From contig JAHBVR010000007.1 of NCBI GenBank assembly GCA_019637395.1, positions 62,001 to 126,000 of the forward strand: 64,000 bases of DNA. Reading direction: 5' to 3'. A program made the translations under genes and the position numbers. This DNA comes from Vulcanimicrobiota bacterium (GTDB taxonomy: Bacteria; Vulcanimicrobiota; Xenobia; Xenobiales; JADMJV01). Below the pieces are notes generated by a model that saw only the letters and a list, made by a program, of their open reading frames with translations, ran no database searches and had not been told where the DNA came from. Positions within the stretch are counted from its first letter, which is position 1. Each line of letters opens with the position of its first letter. Positions 1-64,000 of this stretch are shown one piece after another.

Positions 1-1
1 G

Positions 2-22
2 GACGAGCTTCGCGAGGAATGA
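2..22 (+). CDS. C-terminal end of a probable antitoxin (partial)
   Basis: The first bases read in frame as D-E-L-R-E-E followed by TGA at 20-22. This stop overlaps the ATG of the downstream PIN-domain gene (ATGA arrangement), which is typical of vapBC pairs where the antitoxin is translated first. Only the last six residues are inside the window, so the antitoxin family cannot be told. Confidence 0.5.
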   Translation, partial: DELREE

Positions 23-438
23 ATCTCTACGTTGAGACCAGCGCGGTCCTGAACTGGCTACTGGGACAAGCTGACGCCAGCACCGTGGCGCGAGCCTTGA
101 ATGCTGCCCAGAACCCCATCACTTCAGAGCTCACGCTGGCTGAATCGTGGCGAGGCCTGGCTCGACTCAAAGCCGGGGGCCGCGACCGGGCGCAGATGGA
201 TTCGCTTGTCGAACAACTCAGGCGGGCTTCACGCAGCTGGACGCTTGCACCAATGCAACTGGGCCTGCTGAGGGGGCTTATGAATGAGTTCCCCAGAGAA
301 CCGGTGAGAACTCTGGATGCGATTCACCTTTGCACAGCCCTTCGGTTACGTCCTGACGTATCAGACCTGACCTTCCTGTCCCTCGACGTTCGAGTGCGCG
401 AGAATGCGCTTGCTCTCGGATTTCCAGTCATCCCCTGA
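19..438 (+). CDS. PIN-domain toxin, VapC-like ribonuclease
   Basis: A 139-residue protein with the PIN-fold layout: a first strand YVETSAVL, a second acidic position in TLAESW, the third in TLDAIHL, and a late Asp in LSLDVR before a C-terminal GFPVIP strand. PIN toxins are Mg-dependent endoribonucleases, usually cutting tRNA or rRNA, and are held inactive by a co-encoded antitoxin. The preceding gene overlaps by 4 bp, as in vapBC operons. The residue that is normally Asp in the first strand (DTSA) is Glu here (ETSA), which may lower or abolish activity. The family is clear; the target is unknown. Confidence 0.85.
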   Translation: MNLYVETSAVLNWLLGQADASTVARALNAAQNPITSELTLAESWRGLARLKAGGRDRAQMDSLVEQLRRASRSWTLAPMQLGLLRGLMNEFPREPVRTLDAIHLCTALRLRPDVSDLTFLSLDVRVRENALALGFPVIP

Positions 439-550
439 CGTGTTAACAGTTCCGATTACGTGGTTGCGCATCAGGCTTCCGTGAAGTTCTCCCGCAGGTT
501 AGAACTCTTGCGACCGCGCCAAGCCACAGGAGACGGGTGGGCCGCCCAGA

Positions 551-704
551 ACCTACCAGGCCGTACGGGGCATTTCTCCGGACGGATTGGTCACGAGCAT
601 CAATGTCCAGTGGTATGGCTCCGATGCCATCGAACTAACCTACAAGGACAGCCAGGGAAAGACCGGGCAGCAGCTCCTGTATCGGGACCAGGAATCCTCA
701 CTAA
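551..704 (+). pseudogene. N-terminal remnant of a SNF2/DEAD-type defence helicase
   Basis: One frame reads AVRGISPDGLVTSI followed by VQWYGSDAIELTYKD and GQQLLYRDQESSL. This strongly resembles the N-terminus of a family of large SNF2-like helicases (about 1000 residues) found with DNA methylases in defence-type operons, where the pattern is VRGI..G.V..V.W.G..A.ELTYKD...G..LLYR..E..L. No normal start codon precedes it and similarity stops abruptly after ESSL at about 702, exactly where a palindromic element begins. It is therefore a dead scrap of about 50 codons. Identification is from remembered family consensus, not from a search. Confidence 0.55.
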
Positions 705-866
705 GTGACCCCCGGCGCAAGTCTCATCAATTTTGGCCGCCCCGGAATCCCGCATGGCGGCGTCGCGCCTCGGTCAGATATAACCCGATATCTTCGCTCG
801 GACGCTCCTTGCCCTGCGGGCCCCGGGGCACCCAAAACTTGACGGAACTTACGCCGGGGGCCACTA
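701..866. repeat. 166-bp imperfect palindromic (MITE-like) element
   Basis: The left arm from 701 (CTAAGTGACCCCCGGCG, then CAAGT and TTTTGG) matches the reverse complement of the right arm ending at 866 (ACTTACGCCGGGGGCC, CCAAAACTTGACGG). Similarity of the arms extends inward through CCCCGG and CCCGCA to a centre near GATATAACCCGATATC at about 776-791. It holds no credible gene. It abuts the truncated helicase fragment. A short related palindrome lies at 31727-31753. Long hairpin or non-autonomous mobile element is the likeliest reading. Confidence 0.55.
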
Positions 867-1286
867 AGGACGCAAGTCGTCGAGGGTCAGCAGGTCGTGG
901 TAGGGACCCACATAGGTGTCCCAACGTTCCACGGTCAAGACCGGGCGGGCGTTGTGCGCATCGTATTCGCGGGTGGCTTTGTCGGCGGCGACCGTGCCGC
1001 TCGCCAGGCCCGCCAGGGACCCCACGGCCAGCCCTGCCAGTCCGGAACTGACCAGGGCCACATCGCGGGGGACACCCAGGGCCTGCGCGGCCAGAACCAG
1101 CACGGGAATGCCAACCGCCGTGGTCACCCCGCCGGTGCTGAAAAACCCTCGAGACATGGCTCGGGAAGCCACCTGGTCGCGCTCCTGCACATAACTATCG
1201 GCGTGAGCACGGAACTCCGCATCTTGCGTCTTGGTGTAGATTCGATCCGGCATCGGCCGGGGCTGCGTGAAGGCCTGGATTTTCAT
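864..1286 (-). CDS. Hypothetical membrane protein with a glycine-rich hydrophobic hairpin
   Basis: A 140-residue protein with a charged N-terminus, then two hydrophobic Ala/Gly/Val-rich segments (about residues 52-72 and 78-98) joined by a short PRDVAL turn, and a polar C-terminus with several aromatic residues (RWDTYVGPY). This suggests a membrane hairpin. It belongs to no family I recognise. It is transcribed toward the palindromic element, and its stop lies at the element's edge. Plus-strand frames across it look like shadows because they are Arg/Gly-rich with no domain. Confidence 0.55.
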   Translation of the reverse strand: MKIQAFTQPRPMPDRIYTKTQDAEFRAHADSYVQERDQVASRAMSRGFFSTGGVTTAVGIPVLVLAAQALGVPRDVALVSSGLAGLAVGSLAGLASGTVAADKATREYDAHNARPVLTVERWDTYVGPYHDLLTLDDLRP

Positions 1287-1330
1287 GTCCCCATCATAGC
1301 GCCTGGCCCTTAAATTTTTTTATCCGAAAT

Positions 1331-2326
1331 TTATCCGCATCGGGCCACCATTTGCCGGCGGACTTCGGAGGCAATCTGGTAGGAGCGCAGGCGGGCCTGA
1401 TGGTCGTAGATGTGGGATGCGAAGATGATTTCGTCGGCCTGAGTCCGTTCCACCAGTTCTTGAATGCCTCTCTTCACCGAAGCGGGCGAACCGACCACGG
1501 CGCACGACATGGCCTGATTGGCCATGGCTAACTCGGCCGGGGAAACCTCCATCCGCAGGTTCTTTTCCGGTGGCTGCAGCTTACCGGGCACACCCCGGCG
1601 GAGATTGATGAACTGGCGTTGCTGGGAAGACAGCAGCAGTTGACCCTCCTCATCGCTGTCGGCCGCGAACAGAGGAGCACCGACAATGGCGTAAGGCTTC
1701 TGCAGCACCACCGAAGGCTGGAACAACTGACGATAGAGGCGCAGGGCCTGGTCCAGCAGTTGCGGCGCAAAATGGGAAGCGAAGCCAAAAGGCAGGCCTT
1801 TGGCAGCCGCCAATTGGGCCGAAAACAAGCTGGAGCCCAGCAAAATCAAGGGAACCTTCAGACCGGTGCCGGGCACCGCCCGCACCCTGCCCGGGTGGTC
1901 GCTGAAATACCTCTCCAGCTCGTCAACGTCTTCGGGAAAGGTATCGGCCGTCCCGAAGTCACGGCGCAGGGCCGCGGTGGTGCGGGGGTCGGTGCCGGGA
2001 GCCCGTCCTAACCCTAAATCGATGCGCCCTGGAAAGAGCGAGGCCAGAGTACCGAATTGCTCGGCGATCACCAGCGGCGAATGATTGGGGAGCATGACGC
2101 CGCCGGCACCTACCCGGATGGTCCGCGTCCCCGCGGCCACGTGGCCGATCACCACGGCCGTGGCGGCACTGGCGATGCCCGGCATATTGTGATGCTCGGC
2201 CAACCAGAAGCGATGGAATCCCCAGGCCTCGGCGTGGCGAGCCAGATCGAGACTGTTGGTAAAAGCTTGAGCGGCGTCCCCGCCCTCAAGGACGGGACAG
2301 AGATCCAGGACGGAAAAAGGAATCAT
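1331..2326 (-). CDS. LLM-class flavin-dependent oxidoreductase (luciferase-like)
   Basis: A 331-residue protein matching the bacterial luciferase-like monooxygenase fold from end to end: SVLDLCPV at the N-terminus, [15 protein letters not shown] around residues 36-50, [21 protein letters not shown] around 72-92, then [17 protein letters not shown]. The AEHH and GRAPGTD segments are characteristic of the subgroup whose members are annotated as MsnO8- or YceB-like LLM oxidoreductases using FMNH2. The substrate is unknown. It diverges from the GroES-like gene with 63 bp between the starts. Confidence 0.9.
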
Positions 2327-2389
2327 AGAGAAAGTCTAACTTAAAACTGTGGCCAAGGGTTTCCACCTAAAGTCTAAGAAGCGGCCGGG

Positions 2390-2773
2390 GTGAGCGAACT
2401 CATTCTTGTCGGCGATCGGGTCCTGCTGGAGGCGGAAGAGGAAGAAGAGACCACCCAGTCAGGCATCGTGCTGCCTCCGACGGTCTCAGAGAAAGATCAG
2501 GTGAGACGTGGCCGGGTGGTTAAAGTGGGGCCGGGTTACCTGATGGCCAACCCTGAATTCAGTGACCAGCCCTGGCGCAAACCGCACGACGCGGTGCGCT
2601 ATCTACCCCTCCAGGCTCAACCGGGAGATCTGGCTTATTACCTACGCAAGGAAGCCATCGAGCTGCGCCACGAGGGCAAGAATTACCTGATCGTCCAGCA
2701 CGGAGCCATCGTGATTTTGATGCGCCCCGAACCCAAGGACGTCATTCAACGCATCCAGGGGATGCTCGATTAA
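2390..2773 (+). CDS. GroES-like co-chaperonin with an insertion
   Basis: A 127-residue protein with the Cpn10 strand order: LVGDRVLLEAEEEEE, TQSGIVLPP (the mobile loop), a GRVVKVGPG turn, a PGDLAYY segment and EGKNYLIVQHGAIVIL. Classical GroES has about 95 residues. The extra length sits between GPG and PGD (about residues 52-80: Pro, Trp and Tyr-rich), so this may be a specialised paralogue rather than the main chaperonin lid. No groEL is adjacent. The start is GTG. The 3' end overlaps the convergent tatA-like gene by 4 bp. Confidence 0.8.
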   Translation: MSELILVGDRVLLEAEEEEETTQSGIVLPPTVSEKDQVRRGRVVKVGPGYLMANPEFSDQPWRKPHDAVRYLPLQAQPGDLAYYLRKEAIELRHEGKNYLIVQHGAIVILMRPEPKDVIQRIQGMLD

Positions 2774-3096
2774 GCTTCGTCGCCTTCGGCCACAGCGGTG
2801 GGTTCCGTGGGCGACTCGGTTTTTTCTTCCTCGGCCTGGATGGCGGCTATGGGGGCTGCTGCTTGCATGGGTGTCCCCATCAGCACTTCTGCTGGAATGG
2901 CCGCCGGCGCCGGCGGAACGGCGGTTTCCTCCTCCAGCTGGCGTTTGAACTCGCTGCTCAATTGGCGGCTGGATTCACGGAAGGCGGCCAGCCCTTCGCC
3001 CAAAGCCTTACCCAGTTCGGGCAGGCGGCGGGGTCCGAAGAGAATCAGGGCCAAAATTCCCAACAAGAGCATTTCGGGTGCGCCTAAATTCATCAT
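2770..3096 (-). CDS. tatA: Twin-arginine translocase subunit TatA/TatB family
   Basis: A 108-residue protein with one N-terminal membrane segment (GAPEMLLLGILALILFG), the FGP motif followed by RRLPELGKALGEGLAAF, an amphipathic helix, and an acidic, Ala/Pro-rich tail. This is the standard TatA/TatB plan, forming the pore or receptor that exports folded proteins. TatA versus TatB cannot be fixed from sequence alone; the FGPRRLPELGKALGEG run favours TatA. A small coiled-coil gene sits 12 bp upstream in the same direction. No tatC is in the window. Confidence 0.88.
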   Translation of the reverse strand: MMNLGAPEMLLLGILALILFGPRRLPELGKALGEGLAAFRESSRQLSSEFKRQLEEETAVPPAPAAIPAEVLMGTPMQAAAPIAAIQAEEEKTESPTEPTAVAEGDEA

Positions 3097-3108
3097 AACT
3101 TGCCTACC

Positions 3109-3309
3109 TTACAGCCGGGCCTGCCACTGGTCAAGTTTCCTCTGCATCGCCTGGCATTGAGAAATGATTCGGTCCAGCTCACCGCTGGGGACGACCACGC
3201 GGCCGCCGTCTTCTTCCAACTCCTCGGCAACCGTCAGGGCGGCGCGAAGTTCCGAAAGGACGTCCTTCAGCGCGTCATGCGAGGACTGCAGATGGAGTTG
3301 AAGACTCAT
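3109..3309 (-). CDS. Small helical hypothetical protein upstream of tatA
   Basis: A 66-residue protein predicted to be two helices: ALKDVLSELRAALTVAEELEEDG, a short VVVPSGE strand, then DRIISQCQAMQRKLDQWQ. It starts ATG and ends 12 bp before the tatA start, so the two are probably co-transcribed. No family is recognised. It could be a small exonuclease VII or prefoldin-like helical hairpin, but nothing in the sequence proves this. Confidence 0.5.
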   Translation of the reverse strand: MSLQLHLQSSHDALKDVLSELRAALTVAEELEEDGGRVVVPSGELDRIISQCQAMQRKLDQWQARL

Positions 3310-3394
3310 AAGGACTTGTTCTACCCATTGGGCAAAGGATCATTCCAGAGAGCGCGAGAACCCAGCTTACATCAACAACGACAGTGGCGGCCCC

Positions 3395-4810
3395 GTGGGA
3401 GAACCTCTCAAGCTCGGTTCGCGTGTTCGTCTCAAGGTCGACGATATTGCGGCCGGTGGCGAAGCGGTAGGCCGGGTCGATAATTTCGTGTATTTCGTGC
3501 CCCAGGGCGCGCCGGGCGACGAACTGGAAGTCGAAGTCACGGAACTGCGTAAAAACTATGCGCGCGCCCACATCAGCAAGATCATCAAGCCTTCCATACG
3601 CCGTGTGCAACCGCCCTGTCCGGTTTATCACCAGTGTGGCGGCTGCCAATTGCAACACATCGACTACGATGCGCAACTGTTCTACAAAACCAAGATCGTC
3701 AAGGATTCGCTACAACACCTCACCAATCTCAACGGTATCAAGGTGCACCCTTGCCGGCGCCTGGACGACCCCTGGAATTATCGAAACAAGGTTCAGGCGG
3801 TGGTGGCCGCCAAGCCCTACCTGAATCCCAAAGATGGTAAAGACGCGCCCGCCAAAGACCGAATTTCGCACATTGTCGGACTTTATGCTCAGGGCACGCA
3901 CCGTGTCGTCAAAATTGACGAATGCCTGATCCAGGACTCGCTCAACAACAAGGTGCTGCAGGCCGCCCGCGAGGCCATGGAACGGCTGCAGTGGCCGGTT
4001 TACAGCGAAAAGGACGGGACCGGCCTGATTCGTTATCTGGTCACGCGCGCCAGCTACAGCACGCGCGAAGTGTTGCTGGTGCTGGTGGCCGCCCAACCAC
4101 GCCTGCCCCAGGTCCAGGAATTTCTCAATCATGTCAAACGCCGCGTCCCCCAGCTCAAGGGTGTGCTGCTCAACCTCAATCCCCATCAAACCAACGTGAT
4201 TCTGGGGAACCGTACCCAGGTGCTCTGGGGCAAGGACCACCTGGTGGAGGAAATCCACGGCCTCAAGTTTCAAATTTCCCCTACCAGCTTCTTCCAGGTC
4301 AACACGCGCGGCCTGCTGATGCTCTATGACGTGCTGGAGCAATACTGCGACCTGCGCGGCCGGGACATGGCCGTCGATCTCTACTGCGGGGTGGGCTCGC
4401 TCAGTCTGCTGATGGCCAAACGAGCCAAACGCGTGCTGGGCGTGGACGTTTCGCTGGACGCCATCGAGGACGCTGTCGTCAATTCCGATCTCAACGGCTT
4501 CAAGAATACCGATTTCATCGCGGGAGCATCCGAAAAAGTGCTACCCCAACTCTACCGGCAGGGCCAGCGCTTTCAACTGGCGCTGCTCGATCCTCCGCGC
4601 AAGGGATGCGACGGGGAGGTATTACAGGTTTTAGCGCGCATGCGCATACCTCGGGTTGTCTATGTTTCGTGCAACCCTTCTTCGCTGGCCCGCGACCTGG
4701 AAATTCTGACGGGACTGGGCTATCAGGTGCACGAAATTCAACCCCTGGATATGTTCCCGCAAACCTATCACGTGGAGTGCGTGGCCCGGCTTTCGCTGGC
4801 CGGCCGCTGA
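3395..4810 (+). CDS. rlmD: 23S rRNA (uracil-5-)-methyltransferase, RumA/RlmD-type
   Basis: A 471-residue protein. Residues about 5-65 form a TRAM RNA-binding domain (GSRVRLKVDDIAAGGEAVGR). The iron-sulfur ligands follow the C-x5-C-x2-C pattern in CPVYHQCGGCQ, with a fourth Cys in DECL. The SAM site is DLYCGVGSLSLLMA, the catalytic region has LDPPRKGC, and the nucleophile Cys lies in VSCNPSSLARD. These residues define the RumA/TrmA-like m5U methyltransferases acting on 23S rRNA. The start is GTG with no obvious SD. The Clp ATPase gene follows after 10 bp, suggesting one transcript. Confidence 0.92.
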   Translation: MGEPLKLGSRVRLKVDDIAAGGEAVGRVDNFVYFVPQGAPGDELEVEVTELRKNYARAHISKIIKPSIRRVQPPCPVYHQCGGCQLQHIDYDAQLFYKTKIVKDSLQHLTNLNGIKVHPCRRLDDPWNYRNKVQAVVAAKPYLNPKDGKDAPAKDRISHIVGLYAQGTHRVVKIDECLIQDSLNNKVLQAAREAMERLQWPVYSEKDGTGLIRYLVTRASYSTREVLLVLVAAQPRLPQVQEFLNHVKRRVPQLKGVLLNLNPHQTNVILGNRTQVLWGKDHLVEEIHGLKFQISPTSFFQVNTRGLLMLYDVLEQYCDLRGRDMAVDLYCGVGSLSLLMAKRAKRVLGVDVSLDAIEDAVVNSDLNGFKNTDFIAGASEKVLPQLYRQGQRFQLALLDPPRKGCDGEVLQVLARMRIPRVVYVSCNPSSLARDLEILTGLGYQVHEIQPLDMFPQTYHVECVARLSLAGR

Positions 4811-4820
4811 GGAGCTGAGG

Positions 4821-7505
4821 GTGGCCTTACACTGGAGTCAAAATAGCGAAAGCGTGAAGAAGCTCGCCAACGAGTTGTCGGTGCGATGGAAGCACCACTA
4901 TCTCAGCACCGAGCACTATTTGTATGCCTGTTGCCAATTGGACGGCGATTGCGGCCGCTGGCTGGGGCGCCGCGGCTTCACTCTGCAGTCCTTGGAAGAA
5001 GAAATTCTACGCTGGGTTCCGGAGGGTGACGAAGTCCCCATCTGGGAGGGCATGATCGAGGCCCCGCGCTTACGCCGCATCATTACCAAAATGTGCGTCG
5101 AAGAAGCGGAAGCACAGAAATCCATGCGGGTCGAACCCAAGCATATCCTGGCGGCTATCTTGAGTGAAGGCGGCGGCATCGCCGCCCGGCTGCTGCGCAA
5201 CCGCGGCAACGAGTTGCGGGCGGTGCGCGGCGAGTTGCTGGGCGGCACTTCCGTTCCTCCGGTGGAAGCCCCGCGCGGCGAAAGCCGTCACTCGGCGGAA
5301 AGCGGCAAGGAAGGACCCAAAGCGGCCGGGGGCGGCAAAGAAAAATATCTCAACAAATACGCGCGCGACCTGGTGGATCTGGCTCGCCAGGGCAAGATCG
5401 ACCCGGTTATCGGACGCAACGACGAAGTGCGCCGCGTCATTCAGACGCTGACCAAGAAGGGCAAATCCAATCCGGTGCTGATCGGTGAGGCAGGCGTGGG
5501 CAAAACGGCGGTGGCCTACGGCCTGGCCCTGCGCATCGCCCAAGGGCAGGTACCTGACGTACTCAAGGACCGCCGGGTGCTCGACCTCAGCCTCTCTTCC
5601 ATGGTGGCCGGCGCCAAGCATCGCGGCGAATTCGAAGAGAGGCTCGAGGGAGTCGTTCAGGAGGCCACCGCCGATCCGACCATCATTCTCTTCATCGACG
5701 AAATTCACCAGCTGGTCGGGGCCGGCGACTCGCGGGGGGGCATGGACGCTTCCAACATCCTGAAACCTGCCCTGGCGCGCGGCGATTTTCCCGTGCTGGG
5801 AGCCACCACTACCGATGAATATCGCAAGTATATCGAGGCCGACCCGGCCCTGGAGCGGCGTTTCCAGATGGTCCTGGTGGGCGAGCCCTCCGAAGCCGAC
5901 GCCCTGGAGATTCTGCGCGGTCTGCGGCCGCGCTACGAGAGCCATCACGGTGTCAAATTCACCGACCAGGCTCTGTTACAAGCCGTCAAGCTCTCGGTGC
6001 GCTTCATCCCGGACCGCAACCTGCCCGACAAAGCCATTGATTTGATCGATGAGGCGGCGGCCCGCATCAAAACCCGCTCCGGCGTTTTTATGGCCGGGGA
6101 ACGGCCCGTCTTTGAAGTCAACGAGGAAGTCATCGCCGAGGTCGTCTCCGACCATTCAGGCATTCCCGTGCAGCGCATGACTCAGGAAGAAACCACCCGC
6201 CTGCTGGAAATGGAACACTATCTGGCCGACCGTGTGGTGGGTCAGGATCACGCCGTCAAGGCGGTGGCCGAAACCATTCGCGTGGTGCGTGTGGGCCTGG
6301 TCTCTCCCAATCGGCCAGGCGGCGTCTTTCTTTTCCTGGGACCGAGCGGCGTGGGCAAAACCGAGCTGGCCAAGGCCCTGGCCGAGTTTCTCTTCGGATC
6401 GGATCGCGATCTGGTGCGTCTGGACATGTCGGAATTTCACGACAAGCATTCGCTCTCTCGTCTGATCGGCAGCCCGCCCGGCTACGTTGGTCACGAGGAA
6501 GAGGGCCAGCTTACCGGAGCGGTGCGCACCAAGCCTTATTGCGTGGTGCTGCTGGACGAAGTGGAGAAGGCCCACCCCGAGATCTTCGACATCTTCCTGC
6601 AGGTCTTTGACGACGGCCGGCTGACCGATTCCAAGGGCCGCACCTGCAACTTCGCCAATACCATTATTGTGCTCACCTCCAACCTGGGAGCACGCGAAGT
6701 CATCGCCTCGGGTCAATCCATCAGTGAAGGCATGGCCGGGCAGCTCGATCAGCTGCCCCCGCTCTATCAGAAAGCCCTGCGCGAACATTTTCGTCCCGAA
6801 TTTCTTAACCGCATTGATGAGATCGTCAGCTTCCGCTCGCTGGCCCCTAAGGATCTGGAAGGCATCGTGAGAATCCACCTGAAACGCCTGGTGGAGACCC
6901 TGAAAGACAAGGAAGTGGCCCTGGAACTGCGCCAGGACGCCATCGACTTCTTGCTCGAGGTCGGCTACCAGCCGCAATTCGGCGCCCGCCCTCTGCAACG
7001 CGCCATCAACACTTACGTGAGCCGTCCCCTGGCCGAGGAAATGCTGCGCAACCGCACCGCTGCCGGTTCGATTGTCACAGTCTATCGCAGCGGGGATCGG
7101 CTGGCCTTTGCGGTCACGGCCGGCCGCCCGCCCCAGGCGCCGCCGCCACCGCAAGCCTCTCCGCCGCCGCGGCCCACTCCGCCACCGCAGTCTCCGCCTC
7201 CCCGCCCCGAGGCTTTGCCCCTCAATCCCGTGCCTGAGCCTCCGCGTGGCGGCGGACTGGCCAATCTGCCCCTGCCCAAGCGTCCCATGCGCCAGACCGG
7301 AGACCATACCGGCCTGAGCCAGGAACCGCCAGCGCCAGTGGCGCCCACCCGGCCCCTGGCCGACAGCCCTACCCTCAGCGGCGAGCGCACCTATCTGCCG
7401 TTAGGCGATTCAGGCACTTTCAAAAAGCCGCCATCGCCGCCGGCGCCGCCGCCCGATTCGGCGGGCGACCAGTGGTCCAACTTCCGCCGTCCCGAGGAGC
7501 GCTAA
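4821..7505 (+). CDS. ClpC/ClpA-like double AAA+ ATPase with proline-rich tail
   Basis: An 894-residue Clp/Hsp100 ATPase. It has a divergent Clp-N domain (1-140), first AAA module with Walker A GEAGVGKT (222-229) and Walker B LFIDEIH (290-296), second module with GPSGVGKT (507-514) and [10 protein letters not shown], and pore loop GYVG (554-557). There is no long ClpB-type middle domain between the modules. The [LIV]-G-[FL] loop that docks ClpP in ClpA/ClpC is not visible between TSNLGA and [10 protein letters not shown]. The first pore loop reads GAKHRG rather than the usual GAKYRG. Residues about 770-894 are Pro-rich and carry Thr-containing motifs ([16 protein letters not shown]). The FHA gene begins one base after its stop. 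Confidence 0.9.
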
Positions 7506-7790
7506 ATGAGAGTCAAGCTTGAAGTCATCAGCGGCCCTATGGACGGGCACATCTTCCAGTTCAATTCCAACGTGGATCTGGGCCGCGAAGGCAAGCTGCG
7601 CATTCCCTCCGATCGGTTTATCTCGCGCCGCCACGTGCTCATCGAAGTCCAGGACCCCCGGCTCTTTCTGGAAGACCTGGGCTCCACCAACGGGACCTTC
7701 ATCGACGACGACCGCCTGCAAGGCAAAGCCGAACTCAAGAACGGTCAGGTCTTTCGGGTAGGCCGCACCTGGCTGGAAGTCAGCTGGTAA
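7506..7790 (+). CDS. Stand-alone FHA-domain protein
   Basis: A 94-residue protein that is essentially one forkhead-associated domain: LGREGKLRIPSD, then SRRHVLIEV, LEDLGSTNGTFIDDDRL and GQVFRVGRTWLEV. The GR, SxxH and STNGT signature residues that bind phosphothreonine peptides are all present. Its ATG directly follows the stop of the Clp ATPase, whose tail carries Thr in Pro-rich context, so binding of a phosphorylated Clp tail is a reasonable inference. No Ser/Thr kinase gene is nearby in the window. It converges with the next minus-strand gene. Confidence 0.92.
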   Translation: MRVKLEVISGPMDGHIFQFNSNVDLGREGKLRIPSDRFISRRHVLIEVQDPRLFLEDLGSTNGTFIDDDRLQGKAELKNGQVFRVGRTWLEVSW

Positions 7791-7794
7791 CTCT

Positions 7795-8247
7795 TCAGCG
7801 GTCGAGTCCCTGGCTCCAAATTTTGTCCATGACTTGGGCGCCGCTGGCGCGGTCGAGGACTTCACCGGTGGCTTGATCGAGACGTAAGTATTCACTCTCG
7901 TGGTGGATGCCGCCGGGAGATTGGATGCGGTGCACGTAGCAGTGCAGCACCGAGGTCTTGCTCCAGGAGAGCAGGCCGGGGCGTTCCTGGCGCTCGACGA
8001 ATACCTCGCGCATAATTTCTTCGCCCTGACCGGTCTTCTTAGAACTCCATAGTTCGACGTGATCCTCAGTCTTGGGGTCGTTATCGCAATGAGCCCCGAA
8101 GAAAACTTCCGCGTTGGGGTGCTCGTCGTCGAAGGGCTGAGCCGGCATGCCGGTGCTCAAGACCCGACCGTCGGGATGGGCGGCCAGGATGTCTTGTTTA
8201 GCTTGAGCATAGCGGGCACGCACCCGCGTGGAGTCCAGGTTGATCAT
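7795..8247 (-). CDS. Hypothetical protein
   Basis: A 150-residue soluble protein with no signal peptide or membrane segment. It has a helical N-terminus, a central acidic stretch (FDDEHPNAEVFFGAHCDNDP) and a C-terminal part rich in beta residues (LHCYVHRIQ, ESEYLRLDQATGEV). I recognise no family. It is the last gene of a minus-strand run starting at the RNase G gene, 27 bp after Uma2. Confidence 0.5.
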   Translation of the reverse strand: MINLDSTRVRARYAQAKQDILAAHPDGRVLSTGMPAQPFDDEHPNAEVFFGAHCDNDPKTEDHVELWSSKKTGQGEEIMREVFVERQERPGLLSWSKTSVLHCYVHRIQSPGGIHHESEYLRLDQATGEVLDRASGAQVMDKIWSQGLDR

Positions 8248-8274
8248 GCGACCAGCCTACGTCAGGCGCCTGAA

Positions 8275-8853
8275 TTAAGCCTGAAAGACCGAGAGGTAGA
8301 CCTCGCCGAGAGGCAGGGAACACACGATGGTGGGCAGTTGCAGGACGGCCTCCAGGCCCTCCAGCTTCCGGTAAGTCCAGGTTTCATTGTTGTTACGAAC
8401 ATAGTGCTCGATGAGGGGCTCGTGCTGATGGACCGACACATATTCCTGCAGGCTGGGAATGGCCTGATAGGCCAGGAACTTGGGCTCGCAGTCGTAGCCG
8501 ATGATGGACTTGGAAAGCACTTCAAAGACTACTTTCGGGTTGGTGACGGTATCGCGATGGTGGTCATGAAATGCAAGCGAACCGCAAACGACCGTGAGAT
8601 CGGGATACAAGAAACGCCGGCCGTTGGGCGTGGCCACGCGCAAGTCAGAGTTATAGACTCGGCAATTCCCCTTACGCAATTGAGGCCACAGGAGGGCTCC
8701 AATATTCGCCGGGATGAGCGCATGCTGAGGAGTACCCCCGGACATGGCCAGCACCTGGCCGTCGAAATACTCGCTCTTGGTCTCGGCCAGGCGCTCCCGG
8801 GCCAGGTAGTCCTCGGGGCTGACGTAGCCGTCGGCTAAGCTGTTCATATCCAA
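8275..8853 (-). CDS. Uma2 family (DUF820) restriction-endonuclease-fold protein
   Basis: A 192-residue protein with the Uma2 pattern: SPEDYLARERLAETKSEYFDGQV and MSGGTPQHALI near the N-terminus, then YNSDLRVA, FLYPDLTVVCG (the PD of the nuclease core) and NPKVVFEVLSKSI, followed by KFLAYQAIPSLQEYV. The PD...ExK-like core is shared with PD-(D/E)xK nucleases. Uma2 families expand in cyanobacteria and other phyla; their role is unsettled. It lies 7 bp downstream of an MBL hydrolase gene. Confidence 0.9.
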   Translation of the reverse strand: MDMNSLADGYVSPEDYLARERLAETKSEYFDGQVLAMSGGTPQHALIPANIGALLWPQLRKGNCRVYNSDLRVATPNGRRFLYPDLTVVCGSLAFHDHHRDTVTNPKVVFEVLSKSIIGYDCEPKFLAYQAIPSLQEYVSVHQHEPLIEHYVRNNNETWTYRKLEGLEAVLQLPTIVCSLPLGEVYLSVFQA

Positions 8854-8860
8854 AAGAATT

Positions 8861-9703
8861 CTAGACTTCGAACTCCAGGCCTTCCCGGGCCACTTCCACC
8901 TTGAGGTCGCTGATCTGGCGTAGCCAGGCGGCGACTTCGTCCAGTTCGCGGTCGCTGCGGGAGGGGTCGTGGTGGGTGCAGATGAGGCGCCTGGCGCCGG
9001 CCGCCCGGGCCAGGGCGATGGCGTCTTCGTAGGTGGAGTGGCCGCGGTCGCGGGTGGCTTCGCGTTCGTCCGGCAAAAACTGGGCGTCGTGGATCAGCAC
9101 ATCCACTTTGCTGGCCAGCTCCATGGCTTCGTCGCATTCCTCGGGCTTACCCGGATACTCGACGTCGGTGAGATAAGCGACCTTCTTCTTCTTGTATTCC
9201 ACCCGGTAGCCGACCACGATGGAAGAGCTGGCGCCGCGCGGCAGAAAGCCCCAGCGCACCCTGGCGCCCAACGCCTCAAACCAGGGATCGCTGGTGAGTG
9301 GACTGACGCTGACGTTAGCGCCGACTTCGGCGTGAAAAAAGTTGGGCACGGGACAAAACTCCGGGCGCAACTGCTCCATCAAGTTGGCCAGCAGCGGCCG
9401 GTGCGGATAGCCGGCACCATGGATGGTGACGTGGTTGCGCGGCACGTACATCACGGGCGCGAAGGGAATTCCCTGAATGTGATCCCAGTGACAATGACTG
9501 AGGAGGATCTCCACGTAGTTATCGGCGCTGCGTTCGTCCAACATACGATTGGACTGCCAGCGCAATCCCAGCCCGGCGTCGAAGACCAAGGAGCGGCTGT
9601 CTCCCAGTCGTAGTTCGATACAGGGAGTATTGCCGCCGTATACCTGATTGTCAGCCTCGGGGGTGGCTACAGAGCCCCGCACCCCCCAGAAAGTCAGTCG
9701 CAC
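8861..9703 (-). CDS. MBL-fold metallo-hydrolase (first of two)
   Basis: A 280-residue protein starting with GTG. It opens with LTFWGVRGSVATP and YGGNTPCIEL, has the metal-binding motif SHCHWDHIQG (H-x-H-x-D-H), a later LTDVEYPG Asp, and CTHHDPSRSD near the end. This is the FWGVRGS subgroup of the metallo-beta-lactamase superfamily, related to RNase Z-like and phosphodiesterase hydrolases. The start overlaps the end of the second MBL gene by 10 bp, so the two paralogues are translationally coupled. Confidence 0.88.
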   Translation of the reverse strand: MRLTFWGVRGSVATPEADNQVYGGNTPCIELRLGDSRSLVFDAGLGLRWQSNRMLDERSADNYVEILLSHCHWDHIQGIPFAPVMYVPRNHVTIHGAGYPHRPLLANLMEQLRPEFCPVPNFFHAEVGANVSVSPLTSDPWFEALGARVRWGFLPRGASSSIVVGYRVEYKKKKVAYLTDVEYPGKPEECDEAMELASKVDVLIHDAQFLPDEREATRDRGHSTYEDAIALARAAGARRLICTHHDPSRSDRELDEVAAWLRQISDLKVEVAREGLEFEV

Positions 9704-10572
9704 GCCACCGTTCTACCCTCTTGGGCGGCGAACACCTTCAGACCCTTGGGAGCCTTGCACTGCTCCAAGCGCTCGAACTGTTGTGCGTCTTCGATTTCCG
9801 CGTTGTGATGAAACATAAAAAGATTTTTGACTTTGCAGCGCTTACAAACGTCGAGGGCCTGCTCCAAAGTGGAATGGCCCCAGTGGCTGCGTTGCTCGTA
9901 CTGTTGGGGCGTAAAAAAAGTGTCGTAGATCACGGTATGCGCATTTTCGGCCAGGCGCAACTGATTTTCAAAGAGACGCTTGAGCGCCTGCTGGCGGGTG
10001 GGCCGGCCGGGAACCGCGTCGGCCAGTAAGTAATCGGTGGAAGGAGCCACGTCGGTCACGTAGGCGAGAACCACCTCTCCCATTTGGATGCGGTAGCCCG
10101 AACAGATGCCGGGGTGGTTCAAGCGCCAGGTCCGCGCCTGAAAAGGGCCGACCGAAAACGGCTCGCCCTCATCCCATTCCTGGAAGCTCAATTCACTCTG
10201 CATTCTCTGCACGGGCACGGAAAAGAAAGTGGCCTGCTGCTGATCGCTGAGCAAGTGCTTGAGTTTGTTCTGGCGTCTTAGCGAATGGATGGTCAACTGA
10301 AACTGCGGGCTGTAGGCGGGAGCGAAAAACGGAAAACCCTGAATATGGTCCCAGTGCGGATGGGTCAGCAATAAATGTAAAGGGTGAGCCGGCGGCTCGG
10401 CCACCAGACGCTCACCCAGTTTGCGAATACCCGTGCCGGCATCGAGGATGAGGTGATGACCCTGCCACTCCACCTCGACGCAGGCCGTGTTGCCACCGAG
10501 AGTGCGGCAACTGGCCAGCGCGGCGGGAAAACTCCCGCGCACGCCCCAGAAGCGCACTTGCGGCGCGTTCAC
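9694..10572 (-). CDS. MBL-fold metallo-hydrolase (second of two)
   Basis: A 292-residue paralogue of the neighbouring hydrolase. It starts at GTG (10572-10570), which overlaps the TGA of the RNase G gene as GTGA. It opens with VRFWGVRGSFPA and LGGNTACVEVEW, has THPHWDHIQGFPFF and LAYVTDVAPS, then GHSTLEQA and FMFHHNAEIED. All metal-ligand positions of the MBL fold are present. Coupling to RNase G suggests a nucleic-acid or nucleotide substrate, but this is inference. A longer upstream frame exists only because it shadows the RNase G gene. Confidence 0.87.
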   Translation of the reverse strand: MNAPQVRFWGVRGSFPAALASCRTLGGNTACVEVEWQGHHLILDAGTGIRKLGERLVAEPPAHPLHLLLTHPHWDHIQGFPFFAPAYSPQFQLTIHSLRRQNKLKHLLSDQQQATFFSVPVQRMQSELSFQEWDEGEPFSVGPFQARTWRLNHPGICSGYRIQMGEVVLAYVTDVAPSTDYLLADAVPGRPTRQQALKRLFENQLRLAENAHTVIYDTFFTPQQYEQRSHWGHSTLEQALDVCKRCKVKNLFMFHHNAEIEDAQQFERLEQCKAPKGLKVFAAQEGRTVACD

Positions 10573-12236
10573 CGGAAGATTTCTGCTCTTTTCACGATTT
10601 TGTCGGTATCCATCAGGCGAATCTCGACTTCCTGGCCGATGCGCTCGGCACCGCCCAGCACTTCGATCAGATTGCCGTCGACGACCGCCAGCGCATTCTC
10701 GCCACCCAGGCCTTCGTCCAGGGTCACACGCACTTTCTGACCTTTGTGCACCTGGCGCAGGCGCTCTTTGAGTTCCTGAGTCCGGCCGCTCTTGAGTTCC
10801 ACATGCTCGACATGAAAAAGCGGGCGGGCCTGCACGAAGACGGGCTTGCCGGCTTCCTGCTCCAAACTCTCCATATGCTCGCCGGCCGGACCCACCAGAG
10901 CCAGGGCGGCGCGCGGGTGGAGACGGACCAGCACGGCCTCGTTCTTGCTTTCGTGGGCCAGCTTGAGAATATCGCGGTGGACTTTGACGGCCAGCGAATT
11001 GGGCGAGAAGACCCGACCCACGCCATTGCAGTGACTGCACGAGGTGCGCAGCACCAGATCCAGATCTTTGCCCTCGCGCTTGCGCGTCAGTTGCACCAGG
11101 CCCAATTCGGTCATTCCCACCAGGTGGGTGCGGGTGCGATCTTTCTTGAGTTCCTCGTTGAGCGTCTGGAGAACTTTACGCCGGTCGATGTGCGACTCCA
11201 TGTCGATGAAGTCGATGATGATGATGCCGCCCATATCCCGCAGGCGCAGCTGACGCGCGATCTCGACGCAGGCTTCCAGGTTGGTCTTGAGGATGGTGTC
11301 GGCCAGGCTGTTCTTGCCGGTATATTTGCCGGTGTTGACGTCCACCACCCAGAGAGCCTCGGTATGGTCGATCACCAGGTAGCCGCCTGACTCCAGCCAG
11401 ACCTTGCGCTTGAGGGCTTTGTCCACTTCGGCGTCGATGCCATGGAATTCAAACAGCGGCTTGCGATCGTTATAGAAATGCACTTTGGAAACCAGCGCCG
11501 GATAGGTACTCTCGAGCATTTCCACCACCTTGGCGTGCTCTTCGGCGTCGTCGATCAGCATGCGATCGAAGTCGGGAGTGAGCACATCGCGCAGAATCTG
11601 GTCGACCAACGCCAGTTCCTGGTGTACGATGGCCGGCGCCCGGCGCTTGCGGGCAATTTTGGTCACCTTCTCCCACTGGCGAGCCAGAAAGTCGATTTCG
11701 GCCTGGAGTTCTTCGGTGGGGCGACCCGAGGCAGCCGTGCGGATGATCAGGCCCATGCCTTCGGGGCGCAACTTCTCGGCCAGTTGGCGCAGCCGGATAC
11801 GCTCCGCTTCGCCGTCCACGCGGCGCGAGACGCCGATGTAATTGGCGTTCGGAATCAAGACCAGATTGCGGCCGGGCAGGGTGACGAAGGTGGTGACGCG
11901 CGCGCCTTTGGTGCCCACCGCCTCCTTGACGACCTGCACCAACGTTTCGTCGTTAACGCGCAGAATGTCGCGAATCTGTAGCTTGCCCAACCGTTCCTGA
12001 GCCTCGTCGCCCAGATGAGCGGCCGCGTCGTCGGCGCACAAGAAGGCGTTTCGGTCCGAACCGATGTCTACGAAGGCGGCGTTCATTCCGGGTAGGACGT
12101 TGGCCACGCGGGCCTTGTAGATGCTACCCACCTGGCGTTCTTCGCGGGCAATGAGGATTTCCGTCAGGGCGCCGTCTTCCACGACAGCGGCGCGCCCTTC
12201 GCGGCTGTCTCGCATGATAAGTATCTCTTTATACAA
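10569..12236 (-). CDS. rng: Ribonuclease G/E family endoribonuclease
   Basis: A 555-residue protein matching the catalytic core of RNase E/G. An S1 domain lies near residues 35-120 (VGSIYKARVANVLPGMNAAFVDIG). The Mg-binding Asp residues are in VVDVNTGKYTG and IIIDFIDM, and the zinc-link Cys pair is in TSCSHCNGVGRV. It processes rRNA and mRNA from 5'-monophosphate ends. I chose TTG at 12236: it gives the family start M-Y-K-E-I-L-I and sits 4 bases after AGAAGG. A longer frame continues upstream to 12686 but overlaps the divergent lipoprotein gene. RNase E's long scaffold tail is absent. Confidence 0.92.
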   Translation of the reverse strand: MYKEILIMRDSREGRAAVVEDGALTEILIAREERQVGSIYKARVANVLPGMNAAFVDIGSDRNAFLCADDAAAHLGDEAQERLGKLQIRDILRVNDETLVQVVKEAVGTKGARVTTFVTLPGRNLVLIPNANYIGVSRRVDGEAERIRLRQLAEKLRPEGMGLIIRTAASGRPTEELQAEIDFLARQWEKVTKIARKRRAPAIVHQELALVDQILRDVLTPDFDRMLIDDAEEHAKVVEMLESTYPALVSKVHFYNDRKPLFEFHGIDAEVDKALKRKVWLESGGYLVIDHTEALWVVDVNTGKYTGKNSLADTILKTNLEACVEIARQLRLRDMGGIIIIDFIDMESHIDRRKVLQTLNEELKKDRTRTHLVGMTELGLVQLTRKREGKDLDLVLRTSCSHCNGVGRVFSPNSLAVKVHRDILKLAHESKNEAVLVRLHPRAALALVGPAGEHMESLEQEAGKPVFVQARPLFHVEHVELKSGRTQELKERLRQVHKGQKVRVTLDEGLGGENALAVVDGNLIEVLGGAERIGQEVEIRLMDTDKIVKRAEIFR

Positions 12237-12293
12237 TTGACCTTCTAAGGCCCATCGAAGGCACCCGCCGGGGGAGACTCGAAGCGTCCGCCC

Positions 12294-13256
12294 GTGGTTC
12301 GGCTTCGATGGAAAATTCTTTATTTGCTGAGTGCACTGGCTTTGGGTTGCGCGGCGGCGACAAGTTCGCCCCCCAGCACGCATCTTTCGGAATCTCCAAA
12401 GCCCATTCCTGAGCAACCCGTACCTGTTCGCCCCTTCCCCCGAGATTCCATTCTTACACTGGTCAAGAAGTGGCGATCGGACTTCCCAGGCTCCTCGGCG
12501 GTGGCCTGCGGACCTTTGGACAACCCCACCCTCGTCAGTGTGGCGGGAGACAAAACCTTCGAATCGGCCAGCCTGGTCAAGCTGGCTATTCTGGTGGAAC
12601 TGGCCAGGCGCTTGGAAGCGGGCCAGTGCCAACCGGAAGACAGGTTGGTTTTCGAGGAACGTTTCCGCGTGGGCGGCTCGGGACATCTACACAAAGAGCC
12701 CTCCGGCGGCCGATACCGTCTCGACGATCTGGCCGAGTGGACCATCAGCGAAAGCGACAACGTGGCCACCGACATGCTCTTTGACTACCTGGAGCTGGAC
12801 ACGCTGGAGCCGGCCATGCGCACTCTGGGAATGAAGCAGATGACGGTGCGCCGCACCATCTTCGCCTTCGAAGAAATCGACAGAGGGCGCGACAACCTGA
12901 TCTCGGCCGATGATCTGGCTAACCTTTACGGCAAAATCGCCCGCCAGGAGCTGCCCCGCTCCGAGTGGATGCTGGGAATCCTGCAAAAAACCCACCGCCA
13001 CGACCTGCTCCAGGCCAAACTGCCCAAAGACCTCAAGGTGGCTCACAAGAGCGGTGAACTGGCCGGCTTCCTCCACGACGGCGGCATCCTCTACGCGGAA
13101 AGGCCTTACATCCTGGTCATCCTCACCCAGGCCGAAAAGTCCGACTCGGAACGCTTCATTCGCGGACTCAGCGGCGGGATCTACGAGACGGTGAAAGGGG
13201 AAGGGAATTCATCGAGAGGAGGCCAAGACCACAGGGCTGATGAGAAAATACTTTGA
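12294..13256 (+). CDS. Class A beta-lactamase-fold serine hydrolase lipoprotein
   Basis: A 320-residue protein with a lipoprotein signal (LLSALALGC, lipobox ending in Cys about residue 19), a Pro-rich linker and a transpeptidase-like domain. The active-site triad is present: SASLVK (Ser-x-x-Lys), SESDN (the SDN loop) and HKSGEL (KTG-type, here KSG). This is the class A beta-lactamase or related serine hydrolase fold. The omega-loop glutamate cannot be placed with confidence, so true lactamase activity is uncertain. The start is GTG. It is divergent from rng and overlaps the next gene by 17 bp. Confidence 0.85.
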   Translation: MVRLRWKILYLLSALALGCAAATSSPPSTHLSESPKPIPEQPVPVRPFPRDSILTLVKKWRSDFPGSSAVACGPLDNPTLVSVAGDKTFESASLVKLAILVELARRLEAGQCQPEDRLVFEERFRVGGSGHLHKEPSGGRYRLDDLAEWTISESDNVATDMLFDYLELDTLEPAMRTLGMKQMTVRRTIFAFEEIDRGRDNLISADDLANLYGKIARQELPRSEWMLGILQKTHRHDLLQAKLPKDLKVAHKSGELAGFLHDGGILYAERPYILVILTQAEKSDSERFIRGLSGGIYETVKGEGNSSRGGQDHRADEKIL

Positions 13257-13620
13257 TGTGCTTTTCAAAGAAAAGGTCCAGGAGTTTCGGGCCGAGACCA
13301 TCTCCTTCGACGAGTTTGCCGACTGGTGCGAAGCCACTATCGAGGAAAAGCGCGTGCGCGCCGAGTACCTGGTGGTCGACTGCCAGACCGAAATATACCT
13401 TTCCTTCGCCGAACGGGCTGCTCAGAAAGAGCATGAAGCGGTCGCCTCCATGGAGGAAGGCTTCGGATTGATCCTGGCCTTTATCTCCAATCCGGAGGAT
13501 GACACGCTGCTCGACGAAGCCATCCCTTTCTTACAGGATGCCGTGCGCGGCATTCTGGAAGCCATCGAACTCAACGAAGAGTGCATGGAACTGGATGGAG
13601 GATGCGCGGGAACCATTTGA
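13240..13620 (+). CDS. Acidic helical hypothetical protein
   Basis: A 126-residue, Glu/Asp-rich, mostly helical protein with four Cys. It begins RKYFDVLFKEKVQEF and ends ELDGGCAGTI. The start overlaps the 3' end of the lipoprotein gene by 17 bp, so it is probably co-transcribed with it. The ffh promoter's -35 box overlaps its stop codon. No family is recognised. Confidence 0.55.
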   Translation: MRKYFDVLFKEKVQEFRAETISFDEFADWCEATIEEKRVRAEYLVVDCQTEIYLSFAERAAQKEHEAVASMEEGFGLILAFISNPEDDTLLDEAIPFLQDAVRGILEAIELNEECMELDGGCAGTI

Positions 13621-13645
13621 CACTGGCCACCGCGATCTATATAAT
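13617..13645 (+). promoter_or_regulatory. Consensus sigma-70 promoter for the ffh-trmD operon
   Basis: TTGACA at 13617-13622 and TATAAT at 13640-13645 are separated by exactly 17 bp. Both hexamers are perfect matches to the housekeeping consensus. It lies just after the preceding stop codon and about 130 bp before ffh. The initiation site should be near 13652. Confidence 0.85.
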
Positions 13646-13650
13646 TCTAC

Positions 13651-13774
13651 CTCGTCTGTGGACCGCTGAAAGCGGTCCCTCTCGTTTCATATCAAGTTTA
13701 CCGCGCTCCGGACAAGTCCGGGCGCTAATTAAAGCGTCGCGAACAAGTCGCTCCGCTTTATGGAAGGTTTCTGA
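13651..13774 (+). ncRNA. Structured 5' leader of ffh with three hairpins
   Basis: Downstream of the promoter are three consecutive stems. The first is GGACCGCT (13660-13667) with AGCGGTCC (13671-13678). The second is CCGGA (13708-13712) with TCCGG (13717-13721), extended by GCGC arms. The third is AAAGCG (13731-13736) with CGCTTT (13754-13759), plus an inner GCGA/TCGC pairing. The SD (GGAAGG) follows at 13762-13767. There is no SRP RNA-like GGAAG/GCAG core, so this is not 4.5S RNA. A regulatory leader or a run of small repeated palindromes fits. Confidence 0.45.
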
Positions 13775-15109
13775 GTGTTTGATTCGCTGACAGAGCGTAT
13801 CCAGGGCGTTTTGAATAAATTGCGCGGCCGCGGTAAATTGACCGAGGCGGACGTCAACGACGCGCTACGCGAAGTGCGCCGGGCTCTTTTAGAGGCCGAC
13901 GTCAGTCTGGCCGTGGTCAAAGAGTTCATCAATCAGGTCAAAACTCGCGCTATCGGCGAGGAACTCTGGAAAAGCCTGACGCCCGGCCAACTTGTCGTCA
14001 AACACGTGCGCGACTGCCTGGTGGAATTGATGGGCGGAACGCAGGCCGACCTGGAGCTGGCCGATAGTCCGCCCACAGTTATTTTGATGGTCGGCCTGCA
14101 CGGCGCCGGTAAGACCACCTCGACCGGTAAACTCGCCCTCTTCATGAAAAATCGCGGCTTCAAGCCCCTGCTGGCCGCTACCGACATCTACCGGCCGGCC
14201 GCCATCAAGCAGCTGGAAGTGCTCGGCAATCAGTTGGGCATTCCGGTCTACCAGCTGGGCGAGAACGCCAGCCCCCTCAACATCTGCCGCGGCGCCTACA
14301 AGCAGGCCAAAGAAAACGGGAATGACGTGTTGCTCATCGACACCGCCGGCCGCCTGCACGTCGAAAAAGAGCTGATGGACGAGCTCAAAATCGCCAAAGA
14401 GGAAATGAAGCCCCAGGAAGTGCTGCTGGTGGTGGACGCGATGACGGGCCAGGACGCGGTCAACATCGCCTCGCAATTCTCCGAGCAAATCGGCATCACC
14501 GGCGTGGTGATGACCAAGCTCGACGGCGACGCCCGCGGCGGCGCCGCCCTCTCGGTGCGCCAGGTCACCGGCGCCCCCATCAAGTACATCGGTATCGGCG
14601 AAAAATCTTCCGCCCTGGAACCCTTCCACCCCGACCGTATGGCTTCCCGAATCCTGGGGATGGGCGATGTCATGAGCCTGATTGAAAAGGCAGAACAGGC
14701 AATCGACGAGGAACAAGCGCAACTTCTGGAAAAGAAGATACGCGAAAACCAGTTCGATTTAGACGATTTTCTGAAGCAGATGCAGCAGATCCGCAAGCTC
14801 GGTTCGATTACGGACCTGCTATCCATGTTGCCGGGGGTGGGCTCGGCAATTAAGGATTTGCCTGTCGATGAGAAAGCCATCAGTCGAATGGAAGCCATTA
14901 TCCAGTCGATGACGGCACAAGAACGGCGGCGTCCGGAGATTCTCAATGCTTCGCGCAAAAAGAGAGTCGCCAAGGGCTCCGGCAACCAGGTGGCCGAGGT
15001 CAACCGGTTGGTCAAGCACTTCGACATGGTCAAAAACATGATGAAGATGTTTACAGGACCCAAGCCAAAGTTCAAAAAGGGCTCGTTGCCGTTTCGGCTT
15101 CCCTTTTAA
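13775..15109 (+). CDS. ffh: Signal recognition particle GTPase Ffh
   Basis: A 444-residue protein with the N domain, the GTPase G domain (P-loop GLHGAGKTTSTGKLA, G2 region DIYRPAAIKQL, G3 DTAGRL, G4 TKLDGDARGG) and a Met-rich M domain (DDFLKQMQQIRKLG, GVGSAI, RMEAIIQSMT, RIAKGSG-like RVAKGSGNQV). It binds SRP RNA and signal sequences of nascent membrane and secreted proteins. The start is GTG 8 bp after GGAAGG. It heads an operon of ribosome and RNA genes, the usual place for ffh in Terrabacteria. Confidence 0.97.
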   Translation: MFDSLTERIQGVLNKLRGRGKLTEADVNDALREVRRALLEADVSLAVVKEFINQVKTRAIGEELWKSLTPGQLVVKHVRDCLVELMGGTQADLELADSPPTVILMVGLHGAGKTTSTGKLALFMKNRGFKPLLAATDIYRPAAIKQLEVLGNQLGIPVYQLGENASPLNICRGAYKQAKENGNDVLLIDTAGRLHVEKELMDELKIAKEEMKPQEVLLVVDAMTGQDAVNIASQFSEQIGITGVVMTKLDGDARGGAALSVRQVTGAPIKYIGIGEKSSALEPFHPDRMASRILGMGDVMSLIEKAEQAIDEEQAQLLEKKIRENQFDLDDFLKQMQQIRKLGSITDLLSMLPGVGSAIKDLPVDEKAISRMEAIIQSMTAQERRRPEILNASRKKRVAKGSGNQVAEVNRLVKHFDMVKNMMKMFTGPKPKFKKGSLPFRLPF

Positions 15110-15157
15110 GTGGTAGTACAGGTTTTCGTTTAAACAATTCAGGAGGTACAGGTATTC

Positions 15158-15484
15158 ATGGTCAAGCTCAGACTCACTCGCGTGGGCAAGAAAAAGCAAC
15201 CCAGCTATCGTCTGGTTGCCGCCCCTTCGCGCTCCCCGCGCGATGGTCGCTTCATTGAAATTCTCGGTCACTACAATCCGCTCACCAACCCGCCCACGGT
15301 GGTTTTCAAAGAAGAGCGCATCATGCACTGGCTCAAGGAGGGCGCCCAACCCACCGAATCCGTGCAGAAGTTGCTGACCAGCGCCGGCATCTGGCAGAAA
15401 TTCACGGGCAAACCGGTAACCTATCCGGCTCCCAAACAGCCGGCGCCCGCGCCCGCTCCCGAACCCGAGCCTGCCAACGCTTAA
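15158..15484 (+). CDS. rpsP: 30S ribosomal protein bS16
   Basis: A 108-residue bS16 with the conserved KLRLTRVGKKKQPSYRLVAA, SPRDGRFIEILGHYNPL and HWLKEGAQPTESVQKLL segments. The C-terminal 25 residues are a Pro/Ala-rich tail not found in the shortest S16s. A strong SD (AGGAGG) lies 12 bp before the ATG. The position between ffh and the KH protein is standard. Confidence 0.97.
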   Translation: MVKLRLTRVGKKKQPSYRLVAAPSRSPRDGRFIEILGHYNPLTNPPTVVFKEERIMHWLKEGAQPTESVQKLLTSAGIWQKFTGKPVTYPAPKQPAPAPAPEPEPANA

Positions 15485-15525
15485 AATCGGCGGTTGAGTC
15501 AACTCGAGGTGAATTGGGGTAAGGA

Positions 15526-15786
15526 ATGGCGAAGGTTAGCGAACCCGAGCAGTCCAGCTATGAGGAACTGCTTAAATATTTAGCGCAACAACTGGTGGAT
15601 GAGCCGGACGAAGTGCAGGTAGCCCACATCCTGGAGGACCGTTCCATCGTTTTGGAACTCAAAGTTTCTCCCAAGGACATGGGCAAAGTGATCGGCAAAA
15701 ACGGCAAAATCGCCCAGGCGCTGCGCACCTTGATTAAGGCCGCCGGCCTCAAAGAGGGCAAACGCGTGATGGTGGAAATCGTCTGA
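15526..15786 (+). CDS. khpA: KH-domain RNA-binding protein KhpA (YlqC)
   Basis: An 86-residue single KH-domain protein. The core is VAHILEDRSIVLELKVSPKD and the RNA-binding GxxG loop is VIGKNGKIAQALRTLIK. KhpA forms a complex with KhpB and affects cell division and envelope synthesis in Firmicutes. Its last base overlaps the ATG of ylqD (TGATG), indicating coupled translation. Confidence 0.95.
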   Translation: MAKVSEPEQSSYEELLKYLAQQLVDEPDEVQVAHILEDRSIVLELKVSPKDMGKVIGKNGKIAQALRTLIKAAGLKEGKRVMVEIV

Positions 15787-16172
15787 TGGATTCCTTGACC
15801 GTCATGCACAACGTTCCCGTCAAAGTTGTGATGACGGAGTCTTTCCGGTTGCAAGTCGTTGAGCAGGTGCGCTCCTCCCTGGCTGAGCTTGACCAGGAGT
15901 CGGCCCGCCTCAACGAATTTATGTCCCAGGCCGCGGAGGCGGATTTCCGCCAGCGTCTGGAAGGCGAATTGCAACGCGTTGCTTACCAGAAGCAACAACT
16001 GGAATGGCGCATCAAGGAAGCTGAGTCGGTCGAGGAAGGGGCGGAACTGCTGTTTCAAACCCTTCCCTCGCTGCTACAACTGAAAGTCGGCGACAACATC
16101 CAGGACAAAATGGGCATTGAAGTGCTCTTGAAGGACTGGAAAATCGTCGAGATCCGCGGGGGCACGGCCTGA
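15786..16172 (+). CDS. ylqD: YlqD family protein
   Basis: A 128-residue protein with an N-terminal strand (NVPVKVVMTESFRLQVVEQ), a long coiled coil (about residues 30-85, Glu/Gln/Arg-rich) and a C-terminal small beta domain (LKVGDNIQDKMGIEVLLKDWKIVEI). Both the shape and the position between khpA and rimM match Bacillus YlqD. Its function is not established. The coiled-coil plus ribosome-operon context suggests a translation-linked role. Confidence 0.8.
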   Translation: MDSLTVMHNVPVKVVMTESFRLQVVEQVRSSLAELDQESARLNEFMSQAAEADFRQRLEGELQRVAYQKQQLEWRIKEAESVEEGAELLFQTLPSLLQLKVGDNIQDKMGIEVLLKDWKIVEIRGGTA

Positions 16173-16699
16173 AGCCCCCGGGCAAAGCCTCGATTCACGC
16201 GACCGAAGACCTGATCATTATCGGGCAATTGGGTAAAGCGCATGGACTCAAAGGCGAAATGCGTTGCCGTCCGGAGACGGATTTTCCCGAGCGCTTTCTC
16301 GACACCCGGGAAGTCGAACTCTTCCAGAACAAGGAGCCGGCCCGCCGCGTCAGGGTGGAGTCGGCTCGTTTTCATGGCGCTTATATCCTGATCAAGCTGG
16401 AGGGCGTGAACACGCCTGAAGAAGCTGCCCGCCTGAGCAACTTTATGGTGGCCGTCGGCCCCGATGAGGTCATCGACCTGGAGGACGGCTACTACCACTA
16501 TGAACTGGAAGGCCTGGAGGTTTTCGAGCCGGACGGAACGCGCCTCGGCCTCCTCCAAGAAGTCATCAGCAATCCAGCCCACGAAATCTATCGCATTGAC
16601 GACCTGCTCATCCCGGCGGTCGACGAATATATTCTCGAGATCGATCTCGAGAAGGGCCGAATGATCGCCAGACGCCCCGTCTATGACGATGAGGATTGA
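16169..16699 (+). CDS. rimM: Ribosome maturation factor RimM
   Basis: RimM is recognised from IIIGQLGKAHGLKGEMRCRP, FPERFLD and the PRC-barrel DEVIDLEDGYYHYELEGLEVF with NPAHEIYRIDDLLIPAVDEYI. It binds S19 and assists 30S head assembly. The first ATG/GTG/TTG in frame is TTG at 16229, but that would delete the first beta strand (LIIIGQ). A CTG at 16169 overlaps the ylqD stop as CTGA, follows a G-rich stretch and gives a 176-residue protein of normal length. I therefore prefer it. CTG at 16211 is an alternative. The coordinates reflect this choice. Confidence 0.88.
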   Translation: MKPPGKASIHATEDLIIIGQLGKAHGLKGEMRCRPETDFPERFLDTREVELFQNKEPARRVRVESARFHGAYILIKLEGVNTPEEAARLSNFMVAVGPDEVIDLEDGYYHYELEGLEVFEPDGTRLGLLQEVISNPAHEIYRIDDLLIPAVDEYILEIDLEKGRMIARRPVYDDED

Positions 16700-17549
16700 C
16701 GTCCTCACTCTCTTCCCCGAAATCTTCACGCCGCTCCACCACAGCATTCCCGGGCGGGCCCAGAAGTTCGGAGCGGCCAAACTGGTCCTGCATGGCCTGC
16801 GCCAGTGGGGCCTGGGCAAGCACCAGCAACTGGACGACACTCCCTACGGGGGCGGCCCCGGCATGGTCATGTCCTGCCCGCCGCTCTTTGCGGCGCTCCG
16901 CGAGGTGCAGTCCCAGGCGGAGCCGGGCCGCATCATTTATCTGACTCCCCAGGGCAAACCGCTGACTCAGGAACGAGTGATCGAACTGGCGGCTTACCCA
17001 CGCCTGCTGTTGCTCTGCGGGCACTATGAAGGGATTGACGAGCGGGTCATCGAGCATTGGGTGGAGGAGGAAATCTGCATCGGCGATTTCGTGGTCAGCG
17101 GCGGTGAGTTGCCGGCCATGATGCTGATCGACGCCATTTTCCGCCTGTTACCCGGCGTTCTCTCGGAAGGCTCGGCGGAACAGGACAGCTTTTATCACGG
17201 ACTGCTCGACCACCCCCACTATACCAAGCCGGCCAACTTCGAAGGACGCGAGGTCCCCCCCGTACTCCTCTCCGGCCATCACGCTCGGGTGGAGCAGTGG
17301 CGGCGTGAGCAATCGATAGCACGCACCCGAACCCGTCGCCCGGATCTGTTCGAGCGTTGGAAAAACGAGGAAGCGAAAGGCTCTGTGAGGAACACCGCTG
17401 GCGACAGACTTGAAGGAGTTTCCTATGGCCAAGAAATCAGTTCCCGGCGGCGCTCAAGAGACCAAGAAGAAAACCCGCACCACCCCGGCCGCCAAGCCGG
17501 AGAAGAAAGCCACCGCCAAGCCCGCGGCCAAGGCGACCAAACCGGCTAA
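16689..17549 (+). CDS. trmD: tRNA (guanine-N1)-methyltransferase TrmD
   Basis: A SPOUT-fold enzyme that makes m1G37 in tRNA. Diagnostic segments are RIDVLTLFPEIF, DDTPYGGGPGMVM, LLCGHYEGIDERV, IGDFVVSGGELPAMM and RTRRPDLFERW. Two ATGs are possible, at 16683 and 16689; the second gives the canonical MRIDVLTLFPE start and both overlap the rimM stop. The typical protein ends near FERW. Here about 45 extra basic, low-complexity residues follow, read from a frame that overlaps the first 125 bp of glgP. The natural stop is at 17547-17549. Confidence 0.95.
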   Translation: MRIDVLTLFPEIFTPLHHSIPGRAQKFGAAKLVLHGLRQWGLGKHQQLDDTPYGGGPGMVMSCPPLFAALREVQSQAEPGRIIYLTPQGKPLTQERVIELAAYPRLLLLCGHYEGIDERVIEHWVEEEICIGDFVVSGGELPAMMLIDAIFRLLPGVLSEGSAEQDSFYHGLLDHPHYTKPANFEGREVPPVLLSGHHARVEQWRREQSIARTRTRRPDLFERWKNEEAKGSVRNTAGDRLEGVSYGQEISSRRRSRDQEENPHHPGRQAGEESHRQARGQGDQTG

Positions 17550-20043
17550 AGCCGCCAGCCCCCGGGTGGTAGTGGAAGACGACCGCTCGGGAATGAGCAA
17601 GGAAGCCTGGGAACGCGCCTTCCTCGATAACCTGCTGTGCCTGCAGGGGCGCCCGCTGAACCGCGCCACCCCGCTCGATATGTTCCGGGCTCTGGCCTTC
17701 ACCGTTCGCGATCGCCTGGTGCAACGCTGGGCAGCCACGCAGCAGGCCTACCACAGCAAGAAAGTGAAGCGCGTCTACTATCTGTCGGCCGAATTCCTGA
17801 TGGGCCGCTTGCTCGCCAACAACTTGATGAACCTGGGCGTCTATGAAGTCGCTCAGGGAGCCCTGGCTGAACTGGGTGTCGACCTGGGCCAACTGCTCGA
17901 ACGCGAAGCTGACGCCGGCCTGGGCAACGGCGGCCTGGGGCGTCTGGCGGCTTGCTTCCTGGACAGTATGGCCACTCTTTCCATCCCTGGCATGGGCTAC
18001 GGTATCCGTTACGAGTACGGCATCTTCGAGCAGCGCATCGAGAAGGGCTATCAGGTCGAACAACCGGATCCCTGGCTGCGCAACGGCAATCCCTGGGAAA
18101 TCGTGCGCCCCGAATACACGCTGACGGTGCGCATGGGCGGCCGCTGTGAAGCCTTCATGGACAAGGATCAGCGCTATCGCATCCGCTGGGTCGACACGCA
18201 GGACGTGTTGGGCGTGCCTCACGACACCCCGATCGCCGGCTTTGCCAATAACACCGTCAACAACTTGCGCTTGTGGCAGTGCCGGGCCACCAAAGAATTC
18301 GACTTCCAGGAATTCGATCAGGGCGACTACGAGAAGTCGGTCCAGAAGAAGACCGAATCCGAGAACATCTCCAAATGTCTCTATCCCAACGACAACTCGA
18401 TGCAGGGCAAAGAACTGCGCCTCAAGCAGCAATACTTCTTCGTCAGCTGCTCGATTCAGGATATCGTGCGCCGCCATCTACAAGATCACGGGACCCTCAA
18501 CAACTTCTCCCAATACGTATCCATCCAGCTCAACGACACCCATCCTACCCTGGCTATCCCGGAACTACTGCGTATCCTGCTTGACGAACACCGGCTGGAG
18601 TGGAAGGACGCCTGGACCCAGGTAGTGGGTAGCTTCGCCTACACCAATCACACCTTGTTGCCCGAAGCTCTGGAGAAATGGCCCATCAGCTTCCTGGAGC
18701 GCCTGTTGCCGCGCCATCTGGAATTGATCTACGAAATCAACGCACGCTTTTTGGACGAGGTGCGCGCCCGCTACCCCAACGATCTGGAGCGTCTGCGCAA
18801 CATGTCGCTGATCGAAGAAAACCCCCGGATGGTGCGAATGGCCCACCTGGCCGTAGTGGGGTCCTACTCGATCAACGGCGTGGCCGCGCTGCACACCGAA
18901 CTGCTCCGTACGCGCGTGCTCACCGATTTCGCTAATTTCTGGCCGCAACGCTTTAACAACAAAACCAACGGCGTGACCCCGCGCCGCTGGCTGCAGCAAT
19001 GCAACCCCGGCCTGGCCGCTCTGCTCAACGAAACCATCGGCGATGGTTGGCAATACGACCTGGAACAACTACAGGGACTGGAAAAGTTCGTCGAGGACCC
19101 GGTCTTCCGCAATCGTTTCCGCGAAGTCAAACGGCAAAACAAAGCCCGCCTGGCCGAGCACATCTTTCACACCAGCGGGTTGGAGGTAGAACTGGATTCG
19201 ATCTTCGACATCCAGGTCAAACGTTTCCACGAGTACAAGCGCCAGCACCTCAACGCCCTGCATATCATCCATCTTTACAACCAGTTGAAGCGCAACCCCA
19301 AGTCGCGCATCGTGCCGCGCACTTTTATCTTCGCCGGCAAAGCGGCGCCCGGCTACTTCCTGGCCAAGCGCATCATCAAGTTGATCAACTCGATCGCCGA
19401 GGTCGTCAATCACGATGCCGACGTGGCCGGCCGCATCAAAGTGGTGTTCCTGGAAAACTACAGCGTGTCGCTGGCCGAACTGCTCATTCCGGCGGCCGAC
19501 GTATCCGAGCAAATCTCCACGGCTGGCTACGAGGCTTCCGGCACCGGCAACATGAAGTTTGCCCTCAACGGCGCCATCACACTGGGCACACTGGACGGCG
19601 CCAACGTGGAAATTCGCCAGTTGGTGGGAGCGGAGAACTTCTTCTTGTTCGGCCTGACCGCTGAAGAAGTGGTGGAACGGCGCGCTCGCGGCTACAACCC
19701 GTTCCTGTACTACGAGCACAACGTGGGACTGCGCGAAGTCATCGACCGGGTGGCTCAGAACGGCTTCACTCCGAAGGAAAAGGGCATTTTTCATCCGATT
19801 CTCAACGAGCTTCTAAGTGCCGACCGTTTCATGGTGATGGCCGATTTCAGCGCCTATGTCGAAGCCCAGCGCAAGGTATCCGAAGCCTTCCTGGACCGCG
19901 AAAACTGGACTCGCATGGCTATTCGCAACACGGCCCGCTCGGGATACTTTTCTTCGGATCGGACCATCCGGCAATACGCCGAGGAGATCTGGGAGGCCAG
20001 TTCCGTACCGATCGAGATGTCGGCATCAGGTCAATTCTACTAA
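17425..20043 (+). CDS. glgP: Glycogen/maltodextrin phosphorylase
   Basis: An 872-residue GT35 alpha-glucan phosphorylase that releases glucose-1-phosphate from glycogen. The core has YYLSAEFLMGR, LGNGGLGRLAACFLDSMA, the PLP-region EASGTGNMKFALNG, and the glucan/phosphate residues in VKRFHEYKRQ. An N-terminal extension of about 48 residues is Lys/Ala/Pro/Thr-rich (KKKTRTTPAAKPEKKATAKP), resembling histone-H1 or AlgP-like tails and absent from standard phosphorylases. The start ATG lies 6 bp after AAGGAG, inside trmD. Confidence 0.96.
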   Translation: MAKKSVPGGAQETKKKTRTTPAAKPEKKATAKPAAKATKPAKAASPRVVVEDDRSGMSKEAWERAFLDNLLCLQGRPLNRATPLDMFRALAFTVRDRLVQRWAATQQAYHSKKVKRVYYLSAEFLMGRLLANNLMNLGVYEVAQGALAELGVDLGQLLEREADAGLGNGGLGRLAACFLDSMATLSIPGMGYGIRYEYGIFEQRIEKGYQVEQPDPWLRNGNPWEIVRPEYTLTVRMGGRCEAFMDKDQRYRIRWVDTQDVLGVPHDTPIAGFANNTVNNLRLWQCRATKEFDFQEFDQGDYEKSVQKKTESENISKCLYPNDNSMQGKELRLKQQYFFVSCSIQDIVRRHLQDHGTLNNFSQYVSIQLNDTHPTLAIPELLRILLDEHRLEWKDAWTQVVGSFAYTNHTLLPEALEKWPISFLERLLPRHLELIYEINARFLDEVRARYPNDLERLRNMSLIEENPRMVRMAHLAVVGSYSINGVAALHTELLRTRVLTDFANFWPQRFNNKTNGVTPRRWLQQCNPGLAALLNETIGDGWQYDLEQLQGLEKFVEDPVFRNRFREVKRQNKARLAEHIFHTSGLEVELDSIFDIQVKRFHEYKRQHLNALHIIHLYNQLKRNPKSRIVPRTFIFAGKAAPGYFLAKRIIKLINSIAEVVNHDADVAGRIKVVFLENYSVSLAELLIPAADVSEQISTAGYEASGTGNMKFALNGAITLGTLDGANVEIRQLVGAENFFLFGLTAEEVVERRARGYNPFLYYEHNVGLREVIDRVAQNGFTPKEKGIFHPILNELLSADRFMVMADFSAYVEAQRKVSEAFLDRENWTRMAIRNTARSGYFSSDRTIRQYAEEIWEASSVPIEMSASGQFY

Positions 20044-20090
20044 GGGCTGATTCCAGGAGTCGTGGGGGTCGAAGGAGTATAACTACAGTT

Positions 20091-20423
20091 GTGAGTTCAC
20101 CCAGTTTAACCCCCACTCTCGAAGAAACCACCTCCCAGAAAAGCAAACCGCTCCCTCCATGGAACGTGGTCTTGCTCGATGACAACGACCACAGTTACGA
20201 ATACGTGATCTTTATGCTGCAGCGACTTTTCGGCCATCCTTTTGAAAAGGCTTATCTGATGGCCAAAGAAGTCGATAGCACCGGGCGGGTCATCGTGTTT
20301 TCCACCCATCGAGAAAGGGCTGAACTGGAGCGTGATCGCATTCATGCTTTCGGAGCGGACCCCTTAATCGATCGTTGCAAAGGTTCGATGAGCGCTATCA
20401 TCGAACCGGCTTGCGGCCAATAG
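20091..20423 (+). CDS. clpS: ClpS adaptor protein
   Basis: A 110-residue ClpS: PPWNVVLLDDNDHSYEYVIFMLQRLFG is the N-degron pocket with the DDN/HSYEYV residues, followed by AYLMAKEVDSTGRVIVFSTHRERAELERDRIH. It delivers N-end-rule substrates to ClpA/ClpC. A Clp ATPase is encoded at 4821-7505, but that protein appears to lack the ClpP loop. The start is GTG with GAAGGAG about 13 bp upstream. Confidence 0.93.
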   Translation: MSSPSLTPTLEETTSQKSKPLPPWNVVLLDDNDHSYEYVIFMLQRLFGHPFEKAYLMAKEVDSTGRVIVFSTHRERAELERDRIHAFGADPLIDRCKGSMSAIIEPACGQ

Positions 20424-20438
20424 GCAAGCGGAGGACCG

Positions 20439-20942
20439 ATGCCCGTATACCCCTGCGTCAAGTGCAATCAAATGGTGGACCCGGCCACGGACCGTGCCTG
20501 CAAGAATTGCCGTGAGCCCAAACCGCTCAACTGCTCGCGCTGCAACAAACAGATCCCCACCGAGGAAGTCTTCGAACGCGAGAAACTGAAGACCAAGAAG
20601 CCGATTTTCTGTCTGGAATGCGGAGAGCGTGAGGAAGTCGTCAAGTGCGCCCTCTGTAACCTGAGCCTGCAGCGCCACCAGGCCAAACAAGTCAGCAACT
20701 ATCCAGCCGCCAAGAACTATCACCCGCACTGTCTGCGGGAACGCCAGAAGCAACTGGACCGCCTGGATAAAGCGCTGCCTATCATGGCCGTGGTCGGTCT
20801 ATTGGTGGGCGGCGCGTTGGGCAGCGTCCAACTGAAAGCCATCCTCGGGACCTTGCCCGGCGCCGGGGCAGGCGCCGTCCTGGGCGGAGGCCTGCTCTAC
20901 CTGATTGTATCAGGCTTAAGAAACAAACTCACGCCCAAATAA
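20439..20942 (+). CDS. Zinc-ribbon protein with C-terminal membrane segments
   Basis: A 167-residue protein. The N-terminal 100 residues hold several CxxC-type knuckles (YPCVKCNQ, RACKNCREP, LNCSRCNKQI, IFCLECGER, VKCALCNLS), forming probably three or four zinc ribbons. Two hydrophobic Gly/Ala/Val segments follow (about residues 108-124 and 131-157). It is a membrane-anchored zinc-ribbon protein of unknown role, co-directional with clpS (15 bp gap). Confidence 0.7.
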   Translation: MPVYPCVKCNQMVDPATDRACKNCREPKPLNCSRCNKQIPTEEVFEREKLKTKKPIFCLECGEREEVVKCALCNLSLQRHQAKQVSNYPAAKNYHPHCLRERQKQLDRLDKALPIMAVVGLLVGGALGSVQLKAILGTLPGAGAGAVLGGGLLYLIVSGLRNKLTPK

Positions 20943-20945
20943 TTA

Positions 20946-22442
20946 TTAAAGATGGTTGATCAACTCCAGCGTCGGCAGCATAGCGCTGATGACGATGAAG
21001 CCGACGATCAATCCCATTCCGCCCATCAGTAACGGCTCGAGCATGTTGGTCATGTCGGTCAGGGCCATATCGGCGTCTTCGTCATACATATCGGCCACGT
21101 ATTTCACAATGGTGGCCAGGCTGGAAGTTTCCTCGCCAATGGTGATCAATTGAGTGCAAGCGGCCGGAAAAACTTCGCTGGCCTCAAAGGCCGCCGCCAC
21201 CGTCTCGCCGTCCACGATGGCCGCCTTGGAGACCTGCATCTGCTCGGTAATCCAGAAATTACCGGTGACGTTGGCAGACCGGGTAATCGCCGCCACCAGA
21301 GTCATGCCGGAATCGAGCATGCTGTAGAGACTATAGAGAATGCGCGCCACCGCGATCTTGCGCATGACCGGCCCAAAGACGGGCCAGAAGAGCGGGGCGC
21401 GGTGGAGCTTCTTGCGTAGATCCGGTTTACGAGCCAGAAAGGCCGAGATGAAAGGGCGGAAAATCCAGCTCAACAGGCCTCCAAGGACGAGCAGCGTGAG
21501 AGCCGGCAGCATCAGATTACGCGATGCCAAGAGGATTCGAGTGGGTAAAGGAAGAGCGATGTTCATTCCCAGAAACATCGGTTCGATCTGAGGCAAAATC
21601 ACGAAGATAAAAACGCAGATACAGGCCAGTGAGACCAGCAACAAGATAACCGGGTAAGTCAGGGCGGCCACCACTCGTTTGTGCATTTTTAGTTGTTTTT
21701 CCATCAGGTCGGCCAGGCGGTGCAAAGTAGTGGAGAGTTGCCCTGACTCCTCGCCCGTCTCGATGAGGGAGATGTAGACTTCCGAAAAGATTCGCGGATA
21801 GGATCGCATAGCGTGAGACAGTCGGGTGCCCGAATTGACTTTATAGGACATCCCCTCGACGACGGTGCACAGATCGCCGCCGGAAAGACCTTCGCCAAAG
21901 AAGGTCAGGGCGCGCGCGATGGGGATACCGGCGTCGAGCATAGCCGAGAACTGGCGGGTAAAGACGGCCAGGTCCTCGGTGCTGACCCGGGGAGGCCGGT
22001 GTTTGGGGCTGAGTTCGCGAAATTGCTGCTTGGTCAACTCCCACGGGTTGGTCTGATCCACTCCGCGGGCCTGCGGTAAGGGTTTTTCGGGTGAAGCGGC
22101 GCGCGCCTGGGATTTTTCAAGGACCAGCCGCAGGTGACCCATGACGATCTGATCCCCGGCTTTCAGGCCGCGAGCCTGACCGTGGACCAACTTCACGCCG
22201 TTGATGACCGTGTAGTTGGTGTGAGAAATGTGACGGAGCAGAAAACTGCGTTCTCGTTCGTGCCAGACCAGTTCGGCGTGCTCGGCGGAGACGGTCTGCT
22301 CGTCGTAGACCAGATAGCCTGGGCGGGTTTTCTGCATGGCCGAGGTCAGACGGCCGATTCGGTAGTTGCGTTTTTCCAGGACATCCACCACCGCGGGAAC
22401 AGTGTCCACGACGCGCAACTGAAGTCCGGACAGTTCGCCCAT
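20946..22442 (-). CDS. FHA-domain fused to a GspF/PilC inner-membrane secretion protein
   Basis: A 498-residue protein. Residues about 20-110 form an FHA-like domain (YRIGRLTSAMQ, TVSAEHAELVWH, HTNYTVINGVKL, LKAGDQIVMGHLRLVLE). Residues about 150-498 are two T2SSF repeats with typical helices: LAVFTRQFSAMLDAGIPIARAL, IETGEESGQLSTTL, then ARILYSLYSMLDSGMTLVAAI and TIGEETSSLATIVKYVADMY, with three membrane segments. GspF/PilC forms the inner-membrane platform of type II secretion or type IV pili. The FHA part is not usual for GspF. The STNGT-type residues are degenerate (HTNYTVING), so phosphothreonine binding is plausible but not certain. Confidence 0.88.
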   Translation of the reverse strand: MGELSGLQLRVVDTVPAVVDVLEKRNYRIGRLTSAMQKTRPGYLVYDEQTVSAEHAELVWHERERSFLLRHISHTNYTVINGVKLVHGQARGLKAGDQIVMGHLRLVLEKSQARAASPEKPLPQARGVDQTNPWELTKQQFRELSPKHRPPRVSTEDLAVFTRQFSAMLDAGIPIARALTFFGEGLSGGDLCTVVEGMSYKVNSGTRLSHAMRSYPRIFSEVYISLIETGEESGQLSTTLHRLADLMEKQLKMHKRVVAALTYPVILLLVSLACICVFIFVILPQIEPMFLGMNIALPLPTRILLASRNLMLPALTLLVLGGLLSWIFRPFISAFLARKPDLRKKLHRAPLFWPVFGPVMRKIAVARILYSLYSMLDSGMTLVAAITRSANVTGNFWITEQMQVSKAAIVDGETVAAAFEASEVFPAACTQLITIGEETSSLATIVKYVADMYDEDADMALTDMTNMLEPLLMGGMGLIVGFIVISAMLPTLELINHL

Positions 22443-22478
22443 GTCCCGTAGTTTCTGGACCGGCGGCGGGCGCCCTTT

Positions 22479-23414
22479 TTAGAGCGAGGACATAACGGAA
22501 GGATGGCTGCGGGCCACCAGGTGGGTGGCGCACTGCCGGTCGTCGCGAATGACTTCTTCGACAAAGTCACAGATGCGGTCCACCAGCCAGTTGAAGTAGA
22601 GTCGGGAAATCACTTCGGGACGGGCGTCGGGGACCGGGTTCATGAAGTCAATGGCATACGGGATGCCGTCGCGAATGGCAAATTCCACCGTGTTGATGTC
22701 GTACCCCAGAGCCTGATTCAGTTGGATACAGTCGTTGACGATGCGTGCGCCCAGGCTGGGGGTCAGATGATCGTGGTCGACGATGTAGCGGCGCTGCACC
22801 GGGTCGTAAGAGGTGGGCAAAACATGCTTGCCCCCCACCACGAAACAGCGCACATAATGCTCGAAGTCGATGAATTCTTGGAGCATCATGACGTCGCCCA
22901 TCGAGTCGTTATAGATCTCGATCAGTTGCTGGCGGTTGTCGATACGGTGAACCTCGCGCCAGCCGTAGCCGTCATAGGGCTTGAGGATAGCCGGCAAGCC
23001 GACCTGGCGCTCGACTTCATCCCATTGGATATCCAGGTGTTCTAAGTTGTGCAAGTCCTCGGGGGCCAGCACTCGCTCATCGTATTCCCGTGAGGGCAGC
23101 AGCACGGTCTTGGGAATCGCCACGCCCATACCCTGGGCCAGGGAATAGTTGAAGAACTTATCGTCGGCCAGGAACCAGAAGGGATTGTTCATCACATAGC
23201 AGCCCTGCAGGGCGGCAGCCTTCAGATAGGGACGGTAGAATTCGTAGACATGGCTGATACGGTCGATAATGACCCGGTAGGGACATTTCGCCTGCAGCGA
23301 CCAGGGTGAGATTTTACACCATTCGGCAGCCACGCCGCGCCTGGCCAGCGCGCTTAACAGCGCTTCCGGCAAGGCGTTTTTCGGGCCCAGAATGCCGACC
23401 AGTGGTTTGGACAA
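22479..23414 (-). CDS. ATP-grasp family protein (RimK-like)
   Basis: A 311-residue protein with an N-terminal pre-ATP-grasp part (KPLVGILGPKNALPEALLSAL) and an ATP-grasp core: LPAILKPYDGYGWREVHRI, VMMLQEFIDFEHYVRCFVVG, then LNQALGYDINTVEFAIRDG and IPYAIDFMNPVPDARPEV, where the D-x-N pair binds Mg-ATP. Such enzymes ligate a carboxylate to an amine. It is 3 bp downstream of speD and so likely co-transcribed with it. A polyamine-linked ligation is possible but is inference. Confidence 0.85.
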   Translation of the reverse strand: MSKPLVGILGPKNALPEALLSALARRGVAAEWCKISPWSLQAKCPYRVIIDRISHVYEFYRPYLKAAALQGCYVMNNPFWFLADDKFFNYSLAQGMGVAIPKTVLLPSREYDERVLAPEDLHNLEHLDIQWDEVERQVGLPAILKPYDGYGWREVHRIDNRQQLIEIYNDSMGDVMMLQEFIDFEHYVRCFVVGGKHVLPTSYDPVQRRYIVDHDHLTPSLGARIVNDCIQLNQALGYDINTVEFAIRDGIPYAIDFMNPVPDARPEVISRLYFNWLVDRICDFVEEVIRDDRQCATHLVARSHPSVMSSL

Positions 23415-23417
23415 GGT

Positions 23418-23840
23418 TCAGGCCGTACTGACCGCCAGCAATTGCTCGCGGTTCTCCGCCACCGTCAGCCGGTGGCCGTACTCACCGTTGGCCGAGGGGA
23501 TGCCCCGGTCCATCACGGTGGTGTGCATGTTCTGGCAGCCAAACTGCTCGGCCAGGTAGCGGCAGGCCCGCCAGGGTTCGGCGGTATCGCCGCAAGTGTA
23601 GACGTCGATGGCGGCATAGCCGACATCCGGCCAGGTATGGATGGCCAGATGCGATTCCGCCAGGACCACTACTCCGCTGACTCCGGTGGGATAGAAACGA
23701 TGAAAAGCGAGTTCCCGGATCTCCGCCCGGGCCACCAATGCGGCCTGCACCATGGCCGCCTGGACGCGGTCCAGGTCGGTCAGAATTTCTGAATTGCAGT
23801 GCGAGAGTTCAGCAACGATGTGACGTCCCAAAGCCTTCAA
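23418..23840 (-). CDS. speD: S-adenosylmethionine decarboxylase proenzyme
   Basis: A 140-residue class 1B AdoMetDC. It self-cleaves at the Ser in LAESHLAIHTWPD to create the pyruvoyl cofactor, and the proton donor Cys lies in DVYTCGDT. It makes decarboxylated SAM for spermidine synthesis. I chose TTG at 23840, giving LKALGRHIVAEL (the family's usual start), 9 bases after AAGGAG. An in-frame extension to 23939 has no SD and would run into the promoter region. The ATP-grasp gene follows. Confidence 0.92.
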   Translation of the reverse strand: MKALGRHIVAELSHCNSEILTDLDRVQAAMVQAALVARAEIRELAFHRFYPTGVSGVVVLAESHLAIHTWPDVGYAAIDVYTCGDTAEPWRACRYLAEQFGCQNMHTTVMDRGIPSANGEYGHRLTVAENREQLLAVSTA

Positions 23841-23952
23841 CGCAGCCTGCTCCTTTCGATACCGAAAAAATGGGGGAGAACCCACCTCCTGATGCCGTTT
23901 GACAGGTCTTACCTTGACCGCCTTCGGGTCGGGGGGCAACCGACGAAAGCGG

Positions 23953-23981
23953 ATAATAGCCTACCCCCCCTGATTTGTAAA
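23953..23981 (-). promoter_or_regulatory. Probable sigma-70 promoter for speD
   Basis: On the minus strand, TTTACA (plus coordinates 23976-23981) and TATTAT (23953-23958) are 17 bp apart, each one base from consensus. The start of transcription would be near 23945, leaving a leader of about 105 bases before the speD TTG. The leader is GC-rich and able to fold, but I recognise no known SAM riboswitch in it. Confidence 0.5.
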
Positions 23982-24005
23982 GGTCTTGTGGAGGGGTTGC
24001 TCCGT

Positions 24006-24884
24006 GTGAACGGGAAAACTCGCCAACGAGTGCCTGCCAGCTTTCAATTCCTGCATCAAATCGAGCTCAGCGACCTGCTGGACATCTTTCTCGTTTTCTT
24101 GACTCTGAGGTATCTGTTGGGAGCTCTGCAGGGAACGCGCGCCCTGCAGATCTTGCAGGGCGTAGCGGTGGTTTTGATGATGCTGCTGTTGGCCCACCAG
24201 GCCAAACTGCAGACGCTCAACTGGCTGCTCAACTGGTTCCTGGTCTCGGTGGCCTTTTTGCTGCCCGTCATTTTCCAGCCTGAGCTGCGGCGCGCCTTGA
24301 TGCGCTTGGGCCAGCAAGGGGTGCTCACCAGTTCGCCGCTGGCCCGCATGGACAAGGAAGAGCTGGTGCCTCTGATCGATGAACTGGCCTACGCCGCCTA
24401 TCAGCTGGGACAGGCGCGCATGGGCGCCCTGATCGTAATGGAGCGCGAGACCGGCCTCAAGGAATATACAGAACGTGGGCAGGCTTTAGACAGCCTGATC
24501 AGTTCCAAGCTACTCATCAGCATCTTCAACCCCAAGACGCCGCTCCATGATGGCGCCGTCATCATTCGCGGCAACCGCATCCTGGCTGCCGCCTGCATTC
24601 TGGATTCGTTCCATGATCAGGAAGCGGATGACCGTTTCGGGACGCGCCACCGCGCCGCCCTGAGCGTTTCGGCTCAGACCGACTGCCTGGTGCTGGTCGT
24701 TTCAGAAGAAACCGGGCAGATTCGCTTTGCTCAGGACGGCAAGTTTACCAAGCCGCTGGAAGAAGAAGGAGACGTGAAGAAAATGCTGGCTCAGTACCTG
24801 GTCAGCACGCCGGCGCTGGCCAGTCGAAGCAGCATCTCCAATCCCATCCAGGCCATTCGCAATCTGCGGGCCAAGAAGCCGTGA
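24006..24884 (+). CDS. cdaA: Diadenylate cyclase CdaA
   Basis: A 292-residue protein with N-terminal membrane helices (LLDIFLVFLTLRYLLGAL, LQILQGVAVVLMMLLLA, LNWLLNWFLVSVAFLLPVIF) and a DAC/DisA_N domain with the DGA motif (LHDGAVIIRGN) and the RHR motif (FGTRHRAALSVS). It condenses two ATP to c-di-AMP at the membrane. I chose GTG at 24006, 9 bases after GGAGGGG. Upstream in-frame codons back to 23799 overlap speD and have no domain. It heads the conserved cdaA-cdaR-glmM operon. Confidence 0.95.
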   Translation: MNGKTRQRVPASFQFLHQIELSDLLDIFLVFLTLRYLLGALQGTRALQILQGVAVVLMMLLLAHQAKLQTLNWLLNWFLVSVAFLLPVIFQPELRRALMRLGQQGVLTSSPLARMDKEELVPLIDELAYAAYQLGQARMGALIVMERETGLKEYTERGQALDSLISSKLLISIFNPKTPLHDGAVIIRGNRILAAACILDSFHDQEADDRFGTRHRAALSVSAQTDCLVLVVSEETGQIRFAQDGKFTKPLEEEGDVKKMLAQYLVSTPALASRSSISNPIQAIRNLRAKKP

Positions 24885-25873
24885 AGAACCCGGGCCTGCG
24901 CGAAGCCATCGCCCTGACACTGGCAGTGATCCTGTGGTTTTACGTGCGCGTGACCAAGACGGGTGGCACCAGCTTGGAAACTCAGGTGCAGGTAACCGTT
25001 CCCATCCAGTTGCGCGGGCAAAGCTCGAAGTTGACGATTTACGAGATGTCTCACGACAAGGTGACGGTTACCATCCAGGGGGATAGTCAGGAAATGACCG
25101 GCCTGCGCGAGCAACATATCCAGGCCACGGTGGATCTGACGGGTGAGGAAGCCAACAGTATTTATCCCCAGGTCAAAGTGTTGGTGCCGCCCCAGTTTCG
25201 CATCGTCGCCTCCGATCCGGAAACCATCAACATCAAGCAGGCTGCCCAAGTCAGTAAGCAAGTGCCTTTTCGCGTTACCGTCTCAGGCTCCGCCGCCAAG
25301 GGGCGTAGCGCCGGCAAAGCCGTCTTCAACCCCAAGAACGCCACCGTGACCGGTCCGGAACCGTTGGTCAACGAAGTAACCGAGGTGCGCGGTAAAGTGC
25401 TGATGACGGGCGAAAGCCAGTCCACCAGCTACGAACTGCGCGACCTGGATCCGGTAAACTGGGATGGGCAGAAGGTCGAGGGAACGCGGGCCACGCTCAA
25501 GGTCAACCCGGCTCGTTTGACCGTGACCGTGCCCGTGGAGGCTGAAAATCGTTCGGTGGCGGTGGCGGTTTCGCTGCAGCGCATCCGAGTTGAGCATGCC
25601 GCTGGATGGCGCCCGATGATCGAGGTGGATCCGGCTTTCGTGACTTTGAGTCTATCCAAGGAACAGCAAGCTCCTGAGTACGTGGAAACCCGGCCTGAAG
25701 TCTTCGCCGCTTCCACCCGGGTAGAGTCACGTGAGGTCCCACTGGAAATTCCTGACGGTTTTGAAGTCATTGGGGGGAGGACGGTGCGGGTCAAAGTGAT
25801 CCCTACCCGCACCGCTCCTCCCGCCACGCCGGTGCCCACCCATAGTCCCACGCCCAGCTCCACGCCGAAATAG
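24881..25873 (+). CDS. cdaR: CdaR (YbbR-domain) regulator of CdaA
   Basis: A 330-residue protein with an N-terminal membrane anchor (EAIALTLAVILWFYVRV) and about four extracytoplasmic YbbR-like beta repeats, each beginning near VPIQLRGQ, VPFRVTVSG, VTVPVEAENR and VPLEIPDG. The C-terminus is a Pro/Thr-rich tail. CdaR binds CdaA across the membrane and tunes c-di-AMP synthesis. Its GTG overlaps the cdaA stop (GTGA), as in the canonical operon. Confidence 0.93.
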   Translation: MKNPGLREAIALTLAVILWFYVRVTKTGGTSLETQVQVTVPIQLRGQSSKLTIYEMSHDKVTVTIQGDSQEMTGLREQHIQATVDLTGEEANSIYPQVKVLVPPQFRIVASDPETINIKQAAQVSKQVPFRVTVSGSAAKGRSAGKAVFNPKNATVTGPEPLVNEVTEVRGKVLMTGESQSTSYELRDLDPVNWDGQKVEGTRATLKVNPARLTVTVPVEAENRSVAVAVSLQRIRVEHAAGWRPMIEVDPAFVTLSLSKEQQAPEYVETRPEVFAASTRVESREVPLEIPDGFEVIGGRTVRVKVIPTRTAPPATPVPTHSPTPSSTPK

Positions 25874-25907
25874 CGGAGTCCCGCCGGAGGCTGGCGAATG
25901 GCCGCCG

Positions 25908-27242
25908 ATGCCTGGATACTTTGGAACGGATGGCGTCCGCGGGGTCGCCAATCAACTGCTTACTCCGGAACTGGCCGTGCGCCTGGCGCGAGCTCATGGA
26001 AGCTGGCTGTTTCGCCAGTATGGACGCTGTCGCGTTCTCATCGGCGCGGATACTCGAGTTTCTTCCAATATGCTGGAATGCGCCTATGCTTCGGGACTGG
26101 CCTCCAGCGGCATCGATAGTGTGCTCATCGGCGTCATTCCCACTCCCGGCGTAGCCTGGTTGACCCAGCAGGGAGATTACCGCGGCGGCGTGATGATCTC
26201 GGCCAGTCACAATCCCGTTCCGGACAACGGCATCAAGTTGTTTGGCGAGGACGGCTTCAAGCTTAACGATGAGGTGAGCCGGCTACTGGAAGAATGGATG
26301 GATGGAGCCGAATTGCCGCGCCCGATCGGCACTGAGGTGGGCGCCATCGAATGGCGGCTCGAAGGTCGCCAGGCCTATTTAAATCATCTCAAGGGGTTGT
26401 GCCCCGAAGGCCTGGCCGGGCTCAAGGTGGTCTTGGACTGCGCTCACGGGGCCGCTTGCGAATTGGCTCCGCGGCTTTTCCGCGAGCTGGGAGCCGAGGT
26501 CATCGAATTGCACAGTCAGCCGGATGGCGCGCGCATCAACGTAGAGTGCGGCTCCACTCATCTGCGCGGCCTGGCCGAGGCGGTGTTGGAACACGGGGCG
26601 GCCGTGGGGATCGCTTTCGACGGCGACGCGGACCGTTGCCTGGGCGTCGACGAAAGAGGTCAAACCATCGACGGCGATCGGATGCTGTTGATGTTTGGCC
26701 GCATGTTGCAGGGGCGTCAGGAGTTGCCCGGTCAGGAAATTGTGGCCACGGTCATGAGCAACTTCGGCCTGGAAGTGGCTTTGCGCGAACTGGGCATCGG
26801 TCTGGTGCGAGCGAATGTCGGGGATCGCTACGTGCTTGAGGAGATGCAGAAACGGGGCTGTCCCCTGGGCGGAGAGCAGTCGGGCCACTTGATCTTCCTG
26901 CAGCATTGTACTACCGGAGACGGCCTGCTGTGCGGTTTACGCCTGGTCCAATATTTGCGCCTACGGGGCGGTCCTTTGTCGGTTTTGGTGGGCGAATTCC
27001 CCGCTCTACCGCAGAAGCTGGTCAACGTTCCCGCCAGCCGCAAAGAACGCCTGGACAACGACGCCACCATTAGCCGGGCCATCGAGAAGGTGGCCAACCA
27101 GCTGGGCCAGCGCGGCCGCCTGCTGGTCCGCCCCTCCGGCACCGAGCCCCTTGTCCGCCTCATGGCCGAAGGTCCCAGCGAATCCGAACTGGATCAACTC
27201 CTGGAAGACCTCCGCGTGGTCGTCTCCGAACGCCTGAACTAA
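25908..27242 (+). CDS. glmM: Phosphoglucosamine mutase GlmM
   Basis: A 444-residue alpha-D-phosphohexomutase converting glucosamine-6-P to glucosamine-1-P for peptidoglycan. Start segment GYFGTDGVRGVAN, catalytic phosphoserine in MISASHNPVPDNGIK, Mg-binding loop FDGDADRC, sugar-binding GGEQSGH and phosphate site RPSGTEPLVRLMAEG. It is third in the cdaA operon, where GlmM is also known to inhibit CdaA. Confidence 0.97.
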   Translation: MPGYFGTDGVRGVANQLLTPELAVRLARAHGSWLFRQYGRCRVLIGADTRVSSNMLECAYASGLASSGIDSVLIGVIPTPGVAWLTQQGDYRGGVMISASHNPVPDNGIKLFGEDGFKLNDEVSRLLEEWMDGAELPRPIGTEVGAIEWRLEGRQAYLNHLKGLCPEGLAGLKVVLDCAHGAACELAPRLFRELGAEVIELHSQPDGARINVECGSTHLRGLAEAVLEHGAAVGIAFDGDADRCLGVDERGQTIDGDRMLLMFGRMLQGRQELPGQEIVATVMSNFGLEVALRELGIGLVRANVGDRYVLEEMQKRGCPLGGEQSGHLIFLQHCTTGDGLLCGLRLVQYLRLRGGPLSVLVGEFPALPQKLVNVPASRKERLDNDATISRAIEKVANQLGQRGRLLVRPSGTEPLVRLMAEGPSESELDQLLEDLRVVVSERLN

Positions 27243-27321
27243 GAACCAGAGTCGTTCAGGCAAATTTTAGGTCCACTCGCTAAGGTGTCAAAAAGCACAT
27301 AAAAGGGACGGACACAAGACG

Positions 27322-27867
27322 ATGATTAACACCAACAGCACCATTCGCACTCAGGCCACTACCCGCTCCGGACGTAGCGCCTCCGAGTCCACCTCGGCTG
27401 GCGACACCTTCACCTCCTCCGGCACCCGGGGCCTGTTCTTCGGCAAACCCGTGGCCGAAGCCGCCAAAGCCGAGCCCGCCGTCGCCCGCACCTCGGCTCA
27501 GAAACTGCAGTCCCTGGGACTGAACGCCGAGCAGGCCACTCGCCTCGCCGATGCCGCCAATGAGAATCCTTACTTCGAACCCTACCGCGCCGGTCGTATC
27601 GATACCGGAGAAGTCTTCCTGGTCACCCAGCAAAACTGGTCGGCCGACCCCGCTGGTTTCACCGGCTATGAGAATGCTTTCCGCGTCTACGTCGCGGCCG
27701 GCGATGAGATGCGGGAGCTTAAGGTCACCGGCGCCGACCGCAGGCGCGACGGCGGTTCCACCTACATCCGCACCGACGCCGCCAGCTTCGACTTCCCCAT
27801 CCGCGGCGACGCCAGCGTGGGTGGACGCTCGCTCACGGCTCGCCTGGATTCGATGCAGCTCAGCTAA
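27322..27867 (+). CDS. Hypothetical protein with Ser/Thr-rich N-terminus
   Basis: A 181-residue protein. The first 45 residues are disordered and Ser/Thr/Arg-rich (INTNSTIRTQATTRSGRSAS), with no Sec signal. The rest is a mixed alpha-beta domain (LQSLGLNAEQATRLADAAN, VFLVTQQNW, FRVYVAAGDEM). No family is recognised. An unstructured N-terminus without a Sec signal is compatible with export through a flagellar-type apparatus, but nothing demonstrates this. The 79-bp gap from glmM may hold its promoter. The 3' end overlaps the convergent lipid kinase by 4 bp. Confidence 0.55.
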   Translation: MINTNSTIRTQATTRSGRSASESTSAGDTFTSSGTRGLFFGKPVAEAAKAEPAVARTSAQKLQSLGLNAEQATRLADAANENPYFEPYRAGRIDTGEVFLVTQQNWSADPAGFTGYENAFRVYVAAGDEMRELKVTGADRRRDGGSTYIRTDAASFDFPIRGDASVGGRSLTARLDSMQLS

Positions 27868-28820
27868 GAGGGTAGTCTCATGGGAAGAGCCTGAGGAATC
27901 ACCTGGATATCGGCAGGCAAGGGAGGGCCCAGGCGACCGTCGATGCGCAACAAGCCGGCGTGATCGGACCAGAGGCGCACCCGTTTCACCTGCGAGTAAC
28001 GCACTCCGCGCAAATAGGCGGTGTGTTTCCCCAGGAAGATAATGGGAATGGCCATCACGAAAGCGAACTTGGACAGCGACGGAATCACGCAAAGATCCAG
28101 GTTGCCGTCATCAATGACGGCGTGAGGGGCAATGGCGAAGCCGGCCGAGAAGTGGCTGCAGTTGGCCACGCTGATATGATAGGCGCGGAAGGACTGCAGC
28201 CGTCCATCCACCTCCAAAAAGTAACGGCGCGGTCGGAAGACGGTAACCGCCTTCACCACCGCCAGAGCGCCGTCCCAAATACGCCGAAACATGGAAGGAC
28301 TCTCTTTGGGGAAAGCCTTCCAGGCGGCCACGTCCACTCCGACACCCACCGATTCGGTAAACAGTCGGTCGCCGGCGCGGCCCAGGTCGACTCGGTGAAG
28401 CGTGCCGTTCATCGCGGTTTCCATAGCCAGCTTCGGATCCAGCGGCAGATTTAGATAACGCGCGAAGTTATTGAACGTGCCCAGGGGAAGAATGCCGAAA
28501 TAGGGACGCTGCTCGGCCGGACGGCCAAAGACCCCGGCCTGATCCATACCCCAGAGCACTTCGCGCACACTGTCGTCGCCGCCGGCGGCGACGATCAGAG
28601 GGCAGCCGGCCTGCGCTTCCTCGCGGGCCAGACGGGTCAAGTCGCCGGCCTTCTCCGAGGGACGCAGGCGCAAGCCGTGCTCTTCGGCCAGAGCCGTCAA
28701 CTGCTCCAAATTGTTTGGGCCGCGCGAGGCTCCTGAAGCCGGATTGAGGAGGACTACACCTGGGACGGTTTGTGCTTCTTCTTTACCCATTTTTCTAGGC
28801 GCCTCGTTCCCTTCATCCAC
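27864..28820 (-). CDS. Diacylglycerol/lipid kinase family protein
   Basis: A protein of about 318 residues with the DAGK catalytic fold: VVLLNPASGASRGPNN, the nucleotide-binding VAAGGDDSVREVLWGM (GGDG-type with Asp in place of Gly), ILPLGTFNNFARYLNLP, and DDGNLDLCVIP toward the C-terminus. Members phosphorylate diacylglycerol or related lipids. Several starts are possible; GTG at 28820 has AAGGAG 5 bases upstream, and ATG 28790 is an alternative. Both overlap the yqeG-like gene, so the two genes are coupled. Confidence 0.85.
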   Translation of the reverse strand: MDEGNEAPRKMGKEEAQTVPGVVLLNPASGASRGPNNLEQLTALAEEHGLRLRPSEKAGDLTRLAREEAQAGCPLIVAAGGDDSVREVLWGMDQAGVFGRPAEQRPYFGILPLGTFNNFARYLNLPLDPKLAMETAMNGTLHRVDLGRAGDRLFTESVGVGVDVAAWKAFPKESPSMFRRIWDGALAVVKAVTVFRPRRYFLEVDGRLQSFRAYHISVANCSHFSAGFAIAPHAVIDDGNLDLCVIPSLSKFAFVMAIPIIFLGKHTAYLRGVRYSQVKRVRLWSDHAGLLRIDGRLGPPLPADIQVIPQALPMRLPS

Positions 28821-29257
28821 CATTGCTCCTTGGGATCGGGCAATTCAATGAAAATCGAGTAAACACCAAGCAAATTCGCACCTAACACATCGGTGAAGAT
28901 TTGATCTCCCACCATAGCGGTCTCGGAGGGAGCCGTTCCCAGCATGTGCATGGCTTTTTTGAAGCCTCGCAGCATCGGTTTGCGGGCCAGGGCCACATAG
29001 GGGATACCCAATGGCCTGATGGCGCGCTCGACCCGGTCCAACTTGGCGTTGGTGACCAGACACAGTGAGAGCGCGGAAGCCTTGGCGCGATGAATCCAAT
29101 CCTGTACCTGATGCTCGACATCGTGGCTGTCCCAGGCCACGATGGTGTTGTCCAGATCGAGCAACAAGCCGCGAATTCCCTGTTGCAACAGGTAGTCGAT
29201 ATCGATCTCGGTAAGAAACCCGACCGTTTGTCGGGGCCGCAACCACTTCAGTACCAT
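28754..29257 (-). CDS. YqeG family HAD IIIA-type phosphatase
   Basis: A 167-residue HAD phosphatase with LLLDLDNTIVAWD (nucleophile and acid Asp), CLVTNAK (motif II), ARKPMLRGFKKA (motif III Lys) and MVGDQIFTDVLGAN (motif IV). The short IIIA layout and sequence order match Bacillus YqeG and yeast Gep4-like phosphatidylglycerophosphate phosphatases. Being next to a lipid kinase is consistent with a phospholipid role. Confidence 0.87.
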   Translation of the reverse strand: MVLKWLRPRQTVGFLTEIDIDYLLQQGIRGLLLDLDNTIVAWDSHDVEHQVQDWIHRAKASALSLCLVTNAKLDRVERAIRPLGIPYVALARKPMLRGFKKAMHMLGTAPSETAMVGDQIFTDVLGANLLGVYSIFIELPDPKEQWWMKGTRRLEKWVKKKHKPSQV

Positions 29258-29267
29258 CTGGCTCCCC

Positions 29268-30332
29268 TCATTTCCCGTAACTCAAGCGGTACAGGCACCC
29301 CGCGTAGTCATCTGAGATAACCAAAGCCCCGTCGGGCATTTCCTGAACGTCCACCGGTCGGCCACTGACCTGGCGGCCGCGCAGCCAGCCCTGGGCAAAA
29401 ACCTCGGTTCGGGCCTTACCCTGGTTATCAGGACGCCCCAGCATCAGGCAATAACCCACCGGGCTGGAGCGATTCCAGGAGCCGTGGGTGGCCAAAAAAA
29501 TACAGTTCCGATAAGTGGCCGGGAACATCTTGCCCCGATAGAAGCGCAGGCCCAATGGGGCCATGTGAGCCTGCAGGGCCGAAGCCGGCGCGACCGGATG
29601 GAGCCGGGCCGGCATCTTCGAGCCCCACTCGGGATCGGGCAGGTTGTTTCCATAGCGATAAGGGAAACCATAATGCTGATTGGATTTGGGAGCACGGTTC
29701 AACTCCTCGGGAGGGATGTCATCCCCCAGCATATCTCGGCCATTGTCGCTGAACCACAGACAGCCGTCCTGAGGATCCCAGTCAAATCCCATCGTATTGC
29801 GAATGCCGCGTTGCAGCACCTCGAGTTTTTTGAAGTCCTGGCTGAATCGAGAGAGCGTTCCGAACGGGTCGGCAACTTCTCCCACGTTCAGGGGCGCCCC
29901 GATCCCGATGTACAGGCGCCGATCCGGCCCCCAGCGCAAAACCCGGTATCCATGGTGGGTTTTATCAGGCAACTGGCTATTCAAGGTTTCCAACGGAGGT
30001 TTCTTGTCTAACCGGCTCAGGATATTCCTGACCCGCGAGAGTCGCTGAATCTCGCAGATGTACAACGTTCCGTCGGCAAAGGCCACGCCGTTGGGACTAT
30101 TGAGACCCGAAGCAATCTCGTGAACTTTGCGTTGCGGAGTGACTGCGTAGACCTTGCTTCCGGTGGTACCGACAAAAAGCGTGCCATCCGGGGCCATTCC
30201 CAAATGGCGGGCCCCGGGCACCCGGGCATAGAGTTCCAGCTTGAAACCGGAGGGCACCTGGATCTGGCGAAGATCGGGTTGCGCCCGGGCCACCGCGCTC
30301 AACAGCAGTCCAAGGAGGAGCTTTTTTAGCAC
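29268..30332 (-). CDS. Secreted PQQ-dependent sugar dehydrogenase-like beta-propeller
   Basis: A 354-residue protein with a signal peptide (LKKLLLGLLLSAVARAQ) and a six-bladed propeller of the glucose/sorbosone dehydrogenase family: HLGMAPDGTLFVGT, LNSPNGVAFADGTLY, THHGYRVLRWGPDRRLYIGIG, GIRNTMGFDWDP, LWFSDNGRDMLGDDIPPEELN, and GRPVDVQEMPDGALVISDDY. It oxidises sugars or aldehydes in the periplasm or outside, or serves as a plain propeller. Downstream of the CoxM/CoxS-like genes, with a 7-bp overlap. Confidence 0.85.
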   Translation of the reverse strand: MLKKLLLGLLLSAVARAQPDLRQIQVPSGFKLELYARVPGARHLGMAPDGTLFVGTTGSKVYAVTPQRKVHEIASGLNSPNGVAFADGTLYICEIQRLSRVRNILSRLDKKPPLETLNSQLPDKTHHGYRVLRWGPDRRLYIGIGAPLNVGEVADPFGTLSRFSQDFKKLEVLQRGIRNTMGFDWDPQDGCLWFSDNGRDMLGDDIPPEELNRAPKSNQHYGFPYRYGNNLPDPEWGSKMPARLHPVAPASALQAHMAPLGLRFYRGKMFPATYRNCIFLATHGSWNRSSPVGYCLMLGRPDNQGKARTEVFAQGWLRGRQVSGRPVDVQEMPDGALVISDDYAGCLYRLSYGK

Positions 30333-30559
30333 CGCGTGGGTTCAGGAACCAGCGAATTCTCCTGCAGCGGGGCAGCCTGGACAAATGGCTTGAGTTCGAT
30401 CTGACGCCCATGGGCCTGAGCGGCCAGCATCAGACTCGCGGAGACCATTCGCCCCTCCAGCCAAACGGCCAGCTCGGTCTGCAACACCTCGCTGAGCAAG
30501 GTCCCGGGTTCCACCTCGTGGGTGCAAGCTCTTCCGTCCACTACCAATTCGATCTGCAT
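30326..30559 (-). CDS. CoxS-like protein lacking the [2Fe-2S] cysteine loop
   Basis: A 77-residue protein aligning with the small iron-sulfur subunit of molybdenum hydroxylases (CoxS): VDGRACTHEVEPGTLLSEVL matches the N-terminus, and VSASLMLAAQAHGRQIELK matches the VNSCLxLAxQADG segment. The GCxxGxCGAC loop between them is missing, so the ferredoxin-type cluster cannot be bound. The second half of the normal subunit (four-Cys helical domain) is also absent. It lies 11 bp after coxM and no large subunit is present. A degenerate or repurposed subunit. Confidence 0.6.
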   Translation of the reverse strand: MQIELVVDGRACTHEVEPGTLLSEVLQTELAVWLEGRMVSASLMLAAQAHGRQIELKPFVQAAPLQENSLVPEPTRC

Positions 30560-30570
30560 GGAATCCTCCT

Positions 30571-31413
30571 CTAACTTGCCAATTGCAGCAGCGCGCGGCG
30601 GGTCAGAACACCCGCCAACTCACGGCGATAATCGGCGCTGGCCCGCAGGTCAATGACCGGGTCCACCAGTTCCGTAACGACACAAACAACATCTTCGATG
30701 ACGTCGGCCTGGAGCGGTTTCTCTAACAAAACCCTTTCGGCTTCCAGCAAGCGCTGGGGAGTGCGTCCGATCGCCCCCAGAGCAATGCGCACCTTACCGC
30801 AGACACCGCTCTCCAACTCCAGGGTAACCGCCAGATTAACCAGAGCCTGGTCGACCTGAGTTCGGCCGAACTTGAGAAAGATGCCACGCACCTGACTGGA
30901 GGGACGGGGGATCTGGATTTCTTTGAGGATGCCCTGGCCCACCGCGGTGCGCCGATAATCAAGGAAAAACTCTTGAATGGGCAGCTTCTCTTCCCCATCC
31001 AGGCGCGCAACCACCACTTCAGCGTCCAGCGCCAGCAGGGCGGGAGGGCTATCCGCGAAAGGTCCGGCCCCCACCACGTTGCCTCCCAGAGTGGCCGTAT
31101 TGCGCACCTCGGTTGGCCAACCCTGACAGCAACTGGAGGAAAGCACCCCGTTGGCCAACTTGGCGATGGCGGGTGAAACAGCCAGCTGGTGCATGGTCGT
31201 GGTGGCGCCAATCCGCAAGCGCTCGGCTTCTTCCTCGATATAGTCCAGCCCCAGTCGAGTGACGTCGATCAAGCAGCGAATGTCCGGGGGAAGATTAGGC
31301 ACGATTTCCGTGCCGCCCGCGATAGGCGCGGCGGCTTCGCCATATTCATGCTTCTTCTGCACCGCCTCGGCCAGGCTCTGAGGGTAGAGGAACTCCTCCA
31401 ATTGATGTATCAC
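30571..31413 (-). CDS. Xanthine dehydrogenase/CO dehydrogenase FAD-binding subunit (CoxM-like)
   Basis: A 280-residue FAD-binding subunit: LEEFLYPQSLAEAVQ start, PIAGGTEIVPNL (FAD pyrophosphate loop), RLRIGATTTMHQLA, RNTATLGGNVVGAGPFADSPPALLALDAEV, and the C-terminal CO_deh_flav domain (FLKFGRTQVDQALVNLAVTL). It normally works with a CoxS iron-sulfur subunit and a CoxL molybdopterin subunit. Here only a cysteine-less CoxS follows and no CoxL is within the window. Confidence 0.9.
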   Translation of the reverse strand: MIHQLEEFLYPQSLAEAVQKKHEYGEAAAPIAGGTEIVPNLPPDIRCLIDVTRLGLDYIEEEAERLRIGATTTMHQLAVSPAIAKLANGVLSSSCCQGWPTEVRNTATLGGNVVGAGPFADSPPALLALDAEVVVARLDGEEKLPIQEFFLDYRRTAVGQGILKEIQIPRPSSQVRGIFLKFGRTQVDQALVNLAVTLELESGVCGKVRIALGAIGRTPQRLLEAERVLLEKPLQADVIEDVVCVVTELVDPVIDLRASADYRRELAGVLTRRALLQLAS

Positions 31414-31455
31414 CGCTAAAAAATTCCTCGCCCGAGCATCTCTACCTCTTTAGGC

Positions 31456-31692
31456 TTAGACGGGAATGGGGGCGTGGAGGGTCAGGCCGATGACCAGGCC
31501 GGTAGCCAGGATGACCGCGGCCAGTACGATGCCGACGGCCACATTGCCCTTGCGCAGCTCTTCGATTTCGTTGAGACCGGGCGTGAAGGCATCGAAAATC
31601 TTGATGACGATTCCGAGCGAAACGCCCATGGCCAGGGCGGACACGAGAGTCCAGGCGAAGGCTCGCCCTAATTCCAGGAAGATCTGTCCCAC
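31456..31692 (-). CDS. DUF350 family membrane protein
   Basis: A 78-residue protein with two membrane segments: AFAWTLVSALAMGVSLGIVIKIFD and NVAVGIVLAAVILATGLVIGLTL, with the FDAFTPGLNEIEELRKGN linker typical of DUF350. Family members are often next to glutathione or glutathionylspermidine synthetase-like ATP-grasp genes; here the glutathione synthetase gene lies 56 bp upstream. The function is unknown. Confidence 0.8.
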   Translation of the reverse strand: MGQIFLELGRAFAWTLVSALAMGVSLGIVIKIFDAFTPGLNEIEELRKGNVAVGIVLAAVILATGLVIGLTLHAPIPV

Positions 31693-31726
31693 GCCCGCCT
31701 GTTCCTCAAGCCGGCCCCGCCTCCTC

Positions 31727-31753
31727 CCTAAGTGACCCTCGGCGCCACTTAGG
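31727..31753. repeat. Short palindromic repeat related to the 701-866 element
   Basis: CCTAAGTG at 31727-31734 and CACTTAGG at 31746-31753 form perfect inverted arms around ACCCTCGGCGC. The left half (CTAAGTGACCC.CGGCGC) matches the left end of the element at 701-720. It overlaps the stop codon of the glutathione synthetase gene. It may act as a terminator-like hairpin or be a relic of the same repeat family. Confidence 0.5.
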
Positions 31754-33125
31754 AAACAGCCGCCGTATCCAGGAATGAGTAGCCGCCCAAGACCAATCCT
31801 TCCCGATTGTGCACGTGCTTGGTGCGCAAGAGGTAGCCTTCGGTGTCCTGGAACTCCGGCTCAGACTTACCTTCATCCCAGAGTGCGTAGGAAAAGTGAC
31901 CCATCTCGGTAACGCACAGATCGTCGACCACTTTCTCGTCCACCAGACGGACGGCCCGGAACGGCTCCTGTTTGATGGCCTCCATGATGATAAACGCTTC
32001 CGCATCCCTTTTAGACAGCTTATTGAGATACTCGACCATCTGGTCGCCAAAGTAGTTATTGCCGCCGCCCTCACGGCTGGGCTTGAGCACCCAGTTCTCC
32101 GGTTCCTGGAGAGCCAATTCGCGGCCGGTGGCTCCGTATAAAGCGCCGTCGACCGGCGCCATGGCCACCATCGTCTCCAGCAAAGCCACTGCCTCTTGAG
32201 GCGTTACGAACTTTTCCAGCATGGCCTGATCACCCAGTACTTGCTGAATCTTTTTGGTATTGGCCAACTGGATGGTCACGCTGGGGATCGACATCGTCTG
32301 GCTGTGCTCCAGCAGGCGCCGGCCTTTCCAGGCCAACTCATTCCGATAGTGGTCGGGACTATAGCCGGCCCGGAAGTAAGCGATGGCCGCCGACTTACCG
32401 TGGAGGCAGGTGAAGCCGTCGCGCAATTCGCCCAGCTCGCCCAACTCATCGAGAGTGGTCCGCACCACCGGAATACCGTAATCGAGAACCAGTTCCGCCT
32501 GCATGCTGCGCTGGTCGAAAGCATTGACCTCACCCGGCGGCACAATAAACAGGACCACCTGGCCGGGCTTCGCGTAATGCTTGTAACCCAGAGCCAGGCC
32601 CTGACAAATGGTGCTGCCGCCCCGGTGAGCCACCACCTTCTGGCCCAGTTCGGTGCCCGCGTACAGGTAGCGAATGGCCGCGTTGACGCGCTGCGAGGCG
32701 TAACCCAGACTGGCCGCCATCAAATTGGTCTCCACCTGCTTGGGCACGATTCCCTTAGGCGTGACCGCCGGCATAAAATCATGGCGACTCAAAAACAGCC
32801 AGGGCCGCGAAATCGGTTTGTCGGGCAGACAACTGTAGAGGCCCTTCACAAAGTCATCCACCTCGCGACTGGCGGCCAGGTGCTCATCGAGAAACTCGCG
32901 CTGTTGGGAAACCCGGTGATAAAGCTTATTGTAAAGCGGACTGACCCGCCGGCCATGATCATAAAAACCGGCCGGAGCCTCCCAGGGATGGAGAGTGAAG
33001 GGGAGATGTCCGATGCTGCCGTCTTTGCGGTAACGTACGAGGCCGTGAGCCATTACGAACTCGAGACCCTCATGGGCAAGGTCGGCGGCGCGATCGATCA
33101 AGGGGGTAGCGGTGAGGTTTGTCAT
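31749..33125 (-). CDS. Eukaryotic-type glutathione synthetase
   Basis: A 458-residue protein resembling eukaryotic glutathione synthetase along its length, not the bacterial GshB fold family. Landmarks are FLSRHDFM, KQVETNLMAASLGYASQRV, FDQRSMQAELVL, AIAYFRAGYSPDHYRNE, SVTIQLANTKKIQQVL, the glycine-rich loop LKPSREGGGNNYFGDQM and the C-terminal YLLRTKHV...LGGYSFLD. The REGGGNN loop is the hallmark that closes over ATP. It joins gamma-Glu-Cys and Gly. No gamma-glutamylcysteine ligase is in the window. The stop overlaps a palindromic repeat. Confidence 0.88.
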   Translation of the reverse strand: MTNLTATPLIDRAADLAHEGLEFVMAHGLVRYRKDGSIGHLPFTLHPWEAPAGFYDHGRRVSPLYNKLYHRVSQQREFLDEHLAASREVDDFVKGLYSCLPDKPISRPWLFLSRHDFMPAVTPKGIVPKQVETNLMAASLGYASQRVNAAIRYLYAGTELGQKVVAHRGGSTICQGLALGYKHYAKPGQVVLFIVPPGEVNAFDQRSMQAELVLDYGIPVVRTTLDELGELGELRDGFTCLHGKSAAIAYFRAGYSPDHYRNELAWKGRRLLEHSQTMSIPSVTIQLANTKKIQQVLGDQAMLEKFVTPQEAVALLETMVAMAPVDGALYGATGRELALQEPENWVLKPSREGGGNNYFGDQMVEYLNKLSKRDAEAFIIMEAIKQEPFRAVRLVDEKVVDDLCVTEMGHFSYALWDEGKSEPEFQDTEGYLLRTKHVHNREGLVLGGYSFLDTAAVS

Positions 33126-33173
33126 CCTCGGATGCTACGTTGGGGCCGGGAGGGGTCCTCCTGGGCTTAAGGC

Positions 33174-33596
33174 TTAATCAGGGCCGCGTTGGGTGAGCTG
33201 GAAGACACTGAGAAAGTCTTCCACGGCCTCGCGATGGGTCGGATCGGATAGAATCGTCCTGGCGATCTTGTTCTGCATCTGGGGATAGGCGGGGTTTTGG
33301 GTGAAGTGCTCGCCGTATTCCTGCCCGATGACGCCATCCACCAACTTTTTGGTGGCCTTGGGAAGGTACTCTTCATCCTCGGGATCAAGTTCGAGCAACC
33401 CGGTCTTCACGTTCTCGAGAAACTTCTCTTGCTTGGTGGAGGGCAGACCCTGGGCGGCGCTGCTGGGGGTGTAAACGTCGGAGGCCTTACCGGTGGGAGC
33501 GGTCTGGTCCTGACCGGTCGACTCCTTCATCTTCTTCTTTTGCGTCTCGAACCAGGCCGTCGAGAGGGGCGGAGGACCTTGATTCAACGGATCCAA
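33174..33596 (-). CDS. Hypothetical hydrophilic protein
   Basis: A 140-residue polar protein without membrane segments. The N-terminal half is disordered (Pro/Lys/Gln/Thr-rich), the C-terminal half is helical (LENVKTGLLELDPEDEEYLPK, ARTILSDPTHREAVEDFLSVFQL). The start is TTG at 33596, 8 bases after a strong AAGGAGGAG. No family is recognised. It diverges from the flagellar cluster. Confidence 0.55.
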   Translation of the reverse strand: MDPLNQGPPPLSTAWFETQKKKMKESTGQDQTAPTGKASDVYTPSSAAQGLPSTKQEKFLENVKTGLLELDPEDEEYLPKATKKLVDGVIGQEYGEHFTQNPAYPQMQNKIARTILSDPTHREAVEDFLSVFQLTQRGPD

Positions 33597-33921
33597 AACT
33601 CAAGCTCCTCCTTTCATAAATATCTGGGCCCTGACATTCCCCTGGTTACCCCTACTTCCTGTTTGGGGATAAGGAAGTTATCACCACAACCGGGAAGCCT
33701 GTCTAGAGGTACGCCCAAAAGCGATTCTGTGTTCGACTCCGCGATAAATCATGTGGTGATGCGACTTTGGTCGTCCCACATGGGGGAAATTGGTGCCCCG
33801 TGTTAAACACTCTGTAACATGCCCTCAACAATTCTGAAACAGCCGGTTTGTTAACATACGAGTAACCCACCGGGCAGAAATCGAGTGGGTGTCGCCCAGG
33901 TTCGTAGTCAAGGAGGTCGTC
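33597..33921. other. Intergenic region between the hypothetical gene and flgB
   Basis: A gene-free 325 bp. It holds the leader of the minus-strand gene (SD near 33605-33614) and the upstream region of flgB. Visible elements are GTGTT-A-AACAC (33800-33810), CTGTAACATGCC (33812-33823), TTGTTAACAT (33848-33857) and a CCCACC/GGTGGG-like inverted pair before the flgB SD (AAGGAGG, 33910-33916). No sigma-28 promoter and no clear sigma-70 pair were found, so the flagellar promoter is probably of another type. Confidence 0.4.
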
Positions 33922-34332
33922 GTGGGAAACCCTTTTAGAGTCGCAGATACCGATTATCTGGAAAAAGCGCTGAATGCCGCCAGTCTGCGCCAGCAAGTCA
34001 TCTCCAATAACATCGCCAACGTCAACACCGCGGGATATCAGGGCCAGACGGTCAACTTCGAAGGCCACCTGCGCGAAGCGATGGACGCCGAAGCCGGAGA
34101 CAACGAAAATCCGGTGGCCGGTGCGGTTGACCCCGAGTTCGCCAGCGGCGACACGGGCGGCTGGACCAAGGCCAGCCTCAAGCCCACCGTCGAAACCCAG
34201 GACGGCAAGCTGAATATCAACAACGAAATGTCCAGCCTGGCCAAGAATCAGATTATGTATAACGCACTGGCCACGAAGATCTCCGGTGTCTACGGCGCCC
34301 TCAAATGGGTTGTCGAGAACAGCGGCCGCTAG
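33922..34332 (+). CDS. flgB: Flagellar basal-body rod protein FlgB
   Basis: A 136-residue proximal rod protein. It has LEKALNAASLRQQVISNNIANVNTAGYQ at the N-terminus (family consensus NIANxxTPGY) and a helical C-terminus ending ALATKISGVYGALKWVV. I chose GTG at 33922, 5 bases after AAGGAGG; the frame is open further to 33889 without an SD. It is the first gene of the flagellar cluster and is followed by flgC after 19 bp. Confidence 0.93.
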   Translation: MGNPFRVADTDYLEKALNAASLRQQVISNNIANVNTAGYQGQTVNFEGHLREAMDAEAGDNENPVAGAVDPEFASGDTGGWTKASLKPTVETQDGKLNINNEMSSLAKNQIMYNALATKISGVYGALKWVVENSGR

Positions 34333-34351
34333 GTAGTAGGAGGAAGTAAAC

Positions 34352-34843
34352 ATGAAGTTTTTCTCGACATTCGATACCGCCGCCAGCGGAATGCGCGCCG
34401 AGCAGTTCCGGATGGACCTGATCTCGGAAAACATCGCCAACGCCCACACGGCCAAAACCGCCGACGGCACCCCCTACCGCCGCAAGATGGCCATCGCCAC
34501 CGCGGAAAACAAAGCTCAGTTTGATTCGGAATTTTCCGCCGCGTCTTTCGACGTCAGTGGAGAGTTCGACAACAGCAAGTCCGGCACCGCGGCCTTCAAC
34601 GGAGGCGGTGTCTCGGTTGCCTCGGTGGCCGACAACTCCGACTACAACTGGGTTTACGATCCGACCAATCCCAACGCCGCCCAGGAGGGCGAACACAAAG
34701 GCTATGTGGCGATGCCCAACGTCAACATCATCAGCGAGATGACCAGTATGATGCAGGCCACCCGCTCTTACGAGGCCAACGCGACCCTGGTGGAGTCGGC
34801 CAAAGCGATGGCGATGAAGGCCCTGGAAATCGGTAGAGGCTAA
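34352..34843 (+). CDS. flgC: Flagellar basal-body rod protein FlgC
   Basis: A 163-residue rod protein: FDTAASGMRAEQFRMDLISENIANAHTAKT (the common N-terminal rod helix), YRRKMAI, then YVAMPNVNIISEMTSMMQATRSYEANATLVESAKAMAMKALEI, the diagnostic C-terminal rod/hook helix. A GGAGGAAG SD is 9 bases before the ATG. It forms the proximal rod with FlgB and FliE. Confidence 0.95.
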   Translation: MKFFSTFDTAASGMRAEQFRMDLISENIANAHTAKTADGTPYRRKMAIATAENKAQFDSEFSAASFDVSGEFDNSKSGTAAFNGGGVSVASVADNSDYNWVYDPTNPNAAQEGEHKGYVAMPNVNIISEMTSMMQATRSYEANATLVESAKAMAMKALEIGRG

Positions 34844-34854
34844 AGGAGACTACG

Positions 34855-35199
34855 ATGCAAAACAACGGATTCAGCTTACCCACCTCTGGTATCCAGGGTA
34901 TCACCTCCGGAATCACCAGCAAAATCGGCCGCCTCGACGAAACCAGCTCCGTATCCGACGCGCCTACCGCCGAACAGGCCAGAGGTTTCCAGCAGCTTCT
35001 CTCGGATGCGATCGGCACCGTCAACGAAGCCCAGGATGGCGCCAAGAAAGCCACTGAAGCCCTGATGACGGGCAAAGCCGAAAGCCTGCACGAAGTGCAG
35101 ATCGCCGGCGCCAAAGCAGAAATAATGATGAAGCTCACGACGACGGTAACTTCGAAACTGGCGCAAGCCACCACCCAACTGTTCCAGATGCAGGTGTAA
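34855..35199 (+). CDS. fliE: Flagellar hook-basal body protein FliE
   Basis: A 114-residue FliE: FQQLLSDAIGTVNEAQDGAKKATEALMTGKAESLHEVQIAGAKAEIMMKLTTTVTSKLAQATTQLFQMQV contains the GKAESLHEVQIA helix typical of the family. It links the MS ring to the rod and is the first substrate of the export apparatus. It starts 11 bp after flgC, with AAGGAG upstream. Confidence 0.93.
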   Translation: MQNNGFSLPTSGIQGITSGITSKIGRLDETSSVSDAPTAEQARGFQQLLSDAIGTVNEAQDGAKKATEALMTGKAESLHEVQIAGAKAEIMMKLTTTVTSKLAQATTQLFQMQV

Positions 35200-35275
35200 C
35201 TCGCACATTTACCAGGGTGGGGCGAGGAACATAGAACACACAAGGTTTTTTCCGTAGGTAGGAGAGGAGAACTGA

Positions 35276-36982
35276 ATGGCAACCGGGATCCAGACAGGAA
35301 TGCGCACGGGTAGTCGTGCCGGGATGACCGCAGGAAGAGGAGCACCAGGCAAGCCGGGAGGCGGCGGCCTAGGGAAGCTCAAAGAAATTTGGTCCGGGCT
35401 TGGCAAAGGCGTGAAAATCGCTATAGGTGCCCTGGTGGTTGTAGCCATCAGCGGTGCCCTATTTGCGTTTGCCTACCACCAAGGAAACGCGCCGGTGGAC
35501 CTTTACACCACCAAGATGCCCAAGGACGACGTGACGCAGTGCGCCGCGCTCCTGACCGAGAAAGGCATCTCACACACGGTCAAAGTAACCGAGGACGGCA
35601 TCCAGTTGAATCCCAAAGATCGTGGCCGCGCTCGCGCCCTGTTGGCCGCCAATGGACTTCCCCGTCACGCCATTCAGACCTCACCCGAGTCGGGCGCTCT
35701 GGGCAAAACTCAAGCCGAAGCCCGTATGATGCGCCAGCGTGTGCTCGAGGGTGAAATCACCGAAGCTCTCCGCCAGATGGAAGGCGTGGGCGATGCCTAC
35801 GTCAAGATCGCCACCCCGGACGAAGCTGCTTTCGCCGAGAACGCCAAGCCCACCCAGGCCCGCGTAATGCTCAAGCTCAATCCCGGCACCACTCTGGGCG
35901 AGAAAGAAGTCGAAGCGGTCGTTCACCTGGTCGCCTACTCGGTTCCCGAACTCGACAAGAAGAACGTGGTGGTGGTCGACACCCAGATGAAAGATCTGAC
36001 CGCCATGCTCGAGGAATCGGAAGACGGCACCATTCCCACCGGCAAGATGGGCGCAATGGAGACCGAGAAAGCGGAATTGCTGCGCAAGAAAGCTCAAGAA
36101 CAACTCGACCAGGTGCTCGGCCCGAACCAGTCCAAAGTGGCCGTCACCGTGGAAATGGATTACTCTCAGAAAGAAACCAAGTCCCGCCTGGTGGGCGGCG
36201 CCGGCGACGATGGCCATGTCGTAACCGGCAGCCAGACCAAGATCGAGCGCTACGCCAAGAATCCCGGCGGCAACAGCGGCAGCGATCCCGCTCAGACCAT
36301 GAGCGACAACCCCGAAGATGACGAAGTCTCCACCGCCGCTGGCGGCAGCACCGTCAAGAGCAAGAATTCCAACTACGAGAACGTCACCAAGGCCGAGAAG
36401 GTCGACTACAACCGCACCGAGACCACCGTGGTCCAGAAGACTCCCGAGATCAAGCGCATCAGCGCCAGCGTGGTCCTCGACAACGTCAAGCCGGATGTGG
36501 AAGCCCGCATCCTGGGAATGGTCAAAGCCACTATCGGCATTGACGAGAATCGCGGCGACGTTATCCAGGCGACCAGCCTTCCCTTTCACAAGGCCACCCT
36601 GGCCAGTCTGAACGGCCCGAACGGCACATCCGGTGCTCCCACCGACCCGGCCAACCAGTTCGGCATGGCTCAACAGAGCGGCGGAATGAGCACCCAGGTC
36701 ATCGGTCTGGCCCTGTTCGGACCGGCCGTGCTGATGCTCGGACTGATCACCGTCTACCTGCTCAAGCAGCACCGCGTTCAGTCCGACCGCAGCCAGTTGC
36801 ACCTGGGCAGCCACCACGGCTCCACCTCGACCGATATCGCCGACCTGCTCACCGACAAATCCGGCAAGGTTACCTCGGTGACCGAGACCAAGGTCAACAC
36901 CTCTGACGCCCTCGAAAAGCTGGCCAAGGAGCGCCCCACCAAGGTCGCCGAAATGCTCAAAAGCACCTGGCTCTCCGGCTAA
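35276..36982 (+). CDS. fliF: Flagellar MS-ring protein FliF
   Basis: A 568-residue FliF with a Gly/Arg/Thr-rich cytoplasmic N-terminus (1-45), first membrane helix (about 47-66: IAIGALVVVAISGALFAFAY), ring-building motifs (GNAPVDLYT, NGLPRHAIQTSPESG, RQRVLEGEITEALRQMEGV, ARVMLKLNPG), a periplasmic domain, second membrane helix (about 475-498) and the C-terminal FliG-binding helix (DALEKLAKERPTKVAEMLKSTWL). It forms the MS ring and export gate housing. An intrinsic terminator follows, so fliG starts a new unit. Confidence 0.95.
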   Translation: MATGIQTGMRTGSRAGMTAGRGAPGKPGGGGLGKLKEIWSGLGKGVKIAIGALVVVAISGALFAFAYHQGNAPVDLYTTKMPKDDVTQCAALLTEKGISHTVKVTEDGIQLNPKDRGRARALLAANGLPRHAIQTSPESGALGKTQAEARMMRQRVLEGEITEALRQMEGVGDAYVKIATPDEAAFAENAKPTQARVMLKLNPGTTLGEKEVEAVVHLVAYSVPELDKKNVVVVDTQMKDLTAMLEESEDGTIPTGKMGAMETEKAELLRKKAQEQLDQVLGPNQSKVAVTVEMDYSQKETKSRLVGGAGDDGHVVTGSQTKIERYAKNPGGNSGSDPAQTMSDNPEDDEVSTAAGGSTVKSKNSNYENVTKAEKVDYNRTETTVVQKTPEIKRISASVVLDNVKPDVEARILGMVKATIGIDENRGDVIQATSLPFHKATLASLNGPNGTSGAPTDPANQFGMAQQSGGMSTQVIGLALFGPAVLMLGLITVYLLKQHRVQSDRSQLHLGSHHGSTSTDIADLLTDKSGKVTSVTETKVNTSDALEKLAKERPTKVAEMLKSTWLSG

Positions 36983-37002
36983 ACAACGCTCGAGCCGCAA
37001 CG

Positions 37003-37035
37003 AAGGCCCTCCGCTCGCGGGGGGCTTTTCTTTTT
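37003..37035 (+). terminator. Intrinsic terminator after fliF
   Basis: AAGGCCCTCC (37003-37012) pairs with GGGGGGCTT (37019-37027) with one bulged G, loop GCTCGC, followed by TTTTCTTTTT. This ends the flgB-fliF transcript. Confidence 0.8.
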
Positions 37036-37049
37036 GGGAGAGTGCGCTC

Positions 37050-37083
37050 ACGGGTGCACGCATTGCCCGGACGGGTGCACGCA
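37050..37083 (+). repeat. Two direct repeats of ACGGGTGCACGCA, 21 bp apart
   Basis: The 13-mer ACGGGTGCACGCA occurs at 37050-37062 and 37071-37083. The start-to-start distance of 21 bp equals two DNA turns, so a protein could bind both on one face. Each contains the palindrome GTGCAC. It lies between the fliF terminator and fliG and is a candidate operator. Confidence 0.5.
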
Positions 37084-37194
37084 GGTCGGGCACAGCCAGT
37101 TCAGCACAAACTGTTAACCTGGCTCAACAGAGGCTTATGGCGTATTTGTGTGGAATCCTTAATTCACCGGGTCGTCTCTGCGAAACAGGGGGTC

Positions 37195-37222
37195 CAAGGG
37201 GGGAGACGGAGTCCCCCCTTGA
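37195..37222 (+). promoter_or_regulatory. Strong hairpin in the fliG leader
   Basis: CAAGGGGGGA and TCCCCCCTTG form a 10-bp perfect stem around GACGGAG. There is no U run, so it is not a standard terminator. It sits about 40 bp before the fliG SD and could protect the 5' end of the fliG mRNA or serve as a regulatory leader. Confidence 0.45.
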
Positions 37223-37261
37223 CACCTCGAACAGAGGGCCCGCGAGGAGAGATTTTAGAGT

Positions 37262-38272
37262 ATGGCGAGCGCTACCGTGAACCTTCCCCCGAAACAAAAG
37301 GCCGCGATTCTGTTGATGTCGTTGCCTCCCGAAGTGTCAGCCCAGTTGTTCAAGGAGCTGGGACCTGACGAGGTTCACGCCATCACCCTGGAGATTTCCA
37401 AGCTGCCTCCCATTTCGCCCGACGTCCGCGCCCAGGTCATCGACGAATTCTTGCATTCCTCGGCCGGCTCCAGCCTGAGCGACGCTCTGGGCGGCGGCAT
37501 GGGCGGCATGACCAACCCGATGGGCGGAGCCACGCAGGCCTACCCCCCTCCGATGGGCGGCAGCAGCGGCGGCATGACTTTCACCAGCGGGGGCGGCGCC
37601 AATCGCCCGCTGGGCTTCTTGCGCCGGGTGGACCCCCATCAATTACTGCAACTCATCCGCCGTGAACATCCCCAGACCATCGCTGTAGTGCTCAGCTACC
37701 TCGATCCCAACCAGGCCAGCGCCGTGCTCGGAGAACTCAATCCCACCACCCAGACCGAGGTGGCTCGCCGCCTGGCCGAACTGGAAAAAATCAGCCCCGA
37801 AATCGTCAAGGAACTCGAGACGATTTTAGAATCCCGCCTGCACCGCGCCCTCGAAGAAGGCTTTCAACCCCAGGCCGACGGCAAAGAGACGCTGCTGGAA
37901 ATCCTCAACCAGGCCGACCGCAGCACCGAAGAGCGCGTGCTCTCGGGCCTGACTCAGAAAAATCCGCATCTGGCCAGCGACATCAAGACCAAGCTTTGCG
38001 ACTTCGACGACCTCAACAACATCGACGACGGCTCACTACAGCAGGTCCTGCGCCTGACCGACTTCCGCGACCTGGTACTGGCCCTGAAAGGCGCCAACCG
38101 CGAACTGGCCGAGCGCGTCTATCGATTCCTCTCGCCGGAAGTCTCCACCGCTCTGCGTAACGACGTGGAAGCCCTGGGCCAGGTACCCTGGGATGAAGTC
38201 AAACAGGCCCAGCAGCAGATCCGCAACATCCTGCGCGGCCTGGTTACCCTCGGCAAGATCAAATTCCGTTAA
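37262..38272 (+). CDS. fliG: Flagellar motor switch protein FliG
   Basis: A 336-residue FliG. The middle domain has REHPQTIAVVLSYLDPNQASAVLGELN (EHPQ at 135-138) and the C domain ends DVEALGQVPWDEVKQAQQQIRNILRGL. The N domain starts normally (QKAAILLMSLPPEVSAQLFKEL) but its second half is replaced by a Gly/Met-rich linker (residues about 68-112, GGGMGGMTNPMGGATQAYPP). The missing GGxxYAR helices normally bind the FliF C-terminal helix. It is the torque-generating rotor protein. It starts a new transcript after a long leader. Confidence 0.95.
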   Translation: MASATVNLPPKQKAAILLMSLPPEVSAQLFKELGPDEVHAITLEISKLPPISPDVRAQVIDEFLHSSAGSSLSDALGGGMGGMTNPMGGATQAYPPPMGGSSGGMTFTSGGGANRPLGFLRRVDPHQLLQLIRREHPQTIAVVLSYLDPNQASAVLGELNPTTQTEVARRLAELEKISPEIVKELETILESRLHRALEEGFQPQADGKETLLEILNQADRSTEERVLSGLTQKNPHLASDIKTKLCDFDDLNNIDDGSLQQVLRLTDFRDLVLALKGANRELAERVYRFLSPEVSTALRNDVEALGQVPWDEVKQAQQQIRNILRGLVTLGKIKFR

Positions 38273-38284
38273 ACGGAGGCCTCC

Positions 38285-39466
38285 TTGTCTCTTATCAAAA
38301 AGAACCGTTCTGTCGAATCAAGCTCTCAGGAGGGCGTCGAACTTCCATCCCTGGACGCACCTGCCGCCCCCAAGCGGGACGGGGTGATTTTCCGCAGCCG
38401 GACCGAGCATCAACCCGCCGCCGCTCCGCCGGAGCCGAAGGATCCAGGGGAAGGATTCGAGGGCGGCCTGCCCGGCGTGGCCAAAGAAGCTCCCATCACC
38501 CGCGTGATCAACGCGCGCACCACCATGATCAGCCATACCCTGGCCCCGCTTCCCACCGCTGTGCGAGTGCCCACCGGGGGGGCGGAACCCGAACCCGCCC
38601 CTACCGGCGGGGGCGCCGCCCCCGAACCTCAGCCCCAGCAAGTCGTTTACCAGCAACCCGCCATCCCTGTGGACGAAGCCATCATCGCCGAGGCCCAGGC
38701 CAAGGCGCAGTCGATGATGCAGGAAGCCCAGGCGGCCGCCAATCAGATGCTGATGGAATACCAACAGCAGGCTCAACAGATGATGGAGCAGGCCAATCAA
38801 CAGATCCAGGCGGCCGCCGAGCAAGTCCAGCGCCAGGCTCAGGAGATCGGTTTCCAACAAGGCTACGAGCAGGGCATTCAGCAGGGCGGCCTGGCCGCCC
38901 AGCAGCAGGTCTACCAGCAACTGGTGGAAAGCCGCGACATCTTCATCCAGGCCATCAAGCAGCGCCACCTGATGATGGCCAGCGCCGAGCCGGAAATGGC
39001 TCGTCTGGCCGTCAAACTGGCCGAGAAACTGGTCGGTCAGGAACTGGCCCAAAATCCGGAAGCCATCGTAGGCGTGGTCAAACTGGCTCTGGCCGGCATA
39101 GGCGATCGCGAGCAGGTGAGCATCCGCGTCAATCCCGTCGATTACGAAAAGGTGGTGGAGCATCGCTCCGACTTCGAGCGCATGATCGAGGGACTCAAAA
39201 AGTTCGACATTGTGGCCGACGCCTCCATCGACGAAGGGGGCACGTCCATCGAAACCAACCTGGGCAACATCGACGCCCGCCTGAACACTCGCGTCAACGC
39301 GCTGCTGGCCGGCATGGGCGAGGAGATCTCCTTGCGCGAGAAAGAAATCCAGACCGAGGTCGAAGAACTGGATACGGGAGTGCCTGATCTGCCGCCGCCC
39401 CCCGGCGAAGGCGAAGGCTACGAGGAAGAAGCGCCCGACATGGGCGAGTCCAATCCGGAGGAATAA
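38285..39466 (+). CDS. fliH: Flagellar assembly protein FliH
   Basis: A 393-residue protein: a disordered Pro/Glu-rich N-terminus (1-140), a long Gln/Ala/Met coiled coil (about 150-235, QQQAQQMMEQANQQIQAAAE) and a C-terminal FliH/YscL domain (LAVKLAEKLVGQEL, AIVGVVKLALAGI, VSIRVNPVDYEKVVEH, DASIDEGGTSIETNLGNIDAR). FliH holds FliI at the export gate. It is longer than E. coli FliH (228) because of the N-terminus. The start is TTG after GGAGG. Confidence 0.9.
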   Translation: MSLIKKNRSVESSSQEGVELPSLDAPAAPKRDGVIFRSRTEHQPAAAPPEPKDPGEGFEGGLPGVAKEAPITRVINARTTMISHTLAPLPTAVRVPTGGAEPEPAPTGGGAAPEPQPQQVVYQQPAIPVDEAIIAEAQAKAQSMMQEAQAAANQMLMEYQQQAQQMMEQANQQIQAAAEQVQRQAQEIGFQQGYEQGIQQGGLAAQQQVYQQLVESRDIFIQAIKQRHLMMASAEPEMARLAVKLAEKLVGQELAQNPEAIVGVVKLALAGIGDREQVSIRVNPVDYEKVVEHRSDFERMIEGLKKFDIVADASIDEGGTSIETNLGNIDARLNTRVNALLAGMGEEISLREKEIQTEVEELDTGVPDLPPPPGEGEGYEEEAPDMGESNPEE

Positions 39467-39469
39467 CGC

Positions 39470-40792
39470 ATGGATACCGCACCCAGGTTTGATTTCAGTC
39501 GCTACGAGCGCGCTCTACCTCGAATCAATACGATCAAAATGCACGGTCGCGTGGTTCAGGTGGTCGGTCTGACCATCGAATCGGAAGGGCCCGCCTGTCA
39601 GGTCGGCGAGATGGTCTATATCTACGACAAACAGGGCAGAAATCCGATTCGCGCCGAAGTGGTGGGCTTCAAAGGTAACCGTGTGCTCTCCATGCCCTTG
39701 GGCGAAATGGGCGGCATCGCGCCCGGCTGCGAAGTGCGCGGCACCGGTAAACCCCTGTGCGTGAAAGTGGGCCCGCGCATCCTGGGGCGCGTCCTCGACG
39801 GTCTGGGCGAGCCCATCGACGGCAAAGGCCCGCTTGAATACGAAGAAGAGTATCCCATCTACAACTCCCCGCCCAACCCGTTCACTCGTCCGCGTATCGA
39901 GCACCCGCTGCAGCTCGGAGTGCGCGTGCTCGACTCCATGTTGACCTTCGGCAAAGGCCAGCGCATGGGCATCTTCGCCGGCTCCGGCGTGGGCAAATCG
40001 ACCACCATGTCCATGATTGCGCGCGCTTCCGAGGCCGACATCACGGTGCTGGCGCTGGTGGGCGAACGCGGCCGTGAGTTGCGCGACTTCCTGGAGCGCG
40101 ACCTGGGCGAGGAGGGCCTGAAGCGCTCGGTGGTCACGGTGGCCACCTCCGATACTCCGGCGCTGGCCCGTATGAAAGCCGCCTACACGGGCACGGCCGT
40201 GGCCGAGTACTTCCGCGATAAAGGCCACGACGTGATGCTGATGATGGACTCGGTCACGCGTTTTGCCATGGCCCAGCGCGAAGTCGGTCTGGCCATCGGC
40301 GAACCACCCGCCACCAAAGGCTACACGCCTTCGTGCTTCGCTCTCTTGCCCAAGCTGATGGAACGAGCCGGCACTTCGCCCAACGGCTCCATCACCGCCA
40401 TGTATACGGTGCTGGTGGACGGTGACGATATGAACGAGCCCATCGCCGACACGGTGCGCGGCATTCTCGACGGCCACATCGTTCTCAACCGTAAAATCGC
40501 CCACAAAAACCGCTATCCGGCGGTAGACGTCCTGCAGAGCGTCTCCCGTGTATTCACCGAGATCTGCTCCAAACCGCACCAGGAGGCCGCCAAAAAGCTA
40601 CGCGCCGTGCTGGCCACCTACGCCGAGAACGAGGACCTGATCAACATCGGCGCCTACCAGAAAGGCGCCAGTCCCAAGGTGGACTACGCCATCAACAAGA
40701 TCGACGAAGTGGAAGCCTTCCTCAAACAGGACGTGCACGAACTCTCGAACCTGCCCGAAACCGTCGAGCGCCTGCTCAGGATGATGGCCTGA
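39470..40792 (+). CDS. fliI: Flagellar export ATPase FliI
   Basis: A 440-residue F1-beta-like ATPase that feeds unfolded substrates to the export gate. Walker A GIFAGSGVGKST, Walker B region VMLMMDSVTRFAMAQREVGL, GERGRELRDFLERDLG and PPATKGYTPSCFALLPKLMERAG are diagnostic. The length is normal. It overlaps fliJ by one base (TGATG). Confidence 0.97.
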   Translation: MDTAPRFDFSRYERALPRINTIKMHGRVVQVVGLTIESEGPACQVGEMVYIYDKQGRNPIRAEVVGFKGNRVLSMPLGEMGGIAPGCEVRGTGKPLCVKVGPRILGRVLDGLGEPIDGKGPLEYEEEYPIYNSPPNPFTRPRIEHPLQLGVRVLDSMLTFGKGQRMGIFAGSGVGKSTTMSMIARASEADITVLALVGERGRELRDFLERDLGEEGLKRSVVTVATSDTPALARMKAAYTGTAVAEYFRDKGHDVMLMMDSVTRFAMAQREVGLAIGEPPATKGYTPSCFALLPKLMERAGTSPNGSITAMYTVLVDGDDMNEPIADTVRGILDGHIVLNRKIAHKNRYPAVDVLQSVSRVFTEICSKPHQEAAKKLRAVLATYAENEDLINIGAYQKGASPKVDYAINKIDEVEAFLKQDVHELSNLPETVERLLRMMA

Positions 40793-41265
40793 TGCCTCCT
40801 AAGAAGTTCAAATTCCGCCTCGAGCAGATGCTCGAGATGAAGCGTAAAAAAGAAGAAGAAGAGCAGAACAAACTGATCGCCCTGCGCCGAGAACTGGCTC
40901 AGGAGTTCCAGCACAAGGCCGCTCGCGAGCAAGAACTTGTTAACGTTCATGAAGAGTTGAAGACGAAGCGTCTAACCGGGGCTCTGAATATTAACGAATT
41001 GCGCTGGTTCCCCCAACATATTAAAAATCTCGAGGCCAAAATTAAATATCATGAGTTGAGAATCCAGGAGCTAGAGATTAAGATTGAAGAGCAGAAGCAG
41101 GCGGTTGCGAAAGCTATGATGGAACGCAAAGCCTACGAGAAGCTCAAGGAGAACCAGAAGGCAGCGTTTGAAGCCGAAATCGAAGCGGCCGAAGCCCTGC
41201 TGCTGGACGAACTGGCGACCATCAAGTTTGCCCGCGACATGGCCAAGAAGGCCGAAGAAAACTAG
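40792..41265 (+). CDS. fliJ: Flagellar export chaperone FliJ
   Basis: A 157-residue, almost entirely coiled-coil protein: FKFRLEQMLEMKRKKEEEEQNKLIALRREL at the N-terminus and EEQKQAVAKAMMERKAYEKLKENQKAAFEAE in the second helix. This two-helix coil is the FliJ shape that sits in the FliI hexamer. It is coupled to fliI. Confidence 0.9.
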   Translation: MPPKKFKFRLEQMLEMKRKKEEEEQNKLIALRRELAQEFQHKAAREQELVNVHEELKTKRLTGALNINELRWFPQHIKNLEAKIKYHELRIQELEIKIEEQKQAVAKAMMERKAYEKLKENQKAAFEAEIEAAEALLLDELATIKFARDMAKKAEEN

Positions 41266-41274
41266 GAGGCACCG

Positions 41275-41901
41275 ATGTCATCGTTTGACCGGATCAACCA
41301 GATCGAGAACCGCATCTCGCAGATGGAGGCACGACTCGAGGGCGGCAGTCCCATCCAGCGCGCCAATACCGGCAAACCCTCCATCACCAGTGGACGCGCC
41401 GGTGGCAGCAACCAGGTCAGCTTTGAGAGCATTCTCAACACCGTATCAGCCGACAAGCAGTTCCGGCCCACCAGTTCGGCGGGCGCTTCCAGCACCTGGT
41501 CGGGCGGCAGCAAGGATTTCGACGGCATGATCGCCGATGCGTCCAAGAAGCACGGCGTGGATGAATCGCTAATTCGCGCCGTTATCAAGCAAGAGTCAGC
41601 CTTTAATCCCAAGGCCACTTCCAGTTGCGGCGCCCAGGGCCTGATGCAGTTGATGCCCGACACGGCCAAAGAACTCGGCTGTGCCGACGCCTACGACCCC
41701 TACCAAAACATTATGGGCGGCGCCAAGTACCTGCGCCAGCTGCTCGACCGCTTCAACGGCAACCAGACGCTAGCCATCGCCAGTTATAATGCCGGCCCCG
41801 GCAGCGTCGACAAGTACGGCGGCATCCCGCCTTTCGGCGAGACGCAGAACTACGTGGCCCGCGTCCTGGAAAATTATCGCAACTACAAGATGGGTGGTTA
41901 A
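41275..41901 (+). CDS. Lytic transglycosylase (SLT-type), flagellar cluster
   Basis: A 208-residue protein with a disordered N-terminus (1-85) containing a short coiled coil and an SLT catalytic domain: [40 protein letters not shown], with the catalytic Glu in KQES, then [32 protein letters not shown] and [12 protein letters not shown]. It cuts peptidoglycan, presumably to let the rod pass, replacing FlgJ. There is no Sec signal, so it is probably exported by the flagellar apparatus itself. Confidence 0.9.
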
Positions 41902-41904
41902 GCA

Positions 41905-42849
41905 ATGCTCGATCAATCTGCGCTGAACTCGGTTCTCAACACGGGCGTCACGGCTCGCGAAGCCAAGACCAAGGAGGAGCCCACCGACGCCGAGGCTTTT
42001 AACGCCGTTCTCAATGACGCCACCTCGACCAAGAAAGGCGCCAAGAAAGAAGAGACCAGGGCCGAGGCCAAGGACTCCAAGGACAAAAAACAGCGCGAGA
42101 CGCGCGAGCAAGAAGACAAGGAGAGCAAGGTCGCCCAACAGCATCAGAAGCTGGACCGCACCAGCCAGATGCGCAAGCTCATGACCAAAAACGTGGATAC
42201 GCTCTCGCTGGCCGAGAAACAGGCCCTGCGTGTGGCCGAATTCGCCAACGCCGATCAGCAGAATGTGAAAACCACGCCCCAATTGGCCATGCAGCCGCAA
42301 ACCCAGGCTCCGGCCGCGCACACGGCCAAAACCGGCAAATCCGCCCGGCCCAGTGACATGGCCGTGGGCAAGGAAGCCTCCTCCAAGGTGCGGGCCGCCG
42401 CCGAACGCGCCGACGAGAAGAACACCGAAATGGCCGAAGAGACTCACAAAAAGGAGACCGGCAAACACTCTTCCAGCAGCAATCTGGACCAGGCCCTGGT
42501 CAAAGAAGCCAACTTTGCCGACGAGCTGCGCAAGACCAGCAACGCCGACCGGGCGCGCGAGCGCCAGAGCGTGGTCGATCAGATTCTTCAGCAAATCGAA
42601 GTACGCAACTTCGCCAATCGCACCGAATTGAACCTCAAACTCAATCCGGAGTACCTGGGCGAACTCAAGGTCAAACTGGTCCATACGGATGACGGCATCC
42701 GGGCCGATTTCGAGACCAGCTCGCGAGCCACGCGCCAGTTGTTGCGCGAGGGCGAGGAAGATCTGAAGGCGCAGGCCGCCACAAAGGGCGTACGCATGCG
42801 TTCGCTGAAAGTAACCCTGGTTGACAAAGTAGAACCTGCCACGGCCTGA
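41905..42849 (+). CDS. fliK: Flagellar hook-length control protein FliK
   Basis: A 314-residue protein with a long Lys/Glu/Ala-rich charged region (1-220) and the FliK C-terminal domain: ELNLKLNPEYLGELKVKLVHTDDGIRADFETSSRATRQLLREGEEDLKAQAATKGVRMRSLKVTLV. That domain switches FlhB specificity. It is a molecular ruler and exported protein. Three bp separate it from the lytic transglycosylase gene. Confidence 0.92.
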   Translation: MLDQSALNSVLNTGVTAREAKTKEEPTDAEAFNAVLNDATSTKKGAKKEETRAEAKDSKDKKQRETREQEDKESKVAQQHQKLDRTSQMRKLMTKNVDTLSLAEKQALRVAEFANADQQNVKTTPQLAMQPQTQAPAAHTAKTGKSARPSDMAVGKEASSKVRAAAERADEKNTEMAEETHKKETGKHSSSSNLDQALVKEANFADELRKTSNADRARERQSVVDQILQQIEVRNFANRTELNLKLNPEYLGELKVKLVHTDDGIRADFETSSRATRQLLREGEEDLKAQAATKGVRMRSLKVTLVDKVEPATA

Positions 42850-42957
42850 AAAGAGTCGTCTCAGTTCATAAACTGTCAACATGCATGAATCAATTCATTA
42901 ACTTGTAACACTTATTATGAAGAAGTAATAGTTCGGGTCGAGGAGGACACAATTTAG
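42850..42957 (+). promoter_or_regulatory. Upstream region of the rod/hook gene
   Basis: A 108-bp AT-rich gap (unusual in this GC-rich window). It contains AAACTGTCAACATGC (42870-42884), TTGTAA (42903-42908) 17 bp before TAATAG (42926-42931), a weak sigma-70-like pair, and the SD GAGGAGGA at 42940-42947. A separate promoter for the next gene is likely, but the sigma class is unclear. Confidence 0.4.
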
Positions 42958-43770
42958 ATGTTTGATATGACAGGCGCCAGCAACGCGATTAGCCAGAACA
43001 CGCAGTCCATCGGGGCATACTCCGAGAACATGCGCAATCAGTTCACTCCGGGTTATAAGTGCGAATCCGTCCAGTTCAACGATGTGATGAACTCGACCCT
43101 GAACGGCGCCAAGAAGAAGAGCACCAACATCCTCTTCACCCAGGGCGAAATCTTCAAGACCCAGACCCCCACCAACCTGGCCATCAACGGTCAAGGCTTC
43201 TTCATGCTGAACGACGGCTTCAAAGACCACTATACCCGCGACGGTCGCTTCACGTTCCAGGATGGACAGTTGAAGTCTTCCGACGGCAAAGTAGTGCAGG
43301 GCTTCCCGGTCGACTCGCAGGGCAACATCAGCGGCGAGGCCGGTCCCATCAACCTGTCGCTCGATCCTAACACCAACCTTTACGGCGGCAAATACACCAA
43401 CTACAGTTTCGACGAAACCGGCAAGCTCTACGGTGAATCCACCCAGACCGACCCGGTCACCGGCCAGAGCAGCACCAGCAAAACCCCTATCGCCCAGGTA
43501 GCCATGGCCTCGTTTGCCAACGCCAGCTCGCTGAAGCGGACCGGCACCACCAGCTTCGAAGCCTCCGAAAATTCCGGTAAGGCCGTGGTCGGCGTAGCCG
43601 GCCAGGGTGCCCTCGGCGGCGTTTGCCCGGGCAGCCTCGAGCTCTCCAACGTCGACTTCGCCCAGCAAGGCTTCGCCATGGTGATGACCAAGCAGACTTA
43701 CGAAGCCAACATGGCCGCCTTCCGCGCAATGGATAAGCTAACCCAGACCGCGCTCGGCCTCGTCCGCTAA
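42958..43770 (+). CDS. Flagellar hook/rod protein (FlgF/FlgG-like)
   Basis: A 270-residue protein of the flagellar hook-basal-body family. It begins with the rod helix (SNAISQNTQSIGAYSENMRNQFTPGYK, in place of NIANxNTPGYK), has LAINGQGFFMLNDGF, YTRDGRFTF, QLKSSDGKVVQGFPV, and the C-terminal GSLELSNVDFAQQGFAMVMTKQTYEANMAAFRAMDKLTQTALGLVR. LAINGQGFF is diagnostic of FlgE/F/G. It is shorter than most FlgE and could be FlgG or FlgF. It is the only distal rod-type protein in the window. Confidence 0.88.
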   Translation: MFDMTGASNAISQNTQSIGAYSENMRNQFTPGYKCESVQFNDVMNSTLNGAKKKSTNILFTQGEIFKTQTPTNLAINGQGFFMLNDGFKDHYTRDGRFTFQDGQLKSSDGKVVQGFPVDSQGNISGEAGPINLSLDPNTNLYGGKYTNYSFDETGKLYGESTQTDPVTGQSSTSKTPIAQVAMASFANASSLKRTGTTSFEASENSGKAVVGVAGQGALGGVCPGSLELSNVDFAQQGFAMVMTKQTYEANMAAFRAMDKLTQTALGLVR

Positions 43771-43788
43771 CTTCTTCGAACCGTCCGG

Positions 43789-43826
43789 CAAGCCAGGGAA
43801 TCGTCTCAGCGGTTCCAGCTGGCTTG
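43789..43826 (+). terminator. Stem-loop after the rod/hook gene
   Basis: CAAGCCAG (43789-43796) pairs with CTGGCTTG (43819-43826), and inner GGAA pairs with TTCC. There is no U tract, so it may be a weak terminator or an mRNA-stabilising stem. The remaining 145 bp before fliM shows no gene. Confidence 0.4.
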
Positions 43827-43972
43827 TTGACGCGTTTGGCAAATTTTGCGGGAAGGGCTAACTCGCGAAAGAAGCGAACGCCGCTCGGACGGGGTGGGAG
43901 TTTGCGCATTCGGCCCATCGCCGCGGACCGTTAGGGGTCGGTTCTGTACGGTACCAACAAGGAGCTTTAGCG

Positions 43973-44950
43973 TTGCTAGATAGTCCAGGAAGTTACGACC
44001 CACTCCGGGGCCCTCGCCGGGCTCAGGGAGCTAACCCGTACGACTTCCGTCAGACGGAAAAGTTCACGGCCGATCAAAATCGATTCCTGAACAAGCTGTC
44101 CGTATCGTTCGCGGAGAACGTCGTCACTCAGATGGCGCCGCTCTTGCAGGTACGCTTCAACATGGAGCTGTTGCGTTTTCAGCTCCGCGCCTATAGCAAC
44201 TACCTGAACAACCTGCCCGACCCCAGCCCGATGCTGGTCTTCCGGCTCGATGGAGAGTCGCAGGCCTTCCTCGACTTCGACTTCGACCTCACCTTCGCCA
44301 TCTTCGAAAAGCTGATGGGCGGCCGCGGCCTCCCTCCGCGCGAGGATGCGCGAGGCTACCTGACCGACCTGGAGCGAGCTATCCTGCGTCGACCTCTAAG
44401 CCGCATTCTGGCGGCCTACGGAGCGGCATGGAAAGAGTTCAAGCCGGTCGAACCGCAGTGGGAGAGCTTGGAACTCAATCCTAATGCGGTTTACCTCTAC
44501 CCACCGGGGGAAACGATGGTGGTCAGCGCCTTCCAGGTTGACCTGGGCCAGACCAAAGGCATCGTCAACGCGGTGGTTCCCTTCCGCTACCTCAAAGCGA
44601 GCATTCCCAAGAGTTCCTACGATGAATTCGTGTTGACCAAGTCCGGCACGACTCTCGGCGCCGGCGGCGCCAACCCGATGGCTTCCGTTACTCCCATCTT
44701 CGCCACCAAAATCGGCGGAGCCAAAGTGCCGGTCTCGATGGCGCTGGGACGCGCGGAACTCTTATTTAGAGACTTGCTGACCATCGAAGTTGGCGATACC
44801 ATCAGACTGGATACGGAAATCCGCGAGCCGCTCCGCATCAAAGTCAACGGTCGCACCAAATTCCGGGGATTCCCCGGAGTCAAAGAGGGAAAGTTAGCCG
44901 CTCGCGTCTCTCAGGTGCTCGAGGAAGGTGACGAAGAATACGATGAGTGA
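43973..44950 (+). CDS. fliM: Flagellar motor switch protein FliM
   Basis: A 325-residue FliM: NPYDFRQTEKFTADQNRFLNKLSVSFAENVVTQMAPLL, FIFEKLMGGRG-type loop, YLTDLERAILRRPLSRILAAYGAAW and a C-terminal SpoA/FliN-like domain (VPVSMALGRAELLFRDLLTIEVGDTIRLDTEIREPLRIKVNGRTKFRGFPGV). Only about 21 residues precede PYDF, and the LSQxEIDALL motif that binds CheY-P is absent. Start is TTG after AAGGAG. FliN overlaps its 3' end. Confidence 0.93.
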   Translation: MLDSPGSYDPLRGPRRAQGANPYDFRQTEKFTADQNRFLNKLSVSFAENVVTQMAPLLQVRFNMELLRFQLRAYSNYLNNLPDPSPMLVFRLDGESQAFLDFDFDLTFAIFEKLMGGRGLPPREDARGYLTDLERAILRRPLSRILAAYGAAWKEFKPVEPQWESLELNPNAVYLYPPGETMVVSAFQVDLGQTKGIVNAVVPFRYLKASIPKSSYDEFVLTKSGTTLGAGGANPMASVTPIFATKIGGAKVPVSMALGRAELLFRDLLTIEVGDTIRLDTEIREPLRIKVNGRTKFRGFPGVKEGKLAARVSQVLEEGDEEYDE

Positions 44951-45239
44951 TGGACCACGCGCAGTCCAATTTGGAATCATTGAAGGCGGGGGCGCCGAGG
45001 TCAATCCCAGCAGCATTGAATTGCTCAAGGATGTGGCCCTGGTTGTCCACGCCGAACTGGGCAAGACCAAACGCCTGGTACGCGACATTCTGCGCTTGCA
45101 GATCGGCGGCGTGCTGGAGCTCGACAAAGAAGCCGGGGAACCGGTCGACATTCTCGTCAACAACAAGCGTATCGCCCGGGGCGAGGTCGTGGAGATCGAC
45201 GGTCGCTACGGTGTGCGTATCACCGAAATCACGAAGTAG
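44943..45239 (+). CDS. fliN: Flagellar switch protein FliN (copy 1)
   Basis: A 98-residue SpoA-domain protein: LLKDVALVVHAELGKTKRLVRDILRLQIGGVLELDKEAGEPVDILVNNKRIARGEVVEIDGRYGVRITEI. This is the FliN core that forms the C-ring base. ATG at 44943 overlaps the fliM stop by 8 bp. An upstream GTG at 44928 is less likely. Confidence 0.93.
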   Translation: MSDGPRAVQFGIIEGGGAEVNPSSIELLKDVALVVHAELGKTKRLVRDILRLQIGGVLELDKEAGEPVDILVNNKRIARGEVVEIDGRYGVRITEITK

Positions 45240-45249
45240 AGGACAACTT

Positions 45250-45522
45250 TTGGATCCCTTCGCGCAACCACGCCGCTCCGCCAAAGATGACCTGGGCATC
45301 ATGATGGATGTTCCCATGGTCATCGATGCGGAAATGGGGCGCTCCAACAAGACCGTCAATGACGTCTTGAAGGTAGGCGAAGGCAGCGTCATCGACTTTG
45401 AACGCGAGGCCGGCGAACCGGTCGACCTGCTGGTGAACGGAACCCTGATCGCCCGAGGAGAAGTCGTCGAAATCGAGGGCAATTACGGAGTCCGAATCAC
45501 CGAGATTATGCGCCCCTCCTGA
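45250..45522 (+). CDS. fliN: Flagellar switch protein FliN (copy 2)
   Basis: A 90-residue second FliN with the same core: DVPMVIDAEMGRSNKTVNDVLKVGEGSVIDFEREAGEPVDLLVNGTLIARGEVVEIEGNYGVRITEI. It closely parallels copy 1, indicating tandem duplication. I chose TTG at 45250 (SD AGAGGA 7 bases upstream, 10 bp after copy 1). An ATG at 45301 would give a shorter protein. Two FliN types could form heteromeric C-ring units or tie the ring to the sorting platform. Confidence 0.9.
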   Translation: MDPFAQPRRSAKDDLGIMMDVPMVIDAEMGRSNKTVNDVLKVGEGSVIDFEREAGEPVDLLVNGTLIARGEVVEIEGNYGVRITEIMRPS

Positions 45523-45532
45523 GGCCGGCGGC

Positions 45533-46255
45533 ATGATGCGCAACAACTACGCCACCCCGCCCAACCCCAAGCACGCCATCACTTTCGCCCTCGTCAGCGT
45601 AGCCATCCTGATTTTGCCCTTGTTCTGGTCTCCACTCAACGACCAGCGCTTCACCCCGCTGGCGACCACCACTCCTATGACGGTATCACAAATATTGGCC
45701 ACGCCTGTGGCTGTAGCGACCGGGACGCCGACGCCCCGGGCGCTGGAAGTGGCTCGCACCAGCCTGGAAGCAGCCGGCCCCGAGGCCTCCGAGACCCCGG
45801 CGGCAACCCCCCAGGTGGTCGTGGCCGGCAATGACACGACTTCGGTCGTGGAGTCGGCCCGCTACCAGGATCCCACCATGGAGTTCTCCGGCCAGCTTCG
45901 GCGTATCGTGCTTTCGTTGCTGGTGGTTACCGCGCTGATCGCCTTCACTTTGAGGGCGGCCCGCAACCACATTCCGGCCCTGGGTGGTCAAAAGCCCCTC
46001 TCCTTTATGAAAATTCTGGCCCGCGAGGCCATCTCGCCCACCCAGTCCCTGGCGCTGGTCCAGGTGGGCACGAAAATTTTGCTGGTAGGACTGAGTGAGC
46101 AGAATATGACCACGCTGTCTGAATTTTCCGAAAGCGACCTGGAAAGTTTAATCCCGAAGGCTCCCGAGCCCGAAGCCCGGACGGCCAAATCGGTATATGG
46201 AGACGTCTTGAGGCATTACCTCTCGATCGTTCCGGGATTGGGGGCGAAGAAATGA
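45533..46255 (+). CDS. fliO: Flagellar biosynthesis protein FliO
   Basis: A 240-residue protein with two membrane segments (ITFALVSVAILILPLFW at the N-terminus; LRRIVLSLLVVTALIAFTLRAA at about 124-146) joined by a Thr/Ala/Pro-rich periplasmic stretch. The C-terminal domain FMKILAREAISPTQSLALVQVGTKILLVGLSEQNMTTLSEFSE is the FliO signature. FliO helps FliP ring assembly. It overlaps fliP by 4 bp. Confidence 0.88.
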   Translation: MMRNNYATPPNPKHAITFALVSVAILILPLFWSPLNDQRFTPLATTTPMTVSQILATPVAVATGTPTPRALEVARTSLEAAGPEASETPAATPQVVVAGNDTTSVVESARYQDPTMEFSGQLRRIVLSLLVVTALIAFTLRAARNHIPALGGQKPLSFMKILAREAISPTQSLALVQVGTKILLVGLSEQNMTTLSEFSESDLESLIPKAPEPEARTAKSVYGDVLRHYLSIVPGLGAKK

Positions 46256-47043
46256 AACGCTGGCTGTTCGTCATCTTGATGGCTTTGCTGGCGCTCGGAG
46301 CGACGGCGGCCTGGGCTCAGAGCGGCGGCAAAGCCGATCAGAACTTCTTTCCCAAGTTCGAGATGCCCGGCCTGGTGGTCAACGGCAAACCGATGGGCGA
46401 GCGCGCCCAGGTCGGCACCATGCTCCAGGTCAGCTTTGCGCTCACCACTCTGACACTGGCTCCCTACATCCTGGTCATGTGCACCGCCTTTATTCGCGTC
46501 ACCATCACCATGTCGTTTCTGCGCCAGGCGCTGGGAACGCAGCAGGTACCGCCCACCCAGGTCTTGATGGGCCTGGGACTGTTCATCACCATGTACGTGA
46601 TGGCCCCGGTCGGCCACAAAATGAACAAATACGCCATCCAGCCCTATCTGGCCGGCCAGATCGAACAGGCTCAGTTCATCACCGAGTTCAGCACCCCCCT
46701 GCGCAACTTCATGCTGGCCCAGACACGCGACAAAGACCTGCAGCTCTTCGTCAATCTGGGCAAGCTCAAGGACATCAAGAATCGCAACGACGTGCCCTTC
46801 TACGTGCTCTGCCCCTCATATGTGCTCTCGGAAATCAAGACTTCGTTTCAAATCGGGTTTCTGCTCTACATCCCGTTCCTGGTCATCGACATGATTGTCT
46901 CTTCGGTGTTGATGGCGATGGGCATGTTCATGCTCTCACCCATGACCATTTCACTACCGTTCAAGCTCTTGATGTTCGTCATGATCGACGGTTGGCACCT
47001 GATCATCACCGGTCTGGTCAAGAGCTTCAACATACCACCCTGA
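46252..47043 (+). CDS. fliP: Flagellar export gate protein FliP
   Basis: A 263-residue FliP with a signal-like N-terminus (WLFVILMALLALGATAAWAQ), then LTTLTLAPYILVMCTAFIRVTITMSFLRQALGTQQVPPTQVLMGLGLFI, PFYVLCPSYVLSEIKTSFQIGFLLYIPFLVIDMIVSSVLMAMGM and LPFKLLMFVMIDGWHLIITGLVKSF. It forms the core of the FliPQR export pore. The spacing to fliQ is 16 bp. Confidence 0.96.
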   Translation: MKRWLFVILMALLALGATAAWAQSGGKADQNFFPKFEMPGLVVNGKPMGERAQVGTMLQVSFALTTLTLAPYILVMCTAFIRVTITMSFLRQALGTQQVPPTQVLMGLGLFITMYVMAPVGHKMNKYAIQPYLAGQIEQAQFITEFSTPLRNFMLAQTRDKDLQLFVNLGKLKDIKNRNDVPFYVLCPSYVLSEIKTSFQIGFLLYIPFLVIDMIVSSVLMAMGMFMLSPMTISLPFKLLMFVMIDGWHLIITGLVKSFNIPP

Positions 47044-47059
47044 AAGGAGGCATCCAACG

Positions 47060-47416
47060 ATGTTCGGCTTTGGCGAAGAGTTCTTCACAGATGAATACAT
47101 CATGGAAATCTCCAGCAACGCGATGTACCTTATCCTGTTGCTCTCGGCTCCCATGTTGATGTCGGCTCTGGGTGTCGGCCTGGTTATCAGTATTCTACAG
47201 GCCACCACCCAGATTCAGGAACAAACGTTGTCGTTCGTACCCAAACTGCTGGCTACATTCCTGTCCTGCCTGATTTGCGGCACCTGGATCTCCAGTATGT
47301 GCGGCGGCTTTGCCACGCGCCTGTTTACGGATATTCAATACTTCGGTCCCAAGCGAGCGCCCGCCGTTATCGTGACGGAGAACGCCGCAAAGGAAAAGGC
47401 CGGCCCGCGTCCGTGA
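47060..47416 (+). CDS. fliQ: Flagellar export protein FliQ (copy 1)
   Basis: A 118-residue FliQ: AMYLILLLSAPMLMSALGVGLVISILQATTQIQEQTLSFVPKLLATFLSCLICGTW. The motif Q.QEQTLSFVPK is diagnostic. It is longer than the usual 89 because of a C-terminal extension (about residues 88-118, KRAPAVIVTENAAKEKAG). The end overlaps fliR (GTGA). Confidence 0.92.
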   Translation: MFGFGEEFFTDEYIMEISSNAMYLILLLSAPMLMSALGVGLVISILQATTQIQEQTLSFVPKLLATFLSCLICGTWISSMCGGFATRLFTDIQYFGPKRAPAVIVTENAAKEKAGPRP

Positions 47417-48222
47417 ACGACGGTCCTTTCATCGCCTGGGGAACGGCCTTGCTGGCCTTTGTCCGTATCGTAACGGTCTTCGTTCAGGCGCCCATTTTCG
47501 GTGGCCAGCACTTCAAGGCTCCCATCAAAATCGGCATGGCCGCCTCGGTCACCTTGCTGGCTTTCCCAAGCCTGCCCGTTCCCGACCCTTTCCCAACCGA
47601 CACCCGGGCCTTTATTCTGGCCATCCTTACCCAAATCTGCGTGGGGCTGGTGATCGGCTGGGTCTCCTTTTTAGTGATGGCCACCGCCCAGTTCGGCGGC
47701 GAAATGTTGGACGTGCAGATGGGTCTGTCGGCCGCCGCTCAGGCCGACCCCTCCTCGCACGGCGCCGTCAACCTGTTACGACGTCTGCATTTCTACGCGG
47801 CCATGTTGACCTACTTGATGTTCAACGGGCACCACAAGATGTGGGAGTCCATTTTTTACAGCTTTCAGAAAATTCCGTTAACTTATTTTCAAATGACAGA
47901 GCTGCAGATCAATACTATGATAGCTCATGGCAGTGAGATGTACAGGATTGGCCTGCAGATCTCGTCGCCGGCGGTGGCCGCGCTCTTCGTCGCTCAGATT
48001 GCTCTGGGACTGTTGGCGCGCGTGGCTCCGCAGATGAACGTTTTCATGCTGAGCTTCCCGATGAACCTGGCGGTCGGTCTGATGCTTCTGACCATCTCTC
48101 TGCCCTTTATCTTGAAGCTGCTGGAACGCCGAATGGAGATCAACAACGAGGACGTCAGGGAGTCCATCAAGATGATGATTCCCCGCCAAAACCAACCACC
48201 ACCCAGACCCTCACCAACTTGA
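47413..48222 (+). CDS. fliR: Flagellar export protein FliR
   Basis: A 269-residue FliR with about six membrane helices: TALLAFVRIVTVFVQAPIFGGQHF, KIGMAASVTLLAFPSLP, FILAILTQICVGLVIGWVSFLVMATAQFGGEMLDVQMGLS, and LFVAQIALGLLARVAPQMNVFMLSFPMNLAVGLMLLTI. PQMNVFMLSFP is diagnostic. I chose GTG at 47413 in a 4-bp overlap with fliQ; a longer frame to 47275 is the fliQ shadow. Confidence 0.95.
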   Translation: MNDGPFIAWGTALLAFVRIVTVFVQAPIFGGQHFKAPIKIGMAASVTLLAFPSLPVPDPFPTDTRAFILAILTQICVGLVIGWVSFLVMATAQFGGEMLDVQMGLSAAAQADPSSHGAVNLLRRLHFYAAMLTYLMFNGHHKMWESIFYSFQKIPLTYFQMTELQINTMIAHGSEMYRIGLQISSPAVAALFVAQIALGLLARVAPQMNVFMLSFPMNLAVGLMLLTISLPFILKLLERRMEINNEDVRESIKMMIPRQNQPPPRPSPT

Positions 48223-48242
48223 CAGGAAGGAGGTAGCCGGCT

Positions 48243-49346
48243 ATGTCCGACGACAGCGATAAAACCGAAGAGCCCTCTGAACACAAGCTTCAGGAGGCGC
48301 GTAAAAAAGGCCAGGTGCTGAAAAGCCAGGACGTCATCTCCACGGGCGTGCTGGCTGCCGCCGGCTACATGTTCCTGTTCACCGGGGACTGGATCTACAA
48401 GAACGTCGTCGAGTTCACCAGGTATTACTGGGAGCTGATCCAGGTGTCCGGACAGGACGACCTGGTGGAGCGCCCCCTGCTCATGATGATGGCCCACTAC
48501 TGCCTGACGGTGCTGCTCTGCGTATTGCCGCTCTTGCTGGGGGTCGTGCTCATGGGTATCGCCGCCAACGTTTTCCAGATCAAGCTGCTCTTCACGTTCG
48601 AGACCATGAAGCCGTCTCTCGAGAAGATCAATCCCATCTCCGGCTTCAAAAAGATTTTCGCCATGAAGTCGATCATCGAGCTACTCAAACAGTTGCTCAA
48701 GATCGCTGTCATCGGCGTACTCTGCTGGAAAGCGGTGGCCTCCGACCTGCTGAAATTCGGCAGTTCGGCCCAGGAGGAAATCGAAGTCACGGCCACCTTC
48801 GTGATGGAGATCATCAAGCGTTGTCTGCAGTACGTGGTGATGGGCAGCGTGGCCCTGGCCGGGCTCGATTACGCCTGGCAGTACAAGCAGTTCATGAAGC
48901 AGATGCGCATGAGCCACCACGATATGAAGGAAGAGTACAAGGAGACCGAGGGTAACCCTCACGTCAAAGCCAAAATCCGCCAGATGATGCGCCAGGGCGC
49001 GCAGGGCCGCATGATGGAGGAAGTTCCCCAGGCCTCGGCGGTGATCACTAATCCCACTCACATGGCCATCGCCATTCGCTACAAGCCGGGCGAAGACCAG
49101 GTGCCCATGGTGGTGGCCAAGGGCGAGCGCATCAAGGCCCAGCAGATCAAGGTGCTGGCCGAGGATCACGAAATACCTATCATCGAGAACGTTGAACTGG
49201 CGCGGGCCTTGTTCGGGGCCTGCAAGGTCGGTCAGGCGATCCCCACCGAGATGTACAAGGCGGTAGCCGAAATTCTGGCCTATGTAATGAAGTTGAAGCG
49301 CAAGAAAGCGCTTAAGCTGAAGAGTAGAAAAAGTAGGGGGTCTTAG
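48243..49346 (+). CDS. flhB: Flagellar export switch protein FlhB
   Basis: A 367-residue FlhB: start KTEEPSEHKLQEARKKGQVLKSQDV, four membrane helices, then DMKEEYKETEGNPHVKAKIRQMMRQ and the autocleavage site in VITNPTHMAIAIRYKPGED (between N and P of NPTH), ending in a basic tail. The cleaved C-domain sets substrate specificity with FliK. Confidence 0.96.
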   Translation: MSDDSDKTEEPSEHKLQEARKKGQVLKSQDVISTGVLAAAGYMFLFTGDWIYKNVVEFTRYYWELIQVSGQDDLVERPLLMMMAHYCLTVLLCVLPLLLGVVLMGIAANVFQIKLLFTFETMKPSLEKINPISGFKKIFAMKSIIELLKQLLKIAVIGVLCWKAVASDLLKFGSSAQEEIEVTATFVMEIIKRCLQYVVMGSVALAGLDYAWQYKQFMKQMRMSHHDMKEEYKETEGNPHVKAKIRQMMRQGAQGRMMEEVPQASAVITNPTHMAIAIRYKPGEDQVPMVVAKGERIKAQQIKVLAEDHEIPIIENVELARALFGACKVGQAIPTEMYKAVAEILAYVMKLKRKKALKLKSRKSRGS

Positions 49347-49388
49347 GGCGGCGGCGTTACGCCCTCTAGAACCTTAAGGAGAAAGTAG

Positions 49389-51527
49389 ATGGCACCACCT
49401 CCAGCGACAGCGGGACCGAATCCAGATCACCCGTTAATGAAGCTGCTCAAGATGTCGGACGTCATGGTGGCGTTCCTCGTCTTGGGTATCATCATGATGT
49501 TGATCATCCCGCTGCCGCCGTGGTTCCTGGACATCCTGCTGGTGCTCAACATCGCCGGCTCGATCATCACCATCCTCATCTCCATCACCATCTCCGAGCC
49601 ACTGCAGTTCGCCGTATTTCCCACCTTGCTGCTGGTGGCCACGCTCTTCCGGCTGGCCCTTGACGTATCCGCCACGCGTATGATTTTGCTGCACGGCTAC
49701 ATCAAGGATCCGGTAACAAAAGCCCCGATTGGCGCCGGGCACTTGATACCGGCCTTCGGTAACGTGGTGGTCGGCGGTAACCTCATCGTCGGTTTCATTA
49801 TGTTCATCATTTTGATCCTGATTCAGATTATGGTTATCACCAACGGCGCTGAACGTATCGCCCAGGTAGCCGCCCGCTTTACCCTGGACGCTATGCCGGG
49901 TAAGCAGATGGCCATCGACGCCGACCTCCACTCCGGCCTGCTCGACGCCGAACAGGCCAAGCTGAAACGGCGCAACATCGAGCGCGAAGCCGACTTCTAC
50001 GGTTCTATGGACGGTGCCGGTAAGTTCGTCAAAGGCGACGCCATGGCCGCTATCGTCATTATGGTGGTGAACGTGGTCGGCGGTATCTTGATCGGCATTC
50101 TCTACCACAAAATGTCGGCCGTGGACGCGCTCAACACTTTCGCCATTCTCTCCATCGGCAACGGACTGATTACCACCCTGCCGGCCTTCTTGATGTCCAC
50201 CGCGATGGGCATGGTCGTATCCCGCGCCGCCTCCGACAGCAACCTCGGCTCCGATATGGCGCAGCAAATTACCGCCCAACCCGAGGCCTTGAAAATGGCC
50301 GCCGGCGCCATGTTCGGCCTGGGCGGCCTGGGCGTGGCCGGTCTCTTCGCCTTCCCACCTTTGCCTTTCTTCATCCTGGGCGGCATCATGTTCTACGCTC
50401 AACACGTGCTCACCAGCAAGACCGAAGTGGTCCAGGAAGTGGCCGAAGTGCAGGCGCAAGAGCAAAAGAAAGCCGAAGCCAAGAAGCCCGAGTCGGTAGT
50501 CCAGCTGATGCAGGTCGACCCCATCTCGCTCGAGGTAGGCCGCGGTCTGCTCGGTCTGGTCGACCCCAACCAGGGCGCCAAGCTGCTTGAACGCGTGACC
50601 TCGATTCGCCGCCACATCGCTCTGGAAATGGGCATCGTGGTCCCCGGCGTGCGCTTCCGCGATAACCTGCAGTTGAAGCCCAACGCCTACGTCATCAAGA
50701 TCAAAGACATCGAGGTGGCCCAGGGCGAGGTCCAGGTCAACCAGTTCCTGGCCATCGGCCCAGAAGAAAAACTCAAGAACCTGCGCGGCACCAAGACGGT
50801 GGATCCCACCTACGGTATGCCGGGCGTGTGGATTTCGCCTGAGCAACGCGGCGACGCCGAGCGCCTCGGCTGTATGATCTTCGACCCGGTCTCGGTGGTG
50901 GCCACCCAGTTGACCGAAGTGGTGCGCGCCCACGCCAACGACCTGCTCGGCCGTCAGGAAGTCCAGGCGCTCATCGACACCATCAAGAAAACCCACCCGG
51001 CCGTGGTCAAAGAGGTTATCCCCGACGCACTGTCCCTCGGCGAAGTGCAGAAAGTGCTGCAGAACCTGGTCAAAGAGCGCGTCTCCATCCGCGATCTGGT
51101 ATCCATCTTGGAAACCATGGCCGACAACGTGCACATGACCAAGGACCCCGAAATGCTGACCGAGTTCGTGCGCGTTTCGCTGTCGCGCACCATCTGTAAG
51201 GAGTACATGAACAACGAGGGCACCATCAACGTCATCACCCTCGACCCGCAAATCGAACAGACTATTCAGCAGAGTATTCACCGCAGCGAAACGGGCAGTT
51301 TCTTGAACCTGGACCCCAACGTCGGTCAGGAAATTCTGCAAGCGATTGCAGCCCAGGTGCAAACGCTGCAGGAGCGTGGTCTGCAGCCGGTGCTGTTAAC
51401 CTCGCCGCCGGTGCGGCCGGCCTTACGCAAGCTGGTGGAACGTTCTTTCCCCAACCTGGTGTTGCTCTCTTGGAATGAGATTGCGCCCAAAGTCAACGTC
51501 AACTCGGTGGCCATGGTGACGATGTAA
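49389..51527 (+). CDS. flhA: Flagellar export gate protein FlhA
   Basis: A 712-residue FlhA with eight membrane helices (residues about 20-340), FHIPEP-type loop regions (VFPTLLLVATLFRLALDVSATRMIL, AARFTLDAMPGKQMAIDADL, GAMFGLGGLGVAG), and a cytoplasmic domain (about 380-712) ending VTM. It forms the nonameric export ring. The last base overlaps the ATG of the second fliQ gene. Confidence 0.97.
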   Translation: MAPPPATAGPNPDHPLMKLLKMSDVMVAFLVLGIIMMLIIPLPPWFLDILLVLNIAGSIITILISITISEPLQFAVFPTLLLVATLFRLALDVSATRMILLHGYIKDPVTKAPIGAGHLIPAFGNVVVGGNLIVGFIMFIILILIQIMVITNGAERIAQVAARFTLDAMPGKQMAIDADLHSGLLDAEQAKLKRRNIEREADFYGSMDGAGKFVKGDAMAAIVIMVVNVVGGILIGILYHKMSAVDALNTFAILSIGNGLITTLPAFLMSTAMGMVVSRAASDSNLGSDMAQQITAQPEALKMAAGAMFGLGGLGVAGLFAFPPLPFFILGGIMFYAQHVLTSKTEVVQEVAEVQAQEQKKAEAKKPESVVQLMQVDPISLEVGRGLLGLVDPNQGAKLLERVTSIRRHIALEMGIVVPGVRFRDNLQLKPNAYVIKIKDIEVAQGEVQVNQFLAIGPEEKLKNLRGTKTVDPTYGMPGVWISPEQRGDAERLGCMIFDPVSVVATQLTEVVRAHANDLLGRQEVQALIDTIKKTHPAVVKEVIPDALSLGEVQKVLQNLVKERVSIRDLVSILETMADNVHMTKDPEMLTEFVRVSLSRTICKEYMNNEGTINVITLDPQIEQTIQQSIHRSETGSFLNLDPNVGQEILQAIAAQVQTLQERGLQPVLLTSPPVRPALRKLVERSFPNLVLLSWNEIAPKVNVNSVAMVTM

Positions 51528-51844
51528 TGTTGCTGAAGCTGGCTGCCGACCATTTCGATCAGGACTTCATGCTCTCGATCATCAACGAGACGCTGGAGTT
51601 GATGTTGAAATGCTCCTGGCCCATGCTGATGGCCGCCATCATCGTCGGCATCCTGGTAGCCATGTTCCAATCGGTCACACAGGTTCAGGAACAGACCCTG
51701 TCCTTTGTGCCCAAAATCGTGGCCACCTTTCTGGCCGTAGCCATGTACGGTCCAGAAATCTGCGGCGACGTTCAGGGCTTCGCGGCTCGTATTCTCGGCC
51801 AGATCGGCGAAATGGGCGCCAACAACTCCATGTTCCACCACTAA
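51527..51844 (+). CDS. Second FliQ (paralogue)
   Basis: A 105-residue protein of FliQ type: MLSIINETLELMLKCSWPMLMAAIIVGILVAMFQSVTQVQEQTLSFVPKIVATFLAVAMYG. The QVQEQTLSFVPK motif matches copy 1, but the helices and C-terminus differ (EICGDVQGFAARILGQIGEM). A second fliQ immediately after flhA is not the usual flagellar arrangement. It starts at the flhA stop and 10 bp before the methyltransferase gene. It could replace FliQ in part of the FliPQR pore or be a specialised isoform. Confidence 0.88.
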   Translation: MLLKLAADHFDQDFMLSIINETLELMLKCSWPMLMAAIIVGILVAMFQSVTQVQEQTLSFVPKIVATFLAVAMYGPEICGDVQGFAARILGQIGEMGANNSMFHH

Positions 51845-51853
51845 AGGGCCGCC

Positions 51854-53671
51854 GTGGACCTGTTCTCCCAGAAAGTCATGGTCGGCGATGGCGCCATGGG
51901 AACGCGCCTGCAGGCTCTGGTGGGTACTTCCCAGGCCTGTATCGACGGCCTCAACGTCGATCCGAGCTTTCGTGAAATTGTGGCGCTGGTCCATCGCTCT
52001 TACCTCGAAGCCGGCGCGGCTCTGCTCTTCACCAATACTTATGGGGCCAATGTCTTCAAACTGAGCCGACATGGGCGCGACCATCAGGTGCACGAGATCA
52101 ATCTGGAGGGCGCAAAAATCGCGCGGCGTTGCGCGGGCGACCGGCTGGTGGGCGGCTCGGTGGGCCCGCTTGAGATCTACTCCACCCGTGACGAATTCAG
52201 CGAAGAACAACTCGAAGAAATCTTCTGCCAGCAGATGGCCGCTCTGGTCGAGGGCGGAGTCGATTTCCTGGTGCTGGAAACCTTTCAGGATCTGGCCGAG
52301 GCCAGGCTGGCCTTGAAGGCCGCCCGCACATACGGCAAGCCGGTCTGGCTCTCGGTGGGCGGAGTCCAAAACGGACGCACCGGCACCGGTGCCGATGTGC
52401 GCGAGTTCGCCGGTCTGAGCGCCGACATGTTGGGGGCCAACTGCCGCGGTCCTTACGATGTGCTGGAAACGCTACAAATTCTGGCCGGCGTCACTTCCCT
52501 ACCGCTTTTTGCCCGGCCCAACGCCGGCTCGCCCGAGATCGACCGTGGCCGGGTGGTCTACAACGTGGATAGCACGCAGTTCGGTCTTTACGCCAAACGC
52601 CTGGTGGAAGCCGGCGCCACCATGGTAGGCGGCTGTTGCGGCACCGATCCCAGCCACATTGCTCAGGTTGCCGAGAGTCTCCGTGGCTTAAAGCCTCCAC
52701 CTCAGCGGCGGGTCAGCGAAGTTCGCATCTACACACCCGCGCGCCCGGCCCCTCTTCCCGAGGCACCTCCCAACGCCGTCGCGGAAGTCTTCGCCAGGGT
52801 GCCGCTGGTGGTCAGCGTGGAACTGCGCCCGGGCCGCACCACCCCACTGGAGGAGTTTCTCACTTCGGGCCGCTATCTGGCCCAGCGCGGCGTGCACCTC
52901 TTCGACATTCCCGACAACGCCGGCGCCAAGGTCACGGTCGATCCCGTGATTTCAGCCAGCCGCCTGCAGGCTGAAACCGGCATCCCCACTCTGGTCCACC
53001 TCTCCACTTCCCATCGCAATCTGATCGCCACCCAGTCCTATTTGCTGGGTGCCTGGCAGGCAGGTATTCAGGGAGTCCTGGCCGTCACCGGCGACCACCC
53101 CAATGTGGGCGACCATGACAAGTACGCCAGTCGCGTCAACGACGTAAAAAGCTCGGTCAACCTGATGGGCCTGCTCGGAATGCTCAACGAAGGTCGCCTG
53201 TTTAACGACACGCCTTGCTTGCGCACCAATTTCTGCGTGGGCGGGGGCTTCAATCCGGTGCGCGGTCTGACCGCTCAGGTCAAATGGGCGCAGCGTAAAA
53301 TCGAGGCCGGGGCAAAGTTCCTCTATACCCAGCCGGTCTATCGCGAGGAAGACGTGGACCGTATGCTGGAAGTCACGGCCGACTTCAAAATACCTATTCT
53401 GATCGGCATCATGCCGCTGGTCAGCCGGCGCAATGCCGAGTTCTTTGCTTCGGGCAAAATCCCGGGCGTGATCATTCCCGACGAAGTCCTCAACGCTTTT
53501 CACCCCGACGAGCCCAGAGCAGACAGCCAACAGCGCGGCATCAACATGGCCTGCCAGTTGATGGACAAGATTCGCGGAAAAGTCCGCGGCTTCTATCTGT
53601 TACCGCCCTTCGGGCGCGACCACCACACGGTGGTGGGTGAACTGATCGGAGCTTTAGGAAGTCTGAGATAG
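51854..53671 (+). CDS. Bifunctional homocysteine S-methyltransferase / methylenetetrahydrofolate reductase
   Basis: A 605-residue fusion. Residues 1-275 form a homocysteine methyltransferase barrel (VGDGAMGTRLQ, TNTYGANVFKL, zinc ligands in GANCRGP and VGGCCGTDPSH). Residues about 320-605 form an MTHFR barrel (VELRPGRTTPLEEF, LAVTGDHPNVGDHDKY, GGGFNPVRG, AKFLYTQPVY, PILIGIMPLVSRRNAEF). The fused layout matches the known YitJ-type enzyme. It makes methionine from homocysteine via 5-methyl-THF. It lies 10 bp after fliQ copy 2, so it may be read from the flagellar transcript. Start GTG. Confidence 0.92.
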   Translation: MDLFSQKVMVGDGAMGTRLQALVGTSQACIDGLNVDPSFREIVALVHRSYLEAGAALLFTNTYGANVFKLSRHGRDHQVHEINLEGAKIARRCAGDRLVGGSVGPLEIYSTRDEFSEEQLEEIFCQQMAALVEGGVDFLVLETFQDLAEARLALKAARTYGKPVWLSVGGVQNGRTGTGADVREFAGLSADMLGANCRGPYDVLETLQILAGVTSLPLFARPNAGSPEIDRGRVVYNVDSTQFGLYAKRLVEAGATMVGGCCGTDPSHIAQVAESLRGLKPPPQRRVSEVRIYTPARPAPLPEAPPNAVAEVFARVPLVVSVELRPGRTTPLEEFLTSGRYLAQRGVHLFDIPDNAGAKVTVDPVISASRLQAETGIPTLVHLSTSHRNLIATQSYLLGAWQAGIQGVLAVTGDHPNVGDHDKYASRVNDVKSSVNLMGLLGMLNEGRLFNDTPCLRTNFCVGGGFNPVRGLTAQVKWAQRKIEAGAKFLYTQPVYREEDVDRMLEVTADFKIPILIGIMPLVSRRNAEFFASGKIPGVIIPDEVLNAFHPDEPRADSQQRGINMACQLMDKIRGKVRGFYLLPPFGRDHHTVVGELIGALGSLR

Positions 53672-53711
53672 AGGAGTTAAGCTCCAAGCTAGGAGAAAAG
53701 GGTATCCTGGG

Positions 53712-53871
53712 GCTCTAGCCCTAAATTGCCCCCCACCCAAGCGGTAATGGTGCAAAACCGGTGGTTCGAGGCTTCGCCCCGAACACCCGGTTTGACACTC
53801 GGTCGCCAGCAAGCTGGCTCCATCCCCTCGTGGGGCAATTTAGAGCACCACCAGGTGAGGGGCTATCCCCT
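53712..53871. other. Highly structured intergenic element (multi-stem)
   Basis: CTAAATTGCCCC (53721-53732) pairs perfectly with GGGGCAATTTAG (53832-53843), closing about 100 bases. Inside are an extended hairpin (AAACCGG 53755-53761 with CCGGTTT 53787-53793; GTTCG 53764-53768 with CGAAC 53780-53784; apical GGCTTCGCC) and GCCAG-CAAG-CTGGC (53805-53818). Further stems follow: CACC/GGTG (53846-53857) and AGGGG-CTAT-CCCCT (53858-53871). It lies between the methionine gene and an aminotransferase; either a structured RNA/leader or a palindromic repeat. No known riboswitch class was recognised. Confidence 0.5.
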
Positions 53872-53899
53872 GCTATCTTAAAGATTGGGACCATCCCGC

Positions 53900-55303
53900 A
53901 TGCAAAGCGTCGCCAAGCCAGATCTGCTCTCCCAGCTCTACGAACTCCCGGACAAGCTCTCTCCGGAACAGGCCAAGCAGCTCATGGAAGAAACACTGCG
54001 CGCCTACGAGGACCATATCGACCGCTTCCTCCCACTCTATGTGCGCGTCCTGGGAGAAGAAATGCTGGAATGGCGAGCCGAGGGCGCCTGGCTCTACTCT
54101 CCTACGGGCGAACGCTGGATGGACTGCCTGGGCGCCGGCGGCGTATTCGGACTGGGTTTTCGCCATCCCAAGGTAGTGGAAGCCGTCAAGAAGCAGATTG
54201 ACCGCGTGGGACTGTCCTCGCGCCTCTTCATCAACCCGGTCACGGCGGCGCTGGCTAAGAAGCTGGCCGGCCTGGCTCCCGAAGGCCTTGATCAGGTCTT
54301 CTTTGCCAACAGCGGCACCGAGTCGCTGGAAGCAGCCCTCAAACTGGCCCGTCTGGCCTCGGGCAAACCCGGTATTGTAGGCACTTACTACGGTTACCAC
54401 GGCATGTCCATCGCCACTCTCTCGATATCAGGCCTGGAAGCCTGGCGCAAAGGCACGGAACCGGCAGTGGGCGGCAGCGCCGTGATTGGCTTCAACGACA
54501 TCGAGCAGGTGCGCAAGGCGGTCACCAAGGACACGGCCGCGCTGGTGCTGGAGCCGGTCCAATGGGCTTCCGGTTGCGAAGTGGCCACCACCGAGTACCT
54601 TAAAGCCGTGCGCGAGCACTGTGACAAAGTCGGCGCCTTTCTCATCTTCGACGAAGTCCAATGCGGTCTGGGCCGGGCCGGTACTCTATGGGGCTGCACT
54701 CCCTCGGGGGTCATTCCCGACATTCTGTGCGTCGGCAAGATTCTCTCCGGTGGCATCATGCCGATCGCGGCCGTGGTTTACAACGCCAAGGTACGCTATG
54801 GCGAACGCGACCGGCCGCAGTTCAACAACTCCAGTTACGGGGGCAATCCCATGTCCTGCGCGGCCGGCCTGGCCGCTCTCAACGTGATGACCGACGATGG
54901 CGTTCTCGATCGCGCCATCGAGCTGGGGAACAAGCTCGGCGCCATTCTGGATGAATGGGTCAAGAAGTATCCGAAAGCCCTCAAATCTCATCGGGGCGCC
55001 GGCCTCATGCGCTGCCTGGAAATGAAGCAGCCTTCCATGGGCAGCGTGATGCAAGACTACGCCCGCAAGCGTCATGTGATCGTGGCCTCCATGATGCATA
55101 TGCCGCAATTCGTGCGCGTATCACCGCCGTTCACGGCCAGCGACGAAGAATTCGACTTCTTCCTCAAGGCGGTGGAAGAAAGTCTCGAGGAGATTAGCAG
55201 GATGTCCTTGATGGACCTCATGCGTTACAACAACGACTTTGGAAAACATGCCCAGCAGGTGATGATGCAACTGGCCCAGGACCGAGCCGCGGAAGGGCAT
55301 TAA
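53900..55303 (+). CDS. Class III PLP-dependent aminotransferase
   Basis: A 467-residue fold-type I, class III aminotransferase: GEMLEW...YSPTGERWMDCLGAGGVFGLGFRHPKVVEAV, FFANSGTESLEAALKLARLASGK, LVLEPVQWASGCEV, FLIFDEVQCGLGRAG (Asp binding pyridine N), and the Schiff-base Lys in VGKILSGGIMPIAAVV. The subfamily resembles putrescine/ornithine aminotransferases, but the substrate is not fixed. I chose ATG at 53900; the frame extends to a TTG at 53885. It follows a structured element. Confidence 0.88.
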   Translation: MQSVAKPDLLSQLYELPDKLSPEQAKQLMEETLRAYEDHIDRFLPLYVRVLGEEMLEWRAEGAWLYSPTGERWMDCLGAGGVFGLGFRHPKVVEAVKKQIDRVGLSSRLFINPVTAALAKKLAGLAPEGLDQVFFANSGTESLEAALKLARLASGKPGIVGTYYGYHGMSIATLSISGLEAWRKGTEPAVGGSAVIGFNDIEQVRKAVTKDTAALVLEPVQWASGCEVATTEYLKAVREHCDKVGAFLIFDEVQCGLGRAGTLWGCTPSGVIPDILCVGKILSGGIMPIAAVVYNAKVRYGERDRPQFNNSSYGGNPMSCAAGLAALNVMTDDGVLDRAIELGNKLGAILDEWVKKYPKALKSHRGAGLMRCLEMKQPSMGSVMQDYARKRHVIVASMMHMPQFVRVSPPFTASDEEFDFFLKAVEESLEEISRMSLMDLMRYNNDFGKHAQQVMMQLAQDRAAEGH

Positions 55304-55412
55304 AACGGCGGATAATTACGTGTTTTTCAACCGTTCCGCAGGTTTCTGATTTTCGGTTGGATTTTCTTAACTTCGCAACATCTTTGTTACGATCTGTTTA
55401 CGAATGCATGTC

Positions 55413-55441
55413 TTTACATCACTCAGCCTATGGGTGATACT
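55413..55441 (+). promoter_or_regulatory. Probable sigma-70 promoter for the 81-residue protein
   Basis: TTTACA (55413-55418) and GATACT (55436-55441) are 17 bp apart. Five of six and four of six bases match consensus. Transcription would start near 55448, leaving about 35 bases including a strong SD (GGAGGA, 55468-55473). Confidence 0.5.
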
Positions 55442-55482
55442 ACTACCAACGAACAAAACTTATCTTCGGAGGACACACTAGA

Positions 55483-55728
55483 ATGGCAACTGGGAATATT
55501 ACCAACTTCAACCAGCAGGCGATGGACCAGCAGATGTTCATCACCGACATGCGTCAGGCTCAGTCGACGCAGCGTCAGACCCAATTGGAGCTCCGTAAGG
55601 CCGACGAGAACGATCGCGCCAACGTTGCCAAGCTGTTGACCTCCATCAACGACATCACCTTCGGTGTCCAGAAGGACAAGATGGCTTCCGCCAACAAGAA
55701 CTCCGACCAGGTCAAAGGCTTGCTGTAA
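55483..55728 (+). CDS. Small helical protein of 81 residues, monocistronic
   Basis: An 81-residue polar, helix-forming protein without cysteine or tryptophan: NITNFNQQAMDQQMFITDMRQAQ, then STQRQTQLELRKADENDRAN and VAKLLTSINDITFGVQKDKM. It has no Sec signal or membrane segment. It has its own promoter and a perfect intrinsic terminator, so it is probably an abundant single-gene product. Size and helical nature recall the secreted small subunits (needle/FliE/FlgB-like, about 80 residues) of flagellar and injectisome systems, but there is no diagnostic motif. Unknown. Confidence 0.75.
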   Translation: MATGNITNFNQQAMDQQMFITDMRQAQSTQRQTQLELRKADENDRANVAKLLTSINDITFGVQKDKMASANKNSDQVKGLL

Positions 55729-55741
55729 GAAGCAGGTTTCG

Positions 55742-55771
55742 AAAAAGGGCACCGCGAGGTGCCCTTTTTTT
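55742..55771 (+). terminator. Intrinsic terminator after the 81-residue protein
   Basis: GGGCACC-GCGA-GGTGCCC (55747-55764) is a perfect 7-bp stem, flanked by AAAAA and followed by seven T. A textbook terminator and nearly bidirectional. Confidence 0.93.
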
Positions 55772-55877
55772 ATTTGTCAAGAGAAATTCTCGGAACTGTC
55801 CAAGATTTAACATGCTCTGGCACCCAAACCACGCGCGTGTGGGTTAAGATGATTGCATCTCTCGGAGGGATCAACGA

Positions 55878-56477
55878 ATGCAACCCGTTTCCAAGGGCGT
55901 TAGCACGCTAGACCTACAAAAACTCCGGCAGCAGAACGATGATAGTCTGCAGACCCGAGCCACCCAGCAACTGGGCGCCGAACTGAAAGCCGGTAGCCAG
56001 AGCGGCGTCAGCAAAGAAGAAAAGTTGACGGCCGGCCAGGACGATCAGGTGGATCTAACGGCCAAAGAAAAGAGCGCGCGTTCCACCAGCAGAACCCCCG
56101 CTCCGGAAGTCCCCGTCCCGGCCAGCAGCGCCAACCCGACCGAGACGGCCTCCGAATCCTCGGCGCAGAGCACGGCCGCAGAAACAGCTCAAGAAGAGAA
56201 TTCCGGCGGCGGCAGTCAGCAGCCGGACCCTCAAAAGCCCCTCTACAACGAAGAGCAGTTGGCTTTCGCCAATCGTCTGCGCGAACTGGAAGACCAGCGC
56301 AAAACACTGGCGGATATGTGGCGCAAACTCTATATGGATTACATGGCCGACCAGATGCAGGCCGTGGAAGACATGGAAAACTTCCGTCAGACCACCGGCC
56401 TGCTTTGGACCGACGTCTGCACCTCACGCTGGATTCAGGGTGCTCGTCACTCCGAAGCCATGCGCTCGCTTTTGTAA
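55878..56477 (+). CDS. Hypothetical protein, disordered N-terminus and helical C-terminus
   Basis: A 199-residue protein. Residues 1-120 are low-complexity (Ser/Ala/Thr/Glu/Gln), the last 75 form a charged helical region (EEQLAFANRLRELEDQRKTLADMWRKLYMDYMADQMQ). No Sec signal. It has a strong SD (GGAGGG). It is 12 bp upstream of another protein of the same build. The long polar N-terminus and terminal helix resemble secreted flagellar or type III proteins such as FliK, but no family is recognised. Confidence 0.65.
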   Translation: MQPVSKGVSTLDLQKLRQQNDDSLQTRATQQLGAELKAGSQSGVSKEEKLTAGQDDQVDLTAKEKSARSTSRTPAPEVPVPASSANPTETASESSAQSTAAETAQEENSGGGSQQPDPQKPLYNEEQLAFANRLRELEDQRKTLADMWRKLYMDYMADQMQAVEDMENFRQTTGLLWTDVCTSRWIQGARHSEAMRSLL

Positions 56478-56489
56478 GGAGTACGACTC

Positions 56490-57332
56490 GTGAACATCGG
56501 CAACATCAATTCCGTGCGCGGCCCCGAGGAAATCGGTTCGATCCGCTCCACCCCGGTTCTGCGGCCCGCTCCTTTGCTCGGCTCGGCGCCTCTGCCCAAC
56601 GACTCGGTGCGCGTCAACGGCTCCGCTCCCGTCCAGGAAACCGGCGGCAAGCCCCTTTCCCAGGTCCGTGACGAATTCAAGGTCGGATTGGCCGGCCTGA
56701 AAAACCAGAGCGATGATGACAAAAGCGCCATTCGCGATATCGCGCGCATGGTGGATGAACGTACCGACCTCAACTCCAGAGAGAAAGAGTGGCTGTTCGC
56801 CACCGAAATGGGCGCCTACACCGCCGACGCGGCCATGTCGATGACCTCGCTCGAGAAGAAAGGCCAACCCTGGACCGCCAAACAGCAGTCCCGCTTTGAA
56901 GCCCTGACGCAGACTTACGCGGCTGCGAAAGGCGTGGCCGAGGCCGTCACCCCCATGGTGGCTCGTCCTGATAGCGCCCCCAGCTTTGAGGCCGCCGGAC
57001 CAGGCGCCCCTATCAAAGCGGCCGCTCCACTCACTCCAGCCCCGTTACAACCCGCCCCCCCGATCGGCGTGCCCACCGCGGCTGCCAGCGCTACTCCGGC
57101 CGCCGACGGCAACGCGCAGGCAGGTAACACTCCGCCGGCCCCCCCTAAAGACCCGCTGGTGGCCATCTGGGAGTCGCGCCGCCAGGAAGCCCAGGACGTC
57201 TTCAACGACTACAAAGCCCTTATGCAGAAGATGACGGAATGGAAGCAGCGTATCATCGCCTCCCGCATCGCCTTCTTCTGGAAGGTCTACGGCGCTCATA
57301 CCACCTTCCTGTCGGACGGCTGGAAGCGTTAA
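56490..57332 (+). CDS. Hypothetical protein, helical and Pro/Ala-rich
   Basis: A 280-residue protein with a GTG start 12 bp after the previous gene. Residues 1-55 are disordered; 55-150 are helical (QVRDEFKVGLAGLKNQSDDDKSAIRDIARMVDERTDL, TDLNSREKEWLFATEMGAYTADAAMSM); 160-230 are Pro/Ala-rich; the C-terminal 50 residues are helical with three Trp (AIWESRRQEAQDVFNDYKALMQKMTEWKQRI). Its C-terminal layout resembles the preceding protein. Unknown family. Ends at an intrinsic terminator. Confidence 0.65.
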   Translation: MNIGNINSVRGPEEIGSIRSTPVLRPAPLLGSAPLPNDSVRVNGSAPVQETGGKPLSQVRDEFKVGLAGLKNQSDDDKSAIRDIARMVDERTDLNSREKEWLFATEMGAYTADAAMSMTSLEKKGQPWTAKQQSRFEALTQTYAAAKGVAEAVTPMVARPDSAPSFEAAGPGAPIKAAAPLTPAPLQPAPPIGVPTAAASATPAADGNAQAGNTPPAPPKDPLVAIWESRRQEAQDVFNDYKALMQKMTEWKQRIIASRIAFFWKVYGAHTTFLSDGWKR

Positions 57333-57345
57333 AAGCCTGAAAAGG

Positions 57346-57398
57346 AAGCCCCTGACGGTTCCTTGAACACAAGGAGAACACCGTTCAGGGGCTTTTTT
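57346..57398 (+). terminator. Long intrinsic terminator that also traps an SD sequence
   Basis: AAGCCCCTGA (57346-57355) pairs with TCAGGGGCTT (57385-57394); inside, CGGT pairs with ACCG, and TCCTTG (57360-57365) pairs with CAAGGA (57370-57375). TTTTTT follows. The only good SD for the next gene (AAGGAG, 57371-57376) lies within the hairpin, and the U tract ends two bases before its ATG. This may be a terminator, an attenuator or an RBS-masking element. Confidence 0.8.
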
Positions 57399-57400
57399 GC

Positions 57401-58579
57401 ATGCACGTCAATTACGACCCGCAGATTTCCTATGAGTGCGTTCAGTGTGGACGCGGCTGCTTTAATCGCTGGGACATCGGAGTGGAAGACTCGGTAGTCC
57501 AGTCGCTCAAGGGGCACCAGCTCGAGCTGCGCGTCATCCAGGAGAGGGGCCAGGCTTTTCGCCAGGACGAGGACGGACACTATATCGTCAACAAGGGACC
57601 GGACCACCCCCGCTGCGGCTTTCTGAAGGAAGACCTGCTCTGCTCCATCCACAGCGAGCTGGGCTATGAAGCCAAACCCCTGACCTGCCAGCAATATCCC
57701 TACGTCTTCGTGCAAACCCCCGACCGCGAAATCCACGCCAGCGCCGTCTACAGTTGCACAGCAGTCCGCGAAGAGCTCGGCCCCCCCCTCAAAGAGAGTC
57801 GGGAGTCCATTGAAGACCTGATCCGCCGCGGTGCCCGCGTCCATCGGCTGGACGGGAATATCGAAATTCTGCCGCCCTTTGAAGCCACTTATCCCGAAGT
57901 TCAGGCCTATGAAGCGGAGCTCAATCGCAAATTCGGCCAGATGCCCATCTCCGCCGCCTTCGAAGAGGCCATTCTCGGACTGGCCAACGCGCTCTCCAGC
58001 CTGGGCCAACCCGAACAGGAATCGGTGCTGCTGCAAGAGGGTTTACTGGCCTCCAGTTGGGGCCGGGCCAAACTGGTTCCAGCCGAGGCCCGTTCGCAAC
58101 TGCAGCTCATCAAAACCATCCTCAGCATGGGGTTGCTCAAACCCTGTCTGCCCGGTCAGGACCGCGAGGTCTGGAAAAAAATCGACGCCGCCGTGCTGGG
58201 CGACGCCGATCTGGAGATCCCCGATTTTAACTGGCAGGCTCCTTTGAGTGAGCTGGATCTCTGGATCAACGAAGGAGTAGGCCACCGCTTTGATGGCCAG
58301 ATCAAACGCTTCCAAAGCTCGCTGCTCTTCCGCAAATCACACCTGACCATGGGAGGCCTGTTGCCCGGCTTGATGCTGGTCTGGATTATGCCCACCATCA
58401 TTCGCCTGCTCACCGGGCTGCACGCCTGGAAAGAACAGGTCGAGCCCAATCTCAACAACTTCCTGTGGGGTCTGGAAGTGGCCGAAACCCATCTGGTCGG
58501 CCATACTTTCGACACCGTCCAGGTCTACCAAAGAGCCGCCTGGCAGGCGGTGGCCATCTCGAGATCCTACCAGCTGTGA
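57401..58579 (+). CDS. Cysteine-cluster protein resembling FliB flagellin lysine-methylase (copy 1)
   Basis: A 392-residue protein. Cysteines at residues 13, 16 and 20 (YECVQCGRGC) are followed by further Cys in PRCGFLKEDLLCSIHSELGYEAKPLTCQQYPYVF. This C-x2-C-x3-C...LC.I...LG......TC..YP pattern is that of the YkgJ-like cysteine-cluster superfamily, which includes FliB, the flagellin lysine-N-methylase. The C-terminal 250 residues are helical, with a hydrophobic segment (LLPGLMLVWIMPTIIRLL). Being close to the flagellar cluster supports the link. Start codon lies two bases after a terminator. Confidence 0.75.
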   Translation: MHVNYDPQISYECVQCGRGCFNRWDIGVEDSVVQSLKGHQLELRVIQERGQAFRQDEDGHYIVNKGPDHPRCGFLKEDLLCSIHSELGYEAKPLTCQQYPYVFVQTPDREIHASAVYSCTAVREELGPPLKESRESIEDLIRRGARVHRLDGNIEILPPFEATYPEVQAYEAELNRKFGQMPISAAFEEAILGLANALSSLGQPEQESVLLQEGLLASSWGRAKLVPAEARSQLQLIKTILSMGLLKPCLPGQDREVWKKIDAAVLGDADLEIPDFNWQAPLSELDLWINEGVGHRFDGQIKRFQSSLLFRKSHLTMGGLLPGLMLVWIMPTIIRLLTGLHAWKEQVEPNLNNFLWGLEVAETHLVGHTFDTVQVYQRAAWQAVAISRSYQL

Positions 58580-59679
58580 AGCTGAGCATTGATGAGAAGC
58601 TGAACTATGAGTGCATTCAGTGTGGGCGTTCGTGCACCGGTTGGAATGTGTGGCTGCGCGATGAGTTGGCCGAGCGCCTCAAGGAACTGCCCATCACTCT
58701 GCGGGTGATTCAAGAGCGAGGGCAGGCCTTCGAGCGAGTGGACGGCGTGCTCAAAATGTATCGCGACGAAGCCCACCCCGCCTGCGGCTATCTCAATGAA
58801 GAGAAGCTCTGCAACATTCACGCTACCTTAGGATTTGAAGTGAAACCTAAAACCTGCCGGCAGTTTCCCTTCTTCATAACGCGCTTGCCCGACGGCCAGG
58901 TGCGCGCCGGAGCCTCCCATTGCTGCACGGCCGTGCGCGGACAACTCGGGCCTTCCCTGAGCGAGAGCCGGGCGGACATCGAAGCACTGCTGGAGCAGGG
59001 AGCGCAGATGCGCGAGGTGGAAGCCGAGGTTGAAATTTATCCAGGTCACGTTCAGCCTTATGAAGCGGTGCTGGCCTTCGAGCGGCACTTTGAGGAGCAA
59101 CGCGTCAGGCTGGGCTGGGGAGGGGCCCTAGAAGGCGCCCTGAGCGCGCTGGCCACACCGCTGGGTGGGCCCTGGCAGCCCTACCAAGGCCTTAGCCAAC
59201 AGTTGCCATTGCTCAGCCAGATCATGACCATGTCGTTGCTCAAACCCTGCCTGAATGATCACAACCGTGAACTCTGGCAGCGTATCGACCAGGCCTTCCT
59301 GGGCGAAGGAGAGCTGGAAATTCCCGAGTACGCCTGGAAGGCTCCGGTAGCCGACCTGGATCTGCTCATCCGCGCGGGCGTAGGCTCTCGTTTTGACGAT
59401 GGGATCGATAAGTACCGGCGAGCCATCTGGTTCCGTAAAGGCCATCTGCTGGCCGGCAACCTGGTGGCCGGCTTGCTGCTGCTCTGGTCTCTGCCTGGCA
59501 TCCTGCGTCTTCTGACCGCTCTGGAGGCCTGGAAAAATGGCCGCGAACCAGCCGCCGAAGATTTCAGTCAGGCCCTCGACACAGTGGAAATGAGCCTGGT
59601 AGCCCATTCCCAGAACGGCGAACTGCTGGTACAAAAAATGAGCCATCACCTGCTGGCGATGGCTCAAATTCCCGGCTGA
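58576..59679 (+). CDS. Cysteine-cluster protein resembling FliB flagellin lysine-methylase (copy 2)
   Basis: A 367-residue paralogue with the same start (YECIQCGRSC, Cys 13/16/20) and ACGYLNEEKLCNIHATLGFEVKPKTCRQFPF. I chose GTG at 58576, which overlaps the stop of copy 1 (GTGA); a longer frame to 58465 is a shadow of copy 1. The C-terminal part is helical and includes LVAGLLLLWSLPGILRLL. Tandem duplication and coupling suggest the two act together, perhaps as a heterodimer. Confidence 0.75.
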   Translation: MKLSIDEKLNYECIQCGRSCTGWNVWLRDELAERLKELPITLRVIQERGQAFERVDGVLKMYRDEAHPACGYLNEEKLCNIHATLGFEVKPKTCRQFPFFITRLPDGQVRAGASHCCTAVRGQLGPSLSESRADIEALLEQGAQMREVEAEVEIYPGHVQPYEAVLAFERHFEEQRVRLGWGGALEGALSALATPLGGPWQPYQGLSQQLPLLSQIMTMSLLKPCLNDHNRELWQRIDQAFLGEGELEIPEYAWKAPVADLDLLIRAGVGSRFDDGIDKYRRAIWFRKGHLLAGNLVAGLLLLWSLPGILRLLTALEAWKNGREPAAEDFSQALDTVEMSLVAHSQNGELLVQKMSHHLLAMAQIPG

Positions 59680-59751
59680 TACGCGCAGCGGATGCCGCTC
59701 ACCAGGTGTGCTCTACCAATCGCACTCGCACCGCGGCGACCGGAGCCAGGA

Positions 59752-60258
59752 CTACATCATGCTGGAGGCGTCGAGATACATTTCCTCATATTTCTTCTGG
59801 CTGCTGTAGTTCAGCCGTAGGGCTTCATTCAAGTAGTCGTTGCCCTGCTTGACCAGTTCGAGACCCTCGGTGAGATTGGCCGGATCCTGAGTTTCCACGT
59901 AACCGGCCATTTTGTTGAGGCCTTCGTGGTAGAGCGTGATGCCGGTGAAGCCCGCCTCCAATTCCGCGCGGAACTGGTCGATGGTCTGAGGGGGAATTTC
60001 GATGGCGCGAATACTTTGCTCACGCTCGTTCATCACTTGCAGAATGCTGTCGATGTAGTCGGCGAACTTATCCACCGTCCACTCTCCAGACTGCACTTTG
60101 TTGGAAGCGTCCTCCAGCTCTTTCACACGGTCGCTGATATAGCTCGGACCCGCATCTTCTTGCTGATTCTGGACCATACGGGGCAGTTGCGCGCCGCACT
60201 GTTCGCAGTTGGAGAGACCATCGCCATTCTGATGGGCGCACTTAACACAAATAATCAA
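59752..60258 (-). CDS. Zinc-ribbon protein with a helical C-terminus
   Basis: A 168-residue protein with an N-terminal zinc ribbon (CVKCAHQNGDGLSNCEQCG, C-x2-C...C-x2-C) and about 130 residues of helices (VKELEDASNKVQSGEWTVDKFADYIDSILQVMNEREQ). TTG at 60258 is preferred because GAGGTGG lies 6 bases upstream. The frame runs further to 60354 without support. A similar zinc-ribbon plus helix protein is encoded at 61167-61679. Unknown function. Confidence 0.6.
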   Translation of the reverse strand: MIICVKCAHQNGDGLSNCEQCGAQLPRMVQNQQEDAGPSYISDRVKELEDASNKVQSGEWTVDKFADYIDSILQVMNEREQSIRAIEIPPQTIDQFRAELEAGFTGITLYHEGLNKMAGYVETQDPANLTEGLELVKQGNDYLNEALRLNYSSQKKYEEMYLDASSMM

Positions 60259-60416
60259 GTTATTCCACCTCGGTTCTTTGCGGAGCCCTAGAAGCTGGTC
60301 ACAGCTCCACATCCCTGCTCCATGGGAAATCGAAGCCCGTTTCGTTGGGATCAAGCCATGTCCTCCCTGTTCAGCCTAGCAGGGGGTTACGCCATGCACT
60401 TTGTAGTTTAAGGGAT

Positions 60417-61205
60417 ATGCGCAACAGGTTGGTCTTGACGACGTTAGCTCTTCTGTGTGCTCTGACGCCCGTGAGCGGCGACGACGCGGGGAAAAATGAG
60501 CAGGCTCGGCAGATGTTCGAAAGTCTGTTCACCCCGCCCGGCCAACTGCCGGTTCAAGATTTGGTAGCTGAAGGCGAAGAACTGGAGGCCGAGGGCGCGG
60601 CCGGACATCTGGTGCCGGCCGCCAAGGCCAAATATTACTTCAAAGCGCCCGCCTACTTGCGCTTTGACCGGGTCAACGTCAATCCCAAGCAACCTTTTCT
60701 GGGGATGCTCAAAGTCATTATCCGCGACGGCGACAGTTATCACATCTTCTTGACGCACAACTACCCGACCAAGTCGGGCATCGACCCCCAGGTCGCGCCG
60801 GAGTCGCTGCCCTTTTGCCTGACGCGCTACAAAAAGGACGCCAGCCGCGAGTTTTATTACCTGGGCAGCGAGGCCTGGAAAGAAACCACCGTACATCGTG
60901 TGCAGATCCTCAACCCGGCCGACCCCAATTGGACCTGCGTCGTCTGGATCGATCATCAAAAGCGGGTGCCGGTGCAGGCCGAGTACACGGCCGCCCCCGA
61001 CAAACCGGGCGGCAAGCCGGGTAAAAAACGCGTGGTTTGGAGCGATGTTCGCCAACTGCCCGATGGCCGGTATTTTCCCTATCAGGCGCAAATCTTCATC
61101 GACGAAAAACTGCGTGAGATGCGTGTCTACAAAGGTGTGCGCATCAACGTCGGATTGGACAACAGTTTATTTCGGGTTATTCCTGAGCTCGAACCCAACC
61201 AGTAA
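60417..61205 (+). CDS. Secreted protein, LolA/outer-membrane lipoprotein-sorting-like fold
   Basis: A 262-residue protein with a signal peptide (RLVLTTLALLCALTPVSG, cleaved before DD). The mature part is beta-rich (YYFKAPAYLRFDRVNV, LGMLKVIIRDGDSYHIFLTH, FYYLGSEAWKETTVHRVQILNP, VVWIDHQKRVPVQAEY, LREMRVYKGVRINVGLDNSLFRVIPE). The repeated strand pattern and the DNSLFRVIPE ending resemble the LolA/LolB or DUF4292-like lipoprotein-sorting fold, but identification is tentative. I chose ATG 60417 rather than the upstream start at 60345 because it begins the signal peptide. It overlaps the next minus-strand gene by 39 bp. Confidence 0.6.
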   Translation: MRNRLVLTTLALLCALTPVSGDDAGKNEQARQMFESLFTPPGQLPVQDLVAEGEELEAEGAAGHLVPAAKAKYYFKAPAYLRFDRVNVNPKQPFLGMLKVIIRDGDSYHIFLTHNYPTKSGIDPQVAPESLPFCLTRYKKDASREFYYLGSEAWKETTVHRVQILNPADPNWTCVVWIDHQKRVPVQAEYTAAPDKPGGKPGKKRVVWSDVRQLPDGRYFPYQAQIFIDEKLREMRVYKGVRINVGLDNSLFRVIPELEPNQ

Positions 61206-61679
61206 GCCGTCCTCGGGCAACTCTGGGGGAGGGTTCTCACGCAGCCGGGCCTCCGCTTGCAGAGTCCGCACCAGTTCCTTGTTGGTTTCAAAATGCTCCA
61301 TGATCGACCGGTTGATGCATTCGTCCGCTTGTGTGGCCAGATTCAAGGCCGCCTGGAGATCAAAATCACTGCTCGAAGCAAGCCAGCTTTCGGCCTTCGC
61401 CAGAGCTTGCTGCCACAGGTCCAATCCCTCCAACAAGACGGGGGCGTCGCCCTCGTGCAGTTTGCCGCGGGCGGTGCTGATTTTGGTCAACTCGACTTGC
61501 AAAAAGTCAGCGAATTGACTCCCCTGGAGATGCCCTGCTCGTAGCTCTAAAGTCTTCTTGTAGAGCTCGTCTTTTTTACTGAAATCGCCCGGGGGAGGAA
61601 CCAGTAGAGCCAGGGTGGTGCCGCAGGCCGGGCACTTATCTCCGGCCGAAACGGGAGTCTTGCACTTATGACAGATCAT
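61167..61679 (-). CDS. Zinc-ribbon protein with a helical C-terminus (second)
   Basis: A 170-residue protein: zinc ribbon CHKCKTPVSAGDKCPACGTT, linker VPPPGDFSKKDE, then helices (LYKKTLELRAGHLQGSQFADFLQVELTKISTARGKL, ALNLATQADECINRSIMEHFETNKELVRTLQAEARL). The layout parallels the protein at 59752-60258. It converges with and overlaps the secreted protein gene. No family is recognised. Confidence 0.65.
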   Translation of the reverse strand: MICHKCKTPVSAGDKCPACGTTLALLVPPPGDFSKKDELYKKTLELRAGHLQGSQFADFLQVELTKISTARGKLHEGDAPVLLEGLDLWQQALAKAESWLASSSDFDLQAALNLATQADECINRSIMEHFETNKELVRTLQAEARLRENPPPELPEDGLLVGFELRNNPK

Positions 61680-62012
61680 CCTGGGAATTTCGCAGGCGGC
61701 CCTCCCGTTTCCCCCGCCAATCGGCGATTGTAGCCCAATTTTGAAACATATGTTCGAAAAGTGCCTTTTCGATCCGGCTTCTGAAGCTGGGAAGGGATCG
61801 CTGTACTTTGTCGCGAACGGCGGGCTACGCCAAAAAGCAATTCAAGTTTTTTGGCACCCTCAACAAAGAGAAGGCCGATTCTATAAGGCTTCAAGAGGCG
61901 TCCGGTCCAAACAAAAGTTTGACGAGGCGCAGAAAGATTGAAAGACATTCAATCTTTCCAGGGCGGTCGCCCTTACCAGGGACCGCCACTTTGAAGAAAG
62001 GTAGGTGAGCAT
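61680..62012 (+). promoter_or_regulatory. Gene-free leader region with alternative hairpins upstream of the LysM-NlpC/P60 gene
   Basis: A 333-bp region without a credible gene. TCGAAAAG-TGC-CTTTTCGA lies near 61753-61771. GAAAGATTGAA (61932-61942) pairs with TTCAATCTTTC (61948-61958). GGGCG-GT-CGCCC (61961-61972) competes with GGCGGTC (61962-61968) pairing to GACCGCC (61981-61987). The mutually exclusive stems suggest a switchable leader. I looked for the ydaO c-di-AMP riboswitch, which often controls such hydrolases, and did not see its conserved core. Confidence 0.4.
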
Positions 62013-62753
62013 TTGAAGCTTCGTTTTGCTTCCGTTGTCGCCGTCTCCGCCCTCGCGCTGGGACTTCAGGCCGCGTCCGCCGAGACACTGTACTCGGCCC
62101 GCAAAGGCGACACTCTCACCAAGGTGGCCAAGCGCCACCAATTGTCCGTAGATACCCTACTTAAGGCCAATCCGGCCCAGAATGCCGCCAGCCAACTGGC
62201 TGAAGGCTTGATTCTGGTCATCCCGGATGGCGAAGAGCGCACCGCTCGGGACGAAGCTGCCGCCCCCAAAGCGACAGCCATCCGCATCGAAGGCGCCACC
62301 CAGGTGGCAGTGGCCGGAGATGACGAGTTCGTGCTCGAGCGTAGCGGCGATTATCGCCGCCGCCCCAGCCTCAACTCCCGCCGCGGCATGCTGTTGAATG
62401 GGGTCACCCGCAGTGCCCATCGCTTTATGGGGACGCCCTACGTTTTCGGGGGCACCAGTGAAGGCGGCATTGATTGCTCCGGTTTCACCATGCGGGTATT
62501 CATGATGAACGGCATTCGCCTGCCGCGCACCGCCGATGTTCAGTACAGCGTCGGCAGCCCGGTTGGCAAAGGTAAAGAAGAAGCCGGCGACCTGGTCTTC
62601 TTCGAAACCTACTGTCCGGGCCCATCCCACGTAGGCATCTACCTGGGAGGTGGAAACTTCATTCACGCTTCCTCCTCGCGAGGAGTAACCGTGAGCAATC
62701 TCAGCGACACCTATTACAAGAGTCGCTACCTCGGCGCCAAACGCGTTTTCTAA
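62013..62753 (+). CDS. LysM and NlpC/P60 cell-wall endopeptidase
   Basis: A 246-residue secreted hydrolase: signal peptide (SVVAVSALALGLQAASA), one LysM domain (YSARKGDTLTKVAKRHQLSVDTLLKANP), and an NlpC/P60 domain with catalytic Cys in GGIDCSGFTM, His in PSHVGIYLGGG, and the NFIHASSSRGV strand. It cleaves gamma-D-Glu-diaminopimelate-type bonds. The start is TTG. It ends at an intrinsic terminator. Confidence 0.92.
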   Translation: MKLRFASVVAVSALALGLQAASAETLYSARKGDTLTKVAKRHQLSVDTLLKANPAQNAASQLAEGLILVIPDGEERTARDEAAAPKATAIRIEGATQVAVAGDDEFVLERSGDYRRRPSLNSRRGMLLNGVTRSAHRFMGTPYVFGGTSEGGIDCSGFTMRVFMMNGIRLPRTADVQYSVGSPVGKGKEEAGDLVFFETYCPGPSHVGIYLGGGNFIHASSSRGVTVSNLSDTYYKSRYLGAKRVF

Positions 62754-62770
62754 ACGCCATGGCGCTGGTG

Positions 62771-62800
62771 AAGCCGGTCCTTCGGGGCCGGCTTTTTTTT
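62771..62800 (+). terminator. Intrinsic terminator after the NlpC/P60 gene
   Basis: AAGCCGG (62771-62777) pairs with CCGGCTT (62788-62794) over TCCTTCGGGG, followed by a run of T to about 62800. Confidence 0.93.
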
Positions 62801-62882
62801 ATGCCTTCAGAGAGAAGTTAGAGAGGTGGAGAGGCCTGGTGCAGGGGACTCCGCCGGGTTTCGCCAAACCAGGGCAGACCGG

Positions 62883-64000
62883 ATGAAGGAGAGCGACCTC
62901 ACGGAATTGCCCCGCGTGACCGAGCCCATCTCGGCTCCGTCGCCATTGCAGAACCTGGTCGAAGAGTATAACTCCCGGGCTAAACTGGCGGAGTTGACCA
63001 CCTGTTCGCTGCTGCTCAAGGACGCTCTGGGATATTTTGCACGCTACTATTCGGCCGTCTGCGTAGCCGCCTGCCGCGAACTCGACTGTCTGCCGGGCGA
63101 AGTGGCCCAAAATTGGAGCGGCACGCCCAACGTCGAAGTTGCCCTGCCAATCCTCCAAGAATGCCTGGAGCGACTCAAAACCCGCGACGAGCGGATTGCC
63201 CGCAAGCTTTGCCTGGTTTTCTTCGAGCAGGACGGCGCTCGCCGCGCTTTTGTCGATCAGGTCTTCCCCGGCGATCAGGCCCAGGAATTCGAGATTTCCA
63301 AATTCTGCATGTCGTCCAAGCAGGACGTCGCCGAAATTGACCGTGAAAGCCTGTGCAGCGCGGCCCGTCTGCTGGACGCCTGGATCTCCGCTTCTTTCTC
63401 CTTTTTCCTCGAATCGGAACAGCGTCTGGAGACGGGCGCCTACTTTGGCCAACTCGAGCAGGTAGTGCGCTTTGAACAATTCACCCTGCGCACCGGTCTC
63501 ACCATGCGCGTCAGCGAGAGCCGAGGCAACACCGCGCTTCCCGCGCTGGCTCCGGTCCAGCACCAGCCGCTGGCGCTGGCGGCCGAGGCACTGACCCCGA
63601 CTCCCGAGGCACCCGAGGATCCCCCACCCGGCGAAGCAACCGAGACAGCGCCGATCACCGAAGAGGTCATTGCCCTGGCGGCTCCAGCGCCAGTCATCGC
63701 ACCCGAGGCGGAAGCCCTGCACAAACTGATGCAGGCCAAACAATCGTTGCAGCAGCCGACCACCTCCCCGGCACGCAAGGTCATCACCGAGACGCGCTTT
63801 GAAATCAACCTGGAGCCGCTCGGCTTTCTGCGCAGCAGCCTGACCAGAAAGATGGGGTACGGCGGGCATCTGTGGGTCAACTCTATCGACGAAAACCCGA
63901 TTGTCGGCACCATAATGGCCACCGGAGGCAACGTCGAAGTGACGCCCAGCTTTTTTGAAGGAACCACCAACCGGGTAGTCTACTGGGTCCACCCCGACGA
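62883..64000 (+). CDS. Unidentified protein, 3' end beyond the window
   Basis: An open plus-strand frame of at least 372 codons from ATG 62883 to the window edge with no stop. Codon use is ordinary for this window. Residues 1-200 are helical with several Cys (LLKDALGYFARYYSAVCVAA, LLDAWISASFSFFLES). Residues about 215-290 are Ala/Pro/Glu-rich. The last segment is beta (MGYGGHLWVNSIDENPIVGTIMATGGNVEVTPSFFEGTTNRVVYWVHPDE), like a bacterial Ig-type sandwich. No family is recognised. The minus-strand frame across it is a shadow: it has no domain. Confidence 0.75.
   Translation, partial: MKESDLTELPRVTEPISAPSPLQNLVEEYNSRAKLAELTTCSLLLKDALGYFARYYSAVCVAACRELDCLPGEVAQNWSGTPNVEVALPILQECLERLKTRDERIARKLCLVFFEQDGARRAFVDQVFPGDQAQEFEISKFCMSSKQDVAEIDRESLCSAARLLDAWISASFSFFLESEQRLETGAYFGQLEQVVRFEQFTLRTGLTMRVSESRGNTALPALAPVQHQPLALAAEALTPTPEAPEDPPPGEATETAPITEEVIALAAPAPVIAPEAEALHKLMQAKQSLQQPTTSPARKVITETRFEINLEPLGFLRSSLTRKMGYGGHLWVNSIDENPIVGTIMATGGNVEVTPSFFEGTTNRVVYWVHPD

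Follow-up and report, generated by a model that had tools for sequence, protein, structure and literature searches.

The window, that is, the whole stretch of 64,000 nucleotides that was analysed, carries two adjacent open reading frames, here termed A and B, which are predicted to encode FliB-like cysteine-cluster proteins and lie downstream of a flagellar-type gene cluster (System 1). The features considered are the following:

33889-51844, forward strand: System 1, flagellar-type cluster, upstream of A and B
51854-53671, forward strand: homocysteine methyltransferase/MTHFR-like gene, named from sequence; conserved with System 1
53900-55303, forward strand: PLP aminotransferase-like gene, named from sequence; conserved with System 1
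55413-55441: conserved promoter-like element of p81
55483-55728, forward strand: p81, 81 amino acids with six lysines
55741-55770: terminator of p81
55878-56477, forward strand: p199, without a family match; orthologues found within the genus only
56490-57332, forward strand: p280, likewise without a family match and with orthologues found within the genus only
57343-57399, forward strand: terminator-like hairpin with T-run, 57 nt, after p280 and ending directly before the ATG of A
57401-58579, forward strand: A, ATG start, 392 amino acids
58576-58579, forward strand: stop/start overlap of A and B (GTGA, 4 nt)
58576-59679, forward strand: B, GTG start, 367 amino acids

The same 4-nt overlap was seen at the congener loci L057, L058 and L059, and from this arrangement A and B are probably translationally coupled. 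A preliminary description of this DNA had presented them as coupled tandem copies sharing Cys at residues 13, 16 and 20 and a C-x6/7-LC...TC..(Y/F)P block, and all of these features were recovered: the genes are adjacent and overlapping, the three cysteines are present in both proteins, and the block occurs in both with a spacer of x7 in each (C72-x7-LC81-SIHSELG-...-TC96-QQYP in A; C70-x7-LC79-NIHATLG-...-TC94-RQFP in B). The N-terminal cluster reads CX2CX3C in either protein. Alignment of 57 relatives revealed seven invariant cysteines, located at positions 13, 16, 20, 72, 81, 96 and 119 of A and at 13, 16, 20, 70, 79, 94 and 117 of B, and both proteins retain every invariant residue. The dN/dS ratio was 0.05-0.18 for both genes, indicating purifying selection. 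The C-terminal part is long, conserved and helical, and includes R311, K312, E362 and H368 in A. The AlphaFold2 model of A was confident (mean pLDDT 92.5, pTM 0.90); a fold search with this model against PDB and BFVD returned nothing at E <= 0.001, and a sequence search against PDB gave no real match.

Membership in the FliB/YkgJ superfamily, which had also been proposed, was borne out by two profile models and by profile-profile alignment. The NCBIfam FliB model NF038110 scored 49.6 bits on A (E 4.1e-13) and 44.9 bits on B (E 1.1e-11), both under its curated cut-off of 85 bits and covering only the N-terminal residues ~11-122; no protein above this cut-off was found among 149 genomes of the phylum. 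Pfam PF03692, with a gathering threshold of 23 bits, was exceeded by B (28.0 bits, E 3.5e-6), while A scored 21.1 bits as a protein (E 5.2e-4) and 24.7 bits when the genome was scanned, and its membership is thus borderline. Across 14 control genomes the FliB model matched none, whereas the generic PF03692 model matched nine, which argues that the resemblance to the FliB side is specific. The profile comparison with FliB that had been suggested as a check gave a match for the N-terminal domain: hhalign of 48 relatives of A and B with seven FliB proteins returned Prob 98.8 (E 4.5e-17) over 108 columns. The C-terminal part aligned to the same seven FliB sequences, a small set, with Prob 0.2, and the last ~95 residues scored 9.8, below the highest column-shuffle score of 11.6. 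A C-terminal likeness to FliB noticed by eye (Y..Y, W-LL-L-AA and a terminal H) was unsupported by these profile and column-shuffle tests and was set aside. In addition, tblastn of A against 72,556 plasmids gave only two matches, both annotated fliB; PHROG held no match for A or B, and viral contigs yielded a single short relative and, in two scans, no FliB.

An alternative to modifying enzymes is that A and B are metal or Fe-S proteins of the YkgJ type that serve in redox reactions, metal handling or maturation and have no methyltransferase activity, their likeness to FliB reflecting only a shared metal-binding domain. The position of B above the PF03692 threshold and the end of the FliB similarity after the metal domain are consistent with the YkgJ-type role, as are a KPxxC..FP(F/Y) block that differs from the ..C..(F/Y)PR of FliB, and which we take to resemble that of generic CxxCxxCC proteins, and the fusion of family members in the sister genus G139 to a FAD-dependent oxidoreductase/halogenase-like domain. 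However, A was covered better by the FliB model than by PF03692, the FliB model was silent on the PF03692 proteins of the control genomes, and the length of A and B (367-392 amino acids) is near the 373 positions of the FliB model. Such a non-methylase function is a substantial possibility, almost as likely as that of a protein-modifying pair. A literature search on YkgJ/PF03692 found no further characterised member.

A and B are part of a family with about a dozen paralogues in a single genus of Ca. Eremiobacterota, the label that most named relatives of the host genus carry. Searches with A alone located 12 places in this genome (G000) and 9-12 in each of four congeners, and the maximum-likelihood tree resolved orthologous groups common to the genomes of the genus. 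A clade with 100/100 support united A and B with one further group, which is consistent with local duplication. A second tandem pair adjoins two T2SSE/PilT-type ATPase genes and forms its own tree cluster (support 88/83), and a third was found in G133, so that tandem pairs occur at three loci. The tree places A near B, and likewise the PilT-side partners near each other. Most other paralogues adjoin unrelated metabolic genes, and the link of the family to appendages is therefore weak; no common partner gene was found among the neighbourhoods compared. The sister genus G139 has family members of its own, some of them fused to the FAD-dependent oxidoreductase/tryptophan-halogenase-like domain (L069 5565-7742 and L070 7003-9198, of 725 and 731 amino acids).

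Whether A and B work together is a question separate from their chemistry. They could be simple tandem duplicates acting independently, with no heteromer, as their neighbouring positions in the tree and the retention of every invariant residue in both would fit. On the other hand, the intact pairs of the congeners retain the 4-nt overlap, and two other loci hold tandem pairs of a similar kind. Independent action is accordingly a plausible outcome, rated a little under an even chance.

Genomic context analyses revealed that System 1 comprises rod, MS-ring, C-ring and export genes along with fliE and fliK. Its genes are flgB, flgC, fliE, fliF, fliG-like, fliH, fliI, fliJ, an SLT transglycosylase gene, fliK, flgE/F/G-like genes, fliM, two fliN genes, fliO, fliP, fliQ, fliR, flhB, flhA and a second fliQ; fliG/H/I/J/M/N/P/R and flhB were named by sequence and order. 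No flagellin gene lies inside the cluster. Five genes separate System 1 from A, and the genus-wide order is fliQ, homocysteine methyltransferase/MTHFR, aminotransferase, p81, p199, p280, A and B, with the order in G138 split over two contigs and the contig of G135 beginning within p81. A and B adjoin System 1 in five of five genomes of the genus, which upholds the flagellar neighbourhood described for the pair; in the sister genus G139 they were not seen next to System 1.

Further observations concern the export genes. The two fliQ genes of the cluster lie at 47060-47416 and 51527-51844, and two stand side by side in G139, where the homocysteine methyltransferase/MTHFR-like gene sits between flhB and flhA (L156 8932-10794). 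Speculatively, the MTHFR-like gene near the flagellar cluster might be linked to methyl-donor supply. Outside the window, this genome encodes a second full-length FlhA (L157 11641-13758) and a partial third FlhA-like gene of 519 amino acids (L159 9770-11329), with no recognisable full flagellar cluster around either. In the genus, about a dozen proteins per genome (for example L157 2-1522) match FlhA over its C-terminal cytoplasmic half alone (profile ~320-656), and such proteins also occur in other families of the phylum.

The distribution of flagellin bears directly on a role of A and B as flagellin lysine methylases like FliB, for which the FliB homology and the flagellar neighbourhood would speak. 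In this genome, searches with PF00669, a congener flagellin query and FliD returned nothing convincing, and neither flagellin nor FliD was found in G138, yet both genomes keep A and B. In G135, G136 and G137, flagellin, FliD, FliS and a second FlhA occur in a separate locus, System 2, which lies away from A and B and is missing from G000 and G138. System 2 seems to form a single linked locus, so an assembly gap is a possible, if less likely, reason why these genes are missing from the two assemblies, which are 97.9% (this genome) and 82% (G138) complete. With or without such a gap, A and B track System 1, not flagellin. FliB-like proteins are absent from most of the phylum's flagellin-bearing genomes. 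Since no flagellin was found here and that of the congeners lies elsewhere, flagellin methylation, the target implied by a FliB assignment, is largely refuted for this species and now highly improbable; if A and B are protein methylases, they must have another target.

The small lysine-containing neighbours had been put forward as such targets. The adjacency of p81 to A and B is conserved in the genus, and most of its six lysines are retained in its paralogues. The protein is almost invariant, being identical to that of G136 except for a one-residue gap, and its dS was 0.185, compared with about 1.3 for p199 and p280. Its AlphaFold model is a single helix (pLDDT 86). This near-invariance, together with the promoter-like element, a strong SD and the terminator, is what a structural protein with very high expression would show, and p81 may be one. 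However, the same signals, with the strong hairpin between p280 and A, suggest that p81, p199 and p280 are in transcription units apart from A and B, so the pair is probably not simply co-transcribed with its proposed substrate genes. Moreover, none of four further full-length copies of p81 in this genome was found at a FliB-like locus, and in G139 A and B were not seen beside System 1. Methylation of p81, or of p199 or p280, by A and B is therefore left unsupported and considered unlikely.

The hairpin itself is well conserved. Its predicted folding energy is -31 to -36 kcal/mol, with z-scores of -5.1 to -7.5, and it is 96-100% identical among G000, G135, G136 and G138, its right arm being lost in G137; by comparison, the divergence of A at synonymous sites is 0.58-0.65 between G000 and G135/G136. 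It was present as a single copy and not as a repeat in the sequences searched, and no Rfam family reached gathering score in the stretch that holds it. The hairpin may regulate A and B.

The first ~28 residues of p81 (GNITNFNQQAMDQQMFITDMRQAQ) recur in otherwise unrelated proteins: besides p81 and its four full-length paralogues, the carriers include a Met-rich tandem-repeat protein, an EF-hand protein, a three-copy protein and others. The module is usually N-terminal but may be internal or repeated, with 18 matches in this genome and 3-12 per congener (loci L181-L200 in G000, G135, G136 and G138). None was found in 144 other genomes of the phylum that were searched, and the string had no match in the literature searched. 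The module may serve as a common signal for export or assembly.

Taken together, the N-terminal FliB homology, the seven cysteines, the purifying selection and the placement after the flagellar-type cluster were all observed for A and B, and the most likely reading, tentatively held, is that of an Fe-S-dependent protein-modifying pair whose target is not flagellin. A and B would be divergent proteins, translated together, that fall on the FliB side of the PF03692 superfamily, with an N-terminal domain that binds an Fe-S cluster. The two chains may act together or on related targets, and would modify a protein in the cytoplasm as FliB does, most plausibly by SAM-dependent lysine methylation. 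The best guess is that this target belongs to System 1 or to the cell envelope, as a component or a client. A more specific form, very unlikely as it stands, is that the protein-modifying pair is dedicated to an export system derived from a flagellum but lacking flagellin, the clients of which share the 28-residue ITNFNQQAMDQQ module, with expression of the pair gated by the hairpin; if true, enzymes of a FliB-like class would have moved from flagellin to new targets among other exported proteins. FliB, known for acting on flagellin, is an unusual lysine methylase that depends on a [4Fe-4S] cluster, and the A/B family forms a distinct, expanded FliB-like branch in an uncultured lineage, with a predicted fold without a solved relative. 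Together with the retention of this branch in a genome without detectable flagellin, this suggests other targets for the FliB-type domain, and A and B offer a concrete system in which to seek them.

Compared with known systems, A and B share with FliB the N-terminal Cys-rich domain, seven of eight Cys positions, a conserved Trp after the first Cys group and a similar length. FliB of Salmonella is a [4Fe-4S], SAM-dependent lysine methylase whose cluster motif is CX4CX3CC (PMC8598068). FliB (NF038110) is represented by Salmonella, Erwinia, Pantoea and Selenomonas. The seven FliB sequences compared have eight cysteines and the CX4CX3CC motif, and in all of them the conserved Pro is followed by Arg, whereas A and B have CX2CX3C, are missing the eighth Cys and carry F/Y in place of the Arg; the C-terminal two thirds have no detectable profile similarity. 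A and B further differ from FliB in being a tandem pair and in a host genome without detected flagellin. The preliminary FliB-like assignment stood for the N-terminal homology, but the pair misses the model cut-off, the CX4CX3CC motif and the eighth Cys, and showed no C-terminal similarity to the seven FliB sequences. Given the Cys and Arg differences, the N-terminal-only match and the absence of a PDB or BFVD fold match, A and B are classed from their sequences as FliB-like, not FliB. With the YkgJ-type CxxCxxCC proteins of PF03692 they have the metal-binding Cys signature in common, but they match the FliB model, on which the control-genome PF03692 proteins gave no hit, and are set apart by their long, conserved, helical C-terminal part.
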